A stretch of DNA of 52,821 bases from Piscinibacter sp. GTDB lineage: Bacteria > Pseudomonadota > Gammaproteobacteria > Burkholderiales > Burkholderiaceae_C. Made by a program: the position numbers and the translations under genes. Position 1 is the first letter of the stretch. Each line of letters begins with the position of its first letter. Below the pieces are notes generated by a model that saw only the letters and a program-made list of their open reading frames with translations, was not told the DNA's origin and made no database searches. The stretch lies in assembly GCA_019635485.1 (NCBI GenBank), contig JAHBZL010000037.1, forward strand, positions 1-52,821, read 5' to 3'. This document shows positions 1-52,821 of this stretch, one piece after another.

Positions 1-257
1 CAGGCGAGTGCGACGACCGCCGGCCCGAGCAGGAAGTGGATGAACTGCGCACCGCTGAAGTAGGTCGGGTAGGGCGTGCCGGTGGCGGACAGCAGCAGCG
101 CCAGCATCAGCACCGTCCACAGCACCGGGTTGGCCCACGGTGCCTGGCCGGCGCGACGGTACAGGGCCTGCGCCAGCACGTAGGTGACCAGCGTCGCGGT
201 CAGCCCGAACAACGGCGTGGCCGACAGGTAGACCCAGAGCTCGACGAAGTCGCGCAT
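1..257 (-). CDS. LrgB/CidB family membrane protein (partial, 3' end outside window)
   Basis: Only the first 85 residues are inside the window; the gene continues leftward. The visible part starts MRDFVELWVYLSATPLFGL and has hydrophobic stretches near residues 14-31, 44-58 and 72-85. The stretch HFLLGPAVVALA at residues 74-85 is the family's characteristic first conserved block. LrgB/CidB proteins are inner-membrane partners of the holin-like LrgA/CidA proteins and are linked to murein hydrolase control or to transport of glycolate and small organic acids. The start codon overlaps the stop codon of the upstream cidA-like gene by one base (TGATG), so the two are translationally coupled. Closeness to glycolate oxidase genes fits a role in glycolate or pyruvate traffic, but that is inference. 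Confidence 0.85.
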   Translation of the reverse strand, partial: MRDFVELWVYLSATPLFGLTATLVTYVLAQALYRRAGQAPWANPVLWTVLMLALLLSATGTPYPTYFSGAQFIHFLLGPAVVALA

Positions 258-601
258 CAGGCCGGCGCCTTCAGCAACGCCCGCAGCACCAGCGCGGTCA
301 CCAGCAGCCCGATGGCCGTCGACGCGACGATCACGACCAGCATGCGCACTCCGTACTGCGAGACCAGCGCGAGGTGCGTCATCACGCCCACGCCGACGGG
401 CACGAACAGCAGCGACAGGTGCGACAGCAGCGTGTCGGCCGCCGCCGCGACCGGCGCGCGCACCGCCTCGAAGTGCAGCGCCGGCAGCAGCAGCAACAGG
501 CCCAGCACCGGGCCCGGCAGCCCGAGCCCGGCCAGGCGCGCCAGCACCTCGCCGAGCGACTGGGCGAGCAGCAGCCAGGCGAGGCCCTTCAGCGCGTCCA
601 T
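257..601 (-). CDS. CidA/LrgA family holin-like protein
   Basis: A 114-residue, strongly hydrophobic protein with about four predicted membrane segments: residues 5-20, 28-42, 60-75 and 85-108. The motif GLGLPGPVLGLLLLL near residues 25-39 and the FVPVGVGVMTH block near 66-76 are typical of the CidA/LrgA family, and the length matches the family (about 110-130 residues). It sits directly upstream of, and overlaps, the lrgB-like gene, the usual two-gene arrangement. Members act in the inner membrane; suggested roles are holin-like control of autolysis and export of small organic acids. The gene lies 49 bp downstream of glcE on the same strand and could be cotranscribed with it. It is far from the injection-system operon and on the other strand, so I do not link it to particle release. 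Confidence 0.85.
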   Translation of the reverse strand: MDALKGLAWLLLAQSLGEVLARLAGLGLPGPVLGLLLLLPALHFEAVRAPVAAAADTLLSHLSLLFVPVGVGVMTHLALVSQYGVRMLVVIVASTAIGLLVTALVLRALLKAPA

Positions 602-650
602 CGCGGATCCTGCAGGCGGTGAACCGGGAAGCCGGGCCGGCGGGTCGGCA

Positions 651-1745
651 TCACAGACCGGGATAGAGGCGGCCGGCGTTGAACACGCCGCACGGGTCGA
701 ACGCCTTCTTCAGCTCGCGGTGCAGCCGGTCCAGCGGCGCCTTCAGCGGCGCGAACACACCGGCCGAGCGATCCGCCGCACGGAACAGCGTGGCATGGCC
801 GCCGGCGCGCGCCGCCGCGTCGCGCACCGCGGAGGCCGCGACGCTGCCGCACAGCCAGCGCTGCGCGCCGCCCCATTCGATCAGCTGCTGGCCGGGCAGG
901 CGCAGCGCCTCGGCCGTGGACGGCAGCGAGATCCGCCACAGCGCCGCGCCCTGCGCCACCGCGGCCGCCGCCTTGACGAAGAACTCGTCGTGATGGTGGC
1001 GCAGCCCGTCCCAGAACGGCGTCGCATGGGCCGGCTCGATCAGCTCGCCGCCCAGCGCCGGGATCGCCGCCTGCACCGCCGCGTAGGCACCGCGCAGGCG
1101 CAGCAGCAGCGTGCCGTCCCACCAGGCGCTGGCGTTGATCGGCAGCGGCCGCGCGGCCCAGGTGTTGAGCCGGTCCAGCGCCTCGGTCTCGCCCATCGAG
1201 AAGCGCAGCGTCGCGGTGGCCGGCGCGATCGGCAGCACCTTCAGCGACACCTCGAGGATCACGCCGAGCGTGCCGAGGGAGCCGGCCAGCAGCCGCGCGA
1301 CGTCGTAGCCGGCGACGTTCTTCATCACCTGGCCGCCGAAGCTGAGCACCTCGCCGCGGCCGTTCAGCAGCGTGGCGCCGAGCACGTAGTCGCGCACCGA
1401 GCCGACGGCGGCGCGGGCCGGACCCGCCAGGCCCGCGGCGACCATGCCGCCGACCGTGCTGCCGGGCGCGAAGTGCGGCGGCTCGAACGGCAGGCACTGG
1501 CCCTTCTCGGCCAGCACCGCCTCCAGCTGCGCGAGCGAGGTGCCGCAGCGCGCGGTGACCACCAGCTCGGTGGGCTCGTAGCTCGAGATGCCCTCGAGGA
1601 TGCGCGTGTCCAGCGGCTCGCCCTGCGGCGCCTCGCCGTAGAAGGCCTTGGTGCCGCCGCCACGGATGTCCAGCTGCGCGCCGGCCGCCTGGGCGCTGAG
1701 CACGCGGTCGATCAGGACCTGCAGCGCGGGGTCATTGACGGACAT
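651..1745 (-). CDS. glcE: Glycolate oxidase FAD-binding subunit GlcE
   Basis: A 364-residue FAD-binding type 4 (PCMH-fold) protein, the usual GlcE length. N-terminal RGGGTK near residues 28-33 and the block PPHFAPGSTVGGMVAAGLAGP near 88-108 bind FAD; the C terminus FNAGRLYPGL is the common end of GlcD/GlcE oxidases. With GlcD and the iron-sulfur subunit GlcF it oxidises glycolate to glyoxylate at the inner membrane. GlcD lies upstream on the same strand, 83 bp away, across two hairpin-forming sequences. In most bacteria glcF follows glcE directly. Here only 49 bp separate glcE from a cidA-like gene, and no iron-sulfur (CxxCxxCxxxCP) protein is encoded in the window. GlcF must therefore be elsewhere or replaced. 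Confidence 0.93.
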   Translation of the reverse strand: MSVNDPALQVLIDRVLSAQAAGAQLDIRGGGTKAFYGEAPQGEPLDTRILEGISSYEPTELVVTARCGTSLAQLEAVLAEKGQCLPFEPPHFAPGSTVGGMVAAGLAGPARAAVGSVRDYVLGATLLNGRGEVLSFGGQVMKNVAGYDVARLLAGSLGTLGVILEVSLKVLPIAPATATLRFSMGETEALDRLNTWAARPLPINASAWWDGTLLLRLRGAYAAVQAAIPALGGELIEPAHATPFWDGLRHHHDEFFVKAAAAVAQGAALWRISLPSTAEALRLPGQQLIEWGGAQRWLCGSVAASAVRDAAARAGGHATLFRAADRSAGVFAPLKAPLDRLHRELKKAFDPCGVFNAGRLYPGL

Positions 1746-1811
1746 GTCAGTACCGCCCGGCCGCCCGAAGGTACTGACGCGCCCCCTCGGGGGGCCGCGA
1801 ACGAAGTGAGC
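1746..1811. repeat. Two hairpins and a dispersed 15-mer between glcD and glcE
   Basis: The 83-bp spacer starts, right at the glcE start codon, with a perfect 9-bp inverted repeat: GTCAGTACC at 1746-1754 and GGTACTGAC at 1770-1778, with a 15-nt loop. A second hairpin is formed by GCCCCC (1781-1786) and GGGGGC (1790-1795). It is followed by GCGAACGAAGTGAGC at 1797-1811, the same 15-mer that lies in the right arm of the large inverted repeat at 14167-14181. There is no T-run, so these are not clear intrinsic terminators. In the glcE leader they could affect its translation; equally they may be ordinary dispersed intergenic repeats. Confidence 0.5.
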
Positions 1812-1828
1812 TGGGGGGCATCATGACC

Positions 1829-3346
1829 TCAGAAGCGCGGGATGTCGGCGAACGGCAGCAGGCCGCGGCTGACATGCATCTTCCCGTACTCGGCACAGCG
1901 GTGCAGCGTCGGGATCACCTTGCCGGGGTTGAGCAGCTCGGCCGGGTCGAAGGCGCGCTTGAGCGCGAGCATCTGCTCGCGCTCGCCCGGCGCGAACTGC
2001 ACGCACATCGAGCTGAGCTTCTCGACGCCGACGCCGTGTTCGCCCGTCACCGTGCCGCCCAGGCGCACGCTGGTCTCGAGGATCTCGGCACCGAACTGCT
2101 CGCAGCGGTGCAGCTGGTCCGGATCGTTCGCGTCGAACAGGATCAGCGGGTGCAGGTTGCCGTCGCCGGCATGGAACACGTTGGCGCAGCGCAGCCCGTA
2201 CTTGCGCTCCATCTCCTGGATCGCGAGCAGGATGTCCGCGAGCCGCTTGCGCGGGATCGTCGAGTCCATGCACATGTAGTCGGGGCTGATGCGGCCGGAC
2301 GCCGGGAAGGCGTTCTTGCGCCCGCTCCAGAACTTCAGCCGCTGCGCCTCGTTCTCGCTGACCGCGATGGCGGTCGCGCCGCTCGCGCGCAGCACCTCGA
2401 CCATGCGGCCGATCTCCTCCTCGACTTCCTCCGGCGTGCCGTCGCTCTCGCACAGCAGGATCGCCTCGGCGCTCAGGTCGTAGCCGGCATGCACGAAGTC
2501 CTCGACCGCGGCGGTCATCGGCTTGTCCATCATCTCGAGGCCGGCCGGGATGATGCCCGCGCCGATCACGCTGGCCACCGCGTCGCCGGCTTTGCGGATG
2601 TCGTCGAAGCTGGCCATGATGCAGCGCGCCAGCTGGGGCTTGGGCACCAGCTTGACCGTGACCTCCGTGATCACGGCCAGCATGCCCTCGCTGCCGACCA
2701 GCACGCTCATCAGGTCCAGCCCGGCGGCATCGAGCGCCTCGGAGCCGAACTCGACCGCCTCGCCCTCGATGGTGTAGCCGCGCACGCGCAGCACGTTGTG
2801 CAGCGTCAGCCCGTACTTCAGGCAGTGCACGCCGCCGGAGTTCTCGGCCACGTTGCCGCCGATCGTGCAGGCGATCTGGCTCGACGGGTCCGGCGCGTAG
2901 TACAGCCCGTGCGGCGCGGCCGCCTCGCTGATCGCGAGGTTGCGCACGCCGCACTGCACGCGTGCCGTGCGCGCGACCGGGTCCAGGCGCAGGATGCGGT
3001 TGAACTTCGCGAGGCTCAGCGTCACGCCCAGCTTGTGCGGCAGCGCGCCGCCGGACAGCCCGGTGCCGGCGCCGCGGGCCACCACCGGTGCGCCGAGCCG
3101 GTGGCAGGTGCGCAGCACGGCGGCGACCTGCTCCTCGGTTTCCGGCAGCGCGACCACCAGCGGCTGCTGACGGTAGGCCGTCAGCCCGTCGCATTCGTAG
3201 GGGATGGTGTCCTCGCTGTGCCAGAGCAGCGCGTGCGGCGGCAGCAGCGGCGCCAGCTCGGCCACCACGGCGGCGCGGCGCGCGGCGCGTTCGGGCCCGG
3301 TCGCGGGGGCGCGGGACGCCAGCTCGGGGGTGGTCGGTGCATTCAT
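1829..3346 (-). CDS. glcD: Glycolate oxidase subunit GlcD (FAD-linked)
   Basis: A 505-residue FAD-linked oxidase of the GlcD/D-lactate dehydrogenase family (usual length about 490-500). The FAD-binding block VARGAGTGLSGGALP lies near residues 90-104 and PSSQIACTIGGNVAENSGG near 154-172. The C-terminal half carries NVFHAGDGNLHPLIL (near 388-402) and TGEHGVGVEK (near 435-444), hallmark catalytic-domain motifs, and the protein ends close to LLNPGKVIPT. It catalyses glycolate to glyoxylate conversion together with GlcE and GlcF. glcE follows on the same strand and a FIST gene lies 58 bp upstream on the same strand. The ATG at 3346 gives the family-length N terminus. Confidence 0.94.
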   Translation of the reverse strand: MNAPTTPELASRAPATGPERAARRAAVVAELAPLLPPHALLWHSEDTIPYECDGLTAYRQQPLVVALPETEEQVAAVLRTCHRLGAPVVARGAGTGLSGGALPHKLGVTLSLAKFNRILRLDPVARTARVQCGVRNLAISEAAAPHGLYYAPDPSSQIACTIGGNVAENSGGVHCLKYGLTLHNVLRVRGYTIEGEAVEFGSEALDAAGLDLMSVLVGSEGMLAVITEVTVKLVPKPQLARCIMASFDDIRKAGDAVASVIGAGIIPAGLEMMDKPMTAAVEDFVHAGYDLSAEAILLCESDGTPEEVEEEIGRMVEVLRASGATAIAVSENEAQRLKFWSGRKNAFPASGRISPDYMCMDSTIPRKRLADILLAIQEMERKYGLRCANVFHAGDGNLHPLILFDANDPDQLHRCEQFGAEILETSVRLGGTVTGEHGVGVEKLSSMCVQFAPGEREQMLALKRAFDPAELLNPGKVIPTLHRCAEYGKMHVSRGLLPFADIPRF

Positions 3347-3404
3347 GGGCAGTCTCCGTTCCGCGCGAGCGCGACTGTAGCGCGAGCCATGCAGCGTCGG
3401 CGCC

Positions 3405-4601
3405 TCACCGCGGGGCCGTGAAGACCGTCAGCACGCCGGTATACCCGTACAGGTGGTGGCGCGCGATCTCGCCGGCCGCGAAGAAGCCGACCAGTGGCAC
3501 GTCGCCGAGCGCGCGCCGCACGATCGCGAGTTCCGCCGACGGCGCGCCGAAATGCGGCCCGCCGCGGCCCGAGCAGCTCACGTAGACCGCGCCGAGCATC
3601 GTGCTGCCGGCGCCGCTGCCACCGTCGCCGCCCTGGGCCAGCACCGGTGCCGGCTCGGGCTCGAGTTCCTCGCGGATCTCGGCGCAGATGCGCACCAGGT
3701 CGCGCCGCGCCGCCTCGGTGTGGCGCTGACAGAACGCGAGCTGCTGGCCTTCGGTGGCGTGGTCGGCGATCACGATGCCGCGGTTGCCCGGGTCCAGGCC
3801 GATCAGGTGCCGCACGCGCGTGTCGGCGCCGAACGCGCCGGGGCGGGCCGGGCCGTCCGCCCGGTCGGCCGGGTCGGACAGGCCGACCAGGGTCTGCCGG
3901 ATCTGCGTCAGCGCCTCGCGCGGCTCGCGCCCGGCCAGGCCGAGGTCGGCGAGCAGGCAGTCCAGCGCCGGCTCGTCGTCCAGCCGGGTGATCACGTTGT
4001 GCTGGGCCGCCGTCACGCGGCGCAGGCGGCCGACCGGCTGGCAGCCCTGCGTGACCCGCGACACCAGCCCGACCTCGGGCCCGAAGGCGACGCCCGACAG
4101 GCCGCCCTCCAGCACCCGGTCGGCGATGGTCAGCGTGCGCTGGCGCGAGGAGGCCAGCCCGCCGAACAGGTAGCCGCTGGCGGTGCGTTCGCTGAGGTCG
4201 GCGATCAGCTCGGTCAGCTCGGGGGTCGCCGGGTCGGCGTGCACCAGCGCCGTGTGCGCGGCGAAGTCGGCCAGCGGCCGAAGCCCCGAGAAGACGCGCC
4301 ACGAGGCCGGCGGCAGATCGCACAGCATCAGCGTCAGCGCCGGCTCGTCGATGTACTCGACGCCGTTGGCCGACACGCCGACGCCGACGCCGCCCACCCA
4401 GGCGACGCCGGGCCAGCGAGCGTTCAGCTCGGCCAGCAACGCCTCGGCGTGCGCGGCGTAGTGGTCCGTCAGGTAGACCCAGCCGAGCGTCGGCCGGGCC
4501 ATGCCGTGCTCGCGCTGCTGCGCCTCCAGCTGCGGTTGCGCCAGCGCGAGCGCCAGCCGCCAGTCGGGATGGGTGGCATGCGCCTGCAGGAAGGGCTTCA
4601 T
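3405..4601 (-). CDS. FIST N-terminal/C-terminal domain sensory protein
   Basis: A 398-residue protein with the FIST arrangement: an N-terminal FIST domain (about residues 25-220; TLGWVYLTDHYAAHA and ASGYLFGGLAS are typical) and a C-terminal domain (about 225-390, including GFFAAGEIARHH and GYTGVLTVF). FIST domains are thought to bind small ligands such as amino acids in signal transduction. I chose the ATG at 4601 because the open frame continues upstream only as a shadow of the neighbouring gene and homology-like sequence starts at MKPFLQAHATHPDW. It lies 17 bp downstream of phaM on the same strand and is probably cotranscribed with it. No output domain is attached, so it is likely a stand-alone ligand-binding protein. 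Confidence 0.85.
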   Translation of the reverse strand: MKPFLQAHATHPDWRLALALAQPQLEAQQREHGMARPTLGWVYLTDHYAAHAEALLAELNARWPGVAWVGGVGVGVSANGVEYIDEPALTLMLCDLPPASWRVFSGLRPLADFAAHTALVHADPATPELTELIADLSERTASGYLFGGLASSRQRTLTIADRVLEGGLSGVAFGPEVGLVSRVTQGCQPVGRLRRVTAAQHNVITRLDDEPALDCLLADLGLAGREPREALTQIRQTLVGLSDPADRADGPARPGAFGADTRVRHLIGLDPGNRGIVIADHATEGQQLAFCQRHTEAARRDLVRICAEIREELEPEPAPVLAQGGDGGSGAGSTMLGAVYVSCSGRGGPHFGAPSAELAIVRRALGDVPLVGFFAAGEIARHHLYGYTGVLTVFTAPR

Positions 4602-4618
4602 CGCCACCGCCTGCCCGT

Positions 4619-5305
4619 TCAGCCGCGCTGCGGCGCGGCGCGCTTGCGCGGCGCCGGGGCCTTGCGCGCCCCGCCGGTGCTGCGCGACACCACCTGGCCG
4701 GCGCCGCGCGCCACCGCGGCGGGCACCGCCGCGGCCTTCTTCAGCGTCTGCCCGGCCGCGTCGAAGCTCTGCTTGACCATCGTGCCGGCAAGGTTCTTCG
4801 CCGCGTCGGTCGCGCTGTCCTTCATCGCGCTCGCGGCGAGCTGGGTGAACTGCTTGGTCAGCGCGCCCCACCACTGCATCGGGTCGACCACCGGCGGCGC
4901 GTCGGCCTTCTTCTCCGCCTTCGCCGCCTTGCGCGCCGCCGGGCGGGGCCGGACGGCCGGTGCCGCCGGGGCCGGGCTCGTCGCCGCCTCGGCCGCCGCG
5001 GTCGGCAGGCGGACCTGCAGCGATTCGCGCAGGTCCTCCATCTGCACGTTCATCGTCTTCAGCGTCGACAGCGTCATGCGCTGCACCTCGAGCGCCTGGA
5101 TCGTCGCGCCGAGCATGCGCGCGTTCTGCTCGAGCCAGAACTGCACCGTGCGCAGTTCCTCGATGCGCTTCTCCAGCTCCTCCGGGTTCAGCGTCGGCGC
5201 GACCCACTGGCCAATGTTCGGCAACGCCGCACCGGCGTTCTTGACCAGGCCTTGCAGGAAGTCGAAGCCGGGGACGAGCTTGGCGAAGTTGGCGGCGTCG
5301 GCCAT
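4619..5305 (-). CDS. phaM: PhaM-family polyhydroxyalkanoate granule regulatory protein
   Basis: A 228-residue protein. The N-terminal part includes PGFDFLQGLVKNAG (residues 12-25), a helical segment ELEKRIEELRTVQFWLEQN and the WLEQNARMLGATIQALE region, all recognisable PhaM features. It is followed by an Ala/Pro/Lys-rich linker with RKAAKAEKKAD and a very basic C terminus (RKAPAPRKRAAPQRG) resembling the AAKP-type DNA-binding tail of PhaM. In Ralstonia, PhaM activates PHB synthase PhaC and tethers granules to the nucleoid; that role is carried over here by family membership. The start at 5305 follows a SD-like GGAG and gives the expected N terminus. A FIST gene follows 17 bp downstream. Confidence 0.85.
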   Translation of the reverse strand: MADAANFAKLVPGFDFLQGLVKNAGAALPNIGQWVAPTLNPEELEKRIEELRTVQFWLEQNARMLGATIQALEVQRMTLSTLKTMNVQMEDLRESLQVRLPTAAAEAATSPAPAAPAVRPRPAARKAAKAEKKADAPPVVDPMQWWGALTKQFTQLAASAMKDSATDAAKNLAGTMVKQSFDAAGQTLKKAAAVPAAVARGAGQVVSRSTGGARKAPAPRKRAAPQRG

Positions 5306-5373
5306 GGGGTCTCCTGTGGTTGTCGTGGGCGCTCGGGTCGATTGTGCTCCCGTCACCCGCCGCGGCGCAGCGT

Positions 5374-7179
5374 TCAGCGCGAGCGTTCGAGCAGCCGCGC
5401 CAGGCGCGCCGCGTCGGCGGGTTCCGACCCGCTCTCCTGCGCCGCAGCCGCGTGGGCCCGGGCGAACCAGGCGCGTGCGCCGGCGGCCTCCCCCTGCGCC
5501 ATCAGGTTCTCGCCGAGCTCTTCGAACACGTAGCTGTCGCTGCTGCCGGCGGCGGCGTGCTCGCGCTCCAGTGCGGTCAGGATCTCCAGCGCCTCGGCGT
5601 ACCGTCCGAGGTGCCGCAGCGCCCAGGCGACGGCCCAGCGCGCCTCGCGGATCTGCGGCCGGTCGCCCTGGCGTTCGCGCGCGGCCAGCGCCACGCGGAA
5701 GGCCTGCAGCGCGTCCACGTGCCGGCCCGCGTCCATGAGGCTCATGCCGAGGTTGTTGGCGATCGAACCTTCCCAGCGCCGCGCGCGCGGGTCGGCGCTG
5801 CCGCGCGCGCGCTCCAGCGCCCGCTGGTTCATCTCGACCTGCGCGGCCGTGTCGGGCTCGACCAGCGCGACCATGTGCAGCGCGTCGATGGCGAGCTCGG
5901 GCAGGCGCGCCGTGTCCGCGCGCTCGAGCGCCTGCTCGAACAGCGGCCGGGCGCGCAGCGGCTCGCCGGCCGAGCGCCACAGCCGGCCGCGTTCGAGCAG
6001 CGTCCGCACCTGGGGCTCGGCGCCGGCGCCGGCGCCGGCCAGCTCGGCGTCGACCGCGTCGAGCAGCCGGTGGCCCTCGTCGAAGCGCCGGCGCAGGCCG
6101 AGCGTGCGGGCGATCTGCGTGCGCAGCACCAGAGCGGCGTCGCCGCCGCTGCGCGCGAGGTGCTCGCGAAACACCGCCTCCGAGCGGGCCGGATCGCCGA
6201 AGTCCCACAGCAGGCGTACGTCCAGCGCGGAGGCCTCGAAGGCGATCCGCTCGACGTGGTAGCCGCGCTTCTCGAGCAACGCGGGCAGCCCCTGCGGGCC
6301 GATCATGTGCAGGCTGCCGACGGCCGCGAAGACCCGCCGGCCGGCCGCGTGCAGCGCGTCGATGCGCTGCGCCAGCAGCGGGTTGCGGTCGTCCAGCAGC
6401 CGGCGCATCGCGGCGATTTCGGCCGGCGTGTCCAGGCAGCGGCACCAGTCGGCATAGCTGGCCAGCAGCGCGTACTCGCCGTCGGCCCAGATCTGCGCCA
6501 GGCGCGCGAGCAGGGCCTGGGCTTGGCCGGAATCGAGCTCGTCCAGGCCGCTGGCGAGCAGGGCCACGGCCTCGTCCGGGCGGGCGAGCGACAGTGCGCT
6601 GAACTGCTCCTCCGGCGTCTCGAGGCCGACCACGCGCAGGCCCTGGCCGCGCGCGTAGCCGGCCAGGAACAAGTCGATGCCGTAGATCGCCTCCAGGCCC
6701 TGGCGGCGCGCGGCCAGCATGGTCAGCGCGGCGATCTTCATCTCCGGCGCGAGCCGCGCGAACAGCGCCGGGTCGGCGCAGTCGCCGCGGGCGCGCTGCT
6801 CGAGCCGGCGCTGCAGCGCGGCCGGCAGCGCCGCGGGCGTGCCGCCTTCCGCACCGGCCGCCATGCGCCGGACGGTGTCCGGGTCGAGCATGTCCAGCTC
6901 GAGCGCGAGCAGGTCGCTCGCGCCCAGCGCGTCGCGCACGCGCGGCCCGGGAAACATCCAGTCGCGCCGCGCGACGTGCAGCGTGCCGTACAGGTACGAG
7001 ACGCGCCCGTCCTTCGACACCTGCCACAGGAAACCGTGGTCGTGCGCGCGGCGCAGCCCGTCGACGGCCATCTCGATGCTGGGCGGGCTGACCGGCGGCG
7101 GGCAGTCCGGCTTCTGCGCACGGGCGGTGCCGGCCAGCAGGGCCAGCAGCAGCAACGCCAGGTTCAGGATCGTCGCCAT
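5374..7179 (-). CDS. TraB/GumN family protein with C-terminal TPR-like repeats
   Basis: A 601-residue protein with a clear signal peptide (hydrophobic residues 4-20, cleavage likely after GTARA), so it is exported. Residues about 30-300 form a TraB/GumN-type domain: LYGTLHVARRDW near 63-74, the LALELDM block, and GSLHMIGPQGLPALLEKRGY near 293-312. In related proteins GxxH and ExE-type residues of this fold are proposed to bind metal in a Tiki-like peptidase site. The C-terminal half is Ala/Leu/Arg-rich helical repeat sequence, consistent with TPRs (for example ALEILTALEREHAAAG). The retropepsin gene ends 9 bp upstream on the same strand, so the two form a short operon. The fused TPR half is longer than in plain GumN proteins. 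Confidence 0.8.
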   Translation of the reverse strand: MATILNLALLLLALLAGTARAQKPDCPPPVSPPSIEMAVDGLRRAHDHGFLWQVSKDGRVSYLYGTLHVARRDWMFPGPRVRDALGASDLLALELDMLDPDTVRRMAAGAEGGTPAALPAALQRRLEQRARGDCADPALFARLAPEMKIAALTMLAARRQGLEAIYGIDLFLAGYARGQGLRVVGLETPEEQFSALSLARPDEAVALLASGLDELDSGQAQALLARLAQIWADGEYALLASYADWCRCLDTPAEIAAMRRLLDDRNPLLAQRIDALHAAGRRVFAAVGSLHMIGPQGLPALLEKRGYHVERIAFEASALDVRLLWDFGDPARSEAVFREHLARSGGDAALVLRTQIARTLGLRRRFDEGHRLLDAVDAELAGAGAGAEPQVRTLLERGRLWRSAGEPLRARPLFEQALERADTARLPELAIDALHMVALVEPDTAAQVEMNQRALERARGSADPRARRWEGSIANNLGMSLMDAGRHVDALQAFRVALAARERQGDRPQIREARWAVAWALRHLGRYAEALEILTALEREHAAAGSSDSYVFEELGENLMAQGEAAGARAWFARAHAAAAQESGSEPADAARLARLLERSR

Positions 7180-7188
7180 GACGGCCGC

Positions 7189-7683
7189 CTACGGGCGCAT
7201 CGAGCGCAGGTCGATGCGCAGCACGCCGTCGCGCTGCTGCCACTGCAGGCGGCCCAGCACGTCCATGCCCAGCAACGGCCGGTCGGCCAGCCCGGGCAGC
7301 GCGACGACGTGCAGCCGCTCGGCGCGCACGCCGCCTTCCAGCGCGATGTCGGCCCGCACCACCTCGCCGCGGACCACGCCGCCGGCGGTGTTGGAGGTGA
7401 CGCCGCCCAGGCCTTCCAGCCGCAGCTCCGCGGCCAGCTGCGCCGGGATCGCGGTGCCGGTCGCGCCGGTGTCGACCAGGAACTCGACCGCCCGGTCGTT
7501 GATGCGGCCCGGCCAGTGGTAGTGGCCGTCCGGCCCGCGCCGGATCTCGATCACTTCGTCGCCGGCGCTGAAGCGCGCCTGGGCGGCGCGGTGCAGCCAC
7601 CACTGCACGCCCAGGAACAGCAGCAGCCCGACCAGCAGCCAGACCGTGACGACCTTGAACGTGCGCGGCAATTCCTCGGACAT
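7189..7683 (-). CDS. Membrane-anchored retropepsin-like aspartic protease (clan AA)
   Basis: A 164-residue protein with one N-terminal membrane segment (about residues 12-29, VWLLVGLLLFLGVQWWL) and a periplasmic retropepsin-like domain. The catalytic motif FLVDTGATGTAIP lies near residues 69-81, with the second conserved block PLLGMDVLGRLQW near 135-147. It resembles the TIGR02281 clan AA family of single-domain bacterial aspartic proteases, which would act as dimers. I start it at the ATG at 7683 rather than the in-frame ATG at 7731, because the membrane segment and family N terminus follow MSEELPRTFKV. It precedes the TraB/GumN gene by 9 bp and diverges from the VOC gene with 58 bp between starts. 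Confidence 0.85.
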   Translation of the reverse strand: MSEELPRTFKVVTVWLLVGLLLFLGVQWWLHRAAQARFSAGDEVIEIRRGPDGHYHWPGRINDRAVEFLVDTGATGTAIPAQLAAELRLEGLGGVTSNTAGGVVRGEVVRADIALEGGVRAERLHVVALPGLADRPLLGMDVLGRLQWQQRDGVLRIDLRSMRP

Positions 7684-7741
7684 GCGCTTACGATGCCATG
7701 GATTGAATGCCCCGACCTGTGCAGCCTGCACGCTCCCGCCG

Positions 7742-8155
7742 ATGAAGAGCCTGTTCCACCTCGCCTACCACGTCGACGACCTGGACAGCGCGCGCGCGTT
7801 CTACGGCGGCGTGCTGGGCTGCCGCGAGGGGCGCAGCACGGACACCTGGGTCGACTTCGACTTCTTCGGCCACCAGCTCTCGCTGCACCTGGGCGAGCCG
7901 TTCCGCACCACCGACACCGGCCGCGTCGGCGCGCACCTGGTGCCGATGCCGCACCTCGGCCTGGTGCTCGAGCTGCCCGACTGGCAGGCCCTCGCGCAGC
8001 GCCTGCGCACGGCCGGCACGCGCTTCGTGCTCGAGCCGCAGGTGCGCTTCGAGGGCCAGCCCGGCGAGCAGTGGACGATGTTCTTCCGCGACCCGGCGGG
8101 CAACCCGATCGAGGTCAAGGGCTTTCGCGCCCTGGCGAGCGCCTTCGAGACCTGA
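7742..8155 (+). CDS. VOC (glyoxalase/dioxygenase fold) family protein
   Basis: A 137-residue protein of the vicinal-oxygen-chelate superfamily. It starts FHLAYHVDDLDSARAFYGGVLG (residues 4-25), contains LSLHLGEP, and ends with WTMFFRDPAGNPIEVKGF near 115-132, the standard VOC N- and C-terminal signatures. Candidate metal ligands are His9 in the HLAYHV block, His in HLV and Glu in NPIEVKG. The ATG at 7742 is chosen because the longer frame from 7646 adds 32 residues unlike the family. Substrate is unknown. It is divergent from the retropepsin gene and 96 bp upstream of the sigma-54 regulator, with no evident functional tie to either. Confidence 0.87.
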   Translation: MKSLFHLAYHVDDLDSARAFYGGVLGCREGRSTDTWVDFDFFGHQLSLHLGEPFRTTDTGRVGAHLVPMPHLGLVLELPDWQALAQRLRTAGTRFVLEPQVRFEGQPGEQWTMFFRDPAGNPIEVKGFRALASAFET

Positions 8156-8210
8156 ACTGGGGGCCCGGTCGGCGGGCCTAGGGATACGGATTGCGCACCC
8201 GAGTCGTAGC

Positions 8211-8237
8211 ATCGGCGGCCCAGGCCCTGCTGCCGAT
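8211..8237. promoter_or_regulatory. Imperfect inverted repeat just upstream of the eCIS regulator gene
   Basis: ATCGGCGGC at 8211-8219 and GCTGCCGAT at 8229-8237 pair with one mismatch across a 9-nt spacer, ending 14 bp before the ATG of the sigma-54 type regulator. The position suits an operator or a leader hairpin. No promoter hexamers are convincing nearby, so assignment is weak. Confidence 0.3.
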
Positions 8238-8251
8238 CCGAGAGCGCCGTC

Positions 8252-9613
8252 ATGTCCTCACGCTGCGCGCTGCTGGCATCCGATCCCGACGCCGTCGCGG
8301 CGCGGGCGGTGCTCGATGCGCTGCGCGGCGACGCGCGCTGGCAGGTCGAGGTGTGCGCCCCGGGCGAGGCCGCGGCCCTGCCGGTGCAGGCGCTGCTGCT
8401 GACCGTCGACCCGCCCGGTTTCGCGGGCACGCTCGCGCGGCTCGGCGAGCTGCAGCGCGAGCACCCGCGCGCCGCCGTGCTGGCCGCCGTGCACGGTCTG
8501 GACGACCACCAGCTCGCCGCGCTGCTCGACGCGGGCGTGCGCGACTTCGTCGTGATGCCGTTCGCGGCCCCCGAGTTGCAGGCGCGCCTGCAGCACGGGC
8601 TGCTGGCCGCGCCGCATGGCCCGGCTCCGGTGGCCGCCGCGCAGCCGCGCCTGCGCGACTTCATCGGCGAGAGCCCGCTGTTCCTGCGCCAGGTGGCCAA
8701 GCTGCCCGTGTACGCGGCCTGTGACGCCGGGGTGCTGATCGTCGGCGAGACGGGGACCGGCAAGGAAGTCTGCGCGCAGGCCGTGCACTACCTGTCGGCG
8801 CGCGCCGCGCGCCCCTGGGTGGCGGTGAACTGCGGCGCGATCCCGAGCGAGCTGATCGAGGACGAGCTGTTCGGCCACGTGAAGGGCGCCTACACCACCG
8901 CGCTGGCGCCGCGCCCCGGGCTGGTTCGCGAGGCCGAGGGTGGCACGCTGTTCCTGGACGATATCGACTGCCTGCCGCTGCCCGCGCAGGCGAAGCTGCT
9001 GCGCTTCCTGCAGGAACGCGAGTACCGGGCGGTCGGCAGCAACGCCGTGCAGCGCGCCGACGTGCGGGTGATCGCGGCGAGCAACCTGCAGCTGCCGCAG
9101 CTGGTGGCATCAGGCCGTTTCCGGCAGGACCTGTACTTCCGCCTGAACGTGCTGACGCTGGAGTTGCCGCCGCTGCGCGAGCGCAAGGAGGACATTCGCG
9201 CGCTGGCGCTGCACTTCCTGCGCGGCTTCGCGCTGCAGTTCGAACGCCGCCTCGACGGCCTCACCGCACAGTCGCTGCAGCGGCTGCTGGCGCACGACTG
9301 GCCGGGCAATGTGCGCGAGCTGCAGCACGTGATCGAGCGGGCGTCGGTGCTGGCGGCCGGGCCGCTGCTGGCCGCCGACGACATCGAGATCGACGCGCAC
9401 GGCGGTGAGCCGCAGCCGGTCGATTCCTTCCAGCGCGCCAAGGCGCGCGTGGTGCAGCAGTTCGAGCGGCGCTTCATCGAGCAGTTGCTCGCGGCCCATG
9501 GCGGCAACGTCACCCATGCGGCCCAGGCGGCGCAGAAGAACCGCCGCGCCTTCTTCGAGCTGATGCGCAAGCACCGCATCGAGCCGCAGCGCTTCCGCGC
9601 TGCGGCTGCCTGA
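8252..9613 (+). CDS. Sigma-54 dependent regulator of the eCIS (pseudo-receiver, AAA+, Fis HTH)
   Basis: A 453-residue NtrC-like protein. Residues 1-120 have receiver-like shape, but the phosphoacceptor position is Thr51 (LLLTVDPPG instead of LLDLxMPG) and the conserved Lys is Met (VVMPF), so it is probably not phosphorylated. Residues about 135-370 are the sigma-54 AAA+ domain: Walker A GETGTGKE, Walker B TLFLDDID, LNVLTLELPPLRER and WPGNVREL. The loop that contacts sigma-54, normally GAFTGA, reads GAYTTA (residues 212-217). The C terminus (about 415-450, NVTHAAQAAQKNRRAFFELM) is a Fis-type HTH. It sits 311 bp upstream of the first operon gene, which has a perfect sigma-54 promoter with an activator-like inverted repeat and IHF site. 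It is therefore the likely cis-acting regulator of the injection system. Confidence 0.88.
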   Translation: MSSRCALLASDPDAVAARAVLDALRGDARWQVEVCAPGEAAALPVQALLLTVDPPGFAGTLARLGELQREHPRAAVLAAVHGLDDHQLAALLDAGVRDFVVMPFAAPELQARLQHGLLAAPHGPAPVAAAQPRLRDFIGESPLFLRQVAKLPVYAACDAGVLIVGETGTGKEVCAQAVHYLSARAARPWVAVNCGAIPSELIEDELFGHVKGAYTTALAPRPGLVREAEGGTLFLDDIDCLPLPAQAKLLRFLQEREYRAVGSNAVQRADVRVIAASNLQLPQLVASGRFRQDLYFRLNVLTLELPPLRERKEDIRALALHFLRGFALQFERRLDGLTAQSLQRLLAHDWPGNVRELQHVIERASVLAAGPLLAADDIEIDAHGGEPQPVDSFQRAKARVVQQFERRFIEQLLAAHGGNVTHAAQAAQKNRRAFFELMRKHRIEPQRFRAAAA

Positions 9614-9717
9614 GTCCCTCCTCGCGGTCCCTGTCGTCATTCGGCGCCTCGTGCCGGAGGCGGCGGCTGCCTGAGCGCGGGTGCCTGACCGCGGGTAACC
9701 AAGCGCGGGTGCCGGCA

Positions 9718-9752
9718 GGACATTTCCGTGCGCGGGCAGGACGGAAATGTCC
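9718..9752. promoter_or_regulatory. Perfect 11-bp inverted repeat, candidate activator (UAS) site
   Basis: GGACATTTCCG at 9718-9728 and CGGAAATGTCC at 9742-9752 are exact reverse complements with a 13-bp spacer; the arm centres are 24 bp apart. The site is AT-richer than its surroundings and lies about 150-185 bp upstream of the predicted start of the eCIS operon transcript, the usual distance for enhancer sites of sigma-54 activators. A 9-mer inside it (GGGCAGGAC, 9734-9742) recurs inverted at 9809-9817. The adjacent Fis-HTH regulator is the obvious binder; this is inference. Confidence 0.6.
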
Positions 9753-9848
9753 GACCCGCCGTAACGGGGGCGCCTGGCGCGCGCGACGTCGTCGGCTCGG
9801 ACAAGAGCGTCCTGCCCGACCGGCGATCGGCCATCGGCGGCCTCGTCG

Positions 9849-9861
9849 AATCAAGCACTTG
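9849..9861 (+). promoter_or_regulatory. IHF-binding site
   Basis: AATCAAGCACTTG matches the IHF consensus WATCAANNNNTTR at every fixed position. It lies between the candidate activator site and the -24/-12 promoter, at about -54 to -42 from the predicted start, exactly where IHF bends DNA in sigma-54 promoters. It is one of the few AT-containing stretches in the spacer. Confidence 0.65.
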
Positions 9862-9876
9862 CGCGAGCCGCCGGCG

Positions 9877-9892
9877 TGGCACCGCGCTTGCG
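9877..9892 (+). promoter_or_regulatory. Sigma-54 (-24/-12) promoter of the eCIS operon
   Basis: TGGCACCGCGCTTGCG matches TGGCAC-N5-TTGC perfectly, with GG at 9878-9879 and GC at 9890-9891 exactly 10 nt apart. Transcription should start near 9903, giving a 22-nt leader before the ATG at 9925. Together with the IHF site, the upstream inverted repeat and the adjacent NtrC-like regulator this is a complete enhancer-type promoter. The remainder of the 311-bp gap 9614-9924 holds no gene I can support. Confidence 0.85.
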
Positions 9893-9924
9893 ATCCTCCG
9901 GGGCAATGCACTGCCGCCACGGAC

Positions 9925-10218
9925 ATGCCGATCGACGACGTCACTTCCGCACTGGTGCGGGCGCTGGCGCGCTATCTCGGCCTGCACCCGCAGGCAAGCG
10001 ATACGGCGCAGGGCATCGCGCGCTGGTGGCTGGCGGATCAGGCGCCGGTGCGCGAGGCCGCGCTGCTGCGGGCGCTGGAGTGGCTCGAGCGGCAGCGACT
10101 GGTCGAACGGGTCAGCGCCCCGGACGGCCGCGTGCGCTTCCGCCGCAGCGATGCCGCGGACGGCGCCGACTGGCCGACGCGCGCCGCGCGGGCGCTGGCC
10201 GGCCTGCCCCCGCCATGA
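9925..10218 (+). CDS. Small eCIS-operon protein with possible winged-helix fold
   Basis: A 97-residue protein, first gene after the sigma-54 promoter. It has no membrane segment or signal peptide. The pattern helix-helix-helix (VTSALVRALARYLGL, TAQGIARWWL, EAALLRALEWLERQRLVERV) followed by a short beta-rich part (SAPDGRVRFRRS) looks like a winged helix, but I do not recognise a named family. The start at 9925 is picked because the frame further upstream runs across the promoter and is Arg/Pro-rich. There is no strong ribosome binding site. Small proteins of this sort commonly head eCIS loci; it could be a regulator of the particle genes or an assembly factor. Confidence 0.6.
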   Translation: MPIDDVTSALVRALARYLGLHPQASDTAQGIARWWLADQAPVREAALLRALEWLERQRLVERVSAPDGRVRFRRSDAADGADWPTRAARALAGLPPP

Positions 10219-10237
10219 ACCCCGCAAGGAGACCCTC

Positions 10238-10651
10238 ATGCCTGCCGTGAAGATGTCGATCAGCCTGGCCGTGGCCGGCGGCCCGGTGCTGTCGGTGGCC
10301 GCCGTCGAGAACGTCGAGGCCTACGACGTGATCGAGGTGACGATTCCCGCCAACACGACGACCGCGCGGCGGATCCAGCTGCAGCCGGCCAGCGCGGCAA
10401 ACGTCAACCTGCTGCTGATCCAGTCCGACCTGTACGGCCCGGAGATCAGCTACCGCGCGAGCAACGGAACCGCCGACTCCGACCCGGTGGCGCTGCTCGG
10501 CCCGCAACTGTTCGGGCGCGGCGTGCTCTCGCTGTTCGGCAACGACGTGCTGTCGCTGCTGGTCGTCAACACCCACCCCGCGCCGGCCCCCGGTGCGGCC
10601 GGGCGCGACGCGCACCTGCAGATCCTGGTCGGCCGCGACGCCACGCCGTGA
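10238..10651 (+). CDS. Uncharacterised beta-rich protein of the eCIS operon
   Basis: A 137-residue protein with a good SD (AAGGAG at 10226-10231) and ATG at 10238. The sequence alternates hydrophobic and polar residues (VAGGPVLSVAAVENVEAYDVIEVTIPA, LLGPQLFGRGVLSLFGNDVLSLLVVN), suggesting a beta-sandwich, with no signal peptide. I do not recognise the family. It lies between the first operon gene and the sheath gene, 42 bp before the sheath. By position it could be a minor structural or decoration protein of the particle. Confidence 0.65.
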   Translation: MPAVKMSISLAVAGGPVLSVAAVENVEAYDVIEVTIPANTTTARRIQLQPASAANVNLLLIQSDLYGPEISYRASNGTADSDPVALLGPQLFGRGVLSLFGNDVLSLLVVNTHPAPAPGAAGRDAHLQILVGRDATP

Positions 10652-10693
10652 CGACGCCGTGAACGAACCCTCACCCAGCCACGAGGTCCCGCC

Positions 10694-12262
10694 ATGCCCA
10701 CGTACCTGACTCCCGGCGTCTACATCGAGGAACTGCCGAGCGGCTCGCGGCCGATCGAAGCCGTCGGCACTTCGACCGGCTGCTTCCTCGGCTACGCCGT
10801 GCGCGGCCCGCTGACCACGCCGACGCTGATCGGCAGCTGGGACGACTACGAGCGCAGCTTCGGCAGCCTGCGTCTGGACACTGAGGCGGTCACCGGCGCT
10901 GCGGCGCCGCTGGGCGACCCGCTCGGCCATGCCGTCAGCGCCTTCTTCAGCAACGGCGGCACCAAGGCCTACATCGTGCGCCTGGCCGCCGCGGCGGTGA
11001 CGGCGACGCAGAGCCTGAACGACGGCGGCGTGATGCTGACCGTCGACGCCGCCAACCCGGGCACCTGGGCCAACGGCCTGGTGCTGCGCCTGACCGAACG
11101 CACCGAAGGTGCGGCCACCGTGTTCGACGCCCGCGTCGGCCGCGTCGACGGCAGCACCTTCCGGGTCGACGAGGCGCTCGGATCGGTGGTGCCCGAGGCA
11201 GGACGGCCGAACTCCATCGGGGCCGTGATCAACAGCGCCTCCAGGCTCGTCCGCGTGAGCGTGCCGGCCGGACGCGAGGCGGCGCTGCGCACCCACCTCG
11301 AGTCCGCCGCCGGGCCGGTCGACGTGACCCTCGGCAGCGGCACCAACGGCACGGCACCCGGCACGACCGAGTTCCAGGCCGCGTTCGCCGCGTTGGCACG
11401 CGTGCGCGACGTCAACATCGTGCTGCTGCCGGGGCAGTACTGGAGCGGCACCGGGCGCGCGCTGATCGAGCAGGCCATCACGCATTGCGAGGCGATGCGC
11501 AACCGCATGGTGATCGTCGACCTGCCGCCGGGGCAGGAGCTCGACAACGAGGAGGAGGTGAACAACCTCGACCTCAGCACCTCGACCTACGCGGTCAGCT
11601 ACTACCCCTGGCCGCTGGTCGCCAACCCGTACTACAGCCCGGACCCGAACCCCGCCACCGGCGCCGGCCCGGGCCAGCCGCGCACGGTGCTGGTCTCGCC
11701 CGCGGCGATGGCCGCGGGCCTGTGGGCCAAGACCGATGCGCGGCGCGGCGTGTGGAAGGCGCCGGCGGGCATCGAGTTCGGGCTGGTCGGCGTGAGCGCG
11801 CTCGAGTTCACGGTCGACAACACCGAGCAGGACTTCCTCAACCCGGCCGGCGTCAACGCGCTGCGCCGCATGCCCGGCTTCGGCCCGGTGGTCTGGGGCA
11901 CGCGCACGCGCTCGACGCGTGCCAACCCGGAATGGCGCTACGTGCCGGTGCGGCGCACCGCGATCTTCATCGAGGAGAGCATCTCCGGCGGCATCCAGTG
12001 GGCCGTGTTCGAGCCGAACGACCACCGGCTCTGGTCCTCGCTGCGCGCCAACATCGAGTCGTTCATGAACGGCCTGTTCCGCGTCGGCGCGTTCCAGGGC
12101 GAGAAGGCCACCGACGCGTACTTCGTCAAGTGCGGCCTGGGCCAGACCATGACGCAGGACGACATCGACCGCGGCCAGGTGATCGTGCTGGCCGGCTTCG
12201 CGCCGCTGAAGCCGGCCGAGTTCGTGATCGTGCGCATCCAGCAGAAGGTCGGCCAGCAGTAG
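10694..12262 (+). CDS. eCIS contractile tail sheath protein
   Basis: A 522-residue phage tail sheath family protein. The N terminus PTYLTPGVYIEELPSGSRPIE (residues 2-22) is the classic sheath opening; AFFSNGGTKAYIVRLA follows near 82-97. The C-terminal domain contains NALRRMPGFGPVVWGTRT near 389-406, WRYVPVRRTAIFIEESI near 417-433 and LGQTMTQDDIDRGQVIVLAGFAPLKPAEFV, the inner-sheath signatures. It corresponds to Pvc2/Afp2-type sheath subunits that contract to drive the tube. Only one sheath gene is present, whereas PVC and Afp carry three paralogues. It is immediately followed by the tube gene, the usual order. Confidence 0.96.
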   Translation: MPTYLTPGVYIEELPSGSRPIEAVGTSTGCFLGYAVRGPLTTPTLIGSWDDYERSFGSLRLDTEAVTGAAAPLGDPLGHAVSAFFSNGGTKAYIVRLAAAAVTATQSLNDGGVMLTVDAANPGTWANGLVLRLTERTEGAATVFDARVGRVDGSTFRVDEALGSVVPEAGRPNSIGAVINSASRLVRVSVPAGREAALRTHLESAAGPVDVTLGSGTNGTAPGTTEFQAAFAALARVRDVNIVLLPGQYWSGTGRALIEQAITHCEAMRNRMVIVDLPPGQELDNEEEVNNLDLSTSTYAVSYYPWPLVANPYYSPDPNPATGAGPGQPRTVLVSPAAMAAGLWAKTDARRGVWKAPAGIEFGLVGVSALEFTVDNTEQDFLNPAGVNALRRMPGFGPVVWGTRTRSTRANPEWRYVPVRRTAIFIEESISGGIQWAVFEPNDHRLWSSLRANIESFMNGLFRVGAFQGEKATDAYFVKCGLGQTMTQDDIDRGQVIVLAGFAPLKPAEFVIVRIQQKVGQQ

Positions 12263-12290
12263 CCGGCGACGCCCGAACAGGAGAGAGCCC

Positions 12291-12800
12291 ATGGCAGCCC
12301 CGATGTTCCCGGTCAACACGCACCGCTTCGACCCCTACCGCACCTTCAAATTCCAGGTCCTGATCGACGGCAAGCCGGTCGCCGGGCTGAAGAAGATGGG
12401 CGCCCTCAAGCGCAAGACCGAGCCCATCAAGTGGCGCGCCGCCGGCGACCCGACGCAGGAACGCATTCTGCCCGGCGGCACCAGCTACGAGCCGATCACG
12501 CTCGAGCAGGGGCTGTCGCACGACCCCGTGTTCGAGAACTGGGCCAACCTCGTCAACAACATCGGCGGCGATGCCGCGATGTCGCTGAAGAACTTCCGCA
12601 AGGACATCGTCATCAACGTGCTCAACCTGCAGGGGCAGGTCGCGCTTTCGTACAAGGTGTTCCGCGCCTGGGTCTCGGAGTACCAGGCGCTGCCCGAGAT
12701 GGACGCCGGCACGATGAACGCGGTCGGTATCCAGACCATGACGCTGCAGCACGAAGGCTGGCAGCGCGACACGGCGGTGGCCGAGCCGGCCGAGAGTTGA
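12291..12800 (+). CDS. eCIS tail tube protein (T4 gp19-like)
   Basis: A 169-residue phage tail tube protein of the T4 gp19/Pvc1 type. Recognisable features are FPVNTHRFDPYRTFKFQV near the N terminus, the GLKKMGALKRKTEPIKWR block, PGGTSYEPITLEQGLSHD near 58-75 and the C-terminal QTMTLQHEGWQRD. It stacks as hexameric rings inside the sheath. A SD (AGGAG) precedes the ATG at 12291, 28 bp after the sheath gene. This is the only canonical tube gene; a second tube-like domain is in the gene at 17913. Confidence 0.95.
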   Translation: MAAPMFPVNTHRFDPYRTFKFQVLIDGKPVAGLKKMGALKRKTEPIKWRAAGDPTQERILPGGTSYEPITLEQGLSHDPVFENWANLVNNIGGDAAMSLKNFRKDIVINVLNLQGQVALSYKVFRAWVSEYQALPEMDAGTMNAVGIQTMTLQHEGWQRDTAVAEPAES

Positions 12801-12814
12801 CGGGAAGGGATGAC

Positions 12815-13663
12815 GTGCAGAGCGCGGCGCATCGGCTTCTTCCCGGCGGGCTGGCGGAGGGCGGCGCACTGCGCCGCGACTACGCCTTCCGCGTGGTGGA
12901 CGGTGCGCTCGAGCTCGCGCTCGCGGAAGCGGCTGCCGGAGCGGCCCACGTGCCGCAGGCGGTCACGCAGGTGCTCGGCAGCGCACTGGCGACGCTGGCC
13001 GGTGCCGCGCCGGCGCCGGAACGCATCGAGGCCCTGTGCGTGGCCGACCGGCAACTGCTGATGGGCGAGCTGGAGCGTCATCTCGGGGGCGGGCCGCGCT
13101 GGCTGGTCGCCGACTGCGGCGCCTGCGGCGCCCGCTTCGACATGCAGGTTGATCCGACGGCGCTGCCGGTCAAGCCGGCCGGCGCCGGCTTCCCGCACCT
13201 GCACCTGGCCTGGGACGGGCATGAGCAGCTGCTGCGTGTGCCCGACGGCAGCGACCAGGCCTGGCTGGCCGAACGGCAGGCCGATGCCTCGCCCCGCGCG
13301 GCAGCGCGAGCCCTCGCGGCGCGACTGCTGCTGCGCATCGACGGGCGGCCGGCGGAAGGCGACGAGGTCGAGGCACTGCCCGAGACCTGGCTGGACGCCG
13401 TCGACGCGGCGCTCGACGAGGCCGCGCCTGCGCTGGCCACGCAAGGCCGCGCCGCATGCCCCGAGTGCGGCCAGCCCAACACCGTGGCGTTCGATCCCTA
13501 CGGCGCGCTGGCGCGCGGCGGCGGCGAACTGCTCGACGAGGTGCACACGCTGGCCAGCCACTACCACTGGAGCGAGCGCGACATCTTGGCGCTGCCACGC
13601 GCCCGCCGACACGAGTACTTGCGCCGTGTCGACGCCGCGCGCGGGCTTGTCGGAGGCGCCTGA
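12815..13663 (+). CDS. eCIS baseplate-hub/tape chaperone-like protein with two CxxC pairs
   Basis: A 282-residue protein starting at GTG 12815, preceded by GGAAGGGA; an ATG at 12810 is out of frame. The N-terminal part (HRLLPGGLAEGGALRRDYAFR) resembles T4 baseplate-hub family proteins (gp26/gp51 type) commonly encoded after the tube gene. Two CxxC pairs (CGACGARF near 97-104 and CPECGQPN near 215-222) could bind one zinc ion. The C terminus (EVHTLASHYHWSERDILALPRARR, near 244-267) is the motif seen in small phage proteins (GpE or tail-assembly chaperone type, also DUF6760). It appears to combine hub-assembly and chaperone segments in one chain. It is followed by an unusual 707-bp non-coding gap. 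Confidence 0.75.
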   Translation: MQSAAHRLLPGGLAEGGALRRDYAFRVVDGALELALAEAAAGAAHVPQAVTQVLGSALATLAGAAPAPERIEALCVADRQLLMGELERHLGGGPRWLVADCGACGARFDMQVDPTALPVKPAGAGFPHLHLAWDGHEQLLRVPDGSDQAWLAERQADASPRAAARALAARLLLRIDGRPAEGDEVEALPETWLDAVDAALDEAAPALATQGRAACPECGQPNTVAFDPYGALARGGGELLDEVHTLASHYHWSERDILALPRARRHEYLRRVDAARGLVGGA

Positions 13664-13766
13664 GATGAGGCCCATCGTCTACGAGGCTACCCGCGACTGG
13701 CGAGCAGGGGCAGCTTTCGGCCCACGGCCGTCCTTCGCCGTCTGCTTCCTGCGTGGTGCGGGGCAA

Positions 13767-14008
13767 GCCGAGCCGCGCCCGGGCGGGTGTCGGCGCGCGG
13801 ACCCGGGCGGCCGGCGCTGCGCGCCGCCTTCCCTGCGGTGCTCGGCCGCGCGGCCCTGTCGCCCAACTCGCTTCGCTCACTTCGTTCGCTGCGCTCAAAC
13901 AGTCGGCGACAAGTCAGATCACTTGGCGCGCTGGCGCGCGCGGGCCACACGTCCTGCGCTCCTCGGCGCCCTCCACGCGCGCCGCCACCCGCCCGGGCAC
14001 GGCTCGGC
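13767..14008. repeat. Second, interleaved 23-bp inverted repeat
   Basis: Positions 13767-13789 pair with 13986-14008 with a single mismatch (22 of 23). Looser similarity extends outward (GTGGTGC near 13754 and its complement near 14010). The order of arms along the strand is left-23, left-61, right-23, right-61, so the two repeats interleave rather than nest and cannot both form simple hairpins at once. Confidence 0.7.
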
Positions 14009-14198
14009 CAGCACCACCGTGCTTCGGGACGGCCCGCAATCGGTGCCCGGTCGCGGCAGGCGGCCCCTGCCGGGCGCGATTTGGGTGGCGGCGAGAAGCG
14101 CAGGCGCCGGGGTCGGCGCGCGCAGCGCGCTTCGTGGTCTGACTTGTCGCCGACTGTTTGAGCGCAGCGAACGAAGTGAGCGAAGCGAGTTGGGCGAC
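13858..14198. repeat. 61-bp perfect inverted repeat flanking a 219-bp core
   Basis: The arm at 13858-13918 is the exact reverse complement of 14138-14198 over 61 bases. The arms contain GCGAACGAAGTGAGC-type sequence, of which a 15-mer copy also lies at 1797-1811, so it belongs to a dispersed family. The 219-bp core has no gene. The left arm ends and the right arm begins with a TCAGA/TCTGA boundary. No transposase and no clear target-site duplication are seen. It could be a miniature mobile element, a REP-like double element, or a strong RNA structure between the front and back halves of the operon. Confidence 0.85.
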
Positions 14199-14370
14199 AC
14201 GACCCCGGTGACGAGCATCGCAGCGCAGTCGGCACGCAGTGCCGACCGCCACCGCATGAGCGCCCGGCAGGGGCTGCCTGGCGCGACTCGCTCCACTCGC
14301 CGAGAGCTGCCGAACGACGCGCCCGGAGTGAAGCGCCGCGGCTCGCACCAGGTGCCGTGGACCCGCTGAC

Positions 14371-15261
14371 ATGGGCGCGCTGCTCGACACCATCGCCGAT
14401 GCGCTGCGCCCGCTGCCGGGTGCGCCGAACGCGGTGCTGCGGCGTGCGCCGGCGGGGGCCGCCGAGCCGCTGCCCGACGAGGTCGAGGCCGACGACGGTG
14501 CGGCCCTGACCGTGTACCGACTTCAGAAGGACGGTGGTGATTCGTCACCGCCATTGGCGCCGCTGCACGGGCCTTCCACCCCGGACTCAGCCGCCCCCAA
14601 CGGGGCAGGCAGCGTCGGGGGTGCGGACGAGAGATCGGACCGCATCGCCCACCCGTGGATCGGACGCAAGGACGGCCTCGAAAGAGGAGAACAGAGAACG
14701 CGTCATACCGTCGAGCGGAGAGCTGAGTCGCTTTCGCAGTCAAGGTTGTCTCCCGAGTTTCCGGTTCCATCGAGTTCCGTTTCGGTGACGTCCCGCCCTG
14801 CCCCGAGTGTCGCAGTGGAAGTACCGGTTGTGGTCAGCGCGCCTGTTGAACGTACCTACGAAGCTGTGAAGATGAGGGAGCCGGCCCGTGGCGCCCCTTC
14901 TGAAGACCTCTTGCAAGGCGCGATGCCGCAGATCGACGATGGACCCGGCGAGGTCCTTGCGTCAGGGCCGCAGCGACTCGAGTCCACCGGCGAGCCCGCT
15001 GTCGTTGCCGCTCCGCTGGCGGAACGCGCGCCACCCCCGGCCCTGCACCTCGCGACGGTCGCGCAGCGCGACGTGCCGCCGGCGACGCCCCAGCGCGCCA
15101 CGCCTCGCGCCCCGCCCCAGCCGCCGGCGCCCGGCGGGCTGCGCATCGGCCGCATCGAGGTCACGGTGCTGGCCGATGCGCCGCGGGCGAAGCCGGAGGT
15201 GCCCGCGGCCGCGCCGCTGGACAGCCGCTTCCTGAGCCGCCACTACCTGCGGCGCACCTGA
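14371..15261 (+). CDS. Variable Pro/Ala-rich eCIS protein
   Basis: A 296-residue, mostly disordered protein. Only its ends look conserved: MGALLDTIADALRPLP at the start, and GGLRIGRIEVTVLA (near 250-263) and SRFLSRHYLRRT at the C terminus. eCIS loci often carry such a protein just before the DUF4255 gene, but I cannot name a family. The middle, about residues 50-175 (14520-14890), uses codons ending in A or T freely, unlike its neighbours, and has lower GC. No SD precedes the ATG. It could be a minor baseplate or assembly factor, or a remnant of a longer tape-measure-like protein. It ends 15 bp before the DUF4255 gene. Confidence 0.65.
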   Translation: MGALLDTIADALRPLPGAPNAVLRRAPAGAAEPLPDEVEADDGAALTVYRLQKDGGDSSPPLAPLHGPSTPDSAAPNGAGSVGGADERSDRIAHPWIGRKDGLERGEQRTRHTVERRAESLSQSRLSPEFPVPSSSVSVTSRPAPSVAVEVPVVVSAPVERTYEAVKMREPARGAPSEDLLQGAMPQIDDGPGEVLASGPQRLESTGEPAVVAAPLAERAPPPALHLATVAQRDVPPATPQRATPRAPPQPPAPGGLRIGRIEVTVLADAPRAKPEVPAAAPLDSRFLSRHYLRRT

Positions 15262-15276
15262 CGGAGCCGGGCAGCC

Positions 15277-16311
15277 ATGGCCGTCGTCGTCTCCTCGCTG
15301 TCCTCGGTGTGCCGCCAGTTCGGCCAGCGCGTCTCGGCGCGCATCAACACGCCGACCAGCACGCCGGTGCAGGTGCTGGTCGGCACGCCCGCCGCGGCGG
15401 TGCCGGCCGAGAGCGACGACGTGCAGCGGCTGAACCTGTTCTTCTTCCGTTTCGAGCCGTCCGGCTTCTTCCCGGACAAGCTGCCCGGCGAGCCCTGGCT
15501 GCTGCGCATGCACTGCCTCGTGACGCCCTTCTGCGTGGACGAGGACGGTGTCGGCGCCGGCGAGAACGACCTGCGCGTGCTCGGCGAGGTGCTGCGCCTG
15601 TTCCAGGAGGAGCCGGTGCTGAGCATGACGATCGAGGGCCAGCCCTTCCTGCTGCAGGCGGTGTTCTGCACGCTCGGTCTGGACCAGCTGAACCAGCTCT
15701 GGTCGACGCAGGGCGACACGGTGTATCGGCCTTCGGCCCTGTTCGAGGTTTCGCTGGCGCCGGTGCTGCCGCGCGAGGAGGCGCTGCCCGCGCCGCTGGT
15801 CGGCAGCATCGGCTTCGCCGCCCGCGCCACGCTGGCGGCACGCCACGGCCTGCCGGACACGGCCGAACTGGGCGTGTTCGTCCCGCTCGTGCAGCGCAAC
15901 GCCCCCGACACGCGCGTCGAGACCTGGGCGCCGGCGCTGTGCCTGGTCGACGCGGGCGACTGCCTGCGCTCGGCGTCGCTCGCGCTCGGCAGCCCGGCGC
16001 TCACGGCCTTCGCGCCGGCCGCCTGGGTCGCCGGCGCGCCGGGCAGCGAGGTCACGCTGCAGTGGCAGGTGTGGAGCGCCGCGGACGGCTGGCAGCCCTC
16101 CGGCACACCGCAGACCGTGACGCTGGTCGACCCTGCGATCGACCCCGACCGCACCGCCGGTGCCAGCCTACAGACGCTGACGCTGCCGTTCCGCAACCGG
16201 GCCGGGCAGATGCTGCTGAGCGCGCAGCGCAGCGTCGCGCGTGCCGGCGACGGTGTGATCGTCGTCGTGCGCAGCGACCCCGTGCTGATCACCCTGTTCG
16301 AGGCGCCCTGA
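15277..16311 (+). CDS. DUF4255 tail terminator/cap protein (Pvc16/Afp16-like)
   Basis: A 344-residue protein. Residues 1-190 match the DUF4255 family: MAVVVSSLSSVCRQFGQRV, LFFFRFEPSGFF near 52-63, LGEVLRLFQEEPVL near 103-116, TLGLDQLNQLWSTQGD near 133-148 and YRPSALFEVSLAPVLP. In PVC/Afp particles the DUF4255 protein forms the terminator that caps tube and sheath and fixes length. The extra 150-residue C-terminal part contains beta-rich sequence (GSEVTLQWQVWSAADGWQP) and may be an Ig-like extension. Its stop overlaps the start of the ATPase gene by one base, so the two are coupled. Confidence 0.9.
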   Translation: MAVVVSSLSSVCRQFGQRVSARINTPTSTPVQVLVGTPAAAVPAESDDVQRLNLFFFRFEPSGFFPDKLPGEPWLLRMHCLVTPFCVDEDGVGAGENDLRVLGEVLRLFQEEPVLSMTIEGQPFLLQAVFCTLGLDQLNQLWSTQGDTVYRPSALFEVSLAPVLPREEALPAPLVGSIGFAARATLAARHGLPDTAELGVFVPLVQRNAPDTRVETWAPALCLVDAGDCLRSASLALGSPALTAFAPAAWVAGAPGSEVTLQWQVWSAADGWQPSGTPQTVTLVDPAIDPDRTAGASLQTLTLPFRNRAGQMLLSAQRSVARAGDGVIVVVRSDPVLITLFEAP

Positions 16312-17675
16312 TGAACGCGCCCCGCATCGAGCTGCCGGCCGCCTGCCTGCTCGGGCCCGAGTGGGAGCGCCTGCTGCTGCTCGGCTGGTTCGCGCTCGCG
16401 AGCCGCCAGGGCCAGGTGCTGTCCGACGCGCAGCTCGCCCAGCTGCGCGCGCTGCAGCAGCAGGTCGACACGCTGCGAGCGCCGGGCGGCGTCTGGCAGC
16501 GCGCGCTGGGCGAGGCACGCAGCGCGCTCGAGCTGGACGTGCTGGCCTGCGCCGCCGCGCCCGAACTCGAGCCGCGCGTCGGCTGGCTGTTCCAGCAATT
16601 GCAGGGTGGCGGTGCGACGCAGGCCTCGCGCGCGCTGATCCAGGAGCTGCTCGCGCTCGACGCGACGCAGGGCCACGCGCTGCGTGCTGCGCTGCTGCGC
16701 GACGCGCCGCTGCAGCGCGACGGCTGGCTGCGTTCGGCGCCGGACGATGCCTACAAGCCGCTCGCGCCCGAGCCGCGGCTGCTCGAACGCCTGAGCGGCC
16801 AGGTGCCGCCGCCGGCCCCGCCGCCCGGCGCCGAACGTGTGCTGCAGGCCGCCGGCTGGGACGACCTGGTGCTGCCGCCCGACCGGCTGCAGCTGCTGCA
16901 CGAGTTCCTGCTCTGGGTGCGCGGCCGCGACACCGTGGTCGGGCAATGGGGTGGGCAGCGTGTCGGCGGCCCGGTCGCGCTGTTCGCGGGGCCGTCGGGC
17001 ACGGGCAAGACGCTGGCCGCCAGCGTGATCGCCGGCGCGCTCGGCTGGCCGCTCTACCGCATCGACCTCGGCCGCCTGGTCAGCAAGTACGTCGGCGAGA
17101 CCGAGGAGAACCTGAACCGCCTGTTCGAGGCCGCGCATGCGCAGCCGATGGTGCTGCAGTTCGACGAGGCGGATGCCCTGTTCGCCAAGCGCGGCGAGGT
17201 CAAGGAGGCGCGCGACCGCTACGCCAACATGGAGGTAAGCCACCTGCTCACCCGCATCGAGGCGCACGACGGCCCCTGCATCCTCACGACCAACCTGCGC
17301 CGCCAGCTCGATGCCGCGTTCCTGCGCCGCATCCACGTGGTGGTCGAGTTCCCGCGCCCCGACGCGGCCGGGCGCGCGGCGCTCTGGCAGCGCCTGCTGC
17401 CACCGCGCGCGCCGCGCACGCCCGACGTCGACCCGGCGCTGCTGGCCGGCGCCGCGACGCTGACCGGCGGGCAGATCCGCAACGCGGCGCTGCACGCGGC
17501 CTACCTCGCCGCCGGCGCCGGGCCGGCGCCGATCGGGCTGGTGCATGTCGCCGCCGGCGTCTGGCGCGAGCTCTCGAAGGACGGCCGCGAGGTCGCGCGC
17601 AGCGAGCTCGGCGCGCTGTCCGCCCACCTCGCCTTGTGCGATCCGCGCGTCCCGGAGGAGGAGACCGATGACTGA
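16311..17675 (+). CDS. eCIS AAA+ ATPase (Pvc15/Afp15-like)
   Basis: A 454-residue AAA+ protein. An N-terminal helical domain (1-200) is followed by the AAA core: Walker A GPSGTGKT (residues 227-234), SKYVGETEENLNRLF near 257-271, Walker B QFDEADALF near 283-291, sensor 1 LTTNLRRQLD and the arginine-finger region FLRRIHVVVEF near 340-350. It is related to CDC48-type ATPases. In eCIS loci this ATPase is nearly universal; Afp15 is thought to help release or assemble tail components or load cargo. Start ATG overlaps the DUF4255 stop, and its 3' end overlaps the next small gene by 8 bp. Confidence 0.93.
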   Translation: MNAPRIELPAACLLGPEWERLLLLGWFALASRQGQVLSDAQLAQLRALQQQVDTLRAPGGVWQRALGEARSALELDVLACAAAPELEPRVGWLFQQLQGGGATQASRALIQELLALDATQGHALRAALLRDAPLQRDGWLRSAPDDAYKPLAPEPRLLERLSGQVPPPAPPPGAERVLQAAGWDDLVLPPDRLQLLHEFLLWVRGRDTVVGQWGGQRVGGPVALFAGPSGTGKTLAASVIAGALGWPLYRIDLGRLVSKYVGETEENLNRLFEAAHAQPMVLQFDEADALFAKRGEVKEARDRYANMEVSHLLTRIEAHDGPCILTTNLRRQLDAAFLRRIHVVVEFPRPDAAGRAALWQRLLPPRAPRTPDVDPALLAGAATLTGGQIRNAALHAAYLAAGAGPAPIGLVHVAAGVWRELSKDGREVARSELGALSAHLALCDPRVPEEETDD

Positions 17676-17919
17676 GATCGAGCGGCTCGCGCTGACCCTG
17701 CCGGCCGGCTTCGCGCCGCGTGCCGCGCGGCTCGCACGGCTCACCGCGCGGGTACTGGCCGCGCAGCCGCTGCCTCAGGGGACCGTGCTGCCCTCGGTGC
17801 ACCCCGCGCCGCTGCGCCTGGATCCGCGCCGCTCGGATGCCGCGCTGGCCGGCGCGATCGCACGCCACATCGCCGCCGGCATCACGCAGGCCGCGGCGGA
17901 CGGGAGCCCGTCATGCTGA
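17668..17919 (+). CDS. Small conserved eCIS protein
   Basis: An 83-residue protein overlapping the ATPase gene by 8 bp and the next gene by 7 bp, which strongly supports translation. The N terminus IERLALTLPAGFAPRAARLARL resembles small proteins seen next to the ATPase in other phage-tail-like loci; the rest is Ala/Arg/Pro-rich and mostly helical. I know no function. Position suggests an accessory subunit or chaperone for the ATPase or tube initiator. Confidence 0.65.
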   Translation: MTEIERLALTLPAGFAPRAARLARLTARVLAAQPLPQGTVLPSVHPAPLRLDPRRSDAALAGAIARHIAAGITQAAADGSPSC

Positions 17920-18560
17920 ACGAGGTGCGCGGCTTCCTGATCGAGTACGCGCTGGCGCTGCCGCCGCTCGTGCTGGCCTTCGAGTTCAACCCGCAGCAGA
18001 TCACGCGCAACCGCAGCGTCACCATCACGCTCGGCTCGACGCCCGCCACACGCGGCGGCTACGACTTCGCGCTGCCCACCGAGACCGCGCGGGTCGCGCA
18101 GGGAGTCTCGGTCGAGCCGGAGAGCTTCGACGTCGAGATCCTGCTGGACGTCACCGACCGCATGAACGACGGCGACGCGATCGCGCGCAGCGTCGGCATC
18201 GAGCCCGAGCTCGACACCCTGCGCAGCATGTGCGAGCCCAAGTCGCAGGGGCCGCTCGGGCTGCAGACCCTGGCCAGCCTCGGCCTCGGTGGCGCGCGGG
18301 CGTTCCAGAAGAACGAGACCGCCTCGGTGCTGCTGTTCGTCTGGGGCACGCATGTGCTGCCGGTGTTCCTCAAGGCGGTCGACGTGACCGAGTCGTCGCA
18401 CCTGCCGACGCTGGTGCCGTACCGCGCGACGGTCAAGCTGACGCTGCAGGTGATCGAGGGGCGCAACCCGTTCTACGTCGCCGAGAAGGTGCGCCAGGTC
18501 GCCTCCGCGGCGCTGAACACCGGCCGCACCGCGGCCGCCGCGATCGGAGGGCTGCTCTGA
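17913..18560 (+). CDS. CIS tube-like initiator protein (N-terminal domain of Pvc7/Afp7 type)
   Basis: A 215-residue protein. The block LVLAFEFNPQQITRNRSVTI near residues 19-38 is typical of the CIS tube domain, a tube-like fold that links hub to tube. Further typical features are FDVEILLDVTDRMNDGD and a C-terminal ATVKLTLQVIEGRNPFY. In Afp7/Pvc7 this domain is fused to a LysM domain; here the LysM part is a separate downstream gene whose ATG overlaps this gene's stop (TGATG). It would form the first ring between the spike hub and the tube. Confidence 0.85.
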   Translation: MLNEVRGFLIEYALALPPLVLAFEFNPQQITRNRSVTITLGSTPATRGGYDFALPTETARVAQGVSVEPESFDVEILLDVTDRMNDGDAIARSVGIEPELDTLRSMCEPKSQGPLGLQTLASLGLGGARAFQKNETASVLLFVWGTHVLPVFLKAVDVTESSHLPTLVPYRATVKLTLQVIEGRNPFYVAEKVRQVASAALNTGRTAAAAIGGLL

Positions 18561-18895
18561 TGTTCGTCCGCGGTTCGCGTTACCTCGCCAGCGCGCGCTT
18601 CGCGCCGGCCGACGACGGGTCGCTGCCCTTCAAGGGCGTGCGCCCACGCACGATCGGCCCGGCCGGCGGCGTGGTCGAGCACGCGCTGCAGCCCGGCGAG
18701 CGGCTGGAGACGCTGGCCGGCCACTACTACAACGACGCGCGGCTGTGGTGGCGTGTCGTCGATGCAAACGCCGACGTGCTGTGCGGCGCCGAGGTCGAGC
18801 ACCTCGGGCTCGTGCCGCTGCCCGGCGCGCCGCCCGTGGCGCCGGATCCGGCGGAGTTCGGCGAAGTGCTGCTCGTGCCCAAGGCGAAGGAGTAG
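18560..18895 (+). CDS. LysM/gpX-like tail protein
   Basis: A 111-residue protein with a single LysM-like motif: VEHALQPGERLETLAGHYYND near residues 35-55, then ARLWWRVVDANAD. It ends in a Pro-rich tail and GEVLLVPKAKE. This corresponds to the LysM half of Pvc7/Afp7 and to phage gpX/gp53 proteins, which clamp the central hub to the inner baseplate. It overlaps the preceding gene by one base and the hub gene follows 3 bp later, so all three are translated as a unit. Confidence 0.85.
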   Translation: MFVRGSRYLASARFAPADDGSLPFKGVRPRTIGPAGGVVEHALQPGERLETLAGHYYNDARLWWRVVDANADVLCGAEVEHLGLVPLPGAPPVAPDPAEFGEVLLVPKAKE

Positions 18896-18898
18896 CGG

Positions 18899-20071
18899 AT
18901 GCTGCTGGACCTCCTCTCGGGCAGGGAGCGCGCGCCGGCCGAATGCGTGATCGAGGTGGACGGCCAGCCGATCGCCGACCTGTACCCCTTCCTCATCGAG
19001 GCCACGGTCGAGACCGGCCGCACCGAGCCGGCCACCGCGACGCTGGTGTTCGAGACCCGGCGCGACGAACGCGGCGAGTGGACCGTGCAGGACGCCTTCG
19101 GCCTCGACCCGCGCCAGCCGCTGCTCGCCGAGTGGAAGCCGATCACCATCAAGGCCGCCTTCGGCCTGCGCGAGGAGGAGGTGCTGCGCGGCTTCATCCG
19201 CCAGCTGCGCGCCGAGTACCCGGAGGATGCCGGCGCGGCACGGCTGACGGTGGAGTGCCAGGACGAATCGCTCCAGCTCGACCGCGAGCACGTGCGCAAG
19301 ACCTGGGGCAGCGAGGACCTGCCGGCGAGCGACCGGGCCATCCTCGCCGAACTGCTCGGCCCCTACGCGCCGCTGGCCAGCGATGCGCAGAGCGCGGCCG
19401 GGCAGGACGGGCTGACCAACCTGAACCAGGACGGCACCGACATCCAGTTCCTCAAGGGGCGCGCCGAGGCGAACGGCTACGAGCTGCTGTTCCGGCGCGG
19501 CACGGTCTACTTCGGGCCGATGCGGCTGCAGGGCACGCCGCAGCCGACGCTGCTGGTCTACGCCGGCGCCGACACGAACTGCCTGTCGCTGACCGTGACC
19601 ACCGATGCGCACCAGCCCGACGCGGTGCGCTACGAGGTGCCGCCGGCCACCGGCAGCAGCGCCCGCAGCGAGACCGTGCAGCCCGACTCGCCGGTGCTCG
19701 GCCAGACGCGCGCGAGCAGCGACGGCAGCGGCCTGCGCCCGTTCGTCTGGACGCTCAGCGGCGAGGCGAGCGCCGACGAGACGCGGCTGCGTGCGCTCGC
19801 ACAGCGCAAGGCCAACGAGTTCGACATCCAGAAGCTGCAGGGCGAAGGCGAGCTCGACGGCACGCTGTACGGCCACGTGCTGCTGGCCGGTGCGCTGGTG
19901 GGAGTCGACGGGCTGGGCAGCCGGCTGTCCGGCACGTACTACGTCGACACGGTCTCGCATGTCTTCAATGCCCAGGGCTACCGGCAGCGTTTCAAGCTGC
20001 TGCGCAACGCCACCGGCGACAACCTGGACAGCGTGGCGTCGATCGGCGCCGCGCTGGCCGCGATCTTCTGA
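18899..20071 (+). CDS. Baseplate hub protein (gpD/gp27-like)
   Basis: A 390-residue hub protein. It has the two-barrel layout of gpD/gp27: an N-terminal barrel (about 15-100, with ECVIEVDGQPIADLYPFL and RGFIRQLRAEYPED), a helical insertion (SDRAILAELLGPYAPLASDAQ), and DIQFLKGRAEANGYELLFRRGTVYF near 181-205. The second half includes LRALAQRKANEFD and GTYYVDTVSHVFNAQGYRQRFKLLR. In PVC/Afp the hub is fused to the spike; here they are two separate genes, 17 bp apart. The trimeric hub plugs the tube and carries the spike. Confidence 0.9.
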   Translation: MLLDLLSGRERAPAECVIEVDGQPIADLYPFLIEATVETGRTEPATATLVFETRRDERGEWTVQDAFGLDPRQPLLAEWKPITIKAAFGLREEEVLRGFIRQLRAEYPEDAGAARLTVECQDESLQLDREHVRKTWGSEDLPASDRAILAELLGPYAPLASDAQSAAGQDGLTNLNQDGTDIQFLKGRAEANGYELLFRRGTVYFGPMRLQGTPQPTLLVYAGADTNCLSLTVTTDAHQPDAVRYEVPPATGSSARSETVQPDSPVLGQTRASSDGSGLRPFVWTLSGEASADETRLRALAQRKANEFDIQKLQGEGELDGTLYGHVLLAGALVGVDGLGSRLSGTYYVDTVSHVFNAQGYRQRFKLLRNATGDNLDSVASIGAALAAIF

Positions 20072-20088
20072 GAGCGGAGGCGCACGAC

Positions 20089-20910
20089 ATGGGCGACATG
20101 AACCGCGAACTGGCGCAGGTGCTGCGCGACCCCCGCGTGTTCGGCAAGTACCGCGCGCTGGTGGTCGACAACGACGATCCCGACAAGCGCGGCCGCCTCA
20201 AGCTGCGCGTGCCCGCGCTGCTGGGCGACCAGACGAGCAACTGGGCGCTGCCCAGCTTTCCCTGCGGCGGCCTGGCCGGGCAGGGCTGGTACGCCGTGCC
20301 GGCGGTCGATGCGCAGGTGTGGGTCGAGTTCGAGGCCGGCGACCTCGACCAGCCGATCTGGACCGGCGTGTTCTGGCAGCAGGCCTCCGACGTGCCGGCC
20401 GAGGTGCAGGGCGGCCCGCCCAGCACGACGCTGATCAAGACCGGCAAGGGCCACAAGCTGTTGCTGGAGGACCAGGACGACGCCGAAGCCGTCGAGCTGG
20501 TGCACAGCGGCGGGGCCAGCATCACGATCGACAAGAACGGCACCATCGCGCTGACGGACCAGGGCGGCGCGAAGGTCACACTCGATGCCGACGCCGGCCA
20601 GATCCTGATCGAGGACACGAACGGCAACTCGATCGCGCTGACCTCCTCGGGCACCAAGCTGGAGGACGGCAACGGCAACCAGATCGAGACCACCGCCTCG
20701 GGCATCACCGTCAAGGGCGCGCAGATCGTGCTCGACGGCACGCAGGTGATGCTGGGCGGCAGCGGCGGCGAACCGGTGATCAAGGGCACCAGCTTCCTGA
20801 CCCTGTTCGCCACCCACGTGCACACCTGCACCGCACCGGGCAGCCCGACCTCGCCGGCGATCCCGCAGGGCGAGATGAGCAGCCTGTCCTCCAAGGTGAT
20901 GGTGGCCTGA
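20089..20910 (+). CDS. Baseplate spike protein (gpV/VgrG-like) with HxH tip motif
   Basis: A 273-residue spike. Residues 18-95 form the OB-fold (YRALVVDNDDPDKRGRLKLRVP, WYAVPAVDAQVWVEFEAGD, QPIWTGVFW). Residues about 110-235 have short alternating beta repeats (SITIDKNGTIALTDQGG, QILIEDTNGNSIALT, QIVLDGTQVML), which would form a trimeric beta-helix needle. The end has HVH at 243-245 followed by TCTAPGSPTSP, as in P2 gpV-type spikes whose HxH residues bind a tip iron ion. No separate PAAR tip gene is seen in the locus, consistent with a self-pointed spike. Confidence 0.92.
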   Translation: MGDMNRELAQVLRDPRVFGKYRALVVDNDDPDKRGRLKLRVPALLGDQTSNWALPSFPCGGLAGQGWYAVPAVDAQVWVEFEAGDLDQPIWTGVFWQQASDVPAEVQGGPPSTTLIKTGKGHKLLLEDQDDAEAVELVHSGGASITIDKNGTIALTDQGGAKVTLDADAGQILIEDTNGNSIALTSSGTKLEDGNGNQIETTASGITVKGAQIVLDGTQVMLGGSGGEPVIKGTSFLTLFATHVHTCTAPGSPTSPAIPQGEMSSLSSKVMVA

Positions 20911-20928
20911 GGGCGGAGCGCGACGAAC

Positions 20929-21336
20929 ATGCCTCGTTTCGGCCACCTCGCCGCCCGGCGCCTGTCGGATCCGCCCTACCTGGCGTTCCCGCTGCGCATC
21001 GATGGGGCGCAGCCGGCGCTCGCGACTCGCGCCGGCCACGTGCGTGGGCAGATCGAACAGGTGCTGTTCACGGTGGCCGGCGAGCGGGTGTTCCGGCCCG
21101 AGTTCGGCGCCGGGCTGAAGGCGCTGCTGTTCGAGCCGAACGCCTCGCCGCTGTGGCAGGTGACGCAGCGCCGCCTCGCCGCGGCGCTGGCCGAGGCGCT
21201 GGCCGGCGAGGTCGACCCGAAGTCGCTCGAGGTCGAGGTGCGCGGCGACGACGCGCAGCTCGTCATCCGCATCGCCTACACGCTGGCTGCGATCGGCCGG
21301 CGCGAGGACCACCTGTTCCGCCTCGGGGGCGCGTGA
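20929..21336 (+). CDS. Baseplate wedge protein, gp25/gpW family
   Basis: A 135-residue gp25-like protein. GHVRGQIEQVLFTVAGERVFRPEFG near residues 36-60 contains the ER...P.FG lysozyme-like wedge signature, and LEVEVRGDDAQLVIRIAYTL is the usual C-terminal strand block. It corresponds to Pvc9/Afp9, which binds the first sheath ring to the baseplate. Its stop overlaps the ATG of the next gene by one base. Confidence 0.92.
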   Translation: MPRFGHLAARRLSDPPYLAFPLRIDGAQPALATRAGHVRGQIEQVLFTVAGERVFRPEFGAGLKALLFEPNASPLWQVTQRRLAAALAEALAGEVDPKSLEVEVRGDDAQLVIRIAYTLAAIGRREDHLFRLGGA

Positions 21337-22550
21337 TGGCCGACATTCCCCGCGCAGTCCTCAGCTACAGCGCCGACGGCTGCCCCGATTGCGGCCGCCG
21401 CGAGGTGGCTCCGGCCACCCTGCTGCCGGCGCTCGGCGACGACTTCGACTGGGACCTGCGTGACCACGACGGCTTCCGCCTCTTCATGCTCGAGGAGCTG
21501 GCGGCGCGCTTCCCGAACCGCACGCGCTGGACGCCGGCCGACGTCGAGGTGGTGCTCGCCGAGGTGCTGGCCGCGCAGCTCGACAAGCTGTCCGACATGC
21601 TGGACCGCGTCGCCGCCGAGCAGACGCTCGCCACCGCGCGCCGGCCCGAGTCGGTGCGGCGCCTGCTCGGGCTGATCGGCTACGACGCGCTGGGCCTGGC
21701 GTGGCGGCGCCGCGAGGCGCCCTTCGAGGGTTTCGCGCGGCCGGATCTGGGCCTGCCCGACGAGCTGCCGCCGGACGCGAAGGAGCGGCTCGAGCAGGAC
21801 TGGCTCGACCATCCGGACCGGATGGACCAGGCGCGCCTGGCCGGCCCGCGTGCGATCCGCACCCAGCACCGCATGGTGACGCTGGCCGACCATGCGCAGC
21901 GCCTCGAGGGGCCGCCGCGCCACCCGCTGGTCGAACGTGCCTTCGCGTGGTCGGAGTGGAGTGGCGCCTGGCCGCTGGTGCGTATCGCGGTGATCGCGAC
22001 CGGCCGCCGGCCGCTGGACGAACCGGCCGACTACCCGGACGAGCTGTGGCAGGCGATCGACGACTTCCACGACGAACGTGGCGTGCCGCTGCCGCTGCGC
22101 AGCGCGCGGCCGAGCGTGCGCGCGGTGCTGCAGCCCTTCGTCGACGCGCACCGCATGGTCGGCCAGCCGGTCGAGCTGATGGCGGCAGTGGAGGTCGGCG
22201 TGGTGCTGCACCTGTCGATCCAGGTCGGCGCGAACCACTTCCAGTCCGAGGTGCGGCGCGCCGCCGAGCAGGCGCTGGGCACCGGCGCGGACGGCTTCTT
22301 CCGCCCCGGGCGGCTGCGTTTCGGCGAGGACCTGTGGGCCTCCGACATCATCCAGACGCTGACCGCGCTGGACGGTGTCGACAACGTGTGCCTGGACCGC
22401 TTCAAGCGCCTGGGCGACCGCTTCCCGGACATGGCCTCGAGCGGCCGCATCCCGCTCGAGGGGCTGGAGGTGGCGGTGTGCGACAACCGGGCCGACGTGC
22501 CGGAGCGTGGCTACTTCCGGCTCGCGCTGCGCGGCGGGCGGCGGGGCTAG
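21336..22550 (+). CDS. Baseplate wedge protein, J-like (gp6/Pvc11-12 group)
   Basis: A 404-residue protein. It opens with a CPDC motif (residues 16-19) and a helical region in which a baseplate-J-like arrangement is visible: FMLEELAARFPNRTRWTPADVEVVLAEVLAAQLDKLSDML near 50-90, matching the start of gpJ-type proteins. A later part (ELMAAVEVGVVLHLSIQVG near 279-297, then REDLWASDIIQTLTALDGVDNV-like sequence) resembles the J C-terminal domain. It overlaps gp25 by one base and precedes the large J gene by 3 bp. Having two J-like wedge genes in series matches Pvc11 and Pvc12. Confidence 0.8.
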   Translation: MADIPRAVLSYSADGCPDCGRREVAPATLLPALGDDFDWDLRDHDGFRLFMLEELAARFPNRTRWTPADVEVVLAEVLAAQLDKLSDMLDRVAAEQTLATARRPESVRRLLGLIGYDALGLAWRRREAPFEGFARPDLGLPDELPPDAKERLEQDWLDHPDRMDQARLAGPRAIRTQHRMVTLADHAQRLEGPPRHPLVERAFAWSEWSGAWPLVRIAVIATGRRPLDEPADYPDELWQAIDDFHDERGVPLPLRSARPSVRAVLQPFVDAHRMVGQPVELMAAVEVGVVLHLSIQVGANHFQSEVRRAAEQALGTGADGFFRPGRLRFGEDLWASDIIQTLTALDGVDNVCLDRFKRLGDRFPDMASSGRIPLEGLEVAVCDNRADVPERGYFRLALRGGRRG

Positions 22551-22553
22551 GTC

Positions 22554-25481
22554 ATGACGATCGACCTGACCCGCTACAACCGCGCCGGCCTGGCCCGCGT
22601 GCAGTACGTCGATGCCAATGCGGCCGTGCTGCTGGAGCGGCTGCGCGCCGGCCTGGCCGCGCAGTTCCCGGACTGGGCTGCGGCGCAGGCCGACACCACG
22701 CACGACGCCGATCCGGCGGCGCGCAACCAGCGCCTCGTCGCGCAGTACGAGGCCTCGCCCGAGGACATGCTGTGGCAGCTCACGCGCAGCTTCGCGCGCG
22801 CCGGCCATGTGCTCGCCGCGACGCTGGACGCCTATGCCAACGAAGGCTGGATCGGCACCGCTACGCAATGGGACAACGTGCGCCGCCTGGTCGCGATGCT
22901 CGACTACGCGCCGCACCCGGCCGCCTCGGCCTACGCGCCGGTGGCGCTGCACTTCAAGCCCGGGCAGGACGGCCGCATCGAGCCCGGCCTGCAACTGCGC
23001 CACGCACCGGCCGACGGCAGCGCGCCGCTGGTGTTCGAGACGCTCGAGCCGGTCGACGGCCGCGCGGCGCTGAACGAACTTCGCCCGGCCGGGCACGACC
23101 GCAATCCGCAGGTCCTGACCGGCACGCGCCTCGTGCTCGAGGGCCGGCACGAGAAGCTGCGCCAGGGCGAGCCGATCGTGCTCGAGGACGAACGCGACGG
23201 CACGGCCAGCGCGCACCTGCTGCGCGCCGTGAGCGTCGGCACCGACCGCACCGAGCTGCAGTTCGCGCCGCCGCTCACGCATGCCCGCGCGCAGGCGCTC
23301 GGCTGGCTGCGTGTGCATGCACAGCCCAAGGAACGCCTGGCCGTGCGCGGCCCGGCCACCGAAGGCGCGACGATCGACCGCGCGCTGCAGCTCGCCACGC
23401 CGACCGAGGGGCTCGCACCCGGCGACATCGTCGTCATCGGCCGCCCGGGCGCGAAGCCGGTGTACCGGCGCCTGCGCGAGGTCGATGCGGCGGCGCGCCG
23501 GCTCGTGTTCCATGAGCCGGTGGGTCCGCTGGACCTGCTGCGTGCCTCCGTCGCGCGCCCGGTGATCGTGCCGATCTCGCGCCGCGAGGCCGAGCGCGAG
23601 GTGGACGGCGACACGCGGCTGCGTTTCCTGCGCGTGGCCGGCGACTGGTCGCGCCTGCTCGGCCTGTGGCTGGCCGACCTGCGCCAGGCCGGCGGCCGCG
23701 AGGTGCTGCCGATGTACGAATGCACGCGCGCCGAGTACACGCCGGTCAAGGGCGGCAGCAGCCCGGACCCGCGCGAGGGCTACACCATCCTCGGCCTGGC
23801 CTGGGATGCCGCGGAGGACGGCGTCGACGGCAGCACCGCGCTTCAGCTGGTCAACCCGCAGAACCTGCTCGCCCCGCCGCCGGGTGCCGGGCCGTGGCGG
23901 CCCGACACCTTCCTGCAGCAGGGCAGCGGCGGTGCGCCGATCGAGCCGCTGGTGGGCGCGCCGCCCAAGCACCTGCGTGCCGGCGACTGGGCCGTGCTCG
24001 TGAACGGCACGCGGCTGGCCTGCGCGAAGCTGCGCAGCGTCGCGATCGACGAGTCGGCCGGCGAGGCACGCTACACCGGCGAGGCCGGCTGGGCCGAGCC
24101 GCCCGAAGGTCCGTCGCAGCCCTTCTTCCTCGCGCCGACGCGGCTGCACGGCCCGTTCGCGCTGGTCGGGCGGGCGCGCGGCTGGAACGTCAACGCCACG
24201 CCGCTCGCCGGCCAGACCCGGCTGGCGCTGGCCGACTGGCCGGACGGCCTGCGCCAGGGCCTGCCGGTGATCGCCGCGAACGAGCGGCGCGCGCTGCGCA
24301 CGGTGATCGACACGCTGCTGCCGGCCACGCGCGAGATCCTGCTGCGCGACCCGCTGCCGCGTGCCAGCACGGCGGCCAACCTGCGCCTGCTCGGCAACGT
24401 CGTGCTCGCCGGCCATGGCGCGACGCGGCCCGAGAAGGTGCTCGGCAGCGGCGACGCGACGCGGCGTCGCCAGCAGTTCCTGCTCGAGGCCGGCGACGTC
24501 AGCTTCGTGGCCGACGCGACCATGCCGGCCGGCGTGCGCGCGGACGTGCAGGTGCGCGTCGGCGACGAACGCTGGACGCAGGTCGGCAACCTGGCCGATT
24601 CGCCGCCCACCGCGGCGCACTACCAGGTGCGCGCGCAGGAGGACGGCCGTCTCGCGATCCAGTTCGGCGACGGCGCGAACGGCCGCCGCCTGCCGACCGG
24701 CGCGAACAACCTGCGCGTGGTCTGGCGGCAAGGCGTGGGCGTGGCGGGCAACCTGCCGCCGGGTTCGCTCGCCGCGCTGGTCAAGCCGCACCCGCGCGTG
24801 GCGCAGGTCGAGCAGCCGATCGCCAGCGCCGGTGGCAGCGCGCGCGAGGGCGTGGGGGCGATCCGCACGCATGCGGCGGCCTCGCTGCTGACACTCGAAC
24901 GCGCGGTCTCGCTGGAGGACTTCGCGAGCCTGCTGCGCTCGCACGCCGCGGTGGCGCAGGCGCGTGCCTTCGCGCCGGCGACCGGGCTGGCGCGGCGCGA
25001 CCGGGTGGCGATCCACGTCGTGCCGGCCGGCGGCGCGCAGCTCACGCCGGAACTGGCCGCCGAACTGCGCGCCTACGCGGCCAGCCACGGCGCGCCGAAC
25101 GTCGAGGTCGAGGTGCACGAGTACGTGGCGCTGCCGGTCGCGCTGGACATCACCGTGCGCGTGCGGCTCGACGCCTTCGAGCCCGACCTCGTCGCCGCGC
25201 AGGTGCGCGCCGCGCTGATCGGCGCCTTCGGCATCGAGCGCCGCGGGCTGGGCCAGGTGCTGTACCGCGGCGAGGTCTTCGCGGTGGTGGAGCGCGTCAC
25301 CGGGGTCGAGAACAGCAGCTGCTCGATCGTCGTCGACGCGGCGGTCGAGGCCGCCGCGCGCCGCGTGGCGCGCGACCCCGGCGGCGAGGTGCTGGCCGTC
25401 GTGCCGCACGCGCAGCAGTGTGCACACCTGCCGCTGCACGACCCGGTCATCGGCGTCACCGTGGAGGCCTTCACGCTGTGA
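22554..25481 (+). CDS. Large baseplate assembly protein J (Pvc11/Afp11-like)
   Basis: A 975-residue protein. The N terminus has DLTRYNRAGLARVQYVDANAAVLLERL (4-30). Other recognisable parts are VALHFKPGQDGRIEPGLQLR near 130-149, SRVHL-like beta insertions in the middle, and a J-type C-terminal domain: QLAIQFGDGANGRRLPTG-like sequence near 698-715, RAVSLEDFASLLRSH near 783-797 and VALDITVRVRLDAFEPD near 862-878, ending in LPLHDPVIGVTVEAFTL. It is the main wedge scaffold surrounding the hub. The downstream gpI gene starts with GTG overlapping its stop codon. The length is typical for eCIS 'putative baseplate assembly protein' entries. Confidence 0.92.
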   Translation: MTIDLTRYNRAGLARVQYVDANAAVLLERLRAGLAAQFPDWAAAQADTTHDADPAARNQRLVAQYEASPEDMLWQLTRSFARAGHVLAATLDAYANEGWIGTATQWDNVRRLVAMLDYAPHPAASAYAPVALHFKPGQDGRIEPGLQLRHAPADGSAPLVFETLEPVDGRAALNELRPAGHDRNPQVLTGTRLVLEGRHEKLRQGEPIVLEDERDGTASAHLLRAVSVGTDRTELQFAPPLTHARAQALGWLRVHAQPKERLAVRGPATEGATIDRALQLATPTEGLAPGDIVVIGRPGAKPVYRRLREVDAAARRLVFHEPVGPLDLLRASVARPVIVPISRREAEREVDGDTRLRFLRVAGDWSRLLGLWLADLRQAGGREVLPMYECTRAEYTPVKGGSSPDPREGYTILGLAWDAAEDGVDGSTALQLVNPQNLLAPPPGAGPWRPDTFLQQGSGGAPIEPLVGAPPKHLRAGDWAVLVNGTRLACAKLRSVAIDESAGEARYTGEAGWAEPPEGPSQPFFLAPTRLHGPFALVGRARGWNVNATPLAGQTRLALADWPDGLRQGLPVIAANERRALRTVIDTLLPATREILLRDPLPRASTAANLRLLGNVVLAGHGATRPEKVLGSGDATRRRQQFLLEAGDVSFVADATMPAGVRADVQVRVGDERWTQVGNLADSPPTAAHYQVRAQEDGRLAIQFGDGANGRRLPTGANNLRVVWRQGVGVAGNLPPGSLAALVKPHPRVAQVEQPIASAGGSAREGVGAIRTHAAASLLTLERAVSLEDFASLLRSHAAVAQARAFAPATGLARRDRVAIHVVPAGGAQLTPELAAELRAYAASHGAPNVEVEVHEYVALPVALDITVRVRLDAFEPDLVAAQVRAALIGAFGIERRGLGQVLYRGEVFAVVERVTGVENSSCSIVVDAAVEAAARRVARDPGGEVLAVVPHAQQCAHLPLHDPVIGVTVEAFTL

Positions 25482-27481
25482 AGACGATCGACTTCGCCGC
25501 GCTGATGCACCGCCACCTGCCGGAGGTCTGGCGCGACCGCGACAACGCACGCCTGTCCGACAGCGGTGCCTTCGAACCCGGCGACCTGCAGCGCCTGCTG
25601 ATGGTGTACGGCGAGACGCTGGATGCGCTGTACCGCACGCTGCGGCAGCGCTACTACGACGGCTTTCCGGACTTCGACGGCCGGGGCCCCGACGACGAGG
25701 GCCTGCGGCCGGGCTGCCAGCCCTGGGTGCTGCCCTACCTCGCGCAGCTGCTCGACGTGGTGCCGATCTCGCCGCTGGACAGCGGGCGCCGCGCCGAGGT
25801 CAGCGAAGCGATCGCCTGGCGACAGCGCAAGGGCACGCCGGACGTCGCCGAGCGCATCGCCGAGCAGGTGGCCGGCCTCGAGGCCGAGCTGTTCGAAGGC
25901 TGGCGGCGCGTCGCCGTCGCAGTGCGTCCCGGCTTCGCGGCGCTGCCCGCGGCCAGCTTCGGCGAGGCCGAGCTGCGCCTCGCCGGCAGCGCGCCGGACG
26001 CCTCGGCCTGGCTCGGCCCGGCGCGCGCACGGCATGCCGGGTTGCCGAACGGCAGCGTTGACCTGCGCTTCGCGTCGCGGGCGATGCGCAACGACGGCAG
26101 CGACCCGACCGTTCAGACCACACGCTACCCGCACATCGAGCTGAGCCCGGCGCTGCCGCCCGAGGAGGCCGAGGCGGAGCGCCTGCGCGTGCGCACTGAG
26201 GGCCTGCGCTGGCGGCAGGCGAACCGGCATGGCGTGCCGTGTTTCCCGGGCAGCTACCAGGACCCGAGCGTGCGCACCGTCGACCTGCGCCAGCCCGACT
26301 GGCGCCGCGGCCACGCCCATCCGCGCCGCGTGGTGCTGCATGCGGCGCCGTTCGAAGGTTTCTGCCCGCCGTACGCGACCGCCGCTGCCTGGGCCGGCGT
26401 CGACAGCGTGCTGCAACTCGCGCCGCTGCTGCCCGCGGCGCTGCCGCTGCAGCTGCTGTCGGCCGACGGCGTGGTGTCGCTGCGGCCGCTGTCGCCATCG
26501 CAGCGTGTCTGGGTGACCGGCGACATCGTGCTGGCCGGCGCGCGGAACTGGCGCTTCGAGGACCTCGACCTCGACGGCATGCCCGAAGCCCCGGCCGGCC
26601 ATGTCGAGCTGCTGCGCTGCCAGCGGCGCGACCTGCTCGGCGACGACTTCGCCGGCAGCGCCCGCCAGGTGCCCTGGGCCGACATCGCCGCCGCGGTGCA
26701 GGCCCTGCCGGCCCTGACGGCGGGCCATCCGGTCGAGCTGCTGCTGCAGGGTGATGCCGTCACGCTGCGGCGACGGCGGCCCGAAGTGCCGGCGCGCCTG
26801 ACCGGCCAGGCGCACCTGACGCTGAACCGCGCCTGGCGCTTCGAGGACCTGTGGCTGGACGGCGAGCTGAAGGTCTCGGCCGGCCGCGTCAGCCTCGAAC
26901 GCTGCGCGGTGCGGCGCGCCCACACGCACCCGATCGACATCCGCCGCGCGGTGCTCGCGGCGCGCTCCTGCCTGTTCGGCGAGCTGCTCGTGCCGCGCAG
27001 CCGCGCCGACCTGGAGTACGTGACGGTGCTCGGCCGCAGCGTCTCCGAGGTGCTGTACGCGAGCGATTGCATCTTCATGCAGTTCCCGCGCAAGGACCTG
27101 ATCGACCTGCCGCCGGACGTGCCCGAAGCCGGCTGCATCCGCTACTCGCGCCTGCCCACGCTGACCGACATGCCGGCCTGGATGGCCGACGGCGTGGTCT
27201 CCGAGCTGCGCGTCGCGCTGGCCACCTGCAGCGCCGCGACGCCGGTGTTCGCGGCCGACGACTTCGGCCGGCCCGGCAGCGGCGTGCTGCACCCGGCCAG
27301 TGTCGCCGCGCTGCGCTTCGGCGCCGAGGACGGCGGCGAGATGGGCGCCTTCCACGAACTGCGCCACACGCTGCGCGAGCAGGCCGTGCTCGACAAGCTG
27401 GCCGGCTACCTGCCGCTGGGCATCGAGGCCGTGCTGGCACCGGACGACACGCTTGCCTGCGCGCCGCCGGCCAGCCGCTGA
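25478..27481 (+). CDS. Baseplate protein gpI with long beta-rich C terminus
   Basis: A 667-residue protein starting at GTG 25478, inside the stop of the J gene. Residues 1-135 match phage tail protein I: HRHLPEVWRDRDNARLSDSG, LDALYRTLRQRYYDGFPDF, LPYLAQLLDVVPISPL and AWRQRKGTPDVAERIAEQVAG. The rest has HVELSP, PRRVVLHAAPFEGFCPPY and a run of short strands with WRFEDL repeated at about residues 357 and 456, suggesting a parallel beta-helix. It would link the baseplate to the fibre, which is encoded next. Confidence 0.85.
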   Translation: MKTIDFAALMHRHLPEVWRDRDNARLSDSGAFEPGDLQRLLMVYGETLDALYRTLRQRYYDGFPDFDGRGPDDEGLRPGCQPWVLPYLAQLLDVVPISPLDSGRRAEVSEAIAWRQRKGTPDVAERIAEQVAGLEAELFEGWRRVAVAVRPGFAALPAASFGEAELRLAGSAPDASAWLGPARARHAGLPNGSVDLRFASRAMRNDGSDPTVQTTRYPHIELSPALPPEEAEAERLRVRTEGLRWRQANRHGVPCFPGSYQDPSVRTVDLRQPDWRRGHAHPRRVVLHAAPFEGFCPPYATAAAWAGVDSVLQLAPLLPAALPLQLLSADGVVSLRPLSPSQRVWVTGDIVLAGARNWRFEDLDLDGMPEAPAGHVELLRCQRRDLLGDDFAGSARQVPWADIAAAVQALPALTAGHPVELLLQGDAVTLRRRRPEVPARLTGQAHLTLNRAWRFEDLWLDGELKVSAGRVSLERCAVRRAHTHPIDIRRAVLAARSCLFGELLVPRSRADLEYVTVLGRSVSEVLYASDCIFMQFPRKDLIDLPPDVPEAGCIRYSRLPTLTDMPAWMADGVVSELRVALATCSAATPVFAADDFGRPGSGVLHPASVAALRFGAEDGGEMGAFHELRHTLREQAVLDKLAGYLPLGIEAVLAPDDTLACAPPASR

Positions 27482-27495
27482 ACCGAAAGTCCGCC

Positions 27496-30400
27496 ATGAA
27501 GACCCAGATCTCCCGAGACAGCTTCCGGCCCGCCGCGAACTACGCCGGCGTCTACCTGCAGCAGGGTCGGATGATCGTCGACGCCGACTGGAACGAGGCC
27601 ACCGCGATCGCCAACGCCCGGCTCGAGGCGGCGCTGCGCGATGCCGTGGCCTCCGGCGCGCCGCGTCTGGGCGGCCTGGCGATCGTGCCGGCCGGCAGCG
27701 GCGTCGCGATCCGGCCCGGCGCTCTTTACGTGGAAGGCGTGCCGGCGCGCCTGGCCGGCACGGCCGACATCACGCTGCTGGGCCAGCCCGACTACGCCCA
27801 TGCGCCGGCGCTGCCCGGCGGCGGCAACTTCCGCCTCTACGCCGATGTCTGGGAGCGCTGCATCACCGGCATCGAGGACGACGGGCTGCTCGACGCCGGC
27901 CTGCACGGGGCGGATACCGCGACGCGCACGCGCACGCTGCTGCAGGTGAAGTGGTGTGCCGACGGCATCGACCCGGCCGACCCGGCGCAGAACCCGCCGC
28001 TGGGCAATGCGGCGCTGGCGCTGCAGCTGCGCCAGATCGCGGTCGACGCGAGCGACCCGTGCAACCCCTGCGCCGCCGAGCTCGAAGTCGACGAACCGGT
28101 CGGCAACTACCTGTTCCGCGTCGAGGTGCACGACGTCTTCACCGGGACCGACGGCCACCCGCACCTGTGGCTCAAGTGGTCGCGCGACAACGGCGCCGAG
28201 GCCTACACGCCGGAGACCTTCCCGGCCGGCTTCGACCAGGGCGACTGGGTCTGGGAGTACTTCGACAGCGACAGCGAGAACCTGCTCGGCCACCATTTCC
28301 CGGCCGGCCAGGCCCGCCGGCGCGGCGTGCTGGTGGAGAGCTTCGACGCCTCGCGCCCGGCCGGCACGCCGGGCCGCTTCGTGCGCCAGTGGGACGGCTT
28401 CGCCGAGATCGACCTGAGCAGCCACACGCTGCTGCAGGGCGCCGACCGCGGCGTCACGCTGTCCGCCGGGCTCGGCGCGGATGCGCACGGCGCGTTCCGC
28501 TTCGGCGCACGCCCGAACGCGGTCAGCCTGAACCTTGAGCTGTTCCGGCTCGAGCTGGTGATCGTCGGCACGACCTTCGTCGCCGGCGACTACTGGCAGG
28601 TGCCGGTGCGCCAGGCCACCGACGCGAGCGGCGACTGGCTGCTCGGCAGCGCCAGCACCGGCGAGCCGCCGCGCGGCCCGCGCCACCACTACCTGCCGCT
28701 GGCGCGCGTCAGCGGCGGCGTGTTGACGCCGCCCGCCGACGTGGCGCAGGCCGACGCCGAGTCGCGGCGCTTCCACTTCCCGCCGCTGACCGACCTGCGC
28801 GCCGCCGACATCGGCTTCACGCCGACCTGCGCCGGCCTGTACGGCAGCGCGCCGAACGTGCAGGCCGCGCTGGATGCGCTGTGCAGCATCGGCGCCGAGG
28901 ACATCGCCTACACGCCCGCCACCTGCGCCGCCGTGCCGTCGGTGCGCAGCCTGCTGGGCACGGTGCCCGGTTATCCGGACGTCGACGGCGACGGCCGCGC
29001 GACCGTCAAGGACCAGCTGGATGCGCTGCTGTGCCACCTGAACGCCGCCCGCCTGCCGTACGACGGCAGCACGAGCCTGGCGCGCTGGCGCGACGTGCTG
29101 GAGAACCCGGCCGGCGCCGCCCCGACGACGGCGCAGCAGGCCATCGACGTGCTGCTGAACCAGTTCGACAGCAGCGACCTGCGCCACACGCTGAACGGCT
29201 GCGTCGGCAATGCCGACATGCCGCGCACGGTGAGCGAACTGCTCGCCCTGGGCACCGGGGAACAGCCGCTGTCGACGCTGCTGAACCGCCTGTTCTGCGA
29301 GCTCAACGCCACCCACCTGCCGCTGCGCAAGGGCACGCTGGCCTGTGCCGACCTGCGCACGGACGCGTCGGTGCTGACGGTGCAGGACGCGCTCGACAAG
29401 CTGTGCGAGAGCGCCGGCGACGGCTGCGAGGTCAGCGTCGCGCCGGGCCAGCTCGAGTCGCGCCTGCGCGAGTTCCAGGCCAGCACGCTGCGCGACCTCT
29501 CGCTGTGCCTGCTGCCCGGCGCGCACAACATCGCCGCGGCGCTGCAGATCGGCGGCAAGCGCGCGCTGCGCATCCGCGGCGTGGCGCCCAACGCCTGCGT
29601 GATCGTGGTCGACAACCTGCTCGTCGAGCTGGGCGCCGAGGAGATCGTGCTCGAGGGCCTGTTCGTGCGCGCGTCGCGCGCCGCGCAGCTGCAGCTGAAC
29701 TCGGCGCGCGCCAGCGTCTCGCGCTGCAACCTGCAGCGCAGCGGCAGCGTGGAGGGCGAGCGGCCGTTCGTGCGTGTCGGCACGCGCACGCAGATGTGCC
29801 AGCTCGCGTGGCGCGACAACTTCATGATCGACACCTGGACCCGCACGACGCCGATCGGCAACGTGCTGACCGATGCGGCGACGCTCGGCAACGTGACGCT
29901 GGCGGAGCAGTTCCGCGGCATCCTCGACGACCCGTCGCTGTTCAACGACCCGGAGCGTTTCGACCGGCAGGTCGGCGGCGTGCTCGACACGCTGGAGAGC
30001 CTGCCGGTCGAGCAGCGCGTCGCGGTGGCGGATGCCATCCAGCGCAGCGTGCTGGGCGGCGCCTCCGCGCCCGTCAAGCGGGTGGCGGCGAAGACCGCGG
30101 TGAAGGGCGCGGTGAAGGGCGCCGCGAAGGCCGCGCCGAAGGCGGCCGCGAAGACCACCCGCGCCGTCGCGTCGAAGAAGGCGGCCGCGGCGGCCACTGC
30201 GCCGGGCCAGGCGATCGGCCGGGCCACGGTCTCGATCGACCGCCTCGGCGGCAACCTGCTGCAGAAGGACGGCACCAGCAACGTCGTGCTGCGCGACGAG
30301 TTGCTGCGCGCCGCGGTGCAACGCGACGCGCTGCAGGAGGCGATCGTCGGCGGGCTGCTCGCGGTCGTCACCGAGACCGGCAACAACATCGCGCTGGCAA

Positions 30401-30933
30401 TCAGCTCCAACGACAGCGAGGTCACGCTGGCCGACAACCGCGTCTTCGGCGAGGTGCTGCTGATGAACCAGCTCGAGCGCGCCGGCACCGGCGTGCCCGC
30501 CGCGCAGGTCGGCGTGGACCCGGAGCTGGCGACGCTGAACCGCGTGGACGGAGATGTCGGATTCATCGTGGGCGGGCGCTTCGTCTGCCGCGGCAACCGC
30601 ATCCTGCGGCTGCGCTGCCTGGTGCCGCAGGCCCAGGTCACCAGCGGCCGACTGGCGGGCAACGTGCGTTGCTTCGCGCAGGCGGTGCTGGACGGCAACC
30701 AGCTCGTCGGCTACGGCCACTCGCTGGCCGCGCGTGCGCTGCAGGTGAACGGCAACGACTTCGACAACGGCAACCCGGGCCGGCCGCGGCCGACCTCGCG
30801 CTTCTTCTGCGCGCGCACCACCTTCGCCGGCAACAGCGCGAGCTTCGCCGACGAGTTCACGCCGACCTTCATCAGTGCCGAGCCGAACGGCGTGGCGGCG
30901 ACGCTGTTCCTGGTTCGCCGCTTCCCGTCATGA
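27496..30933 (+). CDS. Giant DUF6519-type fibre-like protein
   Basis: A 1145-residue protein. The N terminus QISRDSFRPAANYAGVYLQ and QGRMIVDADWNE (4-35) mark the DUF6519 domain found in phage-tail-like loci. Residues about 430-650 hold degenerate repeats around V-x-x-AL-D-x-LC (NVQAALDALC, TVQDALDKLC) with Cys and LNA-x-LP copies. An EF-hand-like loop DVDGDGRATVKD lies at 495-506. Residues about 650-830 look like a beta-helix. Residues about 859-905 form a Lys/Ala-rich histone-H1-like segment, followed by a second beta-helix region to the end. It probably forms a fibre or large baseplate appendage; target binding is inference. It overlaps the next gene by 4 bp (ATGA). Confidence 0.8.
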   Translation: MKTQISRDSFRPAANYAGVYLQQGRMIVDADWNEATAIANARLEAALRDAVASGAPRLGGLAIVPAGSGVAIRPGALYVEGVPARLAGTADITLLGQPDYAHAPALPGGGNFRLYADVWERCITGIEDDGLLDAGLHGADTATRTRTLLQVKWCADGIDPADPAQNPPLGNAALALQLRQIAVDASDPCNPCAAELEVDEPVGNYLFRVEVHDVFTGTDGHPHLWLKWSRDNGAEAYTPETFPAGFDQGDWVWEYFDSDSENLLGHHFPAGQARRRGVLVESFDASRPAGTPGRFVRQWDGFAEIDLSSHTLLQGADRGVTLSAGLGADAHGAFRFGARPNAVSLNLELFRLELVIVGTTFVAGDYWQVPVRQATDASGDWLLGSASTGEPPRGPRHHYLPLARVSGGVLTPPADVAQADAESRRFHFPPLTDLRAADIGFTPTCAGLYGSAPNVQAALDALCSIGAEDIAYTPATCAAVPSVRSLLGTVPGYPDVDGDGRATVKDQLDALLCHLNAARLPYDGSTSLARWRDVLENPAGAAPTTAQQAIDVLLNQFDSSDLRHTLNGCVGNADMPRTVSELLALGTGEQPLSTLLNRLFCELNATHLPLRKGTLACADLRTDASVLTVQDALDKLCESAGDGCEVSVAPGQLESRLREFQASTLRDLSLCLLPGAHNIAAALQIGGKRALRIRGVAPNACVIVVDNLLVELGAEEIVLEGLFVRASRAAQLQLNSARASVSRCNLQRSGSVEGERPFVRVGTRTQMCQLAWRDNFMIDTWTRTTPIGNVLTDAATLGNVTLAEQFRGILDDPSLFNDPERFDRQVGGVLDTLESLPVEQRVAVADAIQRSVLGGASAPVKRVAAKTAVKGAVKGAAKAAPKAAAKTTRAVASKKAAAAATAPGQAIGRATVSIDRLGGNLLQKDGTSNVVLRDELLRAAVQRDALQEAIVGGLLAVVTETGNNIALAISSNDSEVTLADNRVFGEVLLMNQLERAGTGVPAAQVGVDPELATLNRVDGDVGFIVGGRFVCRGNRILRLRCLVPQAQVTSGRLAGNVRCFAQAVLDGNQLVGYGHSLAARALQVNGNDFDNGNPGRPRPTSRFFCARTTFAGNSASFADEFTPTFISAEPNGVAATLFLVRRFPS

Positions 30934-32519
30934 AGGTCCTGCAGCGGCGCCGCCGCACCGCCACCCGGCCGCCGCGTGCCGCGCGCACTGCGGACGCCGC
31001 GTCGCCCGAGCTCGCCGAGCAGAACCGCGTACGCGTCGCGCAGGCGCTCGGCGCGCCGGTGCAGGCGCGGCTGAAGCTCGGCGCACCCGACGATGCGCAC
31101 GAACACGAGGCGGACCGCTTCGCCGACGGTGTCGTGCAGCGCCAGTGCGCGGATTGCGCGCGGCAGGAAGACGACGAAACGCTGCAGCGCCGGGCCGAGC
31201 CGGGTGCTGCCGGCGCCGGCGGCGGCGAAGTGGCTGCGGGCACCGCCGCGGCGATCCAGGGGCAGCGCGGCGCCGGTACGCCGCTGCCGGCGGCCGAACG
31301 CAGCTTCTTCGAAGCGCGCCTGCAGACGCCGCTGGCCCCGGTGCGCCTGCACACCGACCCGGCCAGCGCGCAGCTGGCGGAGTCGCTGGGCGCGCGGGCG
31401 TTCACCGTCGGCCACGACGTGTTCTTCGGCGCCGGCGAGTACCGGCCTGCGAATCCGGACGGGCGGCACCTGCTGGCGCACGAGCTGGCGCATGTGCGGC
31501 AGCAGTCCGGCGCGACGCTGCGGCGGCAGGCCGACACGGAGACGCCCCCGGCCGCGACCCCCCCGGCGCCGGAAGTCCTGCCGGTCGTCGACCGCACGAC
31601 CTTCGAGCGCCGGGTGAGCGACGGCATCGCCCTGCTCGGCGGGCGCTTCGTTGGCGGTGGCACGCTGGCCGGCGAGCTGCAGCCGATCCTTCAGGCGCTG
31701 ACCGAAGCGGCGGCCTGGAGCGACGAGCACGGCCGCGAGCGCGGCGGGCGCATGCTGCGCCGGCGCGTCGGCGGCGTGATGCTGAGCCTGCGCATGGTGT
31801 TCGACGACACGGCGGCGCCGACGCGCGATGCGATGTTCCAGAGCCGCGGCGCCGACGAGGGCCTGTTCCGGATCTTCGTGCGCCGGGCGGAGACCCCCGA
31901 CGACGTGGCCGCCAACCTGTACCACGAGGCGCTGCACCTGGTCACCTGGCTGTCCAATCGCGAGCGGCCGGCGGCGTTCGAAAGCCGCGCGGCCGTGGAG
32001 GTCACGCGCACGCTCGACCTGTCGCGCCACAGCGCCGGCATCACCACCGTGCAGCGCTGGCTGCAGCGGCTGGCCGATGGGGTGAACGCGCGGCGAGCGA
32101 GCGGCGACACGATTCCCGCCGCCCGCCTCGAGCGCATGGCCCGCTGGCTGGTCGAGGAGGTCGCGGTGCGGGCCGAGACCGAGGTGTTCGCCCAGCTGCG
32201 CGAGCGCGAGACCGGCAGCGTTTCGTCGGGCCTGGACCGCACCCTCGATGGCGCGCCGATGGAGGTCAACGACCGCACGGTGATGCAATACGTGTTCGAG
32301 TACAGCGAGGTGTTCCGCCTGGCCGACCGGGCCGCCCTGGACGGGCTGGACCGCGAGGCGCTCGCCATGCTCACCCGCATCCTCGGCGGGCTCTACCGCA
32401 CCATGGTGCGGCGGCGCTTCAGCCCGATGGCAGCGCCGATGCGGCCCGAGCGGCCGCATGTCGACATCGGGCCGATGCTGCCCGGCCATCGATCGTTCCT
32501 GCCGCTGCCGGAGGAGTAG
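30930..32519 (+). CDS. DUF4157 eCIS protein with a second HExxH metallopeptidase-like motif
   Basis: A 529-residue protein, ATG overlapping the previous stop. A basic, disordered N terminus precedes the eCIS-core DUF4157 module (about 70-205): GAPDDAHEHEADRFADGVV near 51-69, PVRLHTDPASAQLAESLGARAF, GHDVFFGAGEY and HLLAHELAHVRQQ with HELAH at 184-188. A second, separate domain follows a Pro-rich linker and carries HEALH at 332-336 (NLYHEALHLVTWLS), with EEVAVRAETE later as possible third metal ligand. DUF4157 proteins are strongly linked to eCIS and often carry toxin domains, so this is a probable cargo protease. I do not recognise the exact peptidase family. No secretion signal is present. 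Confidence 0.82.
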   Translation: MKVLQRRRRTATRPPRAARTADAASPELAEQNRVRVAQALGAPVQARLKLGAPDDAHEHEADRFADGVVQRQCADCARQEDDETLQRRAEPGAAGAGGGEVAAGTAAAIQGQRGAGTPLPAAERSFFEARLQTPLAPVRLHTDPASAQLAESLGARAFTVGHDVFFGAGEYRPANPDGRHLLAHELAHVRQQSGATLRRQADTETPPAATPPAPEVLPVVDRTTFERRVSDGIALLGGRFVGGGTLAGELQPILQALTEAAAWSDEHGRERGGRMLRRRVGGVMLSLRMVFDDTAAPTRDAMFQSRGADEGLFRIFVRRAETPDDVAANLYHEALHLVTWLSNRERPAAFESRAAVEVTRTLDLSRHSAGITTVQRWLQRLADGVNARRASGDTIPAARLERMARWLVEEVAVRAETEVFAQLRERETGSVSSGLDRTLDGAPMEVNDRTVMQYVFEYSEVFRLADRAALDGLDREALAMLTRILGGLYRTMVRRRFSPMAAPMRPERPHVDIGPMLPGHRSFLPLPEE

Positions 32520-32528
32520 GGCCCCACG

Positions 32529-35500
32529 ATGCAGGCCCGCGCGACGCTCCCTGCGCCGGCCGTGGCCGCCCGGGCGCCGCGCCGCGTGCCGCCCGTGAGC
32601 CTGGTGGCTGGCCTGCCCGGCGTGCTGCCGCGCCTGAAGATCGGCGCCCGCCACGACCCGCTCGAGCAGCAGGCCGACCGCATGGCCGAGCGCGCGCTGG
32701 CGCACGAGGCGCCGCAGCGTCCGGCAGGCGCGGCGTTGCCGATCGCGCCGCCGGCCGCGTCCGGAGCCGCGCCGGCTGTCCCGGCATCGCCGCCGGGCGA
32801 CTCTGGCGCAGCGCCGGCACGCCCCGGCCTCCTCGAACGCCTGCGCCGTGCGCTGCGTTTCGGCCGGCCGCTGCCGGAGCCGGTGCGCGGCGAGATGGAG
32901 GCGCGCTTCGGCAGCGACTTCTCCGCGGTGCAGATCCACACCGACGCCGCCGCGGCCGACGCCGCGCAGGCGCTGAACGCGCACGCCTTCGCGCTCGGCG
33001 AACACGTGGTCTTCGCCGAAGGGGCGTTCCGGCCCGAGACCGGGACCGGTGCGCACCTCGTCGCGCACGAACTGGCCCACGTGGTGCAGGCGCGCGGTGC
33101 GGCGGGTGACCCGGAGCCGGCGCTGCGGCGCGACGAGGGCGAGGAGCCGGGCTTCTTCGCCAGCCTGTTCGACACTGCCGGCGAGTTCATCGCGGCGCAG
33201 GGCTGGTCCCTGCTGCGCCGCTTCGCGCCGGCGCTGGAGCCGATCCTGCGCCGCGGCCCGGTCGACTGGCTGCGCGACCAGCTCGCCGCGGCCTTCGACG
33301 GCGTCGTCGCCACGCTGAACCGGCTCACGCCCGCCGGCGCGCTCGATGGACTCGGCACGCTGTTCGGCGGGCTGCTCGAACGCGCCGGGCGCATCGTCGC
33401 CGCACTCGTCGCGGGCGACTGCCAACCGCTGTTCGACGCGGTGAACGAATTGAAGACCTTCGTCACCGAGGTGGCCGGCGCGGCCTGGGAGCGGCTGACG
33501 GAATTCCTGCAGCCGGTCGGCGACTTCTTCACGGATCTGTGGAACAGCACCGGCGCGCCGGCCGTGCAGTGGCTGCAGGAGTTCGCGGGCGACCTGTGGG
33601 GCCGTCTGCAGCAGCTCGGGCGCGACGTGTGGGACTGGACGCGCCCGATCCGCGACGCCGCGGCGTCGGCCTGGGACTGGGTGAAGGGCCTGATCTTCGG
33701 CCACGAGGCCGACGACGAGGGCGACAGCTCCGAGGGTCTGGTCGGCTGGATCACGCGCAAGGCCGGCGAGGCCTGGGACTGGGTCAAGGAGCAGACCCGG
33801 CCGGTCTGGCAGCCGGTGGCCGACGCCGCGCAGCGCATCGCCGAGTTGATCCCGCCGCCCTTCCTGCGCGACCTGTCGACCCAGATGCAGCAGCTTTCCG
33901 GCGACCTGAACGCGACGGCCGGTGAGATGGAGGAGGGCGCGGCGGGCCGGCCGATCGCCGAGAACCGCGACGCGCTGGCCGCCGCGCTGCCCTCGGTGCA
34001 GCAGATCATCGCGCGCGTGCGCGGCTTGCTGGTGGGCGCCGGCACCTGGCTGCTCGAGAAGCTCGGGGCGCTGGGCAGCGGCGTCGCCACCTTCCTCGGC
34101 CGGCTGCGCGCGAGCAGCCTGCTCGCGCTGCTGGCCAACGGCCTGGCCTGGCTGGAGGACGCGGCGCAGCGTCTGCTGGCCTGGGCGACCGAGAAGGTGC
34201 TCGGCCTGTTCGGCGCGCTGGTGCAGGGGTTCGATGCGCTGACGCCGTTCTTCGAGAACATCCTGAACACGGTGCGCCGCGTCATCACCGTGATGGGCGA
34301 CCTGCTGCAGCTGCCGCAGCTCGTGCTGGGCGCGGTCTGGCGGCTGATCCCGGAGTGCATCCGCGAGCCGGTGAAGAACTTCGTGCTGCAGCAGATCCTC
34401 GGCCGCATCCCGGTGTTCGGCCAGTTCTTCACCAACCCCGACCTGTGGGCGCGCGTGCAGCAGACGGCGCTGGAGATCCTGCGCCAGGTGTTCGTCGACG
34501 GCGACATCCCGCGTGCCGCCTGGACCTTCTTCCAGGCGATGCTGCGCGTGCTCGGCCTGCCGCCGGAGCTGGTCGTGCGCATCCTGGCCAAGGCGGCGCA
34601 GGCGATCGGCGACGTGCTGGCCGACCCGATCGGCTTCCTCGGCAACCTGCTGCGCGCGATGCGCGCCGGCTTCGGCCTCTTCTTCGACAACGTCGGAACG
34701 CACCTGCTCAACGGCGTGGCCGGCTGGCTGTTCGGCCACCTCGCGGCAGCGGGCATCCGCCCGCCGGCGGACTTCTCGCTGCGCTCGATCCTCGGCTTCG
34801 TGCTCGAGGTGCTGGGCATCACGGTGGAGAACGTGTTCCGCCGCCTCGGCGAGCGCGTCGGCGACGCCACGGTGCAGCGGCTGCGCCGCATGCTGGACGT
34901 GGCCAGCGGCGTCTGGTCCTTCGTGACCATCCTCGTCAACGAGGGCCCGGCGGGGCTGTGGCGCGAGATCCAGGAGCGCCTGTCGAACCTGTGGGATTCC
35001 GTCGTGCAGGGCGTGATCGGCTGGATCACCGATCGCGTCATCGTGCGCGCGACGCAGTGGCTGCTCTCGCTGCTGGACGCGACCGGCATCATGCCGATCA
35101 TCAACACGCTGATCGCGGTCTACAACGCGATCGAGTCCTTCATCCAGTACCTGCGCGAGATCCTCGAGATGGTCTCGACGGTGCTGGACGGCGTGATCGA
35201 CATCGCGCGCGGCCAGATCGACGCGGCGGCGGGCTTCCTCGAGCGCGCGCTGGCCGATTCGCTGCCGATCGCGATCGGCTTCCTCGCCAACCAGTTCGGC
35301 CTGGGCAATATCGCGCAGCGCATCCAGGAGCTGATCGCGCCGGTGCGCGAGCGCATCGACCAGGCGATCGACTGGCTGATCGACCGCGCCATCCGCCTCG
35401 GGCAATCGTTGCTGGACATGGCGCGGCGCGGCGCGTCGGCGGTGCGCGGGGCGGTCGGGCGGCTGCGCGAATGGTGGCGCGAGCGCTTCGGCTTCCGCGC

Positions 35501-36488
35501 CGCGGACGGGTCGTCGCACGCGCTGTACTTTCGCGGCACGGGCAGCGCCGCGGCGCTGATCGTCGAGTCGGACCCGGAGCCGTTCCGCGACTTCGTCGCG
35601 CGCCAGCCGGACGGGCCGGACAAGACCGAGGCCCTGCGCCTGTACAACCTGCTGCGCCAGAAGCAGGACGAGGCGGTCGCGGCCGGCGCCGCCTCCGGCG
35701 GCGCCGGGCATGCGGCGGGCAGCGGGGCCGGGACCGCCGGCACCACGCTGGGCGCCGAGATCGCGACGCTGATGGAGCAGCTCGCCGTGGTCACCGGGCG
35801 GCTGATGCCGCGCGGCTCGGCGGCCGACGAGCCGCCCGCCTGGGGGCCGACCACCGCGCAGGGCTTCGGCACCGACGCCTCGGTCGTCACGATGACCAAC
35901 GCGGCGCTGGCGGTCTGGCCCGACGGCAGCGCCCCGACCAGCGCCACCGAGGGGCTGGGCGACTGGCAGCGCCTGCTCAAGCGCCGCAACGACAACACCG
36001 GCGTCTCGTCCTACTACGTGCGCGGCCACCTGCTGAACCACAACATCGGCGGGCCGGGCTCGACCTGGCAGAACCTGACGCCGCTGTCGCAGGAGTCGAA
36101 CAACCGCGGCGGCATCGAGTCCATGCTCGGGCGCTTCGAGCGCCCGGTGAAGGAGGAGCTGCGCGCCGGCAAGACGGTGCGCAACTTCCACGTCCGGCCC
36201 AACTACGGCGGCGGCAGCCGCGGCACCCAGTTGCAGCGCATCGACCGCGAGATCCAGATCCGGCGCGGCGAACGCAGCGACGCGCCGGTCGCGCCCGCGC
36301 TGGACGAGGCCCACCTGCAGGCGATCCGCGGCGCGGTCGACGCCGAGCAGTCGATCCCGCGCTCGATCACCTGCAGCGCGGTGATCGAGGCGAGCAACGG
36401 CAACCGCCGCGCGATCAACGAGGTCGTGGACAACACGCCCACCTTCACGAGCGGCGACGAATGGACCCGTTACCGCGTCAACCCCTGA
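32529..36488 (+). CDS. DUF4157 eCIS cargo protein with C-terminal RGHL nuclease-like domain
   Basis: A 1319-residue protein. Residues about 35-190 contain the DUF4157 module: HDPLEQQADRMAERAL near 44-59, VQIHTDAAAADAAQALNAHAF, and HLVAHELAHVVQ with HELAH at 180-184. Residues about 205-970 are long amphipathic and hydrophobic helices rich in Trp and Leu (for example VKGLIFGH, AWDWVKEQTRPVWQP). Residues about 1090-1319 form the C-terminal domain with YVRGHLLNHNIGG (RGH at 1165-1167) and NLTPLSQESNNRGG (1182-1195), the spacing expected for a DNA/RNA non-specific (beta-beta-alpha-metal) endonuclease, His1167 being the likely general base. It is the best toxin candidate here. A tape-measure-like role for the helical middle is possible. 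Confidence 0.82.
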   Translation: MQARATLPAPAVAARAPRRVPPVSLVAGLPGVLPRLKIGARHDPLEQQADRMAERALAHEAPQRPAGAALPIAPPAASGAAPAVPASPPGDSGAAPARPGLLERLRRALRFGRPLPEPVRGEMEARFGSDFSAVQIHTDAAAADAAQALNAHAFALGEHVVFAEGAFRPETGTGAHLVAHELAHVVQARGAAGDPEPALRRDEGEEPGFFASLFDTAGEFIAAQGWSLLRRFAPALEPILRRGPVDWLRDQLAAAFDGVVATLNRLTPAGALDGLGTLFGGLLERAGRIVAALVAGDCQPLFDAVNELKTFVTEVAGAAWERLTEFLQPVGDFFTDLWNSTGAPAVQWLQEFAGDLWGRLQQLGRDVWDWTRPIRDAAASAWDWVKGLIFGHEADDEGDSSEGLVGWITRKAGEAWDWVKEQTRPVWQPVADAAQRIAELIPPPFLRDLSTQMQQLSGDLNATAGEMEEGAAGRPIAENRDALAAALPSVQQIIARVRGLLVGAGTWLLEKLGALGSGVATFLGRLRASSLLALLANGLAWLEDAAQRLLAWATEKVLGLFGALVQGFDALTPFFENILNTVRRVITVMGDLLQLPQLVLGAVWRLIPECIREPVKNFVLQQILGRIPVFGQFFTNPDLWARVQQTALEILRQVFVDGDIPRAAWTFFQAMLRVLGLPPELVVRILAKAAQAIGDVLADPIGFLGNLLRAMRAGFGLFFDNVGTHLLNGVAGWLFGHLAAAGIRPPADFSLRSILGFVLEVLGITVENVFRRLGERVGDATVQRLRRMLDVASGVWSFVTILVNEGPAGLWREIQERLSNLWDSVVQGVIGWITDRVIVRATQWLLSLLDATGIMPIINTLIAVYNAIESFIQYLREILEMVSTVLDGVIDIARGQIDAAAGFLERALADSLPIAIGFLANQFGLGNIAQRIQELIAPVRERIDQAIDWLIDRAIRLGQSLLDMARRGASAVRGAVGRLREWWRERFGFRAADGSSHALYFRGTGSAAALIVESDPEPFRDFVARQPDGPDKTEALRLYNLLRQKQDEAVAAGAASGGAGHAAGSGAGTAGTTLGAEIATLMEQLAVVTGRLMPRGSAADEPPAWGPTTAQGFGTDASVVTMTNAALAVWPDGSAPTSATEGLGDWQRLLKRRNDNTGVSSYYVRGHLLNHNIGGPGSTWQNLTPLSQESNNRGGIESMLGRFERPVKEELRAGKTVRNFHVRPNYGGGSRGTQLQRIDREIQIRRGERSDAPVAPALDEAHLQAIRGAVDAEQSIPRSITCSAVIEASNGNRRAINEVVDNTPTFTSGDEWTRYRVNP

Positions 36489-36499
36489 GGAGCAAGACC

Positions 36500-36874
36500 A
36501 TGACCGACGACATCACCCGGGACCGGCTCGCCGCCGAGCCCTTTGCCTTCGCGCTCGTGCAGTGGCCGGCGCTGGTCGGCGCGCTGGCCTGGGACGGCCC
36601 GGGCTGGGAGTCCGCCGGACGCTGGGCGATGGTCGCCTGGCTGGCGTTGACGGTGCTGGCCGGGTATTCGGGGCGCCGGCCGGCGGCCTTCGGGAATCTG
36701 CTGGTCCTGCTGCTCGTCGTCGTGGGGTTCGCATGGTGGACAGGCCCCGGCGCCGTGCAGCTCGCGTGGCTGCCGCCGCTGCTCGTCGGGCTGTATGCGG
36801 CGCAGCGCGCGCGGCTGCGCCCGGCGACGGCCGCGCCGCCGGCTCAGCCCGCCGGCCGGACGACGACGGTCTGA
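36500..36874 (+). CDS. Small membrane protein closing the eCIS operon
   Basis: A 124-residue protein with three or four hydrophobic segments: about 18-33 (weak), 43-57, 65-82 and 84-101, and a basic, Pro/Ala-rich tail ending GRTTTV. A SD (GAGGAG) lies between the nuclease stop and the ATG, 11 bp apart. I do not recognise a family. Its place right after the nuclease-like gene allows two readings: an immunity or protection protein, or a holin-like factor for particle release. Its last 31 bp overlap the end of the FAH gene on the other strand. Confidence 0.6.
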   Translation: MTDDITRDRLAAEPFAFALVQWPALVGALAWDGPGWESAGRWAMVAWLALTVLAGYSGRRPAAFGNLLVLLLVVVGFAWWTGPGAVQLAWLPPLLVGLYAAQRARLRPATAAPPAQPAGRTTTV

Positions 36875-37833
36875 TCGATCGCGCCGAACATGCTCATCCC
36901 GTCGCTGCCCTTCATCTCGATGCGGATGGTGTCGCCGTCCTGCATGAAGGCCGTCTTCGGCTCTCCCGACTCGATCGTCTCGATCGCGCGCTTCTCGGCG
37001 ATGCAGCTGTAGCCGCGCGACCAGTCCTTGTTGCTGACCGTGCCGCTGCCGACGATGCTGCCCGCGCGCACGTTGCGCGTCTTGCAGATGTGCGCGATCA
37101 GCTGGCCGAAGTGGAAGGTCATCTCCGGGCCGGCGTCGCACAGGCCGACGCGCTTGCCGTTCCAGACCGACTCCAGGTTCAGGTGCACGCGCCCGCCCTG
37201 CCAGGCGCTGCCGAGCTCGTCCGGCGTCACCGCGACCGGGCTGAACGCGGTGGCCGGCTTGCTCTGGAAGAAGCCGAAGCCCTTGGCCAGCTCGGCGGGG
37301 ATCAGCTGGCGCAGCGAGACGTCGTTGGCCAGCATCAACAGCCGGATGCCTTCCAGCGCCGCCTCCGGCGAGCTGCCCATGGGCACGTCCCCGGTGACCA
37401 CCGCGACCTCGGCCTCGAAGTCGATGCCCCAGGCCGCATCCGCGCAGACGATGTCGGCGCAGGGGCCGAGCAGGTCGTCGCTGCCGCCCTGGTACATCAG
37501 CGGGTCGCGGTAGAAGCTCTCGGGCACCTCGGCGCCGCGCGCCTTGCGCACCAGCTCGACGTGGTTCAGGTAGGCCGAGCCGTCGGCCCACTGGTAGGCA
37601 CGCGGCAGCGGCGCGAGGCAGCGCTTCGGCTCGAACGGGAACGCGTGGCGCGCCTTTCCGAGGTTCAGCGTCTGGTATAGGTCCTCGAGCTGCGGCGAGA
37701 GGAAGTTCCAGTCGTCCAGCAGCTGCTGCAGCCGGCCGGCGATGCCGCTGGCATAGTGGGCGGTGGCGAGGTCGCGCGAGACGACGACGAGCTGGCCGTC
37801 GCGCGAGCCGTCCTGGTAGCTGGCGAGTTTCAT
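36844..37833 (-). CDS. Fumarylacetoacetate hydrolase (FAH) family protein
   Basis: A 329-residue protein. The N terminus MKLASYQDGSRDGQLVVVS is typical of the roughly 330-residue Burkholderiales FAA hydrolases. The catalytic C-terminal domain contains YQGGSDDLLGP near 111-121, WGIDFEAEVAVVTGDVP near 133-149 with the metal-binding acidic residues, GRVHLNLESVWNG, and the GSGTVSNKDWSRG block near 266-278. Enzymes of the family cleave C-C bonds in acylpyruvate-like substrates, for example fumarylacetoacetate in tyrosine breakdown, with Mg or Ca ions. The substrate here is not determined. It is divergent from the DUF3108 gene and convergent with the last eCIS gene, with a 31-bp overlap. Confidence 0.9.
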   Translation of the reverse strand: MKLASYQDGSRDGQLVVVSRDLATAHYASGIAGRLQQLLDDWNFLSPQLEDLYQTLNLGKARHAFPFEPKRCLAPLPRAYQWADGSAYLNHVELVRKARGAEVPESFYRDPLMYQGGSDDLLGPCADIVCADAAWGIDFEAEVAVVTGDVPMGSSPEAALEGIRLLMLANDVSLRQLIPAELAKGFGFFQSKPATAFSPVAVTPDELGSAWQGGRVHLNLESVWNGKRVGLCDAGPEMTFHFGQLIAHICKTRNVRAGSIVGSGTVSNKDWSRGYSCIAEKRAIETIESGEPKTAFMQDGDTIRIEMKGSDGMSMFGAIDQTVVVRPAG

Positions 37834-37874
37834 GAAACGCGGATTGTCCGGAATGACGACGGAGGCGATTGTCG

Positions 37875-38984
37875 GTGCAGCCGCGCCCTGACCGCGGCGG
37901 GCGCACCGGCCTGCTGGCGTCCGCCGCGCTGGCGCTGTTGCTGCACGCCTGGCTGTTCGATGCCTGGCCGCCCGGCCCGACGAAGGCGGGGCCGGCCACC
38001 CCGGCTGCGCCGGTGCAGGTGCGGCGCATCGAACCGGCCGCGACGACACCGCCGCCTGGTGACCCCACGCCAGTGGAGCGGGCCGGACCGGAACCGGCCC
38101 CGCTGCCTGTGCCAGCCGTGGCTGCGCCGCGGCGCGAACCCGATCGGCCGCCGGCACCGCCTGAACCCGCCGTGCTGCAGCCGGTGCGCGCCGTAGGGCC
38201 TGCCGAGCGCGTGACGGAAGTCCCGGCGAGCGCGTCGGCGCCGGCGGACGACGCCGGCGAATCGCCCGGGCCGGTCGCGGCGGCCCCGTCCGAGGCTGCT
38301 GCGCCGGCCGAGCCACCCGGCGGCTCGCCGCCGCCGCTGTACAAGACCGTGTGGCCGCCGGCGGCGACGCTGGACTACGCACTGCGGCGCGGCGCGCTGA
38401 GCGGCACTGGGTCGCTGGTCTGGCGGCCCGCCGATGGCCGCTACGAGCTGCAGCTCGACGGCAGCGTGCTCGGGCTGCGCGTGCTCACGCAGGTCAGCCG
38501 GGGCCAGCTCGATTCGTACGGCCTGGCGCCGCAGCGCTTCACCGACCAGCGTGCGCGCCGACCGATGCAGGCAGCGAACTTCCGCCGCGACATCGGACGC
38601 ATCAGCTTCTCCGGCCCGTCCCACGAGTACCCGTTGTGGCCCGGCGTGCAGGACCGCCTGAGCTGGATGCTGCAGCTCGCCGCGATCGTCGCGGCCGACC
38701 CGGTGCGCTTTCGCGCCGGCGAGCGGATCGAGCTGCAGGTGGTCGGTGCGCGCGGCGACAGCGGGCGCTGGGTCTTCGACGTGCTCGGCGAGGACCTGCT
38801 GCAGACCCCCGTCGGCCCGGTGCAGACCCTGCATCTGCGGCGCGAGCCGCATGGCCCGCACGACGCCGGCTCGGAGGTCTGGCTCGACCCGGCGCGGCAC
38901 CACCTGCCGGCGCGCGCGCTGCTGCGCAGCGGCGCGGATGACGCCCTGGAACTGCGCCTGCGCAGCGCCGCCATCGGGGAGTGA
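37875..38984 (+). CDS. DUF3108 domain-containing exported protein
   Basis: About 369 residues. A short basic N terminus and a membrane or signal segment (LLASAALALLLHAWLF) are followed by a long Pro/Ala-rich linker (to about residue 160) and a DUF3108 domain: LDYALRRGALSGTGSLVWRP, the YELQLDG block, and LQTPVGPVQTLHLRREPHGPHD near the C terminus. DUF3108 proteins are envelope proteins with a beta-sandwich-like fold; function unknown. I start at GTG 37875 because the SD GGAGG (37861-37865) is 9 nt away; a TTG at 37869 is also in frame but too close. It diverges from the FAH gene with about 40 bp between starts, so the promoters must overlap. Confidence 0.8.
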   Translation: MQPRPDRGGRTGLLASAALALLLHAWLFDAWPPGPTKAGPATPAAPVQVRRIEPAATTPPPGDPTPVERAGPEPAPLPVPAVAAPRREPDRPPAPPEPAVLQPVRAVGPAERVTEVPASASAPADDAGESPGPVAAAPSEAAAPAEPPGGSPPPLYKTVWPPAATLDYALRRGALSGTGSLVWRPADGRYELQLDGSVLGLRVLTQVSRGQLDSYGLAPQRFTDQRARRPMQAANFRRDIGRISFSGPSHEYPLWPGVQDRLSWMLQLAAIVAADPVRFRAGERIELQVVGARGDSGRWVFDVLGEDLLQTPVGPVQTLHLRREPHGPHDAGSEVWLDPARHHLPARALLRSGADDALELRLRSAAIGE

Positions 38985-39055
38985 GCCGCCCGGCGGCTCG
39001 CCGCGGCTTGAAATTCGACGCGCCGGGACCCAGCTGGGAGGCAGAGAGGTCTTCC

Positions 39056-39340
39056 ATGCAGATGCTGTACAACTCGGCCAGTTTTGCGGTCGTCCAGTTC
39101 GAGGTGCCGGCCCCCGATGCCGGCGCGGGCGGCGTGTCGACCGCGCCGCCGCTGTCGCGCGGCGGCTACGAGATCGTCGACAAGTTCGCCCGCAAGGAGA
39201 TCTTCATCCAGGGCGCGCTGGCCGAACGCTTCAAGGCCGACGTGCAGGCGCTGATCGACAACGATCCGTCCGAAGAGGACCTGGACGAGTACATCGCAGG
39301 CTTCGCCGCGCTGATGCAGCAGCCGCTCGTGCTGCACTGA
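39056..39340 (+). CDS. DUF3567 family small protein
   Basis: A 94-residue protein beginning MQMLYNSASFAVVQFEV. GGYEIVDKFARKEIFIQG (near 39-56) and the acidic block DNDPSEEDLDEYIAGF (near 70-85) are the DUF3567 family signature, which is widespread in Burkholderiales. No membrane segment. Function is unknown. It is 71 bp downstream of the DUF3108 gene, with GGAGG-like sequence upstream of the ATG. Confidence 0.9.
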   Translation: MQMLYNSASFAVVQFEVPAPDAGAGGVSTAPPLSRGGYEIVDKFARKEIFIQGALAERFKADVQALIDNDPSEEDLDEYIAGFAALMQQPLVLH

Positions 39341-39353
39341 GCGCCTTCGGGCC

Positions 39354-39388
39354 GCCCCCTTCGCCACCGGGGGCTTGCCCGACCGGGC
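39354..39388. terminator. Two GC hairpins after the DUF3567 gene
   Basis: GCCCCC (39354-39359) pairs with GGGGGC (39369-39374), and GCCC (39377-39380) pairs with GGGC (39385-39388) across a 4-nt loop. They lie in the 87-bp gap before the ATPase gene. There is no T-run, so termination is only a possibility. Confidence 0.35.
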
Positions 39389-39427
39389 AGGCTGCGCCAA
39401 GATGCCCTTCAGCCAGGAGGGTCTGCC

Positions 39428-41755
39428 ATGGTGAAGCCGCCCAGCCGCCAGGCCGGCGAGAGCCGGCTGGTCCTGTCGCCCGGCGTGCGGGAAGCGCCGG
39501 TGCTGGACCGCATGTGCTCGCATTTCGTGCTGGCGCTGACCATGCGCAACGTGGCACGGTTCAACCCGCGGCGCGACTGGAACAGCCTGCTCTCGCTGAC
39601 CGGCAAGCACCTGGTGTGGCCGGGCACGGTGCTCGGCCGGCTGCGTGGGTTCCTGGTCAACCGCTGCCGCGGCAACGAGCACTGGCGCGGCCACGAGGCG
39701 CTCGACGACGCCGCGTTCATGCAGCGGCACGGCCAATGGCGTGGGCCGTACGAGGAAGGCACGCTCTTCTTCTACATCGACGAGTACGTCAAGGACGCGC
39801 CCAAGGACCTGCTCGCCGTGCTCGGCGCCACCGCCGACTGGCTGGAGAGCAGCCTGAAGAAGGAGTCGACGCGGGTCGAAAAGAACATCGACGCGCTGGC
39901 CGGCCTGCTGCAGTTGAACCCGGCCGAGCGTGCGTTGCTGCTGTACGGAACCCTCGCACGTTATCAGCGTGACCTGCGCGGCCTGCTGGTCGAGTTCAAG
40001 GTCAGCAACGCGCAGGAGGCCTATGCGGCGATCGCGAAGGTGGCGGGTGTCGACGAGGGCGAGGTCGCCGAGGCCTTGCGGGCCGGCTCGCGGCTCGAGC
40101 GCATCGGCATGGTCGAGAACCTGATCTCCGAGCACAACATCACCGACCTGGCGGACCTGATGAAGGTCAGCGAACAGCTGCCGCCGGTGCTGATGCGCGA
40201 GTACCAGGGCCCGTCGGACCTGATGGCGGTCTTCACCCGGCCGGCCGCGCCGAGCGAGCTCGGCGAGTCGGACTTCCACTACATCGCCGACGACCTGCGC
40301 ATGATGAGCGCGCTGCTGCGCAACGCCGTGGCGTGCAAGGAACCGGGCGTCAACATCCTGCTCTACGGCCCGCCCGGTACCGGCAAGACCGAGCTCGCGA
40401 AGGTGGCGGCGCGCGCCGGCGGGCTCGAGCTGTACGAGGTGGAGTATGCGGACCGCGACGGCAACTCGCTGTCCGGCCGCGACCGCTACCGCTCGCTGCA
40501 GATCAGCCAGGTGTTCCTGAAGGGCAGCGCGCAGGTCGCGCTGCTGTTCGACGAGGTCGAGGACGTGTTCCCGCCGATCTCCACCGACACCGCGCAGCTG
40601 ATGGCGCGGCTGGACATCAGCGAGGGGCTGCCGTCGGGCAGCGTGTCGGGCAAGGCCTGGGTCAACCAGATCCTCGAGAGCAACCCGGTGCCGGTGATCT
40701 GGGTCACCAACCGCATCGAGCAGATCGACCTGGCGTTCCGGCGCCGCTTCCAGTACCACCTGGAACTGAAGAGCCCGCCGCCGGGCGCGCGCGAGGCACT
40801 GGTGCGGCGCGCGCTGGCCGGGGTGCCGGTGGGCGAGGGCTTCGCGGCGCGGCTGGCCGAGCGCAAGGGGCTGACGCCGGCGCAGGTGCGCACCGCGGTC
40901 AAGTTCGCGCGCCTGGCCGGCGAGGCGGGCGGCGCCGGTGCCGAGGCGCTGATCGAGCGCCAGCTGGTCAACGCCGACAAGGCGCTCGGCAACGTGCGCG
41001 ACGAACGCGGCGCGCGCCGCGTCGTGACGCAGTACGACCTCGGGCTGGTCAACACCGAATCGCGCTTTCCCGTGCCGCGCATCGTCGAGGCGCTGCGCCG
41101 CAAGGGCTGCGGCACGCTGTGCTTCCACGGCCCGCCGGGCACCGGCAAGACGGCGCTGGCCGAGCACATCGCCGCCGAGCTGCAGCGCCCGCTGATGATC
41201 CGCCAGGCGAGCGACATCGTCAGCAAGTACGTCGGCGAGACCGAGCAGAACATGGCGCGCATGTTCGAGGAGGCCGAGGCCGAGCAGGCCGTGCTGCTGC
41301 TCGACGAGGCCGACAGCTTCCTGCGCAGCCGCCGCATGGCCGAGCGCCACTACGAGGTGAGCGAGGTCAACGAGATGCTGCAGGGCATGGAGCGCTTCGG
41401 CGGCGTGTTCGTCTGCACCACCAACCTGTTCCAGGACCTGGACGAAGCGGCGCTGCGCCGCTTCACCTTCAAGATCCAGTTCAAGCCGCTCGAGCCGGCG
41501 CAGCGCGAGCGCATGTTCGTCGCCGAGGCGCTGGACGGCGACGCGCAACGCCTGACCGCCGAGCAGCGCGAGCGGCTGCGCGAGCTGGACCTGCTGGCGC
41601 CGGGCGACTTCGCCGCCGTGCGGCGCCAGGTCGACGTGCTGGGCGAGCGTTTCGAGCCGGACGAGTTCCTGTCGCAGCTCGAGGCGGAGCACCGCGTCAA
41701 GCCCGAGGTGCGCCAGCGGCGCGGCATCGGCTTCAGCCAGCGGCCGTCTGCGTGA
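39428..41755 (+). CDS. AAA+ ATPase with two AAA modules (CDC48/ClpX-like), unknown substrate
   Basis: A 775-residue protein. An N-terminal region (1-270; WNSLLSLTGKHLVWPGTVLGR, EEGTLFFYIDEYVKDAPKD, helices near 145-200) has no obvious name. AAA module 1 has Walker A GPPGTGKT at 314-321 and Walker B LLFDEVEDVF near 376-385. AAA module 2 has Walker A GPPGTGKT at 568-575, SKYVGETEQNMARMF near 600-614, Walker B LLLDEADSFL near 623-632, and TTNLFQDLDEAALRRF as sensor and arginine finger. It is a hexameric unfoldase- or remodeller-type protein; its second module resembles the eCIS ATPase at 16311 in SKYVGETE. It is not in the injection operon, and a SD (AGGAGG) precedes ATG 39428. Confidence 0.85.
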   Translation: MVKPPSRQAGESRLVLSPGVREAPVLDRMCSHFVLALTMRNVARFNPRRDWNSLLSLTGKHLVWPGTVLGRLRGFLVNRCRGNEHWRGHEALDDAAFMQRHGQWRGPYEEGTLFFYIDEYVKDAPKDLLAVLGATADWLESSLKKESTRVEKNIDALAGLLQLNPAERALLLYGTLARYQRDLRGLLVEFKVSNAQEAYAAIAKVAGVDEGEVAEALRAGSRLERIGMVENLISEHNITDLADLMKVSEQLPPVLMREYQGPSDLMAVFTRPAAPSELGESDFHYIADDLRMMSALLRNAVACKEPGVNILLYGPPGTGKTELAKVAARAGGLELYEVEYADRDGNSLSGRDRYRSLQISQVFLKGSAQVALLFDEVEDVFPPISTDTAQLMARLDISEGLPSGSVSGKAWVNQILESNPVPVIWVTNRIEQIDLAFRRRFQYHLELKSPPPGAREALVRRALAGVPVGEGFAARLAERKGLTPAQVRTAVKFARLAGEAGGAGAEALIERQLVNADKALGNVRDERGARRVVTQYDLGLVNTESRFPVPRIVEALRRKGCGTLCFHGPPGTGKTALAEHIAAELQRPLMIRQASDIVSKYVGETEQNMARMFEEAEAEQAVLLLDEADSFLRSRRMAERHYEVSEVNEMLQGMERFGGVFVCTTNLFQDLDEAALRRFTFKIQFKPLEPAQRERMFVAEALDGDAQRLTAEQRERLRELDLLAPGDFAAVRRQVDVLGERFEPDEFLSQLEAEHRVKPEVRQRRGIGFSQRPSA

Positions 41756-41765
41756 CGCAGCGCAC

Positions 41766-41785
41766 GCCCCCCCGATCCGGGGGGC
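41766..41785. terminator. GC-rich hairpin between the AAA+ gene and the GGDEF-EAL gene
   Basis: GCCCCCC (41766-41772) and GGGGGGC (41779-41785) form a 7-bp stem with a 6-nt loop, starting 10 bp after the ATPase stop. Position fits a terminator for the ATPase transcript, but no T-run follows. Confidence 0.4.
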
Positions 41786-41840
41786 TCAAGCGCGCCGCCG
41801 GACCGGCCGATACGCCGGCGCACCCTGCTGCGCGCGCACC

Positions 41841-43946
41841 TTGGACAAAGACCTTTCCCTGGCTTGGCACTTCCGGCCCGTGCTCGACACGGCGGCCGCC
41901 CTGCTCGCCATCTTCGCCGTCTTCGTGGCCCTCGACCTGGCCCGCCGCGTCGGCCGCACGCGGGGCCGTGCCAGCGCGCTGTGGCTGGCCGGCGCCGCGC
42001 TGGCGCTCGGCTCCGGCGTGTCGGCCGTGCACTTCGTCACGCTGGCGGGCGATCCGCTGCCGTTTCCGCTCGGCTATGGCGGCTGGCTGACGGCGCTGGC
42101 CGGCGGGCTCGGCATCGTCGCGTCGGCGCTCGCATTGCGCCTGGCCTACGACCCGCGCGCCGGACGAGGCCAGGCACTGGCGGCCGGGCTGCTGTGGTCG
42201 CTGGCCTGCATCGCCGCCTTCGGGCTGTACCTGACGGACCTGCGCATTGCGCCGGCGCCGGCCTGGCGCGCGCCCTGGCTGGCGGCCGGGGTCGCCGGCC
42301 TCGCCGCCGCAGTGTGCGCGGCGGTGTGGATCACCCGGCTGGCGCGCTTTTCGTCGATCGTGCGCCGTGGCCTGGCCGCCGCGCTGGCCGGCCTGGCGCT
42401 GCTCGGCGCGCAGCATGCCGTCACGCTGGCGCTGCACGTGCCGCTGGGCGGCGTCTCGCTGAACCATGGCTCCGCCAGCGCCGAGACGCTCGCGGTGCTC
42501 GCCGCGTTCGGCGGGGCCGCGCTGCTGGTGGTGCTGCAGCTGCTGTCACTCATGGAGGCGCGCATGCGCGCCGAGCTGCAGGCGGCGATCGCCCGCGTCG
42601 AGGAAGCAGCCCGCACCGACACGCTGACGCGCCTGCCGAACCGGATCGCCGCCGACCACCGGCTCGACGCGGCACAGCGCGCCGGGCGCGAGAAGCAGAC
42701 GATGGCCGTGCTGTTCCTCGGGCTGGACAACTTCAAGCCGGTCAACGACTCGTTCGGCCGCCAGGTCGGCGACATGCTGCTGCAGCAGCAGGCCGAGCGG
42801 TTGCGCGACGCGGTCGGCGCGCGCGGCGAGGTCGCCCGCGTCGGTGGGGACGAGTTCGTCATCCTGCTCTGGCCCGACGTGGACCGCGACCGCGCCGCCG
42901 CGCTCGCCCAGCAGCTGCTCGAGGTGGTGGCCGAGCCGTGCGAGATCGAGGGCCGGCCGGTGCCGACCAGCTGCTCGATCGGCATCGTGCTGTGCACGCG
43001 CAACGACACGACCAGCAACGCGATGATGCACGCCGAGGCGGCGGCGCGCTACGCCAAGCGCGCCGGCGGCGCGACCTTCGCGTTCTTCGAACCGTCGATG
43101 CTCGGCGATGCGCGCGACCAGGTCGAGCTGCTGCGCGACCTGCGCGAGGCCGCCGCGCGCCGCCAGTTTGAGCTCGTCTACCAGCCCAAGGTGCACGCGC
43201 CGAGCGGCGAGATCACCGGTGCCGAGGCGCTGCTGCGCTGGCACCACCCGCGCCGCGGCGTCGTCAGCCCGGCGGTGTTCGTGCCGATCGCCGAACGCCA
43301 CGGCCTGATCGGCGTGATCGGCCAGTGGGTCATCGACGAGGCCTGCCGGCAGGCGCGCGAATGGCGCGACCAGGGCCTGCGCATGCGCGTCGCGATCAAC
43401 CTGTCGGTGCACCAGCTGCGCCAGCCGGACCTGGCCGAGCGCATCGCCGCAGCGCTGGACAAGCACCAGATCAACCCGCAGCTGCTGACCTGCGAGATCA
43501 CCGAGTCCGTCGCGATGGAGGACGCGGAAGGCACGATGCGCATCTTCGAGAAGCTGGCTGCCGTCGGCGTGAACATCTCGATCGACGACTTCGGCACCGG
43601 CTACTCGAGCCTAGCCTACCTGCGCAAGCTGCCGGCCGGCGAACTGAAGATCGACCGCAGCTTCGTGCTCGACCTCGAGTCCAGCGCCGACGCGCGGGCG
43701 GTGGTCGACGCGGTGGTCAAGCTGGCCCAGGCGCTGGGGCTGAAGGTCGTGGCCGAGGGTGTCGAGACCGACGCGCAGGGCCAGATCCTGCGCTCGCTCG
43801 GCTGCGACCAGCTGCAGGGTTTCCTGTTCGCCAAGCCGATGTCGGCCAAGGCGCTGGCGCTGTGGGCGATGAACGACGTGGGGCCGCGCGCGATGGACTT
43901 CCGCGCCTCGCTGTTCCAGGAGACCCGACCCCAGTCGGTGCATTGA
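41841..43946 (+). CDS. MHYT-GGDEF-EAL cyclic-di-GMP protein (likely phosphodiesterase)
   Basis: A 701-residue protein. Residues 1-235 have seven membrane-like helices with degenerate MHYT motifs (SAVHFVTL near 61-68, [10 protein letters not shown] near 191-200). The GGDEF domain (about 255-415) keeps RVGGDEF but has FLGLDNFK, with Gly294 replacing the first metal-binding Asp, so cyclase activity is doubtful. The EAL domain (about 430-685) has [46 protein letters not shown] and QGFLFAKP, all catalytic blocks present. It likely hydrolyses c-di-GMP under control of a membrane sensor. The start is TTG 41841 without a clear SD; no other start leaves the first helix intact. Confidence 0.88.
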
Positions 43947-43974
43947 CAAGGGGCGCCTCCGTAGAATCGGGGGC

Positions 43975-45021
43975 ATGGACACGCCGAGCTACACCCGCGC
44001 CGCCGCGCTGCCGCAGATCCTCGCGCAGCGCATCGTCATCCTCGACGGCGCCATGGGCACGATGATCCAGCGCCACGGCCTCGGCGAGGCCGACTACCGC
44101 GGCGAACGCTTCCGCGACCACCCGAAGGACCTGAAGGGCAACAACGAGCTGCTGCAGTTCACGCGCCCCGACGTGATCACCGCGATCCACGAACAGTACC
44201 TCGCGGCGGGCGCCGACATCGTCGAGACCAACACCTTCGGCGCGACGAGCATCGCGCAGGACGACTACGGCCTGGGTGCGCTGGCGCGCGAGATGAACGT
44301 CGCCGCGGCCCGGCTGGCGCGCGCGGCGTGCGACCGCTACGACCTGCCGGAGAAGCCGCGCTTCGTCGCCGGCGCGCTCGGCCCGACGCCGCGCACCGCG
44401 AGCATCAGCCCGGATGTCAACGATCCGGCGGCCCGCAACGTCACCTTCGACGAACTGCGTGCCGCCTACCGCGAGCAGGCCAGTGGGCTGCTGGAAGGCG
44501 GCTGCGACCTGTTCCTGGTCGAGACCATCTTCGACACGCTGAACGCCAAGGCGGCCATCTTCGCGCTCGACGAACTGATGGAGGAAACCGGCGAGCGGCT
44601 GCCGGTGATCGTATCCGGCACGGTGACCGACGCGTCCGGGCGCATCCTGTCGGGCCAGACGGTCGGCGCGTTCTGGCACAGCGTGCGCCACGCCCGCCCG
44701 CTGGCAGTCGGGCTGAACTGCGCGCTGGGCGCGGCGCTGATGCGACCCTACCTGGAGGAACTGTCGCGCCTCGCGGGCGACACCTTCATCAGCTGCTATC
44801 CGAACGCCGGCCTGCCCAACCCGATGAGCGAGACCGGCTTCGACGAGACGCCGGAGATCACCGGCGGGCTGCTGGAGGAGTTCGCGAAGTCGGGCTTCCT
44901 GAACATCGCCGGCGGCTGCTGCGGCACGACGCCGGAGCACATCGCGCAGATCGCGCAGCGGGTCGGGCGCTACCGTCCGCGCTGCTGCACGAACGGGGCC
45001 GGCGCGCTGCTCGCGGCCTGA
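43975..45021 (+). CDS. Methionine synthase, homocysteine-binding part (split MetH)
   Basis: A 348-residue protein equal to the N-terminal Hcy module of Met[16 protein letters not shown] near 22-36, [17 protein letters not shown] near 83-99 and the zinc ligands Cys249 (GLNCALG), Cys315 and Cys316 (GGCCGTTP) are all present. It binds homocysteine via zinc and receives the methyl group from the cobalamin domain, encoded by the gene starting at 45823. Such two-gene MetH is known in Burkholderiales. The stop is back-to-back with the OmpA-like gene's stop, as TGATCA. A cobalamin riboswitch is not evident in the short upstream region. Confidence 0.93.
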
Positions 45022-45597
45022 TCAGCGGTTCAGCGCCACCGTCCGTTCGCCGATCAGGATCTCCAGGCGGTTCGGCGCGGTGTTGCGGCCGCGCGGCACC
45101 TGGCCCGAGACGGCCATGCGGCGCGCCGGCACGCCGCGCATCACCATCCAGTCGCGCGCGCTGGCGGCGCGGTCCAGCGCGAGCGCTGCACCGCCGCCCT
45201 TGGCGTCGGGCGCGCCGACGATCTGCACCTCCGCACGCGGGACGCTGCGCAGCGCCTGCGCCACCTCGTCGAGCCAGGCCGCCGCCGCCGGCGAGACCGC
45301 CGCGCGGCCGGCCGGGAACACCTCGTCGCCCGGCAGGCTGAGCCACAGCCGCTGGTCGGTGGTCTGCACCACGTCGACATCGCGCCCGCGCAGCGAACTG
45401 CGCAGGCGCGAGGCGGCACTGTCCATCTGCGGCGACCAGGTCCATGCGCCGGCGGACGGCGTCGGCGCGACCTGCTGGGCCGGCGTCACCGGCGCGGGAA
45501 CGGTGGGCGGGGCCACCACGGGCATGGCGCAGCCGCCCAGCGCCAGCAGGGTGGCTGCCAGCGCGGCGGGGGCGGTGAAGCGTGATTCGTGACGCAT
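45022..45597 (-). CDS. OmpA-like lipoprotein
   Basis: A 191-residue protein starting at ATG 45597 (an upstream in-frame extension to 45762 lacks a signal). The signal peptide has lipobox LALGGC (Cys near residue 22), so it is a lipoprotein. After a Pro-rich linker the C-terminal OmpA-like domain is degenerate: the peptidoglycan-binding NxxxxIxGHTD is [12 protein letters not shown], but [19 protein letters not shown] and PNRLEILI keep the fold's helix and last strand. It is convergent with the first metH gene, sitting between the two metH parts on the opposite strand. Peptidoglycan binding is therefore uncertain. Confidence 0.78.
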
Positions 45598-45822
45598 GCC
45601 ACGATTGCAGCGGAACACGGCGGCAGGGGCAAGGGGAGGTGCCCCGACAACCGTAACCGTACAATTCCGGCCTGCCCGAGGAGCGATGCGACAGCGGGCC
45701 CGCGCGGCGGGCCGGCTGCCAGGCTCGGGCGGGGCGGTGCCGCTGCGGGCCGCCGGATCCAACGGCGCTCACCCGACCTTCCCGGTCGCGGTGACTCCGC
45801 GGCCCTCGACCCCGACGCCGCG

Positions 45823-48555
<2,733 letters not shown>

Positions 48556-48774
48556 CGGCAGCCCCCGCGCGCCGGCGACGGTTGCATCTGTTCACAGAGG
48601 AAGCAACCGCACGCAACAGCGCCGTGCCGCGTCACGCACATCGCGGCTGAACTGCGGCGGGGACACCACAAACTTCCGTAGCGCGTCACAAATCGGCGCT
48701 CGCCGTGTGGCGCCGCCTTGGCATGCCCTTCGCTCGGCTCGGCGGTCACACAACGTTCGCGCAAGGGAGAGGAC

Positions 48775-50547
48775 ATGACAAGAACGCGTTCGACGGCGCG
48801 CGGCATGGCCGTGCGCCGTGCCTGGGTGGCGGCGGCAGCCGCGCTGCTGCTGACGACCGGCTGCGGCGGCAGCAAGGAAGACGAGGTCACCGAGGTCACC
48901 ACCCCGCCGACCAGCAGCGAGGCGGCGCGCTTCCTGACCCAGGCCACCTTCGGGCCGACCGACACCGAGGTGCAGCGCGTGATGTCGATGGGCTACAGCG
49001 CCTGGATCGACGCCCAGTTCAACCGGCCGGCCACCTCGCACCGCACGTTCTGGGAAACGCAGGACGCGGCCGTCAAGGCCGCCAACGCCAACAACTCGAT
49101 CGGCTCGGATGGCGTCTACAACTCGTTCTGGCGCCAGGCGCTGACCGGCGAGGACCAGCTGCGCCAGCGTGTCGCCTACGCGCTGTCGCAGATCTTCGTG
49201 ATCTCGCTGCAGGACGGCACCGTGGGGGAGAACCCGCGTGCCGTCGCCGCCTACCTCGACATGCTGGGCGAGAAGGGGTTCGGCAACTACCGTGACCTGC
49301 TGGAGGCGGTGTCGCGCCACCCGATGATGGGTGTCTACCTGACGCACCTGCGCAACCGCAAGGCCGACGCCCGCACCGGCCGCGTGCCGGACGAGAACTA
49401 CGCGCGCGAGGTGATGCAGCTGTTCTCCATCGGCCTGGCGCGGCTGAACATGGACGGCACGCCGCAGCTCTCCAACGGCGCGCCGATCGACACCTACGGG
49501 CAGTCCGACATCGCCGGCCTGGCCAAGGTCTTCACCGGCTTCAGCTGGGCCTGCCCGGACTGGCCCGACAACGGCTGCTTCAACAACGGCTCGCTGAACA
49601 ACGTGTCCGATCCGGACCGGACCTTCAAGCCGATGCTCGGCTACCCGCAGTACCACAGCACCGAGGAGAAGAGCTTCCTCGGCACGACCATCCCGGCGCA
49701 GGCCCAGGCCAACCCGGATGCGAGCCTCGCCACCGCGCTGGACGCGCTGGCGAACCATCCGAACGTCGGGCCGTTCATCGGCAAGCAGCTGATCCAGCGC
49801 CTGGTCACGAGCAACCCGAGCCCGGCCTACGTCTCGGCGGTGGCGCAGACATTCGCGAACAACGGCAACGGCGTGCGCGGCGACATGAAGGCCGTCATCA
49901 AGAAGGTGCTGACGCATCCGGAGGCACGCCAGGTCAGCTCGACCAGCGGCAAGCTGCGCGAGCCGGTGCTGCGCCTGTCGGCCGTGCTGCGCGCGTTCGG
50001 CTACGCGTCGGATTCGGGCAACTACCGCGTGGGCAACACCGACAACGCCGGCAGCTCGCTCGGCCAGACGCCGATGCGCTCGCCCTCGGTCTTCAACTTC
50101 TATCGCCCCGGCTACGTGCCGCCCGGCACGCAGGCCGCGGCCGCCGGCCTCGTTGCGCCGGAGATGGCGCTGGCGCAGGAGACCACCGCCGCTGGCTACG
50201 TCAACTACATGCGCGACAACATCGCCTCCGGCGTCGGCGCCAGCGGCACCGTGGTGATCAACGGCGCCAACGTGACGCGGCGCGACCTGCAGCCCAACTT
50301 CGCTGCCGAGATCGCGCTGGCGACCCAGCCGGTCGACCTCGTCGAGCGACTGAACACCAAGCTGATGTACGGCAGCATGCCCGAGGCGCTGAAGACCGAG
50401 ATCGCCACCGCCGTCGGCACCATCACGATCCCCGCGCTGAACAGCGGCGGGACCAACCAGTCGCAGATCGACACCGCCAAGCGCAACCGGGTCAACGCCG
50501 CCGTCTTCCTGACGGTGGTGTCGCCCGAGTTCCAGGTGCAGAAGTGA
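48775..50547 (+). CDS. DUF1800 family exported lipoprotein
   Basis: A 590-residue protein. Signal peptide with a twin-Arg (MAVRRAWVAAAAALLLTTGC) and lipobox-like LTTGC, so probably a lipoprotein. The DUF1800 domain follows: EAARFLTQATFGPTDTEVQRVMSMGYSAWIDAQF (near 48-80), PDENYAREVMQLFSIGLARLN near 202-222 and PSVFNFYRPGY near 442-452. DUF1800 proteins are nearly always paired with DUF1501 proteins and their function is not established. ATG 48775 follows GGGAGAGG; an in-frame ATG at 48718 is less likely. The next gene starts 11 bp later. The 219-bp upstream region has no convincing promoter that I can name. Confidence 0.87.
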   Translation: MTRTRSTARGMAVRRAWVAAAAALLLTTGCGGSKEDEVTEVTTPPTSSEAARFLTQATFGPTDTEVQRVMSMGYSAWIDAQFNRPATSHRTFWETQDAAVKAANANNSIGSDGVYNSFWRQALTGEDQLRQRVAYALSQIFVISLQDGTVGENPRAVAAYLDMLGEKGFGNYRDLLEAVSRHPMMGVYLTHLRNRKADARTGRVPDENYAREVMQLFSIGLARLNMDGTPQLSNGAPIDTYGQSDIAGLAKVFTGFSWACPDWPDNGCFNNGSLNNVSDPDRTFKPMLGYPQYHSTEEKSFLGTTIPAQAQANPDASLATALDALANHPNVGPFIGKQLIQRLVTSNPSPAYVSAVAQTFANNGNGVRGDMKAVIKKVLTHPEARQVSSTSGKLREPVLRLSAVLRAFGYASDSGNYRVGNTDNAGSSLGQTPMRSPSVFNFYRPGYVPPGTQAAAAGLVAPEMALAQETTAAGYVNYMRDNIASGVGASGTVVINGANVTRRDLQPNFAAEIALATQPVDLVERLNTKLMYGSMPEALKTEIATAVGTITIPALNSGGTNQSQIDTAKRNRVNAAVFLTVVSPEFQVQK

Positions 50548-50558
50548 ACGGACACGCC

Positions 50559-52106
50559 ATGACCAGAATCGACGCATCCCGCCGCCTGTTCCTGCGCCAC
50601 GCCGGCGCGCTCTCCGCGCTCGGCGCGGCTGGCGCTCCGCTGGCGCTGAACCTGTCGGCGATCGGCTCGGCCGCGGCGCAGACCGCGACCGACTACAAGG
50701 CGGTCGTCTGCATCTTCCTGTTCGGCGGCAACGACTCGATCAACATGGTGCTGCCGACCGACAGCACCTCGTTCGCCAACTACGCGACGCTGCGCAACCA
50801 GGCGCCGGACTCGATCGCGCTGCTGGCACCGGGCACCGCCATCAACGCCGGCGCGGCCACCGGGTCGCCGGCGCGGCTCGGCGGCGTGCTCGCGATCAAC
50901 CCGGCCAATGCGCAAGGGCGTACCTTCGCGCTGCACCCGGCCATGGGCGCGTTGCAGTCGATGTTCGACACCGACAAGCGGCTGGCCATCCTGCCCAACG
51001 TCGGCCCGCTGGTCATGCCGACGACGAAGGCGCAGTACAGCCAGTCGTCGCACCCGAAGCCGGCCAGCCTGTTCTCGCACAACGACCAGCAGAACACCTG
51101 GCAGTCGTTCCAGCCCGAGGGCGCGACGATGGGCTGGGGCGGCCGCATGGGCGACCTGCTGGCGGCGATGAACGGCCGCGCGGTGTTCACCTCGATCACC
51201 GCCGGCGGCAACGCCGTCTGGCTGTCCGGCCAGGACGTGCGCCAGTACCAGGTGACGAGCAACGGCGCGATCCGCTTGGGCACCAACGCCTCCGGGCAGG
51301 TGTACGGCTCGGTCGCGGTGGGCGACGCGATGGCGCGCATCGTGCAGACCACGCGCGGCGGCCACGTGCTCGAGACGGACCTGTCCGCCGTGGCGGCCCG
51401 CTCGATGCAGGCCGAATCGCTGCTGCGCAACGCGCTGAAGCCCGCCAGCGACGCGCTGTTCGGCACGCCGGCGACCAACTACAGCGCCAACAACGACCCG
51501 AAGCTGCGCTACACCGACCCGAACAACGCCGCGACGACGACCGCCAACCCGCTGGCGCAGCAGCTGCAGATCGTCGCGCGCATGATCGAGGCGAGCAGCA
51601 ACGCCGACATCGGCGCGCGCCGGCAGGTGTTCTTCGTCAGCATGGGCGGCTTCGACACGCACGACGTGCAGAACATCAACCATGCGCAGCTGATGGCGCG
51701 CCTGGCGCACGCGATGCGCTACTTCGACACCACGCTGGCGGCCATCGGCGCGCAGGACAAGGTCACGACCTTCACCGCGAGCGATTTCGGCCGCACCTTC
51801 ACGAGCAACGGCGACGGCACCGACCACGGCTGGGGCGCGCACCACTTCGTGATGGGCGGCGCGGTGCGCGGCGGCGACCTGTACGGCACCTTCCCGGTCT
51901 ACGGCACGAAGAACGCGAACAACAACAACTTCGACAGCAGCCCGGACCAGCTCGGCAACGGCAGCCTGTTGCCGACCACCTCGGTCGACCAGCTCGGCGC
52001 GACGATCGGCAAGTGGTTCGGCCTGACCGACTCGCAGTTGCTGGACGTGTTCCCGAACCTGCGCAACTTCAGCAACCGGGATCTCGGTTTCATGCGGGCG
52101 GGCTGA
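50559..52106 (+). CDS. DUF1501 family Tat-exported protein
   Basis: A 515-residue protein with a twin-arginine signal (SRRLFLRHAGALSAL, residues 7-21; cleavage after GSAAA). DUF1501 features: VVCIFLFGGNDSINMVLPTD near 46-65, FVSMGGFDTHDVQN near 358-371, FTASDFGRTFTSNGDGTDHGWGAHHFV near 406-432. These belong to the alkaline-phosphatase/sulfatase-like fold, with Asp, His and Asp residues placed to bind metal. It pairs with the upstream DUF1800 gene. A GTG at 50544 overlaps the previous stop and is an alternative start; ATG 50559 gives the cleaner Tat signal. Confidence 0.88.
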   Translation: MTRIDASRRLFLRHAGALSALGAAGAPLALNLSAIGSAAAQTATDYKAVVCIFLFGGNDSINMVLPTDSTSFANYATLRNQAPDSIALLAPGTAINAGAATGSPARLGGVLAINPANAQGRTFALHPAMGALQSMFDTDKRLAILPNVGPLVMPTTKAQYSQSSHPKPASLFSHNDQQNTWQSFQPEGATMGWGGRMGDLLAAMNGRAVFTSITAGGNAVWLSGQDVRQYQVTSNGAIRLGTNASGQVYGSVAVGDAMARIVQTTRGGHVLETDLSAVAARSMQAESLLRNALKPASDALFGTPATNYSANNDPKLRYTDPNNAATTTANPLAQQLQIVARMIEASSNADIGARRQVFFVSMGGFDTHDVQNINHAQLMARLAHAMRYFDTTLAAIGAQDKVTTFTASDFGRTFTSNGDGTDHGWGAHHFVMGGAVRGGDLYGTFPVYGTKNANNNNFDSSPDQLGNGSLLPTTSVDQLGATIGKWFGLTDSQLLDVFPNLRNFSNRDLGFMRAG

Positions 52107-52209
52107 CAGTCCGTTACGACTGATGCGACCGCCGGCCGGGCCGGTGTGCGCCGCGGCGGTCCAATCGGCGTTGATCACAGGACGGGGGCCAACGCCCCGA
52201 GGAGAACCC

Positions 52210-52797
52210 ATGTCCCAGGAACTCGCACCGGGCGCCGTGCCGCCGAGCGCGTCGTCGCGCACGCCGTGGCTGGTCGGCGGCGTGCTGGCCGCGGCGGCGC
52301 TGGCCGCCGGCGCCGGCATGATGATGCGCAGCGCGATGCCCCCGCCGGCCTCGCAGAGCGGCGCCGCGGCGCTCGAGGCACCGGCCGCGCCGGCACCGAC
52401 CCCGTCCGACAAGGTGGCCCACAAGCCGGCTGCGCCGCAGGTGGCCGCGGCGCCGGCCTGCGCCGACTGCGGCGTGGTCGAGTCGGTGCGCGCGGTCAAG
52501 CGCAAGGGGCAGGCCAGCGGTGTCGGCGCGGTGGCCGGCGGCGTGCTCGGCGCCGCGGTGGGCAACCAGTTCGGCAAGGGCAATGGCCGCAGCGCCATGA
52601 CGGTGCTCGGCGCCGTCGGCGGTGGTGTGGCCGGTCACGAGATCGAGAAGCAGGCCAAGAGCGTCGTCGTGCAGCAGGTCACCGTGCGCATGGACGACGG
52701 CAGCGTGCGCACCATCGAGCAGTCGACCGCACCGCGTGTCGGCGAGCGCGTGACCGTGCAGGGCAAGACCCTCAAGCCGGCGCCGTCGGCGGGCTGA
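52210..52797 (+). CDS. Glycine-zipper 2TM domain membrane protein
   Basis: A 195-residue protein. One N-terminal membrane segment (about 19-36, PWLVGGVLAAAALAAGAGM), then an Ala/Pro-rich linker and a glycine-zipper block: GAVAGGVLGAAVGNQFGKGN near 104-123 and AMTVLGAVGGGVAGHEIEKQ near 125-144. The C terminus is a small beta domain (VVQQVTVRMDDGSVRTIEQ). It resembles SlyB/Rickettsia-17-kDa-like glycine-zipper envelope proteins, but with a transmembrane anchor instead of a lipobox. A CADC pair near 83-86 precedes the zipper. The remaining 24 bp of the window hold no gene. Confidence 0.82.
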   Translation: MSQELAPGAVPPSASSRTPWLVGGVLAAAALAAGAGMMMRSAMPPPASQSGAAALEAPAAPAPTPSDKVAHKPAAPQVAAAPACADCGVVESVRAVKRKGQASGVGAVAGGVLGAAVGNQFGKGNGRSAMTVLGAVGGGVAGHEIEKQAKSVVVQQVTVRMDDGSVRTIEQSTAPRVGERVTVQGKTLKPAPSAG

Positions 52798-52821
52798 GAA
52801 GCTGTGAATGAACCCGCCACG

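Follow-up and report, generated by a model that had tools for sequence, protein, structure and literature searches.

Introduction

How is an eCIS operon switched on, and could sigma-54 be part of the answer? The accessible part of Geller et al. 2021 names eCIS regulators of the GerE/LuxR, BTAD and RfaH types and describes GerE as the first conserved regulator of eCIS; their genes lie beside eCIS operons, as here, and those named are not sigma-54 activators (PMC8213781). The main text of that paper holds no word starting with sigma (PMC8213781). Searching the titles and abstract openings of open-licence literature, we found no report of an eCIS under sigma-54.

A locus of Piscinibacter sp. raises the question anew. 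We analyzed a stretch of 52,821 nt (GCA_019635485.1, contig JAHBZL010000037.1, positions 1-52,821, forward strand; 73% GC), hereafter the window. A sequence-only reading had proposed sigma-54 control of an eCIS operon in the window, from a box, an IHF site and an inverted repeat lying in fitting order and distance. We conclude that 9718-9891 is very probably a sigma-54 (RpoN) promoter control region that would drive the eCIS operon from its first gene, g1, with an activator encoded upstream.

Results

The window carries an eCIS operon behind an activator gene

The operon is an eCIS: genes for the sheath, the tube, a Phage_base_V spike, gp25, Pvc16_N, two eCIS_core proteins and an AAA ATPase lie clustered (Table 1), and a Tail_P2_I match in the operon scores just below the Pfam cut-off. 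Among the ORFs scanned with Pfam, none matched a T6SS membrane-complex family. We do not claim a single transcript up to 41755, because an FAA hydrolase gene lies on the minus strand inside this span. The second gene, g2, has no relative at E 0.01 in the loci L002-L037. The NtrC-like gene noticed upstream is borne out by Pfam (Sigma54_activat, E 8e-60), and the layout proposed earlier also holds, the control sites sitting between this gene and g1.

Two neighboring features were seen on the way. The eCIS_core protein of 1319 aa (32529-36488) matches Endonuclea_NS_2 in its C-terminal part just below the cut-off and may be a nuclease cargo. Directly after the AAA ATPase gene, a MHYT-GGDEF-EAL protein is encoded at 41841-43946.

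Table 1. Features of the control region and the eCIS operon (positions in the window), and T6SS operons near g1 in other loci (positions in their own stretches).
Feature	Position	Strand	Basis
bEBP, probable cognate activator, 453 aa	8252-9613	+	Pfam Sigma54_activat 8.3e-60, AAA_lid_14
Activator site 1 (distal, weak), predicted, GGACATTTCCGTGC	9718-9731	+	2 mismatches vs GGACA-N4-TGTCC
Activator site 2, predicted, GGACGGAAATGTCC	9739-9752	+	1 mismatch vs GGACA-N4-TGTCC
Activator site 3 (proximal), predicted, GGACAAGAGCGTCC	9799-9812	+	1 mismatch vs GGACA-N4-TGTCC
IHF-type site AATCAAGCACTTG	9849-9861	+	exact match to presumed consensus WATCAANNNNTTR; starts 28 nt upstream of box
Sigma-54 -24/-12 box TGGCACCGCGCTTGC	9877-9891	+	exact TGGCAC-N5-TTGC, conserved
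Predicted transcription start (9903) and 22-nt leader	9903-9924	+	usual sigma-54 spacing
g1, first operon gene, 97 aa, putative winged-helix protein	9925-10218	+	alignment, AlphaFold2, Foldseek
g2, 137 aa	10238-10651	+	no Pfam match
Tail sheath	10694-12262	+	Phage_sheath_1, Phage_sheath_1C
Tail tube	12291-12800	+	Phage_T4_gp19 2.2e-37
Further eCIS genes, span	15277-41755	+	Pfam
Pvc16_N gene	15277-16311	+	Pfam
CIS_tube-like gene	17913-18560	+	CIS_tube match just below cut-off
Phage_base_V spike	20089-20910	+	Pfam
gp25	20929-21336	+	Pfam
eCIS_core, first protein	30930-32519	+	Pfam
eCIS_core, second protein	32529-36488	+	Pfam
FAA hydrolase gene	36844-37833	-	inside span of further eCIS genes
AAA ATPase	39428-41755	+	Pfam
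T6SS operon near g1, L166	4260-6875		
T6SS operon near g1, L172	5492-8219		
T6SS operon near g1, L173	5172-7887		

A sigma-54 box is conserved upstream of g1

A perfect sigma-54 box had been claimed, and we find the sole exact TGGCAC-N5-TTGC match of the window on the plus strand at 9877-9891, with the GG and GC of the -24/-12 element at the fixed spacing. Sigma-54 is encoded in the same genome (PF04552, E 1e-64; genome completeness 84%), which holds 17 exact boxes, the window's included, vs 3 for the reversed pattern. With -12 placed at the last C of TTGC, the usual sigma-54 spacing predicts a transcription start at about 9903. The Shine-Dalgarno sequence upstream of g1 appears weak, which counts against our reading. 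At one mismatch or fewer, the window holds 2 box matches vs 4.18 expected from shuffles; since this is not above chance, the position of the box and the comparison across loci carry the weight.

Searching with the window's sheath, we obtained matches in 67 of 399 genomes of the family and in 42 of 399 genomes of the order (own genome included in each). Wider stretches were taken for the best 40 of 67 non-own family places and for 20 of 42 non-own order places, mostly best-scoring first. This gave 61 loci including the window, of which 57 were usable after L047, L072, L124 and L126 had been excluded for lying too close to a contig end. A search of genome contigs for closer relatives returned only 5, all distant. 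We called g1 homologues by profile and scored the boxes out of 10 with GG and GC fixed.

A g1 homologue is present in 31 of the 57 usable sheath loci. In 28 of these 31, a box of at least 9/10 stands no more than 200 nt upstream of the g1 match, and the remaining three (L061, L112 and L114) have an 8/10 box, so the -24/-12 element to be looked for in orthologous loci is there. Among the 26 loci without g1, only L048, L053, L055 and L056 carry a box of at least 9/10 within 2.5 kb upstream of the sheath (Fisher p 7e-9 for the comparison, whose rows are related). Such boxes are rare off-site (37 in 1,377,150 strand-bases); among 100-nt tiles, promoters included, 0.6% contain a 9/10 box and 3.8% an 8/10 box. 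The activator was seen within the fetched stretch at 26/31 g1 loci vs 3/26 loci without g1; at 5/31 g1 loci it was not seen there, some of the stretches being short. As far as sequence tells, the conservation of the box at g1 loci supports sigma-54 control.

L053, L055 and L056 show a second sigma-54 arrangement at sheath loci, in which the activator has GAFTGA or GSFTGA and g1 is absent. A dyad near TGTCACAT-N4-ATGTGACA accompanies this set, and the first gene differs (DUF3467 in L055).

An IHF-type site recurs upstream of the box in part of the promoters

The claimed perfect IHF site was likewise recovered at 9849-9861: AATCAAGCACTTG matches exactly WATCAANNNNTTR, which we take to be the IHF consensus, and is the only match in the window at one mismatch or fewer (1.22 expected). 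We then looked at 47 promoters, up to 260 nt upstream, with boxes of 10/10 (n = 16), 9/10 (n = 24) and 8/10 (n = 7). Within 60 nt upstream of the box, WATCAANNNNTTR occurs exactly in 8/47 (0.08 expected) and at one mismatch or fewer in 21/47 (1.3 expected). Of these 21 sites, 14 are on the plus strand and start 27-30 nt upstream of the box; six are on the opposite strand, 30-42 nt upstream of it. The expectation that orthologous loci would share the site is thus borne out as an enrichment and fails as a rule: the site is missing from 26/47 promoters at this threshold, which counts against our reading. At the 16 other exact boxes of the own genome, taken as control, we found no exact site and one at one mismatch or fewer.

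The bending protein at 9849-9861 is probably IHF, and the own genome has two HU/IHF-family genes. Six of the 21 sites carry GCAC at their four inner positions, so a protein other than IHF could bind there. Shortly upstream of two other sigma-54 boxes of the own genome (L132, L133) we noticed CAAGGACTTG and CAAGTACTTG; sigma-54 promoters of this group may carry such an element more widely.

Predicted activator sites differ between activator clades

The inverted repeat noticed at 9718-9752 exists and is perfect (GGACATTTCCGT-N11-ACGGAAATGTCC), with arms of 12 bp instead of the 11 bp given. Comparison with relatives favours a different reading, in which the repeat consists of two out of three copies of a recurring 14-bp activator site. 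GGACA-N4-TGTCC occurs at 9718, 9739 and 9799, the last site being centred 71 nt upstream of the box. A single operator spanning the repeat was considered and replaced by two neighbouring dyads, because relatives keep the 14-bp unit.

We grouped the promoters by activator clade where an activator was read, and all left over formed the sister group. Three loci with no activator in the stretch (L061, L064 and L066) were put in the window's group partly by their sites, which is circular, and for this reason the count was repeated without them. In an exhaustive search for symmetric dyads (all 5-mers, spacings 0-10), GGACA-N4-TGTCC ranks first in the window's group (n = 11). At two mismatches or fewer, it gives 21 sites in 11/11 loci, with two or three copies in 8 of the 11, vs a mean of 1.1 and a largest count of 6 in shuffles that preserve base composition only. 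Where the activator was read in the window's clade, there are 15 sites in 8/8 loci (shuffle mean 0.8, largest 5), and 9 sites in 7/8 loci at one mismatch or fewer (shuffle mean 0.08). The two halves also pair at spacing 9 (16, vs 21 at spacing 4); these pairs are mostly the identical sites, extended outward by the longer GGCAGGAC/GTCCTGCC arm. A wider regulon in the own genome was rejected for lack of enrichment, GGACA-N4-TGTCC occurring there at 53 places vs 122 for the control, which counts against our reading.

The sister clade shows another dyad. Exact GGGT-N8-ACCC gives 25 sites in 18/22 loci with the activator read (shuffle mean 0.12), and 37 sites in 24/30 promoters of the whole sister group (shuffle mean 0.18, largest 2); it is absent from 4/22 and 6/30, respectively, which counts against our reading. 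Across spacings 0-15, GGGT/ACCC pairs in the sister group number 37 at 8, 11 at 12 and 0-2 elsewhere. An earlier candidate, GGGTCG-N3-CGACCC, reached 17 sites vs 8.3 in shuffles (largest 16), only about twofold, and GGGT-N8-ACCC was counted once the exhaustive search had revealed the right spacing. The dyads do not cross: GGGT-N8-ACCC was found in 0/8 loci of the window's clade, and GGACA-N4-TGTCC in 0/22 of the sister clade at one mismatch or fewer (3/22 at two or fewer, vs 2.2 expected). Site centres 66-76 nt upstream of the box are strongly favoured in the sister group (17/37 sites) and mildly in the window's group (5/21). On a quick tree of 38 activators, in which 13 of 35 inner forks are weak, the site class tracks the activator clade; the sets L053/55/56 and L038/39/45 seemingly have other dyads.

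The activator has an altered receiver-like domain and an altered sigma-54-contact loop

The activator has a receiver-like N-terminal domain (about 1-125), an AAA+ sigma-54 interaction domain at 138-303 (PF00158, with Walker motifs) and a Fis-type HTH near the C-terminus, whose HTH_8 match falls just below the Pfam cut-off. The N-terminal domain gave no Pfam match and resembles KdpE at E 0.002. In this alignment the phosphorylated Asp is replaced by Thr and the conserved Lys by Met, so the domain lacks the phosphorylatable Asp and Lys of an NtrC-type response regulator. With this Asp lost, conventional control of the activator by a histidine kinase is improbable.

The sigma-54-contact loop reads GAYTTA instead of GAFTGA. 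We read 38 activators, 35 of them at g1 loci, and the second Gly of GAFTGA is absent in 34 of these 35. The residue in its place is D in 26; in the window's clade (n = 8) it is T in three, H in three and S in two. The one exception, L062, has GAFSGA, a long branch and another site class, and the activator near it is probably not the cognate one.

What such changes do is known from NorR. In the accessible part of that study, changes of the second Gly can release the activator from its sensor domain: D or N makes the protein fully constitutive, activity persists with Q, S, C and M, and all other changes are non-functional (PMC2941729). Natural variants that would keep activity are listed for Desulfovibrio vulgaris as GAFTDA, GAFTHA and GAYTDA, and activators carrying them have assigned target operons; T is missing from that list in the part of the source available. 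The window's T is without direct precedent in these sources, because T failed in NorR and is missing among the D. vulgaris variants; GAYTTA is the main weak point of reading this protein as a sigma-54 activator. The H of some relatives finds no support among the NorR variants.

g1 is a putative winged-helix protein that also occurs near T6SS operons

The g1 protein of the window has no Pfam or NCBIfam match. Aligning 27 members, we find P22, D26, G30, W34 and W35 invariant besides the start Met, within a signature of its own, HPxAxDTxxGIxxWW. The AlphaFold2 model (pLDDT 88.8, pTM 0.81) has the winged-helix order of elements, and regulators of the Fur, MarR and PadR types predominate among the top Foldseek matches in the PDB, of which the best has E 0.008 and none reaches 0.001. 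From the model we interpret g1 as a regulator or a winged helix that binds protein. Its overall fold is like that of the Fur, MarR and PadR proteins, from which it differs by its signature, the missing family match and the modest Foldseek score.

Performing a g1 profile search outside the order, we obtained 12 further loci from 369 genomes of the class and 2 more usable ones from 398 genomes of the phylum; a weak phylum match (G1431, E 6e-5) was left out of these 14. In 13 of the 14, a box of at least 8/10 lies at most 183 nt upstream of the g1 match (at least 9/10 in nine of them). L172 has activator and g1, and no box was found there, which counts against our reading. The activator is in the fetched stretch at 9/14 loci and was not seen there at 5/14; a relative of the window's sheath is in the stretch at 8/14, and 2/14 stretches end too early.

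In three of these loci (L166, L172 and L173), g1 stands before a T6SS operon in which VipA (TssB) and VipB (TssC) are fused in one ORF of 663-703 aa, next to an Hcp gene. Of the three, only L173 combines activator, a 9/10 box and g1; L166 has g1 and an 8/10 box, with no activator seen. At L162 (g1 forward), activator, box and g1 lie at about 2100-2340 with a dnaX-like gene downstream, and no match to the window's sheath was found within about 8 kb; this is possibly a decayed locus or one with a different target.

A g1 search in plasmids gave no match. On plasmid pMTS1 of Cupriavidus sp. P-10 (NZ_AP025172.1; L174), the order of activator, GGACAAAGAAGTCC site, g1, sheath and tube is that of the window, and the activator is 62% identical to the window's over residues 137-449. 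Our script found no box at the 9/10 cut-off there. Reading by eye, we find AGGCCCGGCTTTTGC upstream of g1, an 8/10 box, and AATCAAGGATTCG, also upstream of g1, with one mismatch to the IHF consensus.

Discussion

Could the altered activator have ceased to work with sigma-54? It would then bind the dyads as a repressor or together with another sigma factor, and the box would be a remnant or be served by another activator. GAYTTA fits this, T at the second Gly being non-functional in NorR. The box is nevertheless kept at 8/10 or better in 31/31 usable g1 loci, across clades with differing dyads; a remnant would decay, so the kept box speaks against one. Together with the second-Gly variants in D. 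vulgaris activators that have assigned target operons, in the accessible part of that source, this makes such a loss of function improbable.

The repeat at 9718-9752 might alternatively terminate transcription of the activator gene or act as an RNA hairpin, with no enhancer role: it starts 104 nt past the activator's stop codon and a 12-bp stem is possible. No T run follows it, though, and a 12-bp perfect repeat is in none of the nine other group members inspected, whereas most relatives in the group repeat the 14-bp dyad itself. We regard a terminator or hairpin as very unlikely. That box, IHF-like site and repeat came together by accident in a window this rich in GC is the least credible explanation of all. 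The box count in the window, not above shuffles, would allow it, but the same placement recurs in dozens of loci, and this comparison refutes it.

Sigma-54 control could then work as follows. The activator (8252-9613) would bind the three GGACA-N4-TGTCC dyads (9718, 9739 and 9799) and assemble there into an AAA+ ring. A DNA bend, probably made by IHF at 9849-9861, would carry it onto RNA polymerase-sigma-54 at 9877-9891, where ATP hydrolysis by the activator would open the promoter for a start near 9903. In the simplest model, operon expression would be set by how much activator is present or by a modulator like g1. The sigma-54-contact loop of the activator is altered at a position at which certain substitutions relieve NorR of repression. 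Dyad binding by the activator, RpoN dependence, IHF as the bender, the start site and the signal are what we infer from the DNA.

Bernard et al. 2011 reportedly treats sigma-54 control of type VI secretion clusters. The mechanism as such is known, with the T6SS as precedent; for eCIS it is apparently new. Sfa2 with RpoN at the H2-T6SS of P. aeruginosa, and VasH in V. cholerae, likewise place a contractile injection machine under joint bEBP and RpoN control, as far as the accessible accounts go. RpoN control of a T6SS, a putative IHF site lying between the activator site and the promoter, is described in the available part of one paper (PMC8855297). Compared with Sfa2 and VasH control, the machine here is an eCIS, g1 comes first in the operon and the dyads are clade-specific; the loss of the second Gly of GAFTGA in the activator may be a further difference. 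According to the accessible part of the NorR study, norVW likewise has three enhancer sites upstream of its sigma-54 promoter (PMC2941729). NorR combines a GAF sensor with a wild-type GAFTGA; in the window's activator, by contrast, the altered motif is the natural state.

The promoter has a partner gene without a named family, g1, and there are hints of shared use by T6SS. A bEBP, g1 and the sigma-54 box might form a control cassette common to eCIS and T6SS with fused TssB-TssC, perhaps exchanged. Its activators would not be gated by phosphorylation (the second Gly is nearly always lost, and the working receiver is lost in the window), and g1, made first, would tune or end the burst. We offer this wider picture tentatively and think it rather unlikely to hold as a whole, the more so as all three parts are present in just one of the three T6SS loci.

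The switching on of eCIS is little described, and the present reading offers a testable answer for 31 of 57 sheath loci, in a sample biased to the best matches. Its elements are a defined activator, binding sites predicted at defined positions and a start site that is likewise predicted. Such control would tie eCIS to the same sigma-54 logic as the T6SS, with g1 as a sequence tag for finding such loci. Judged by their sequences, the activators appear to form a natural set in which the loop contacting sigma-54 is altered and DNA specificity is of at least two kinds.
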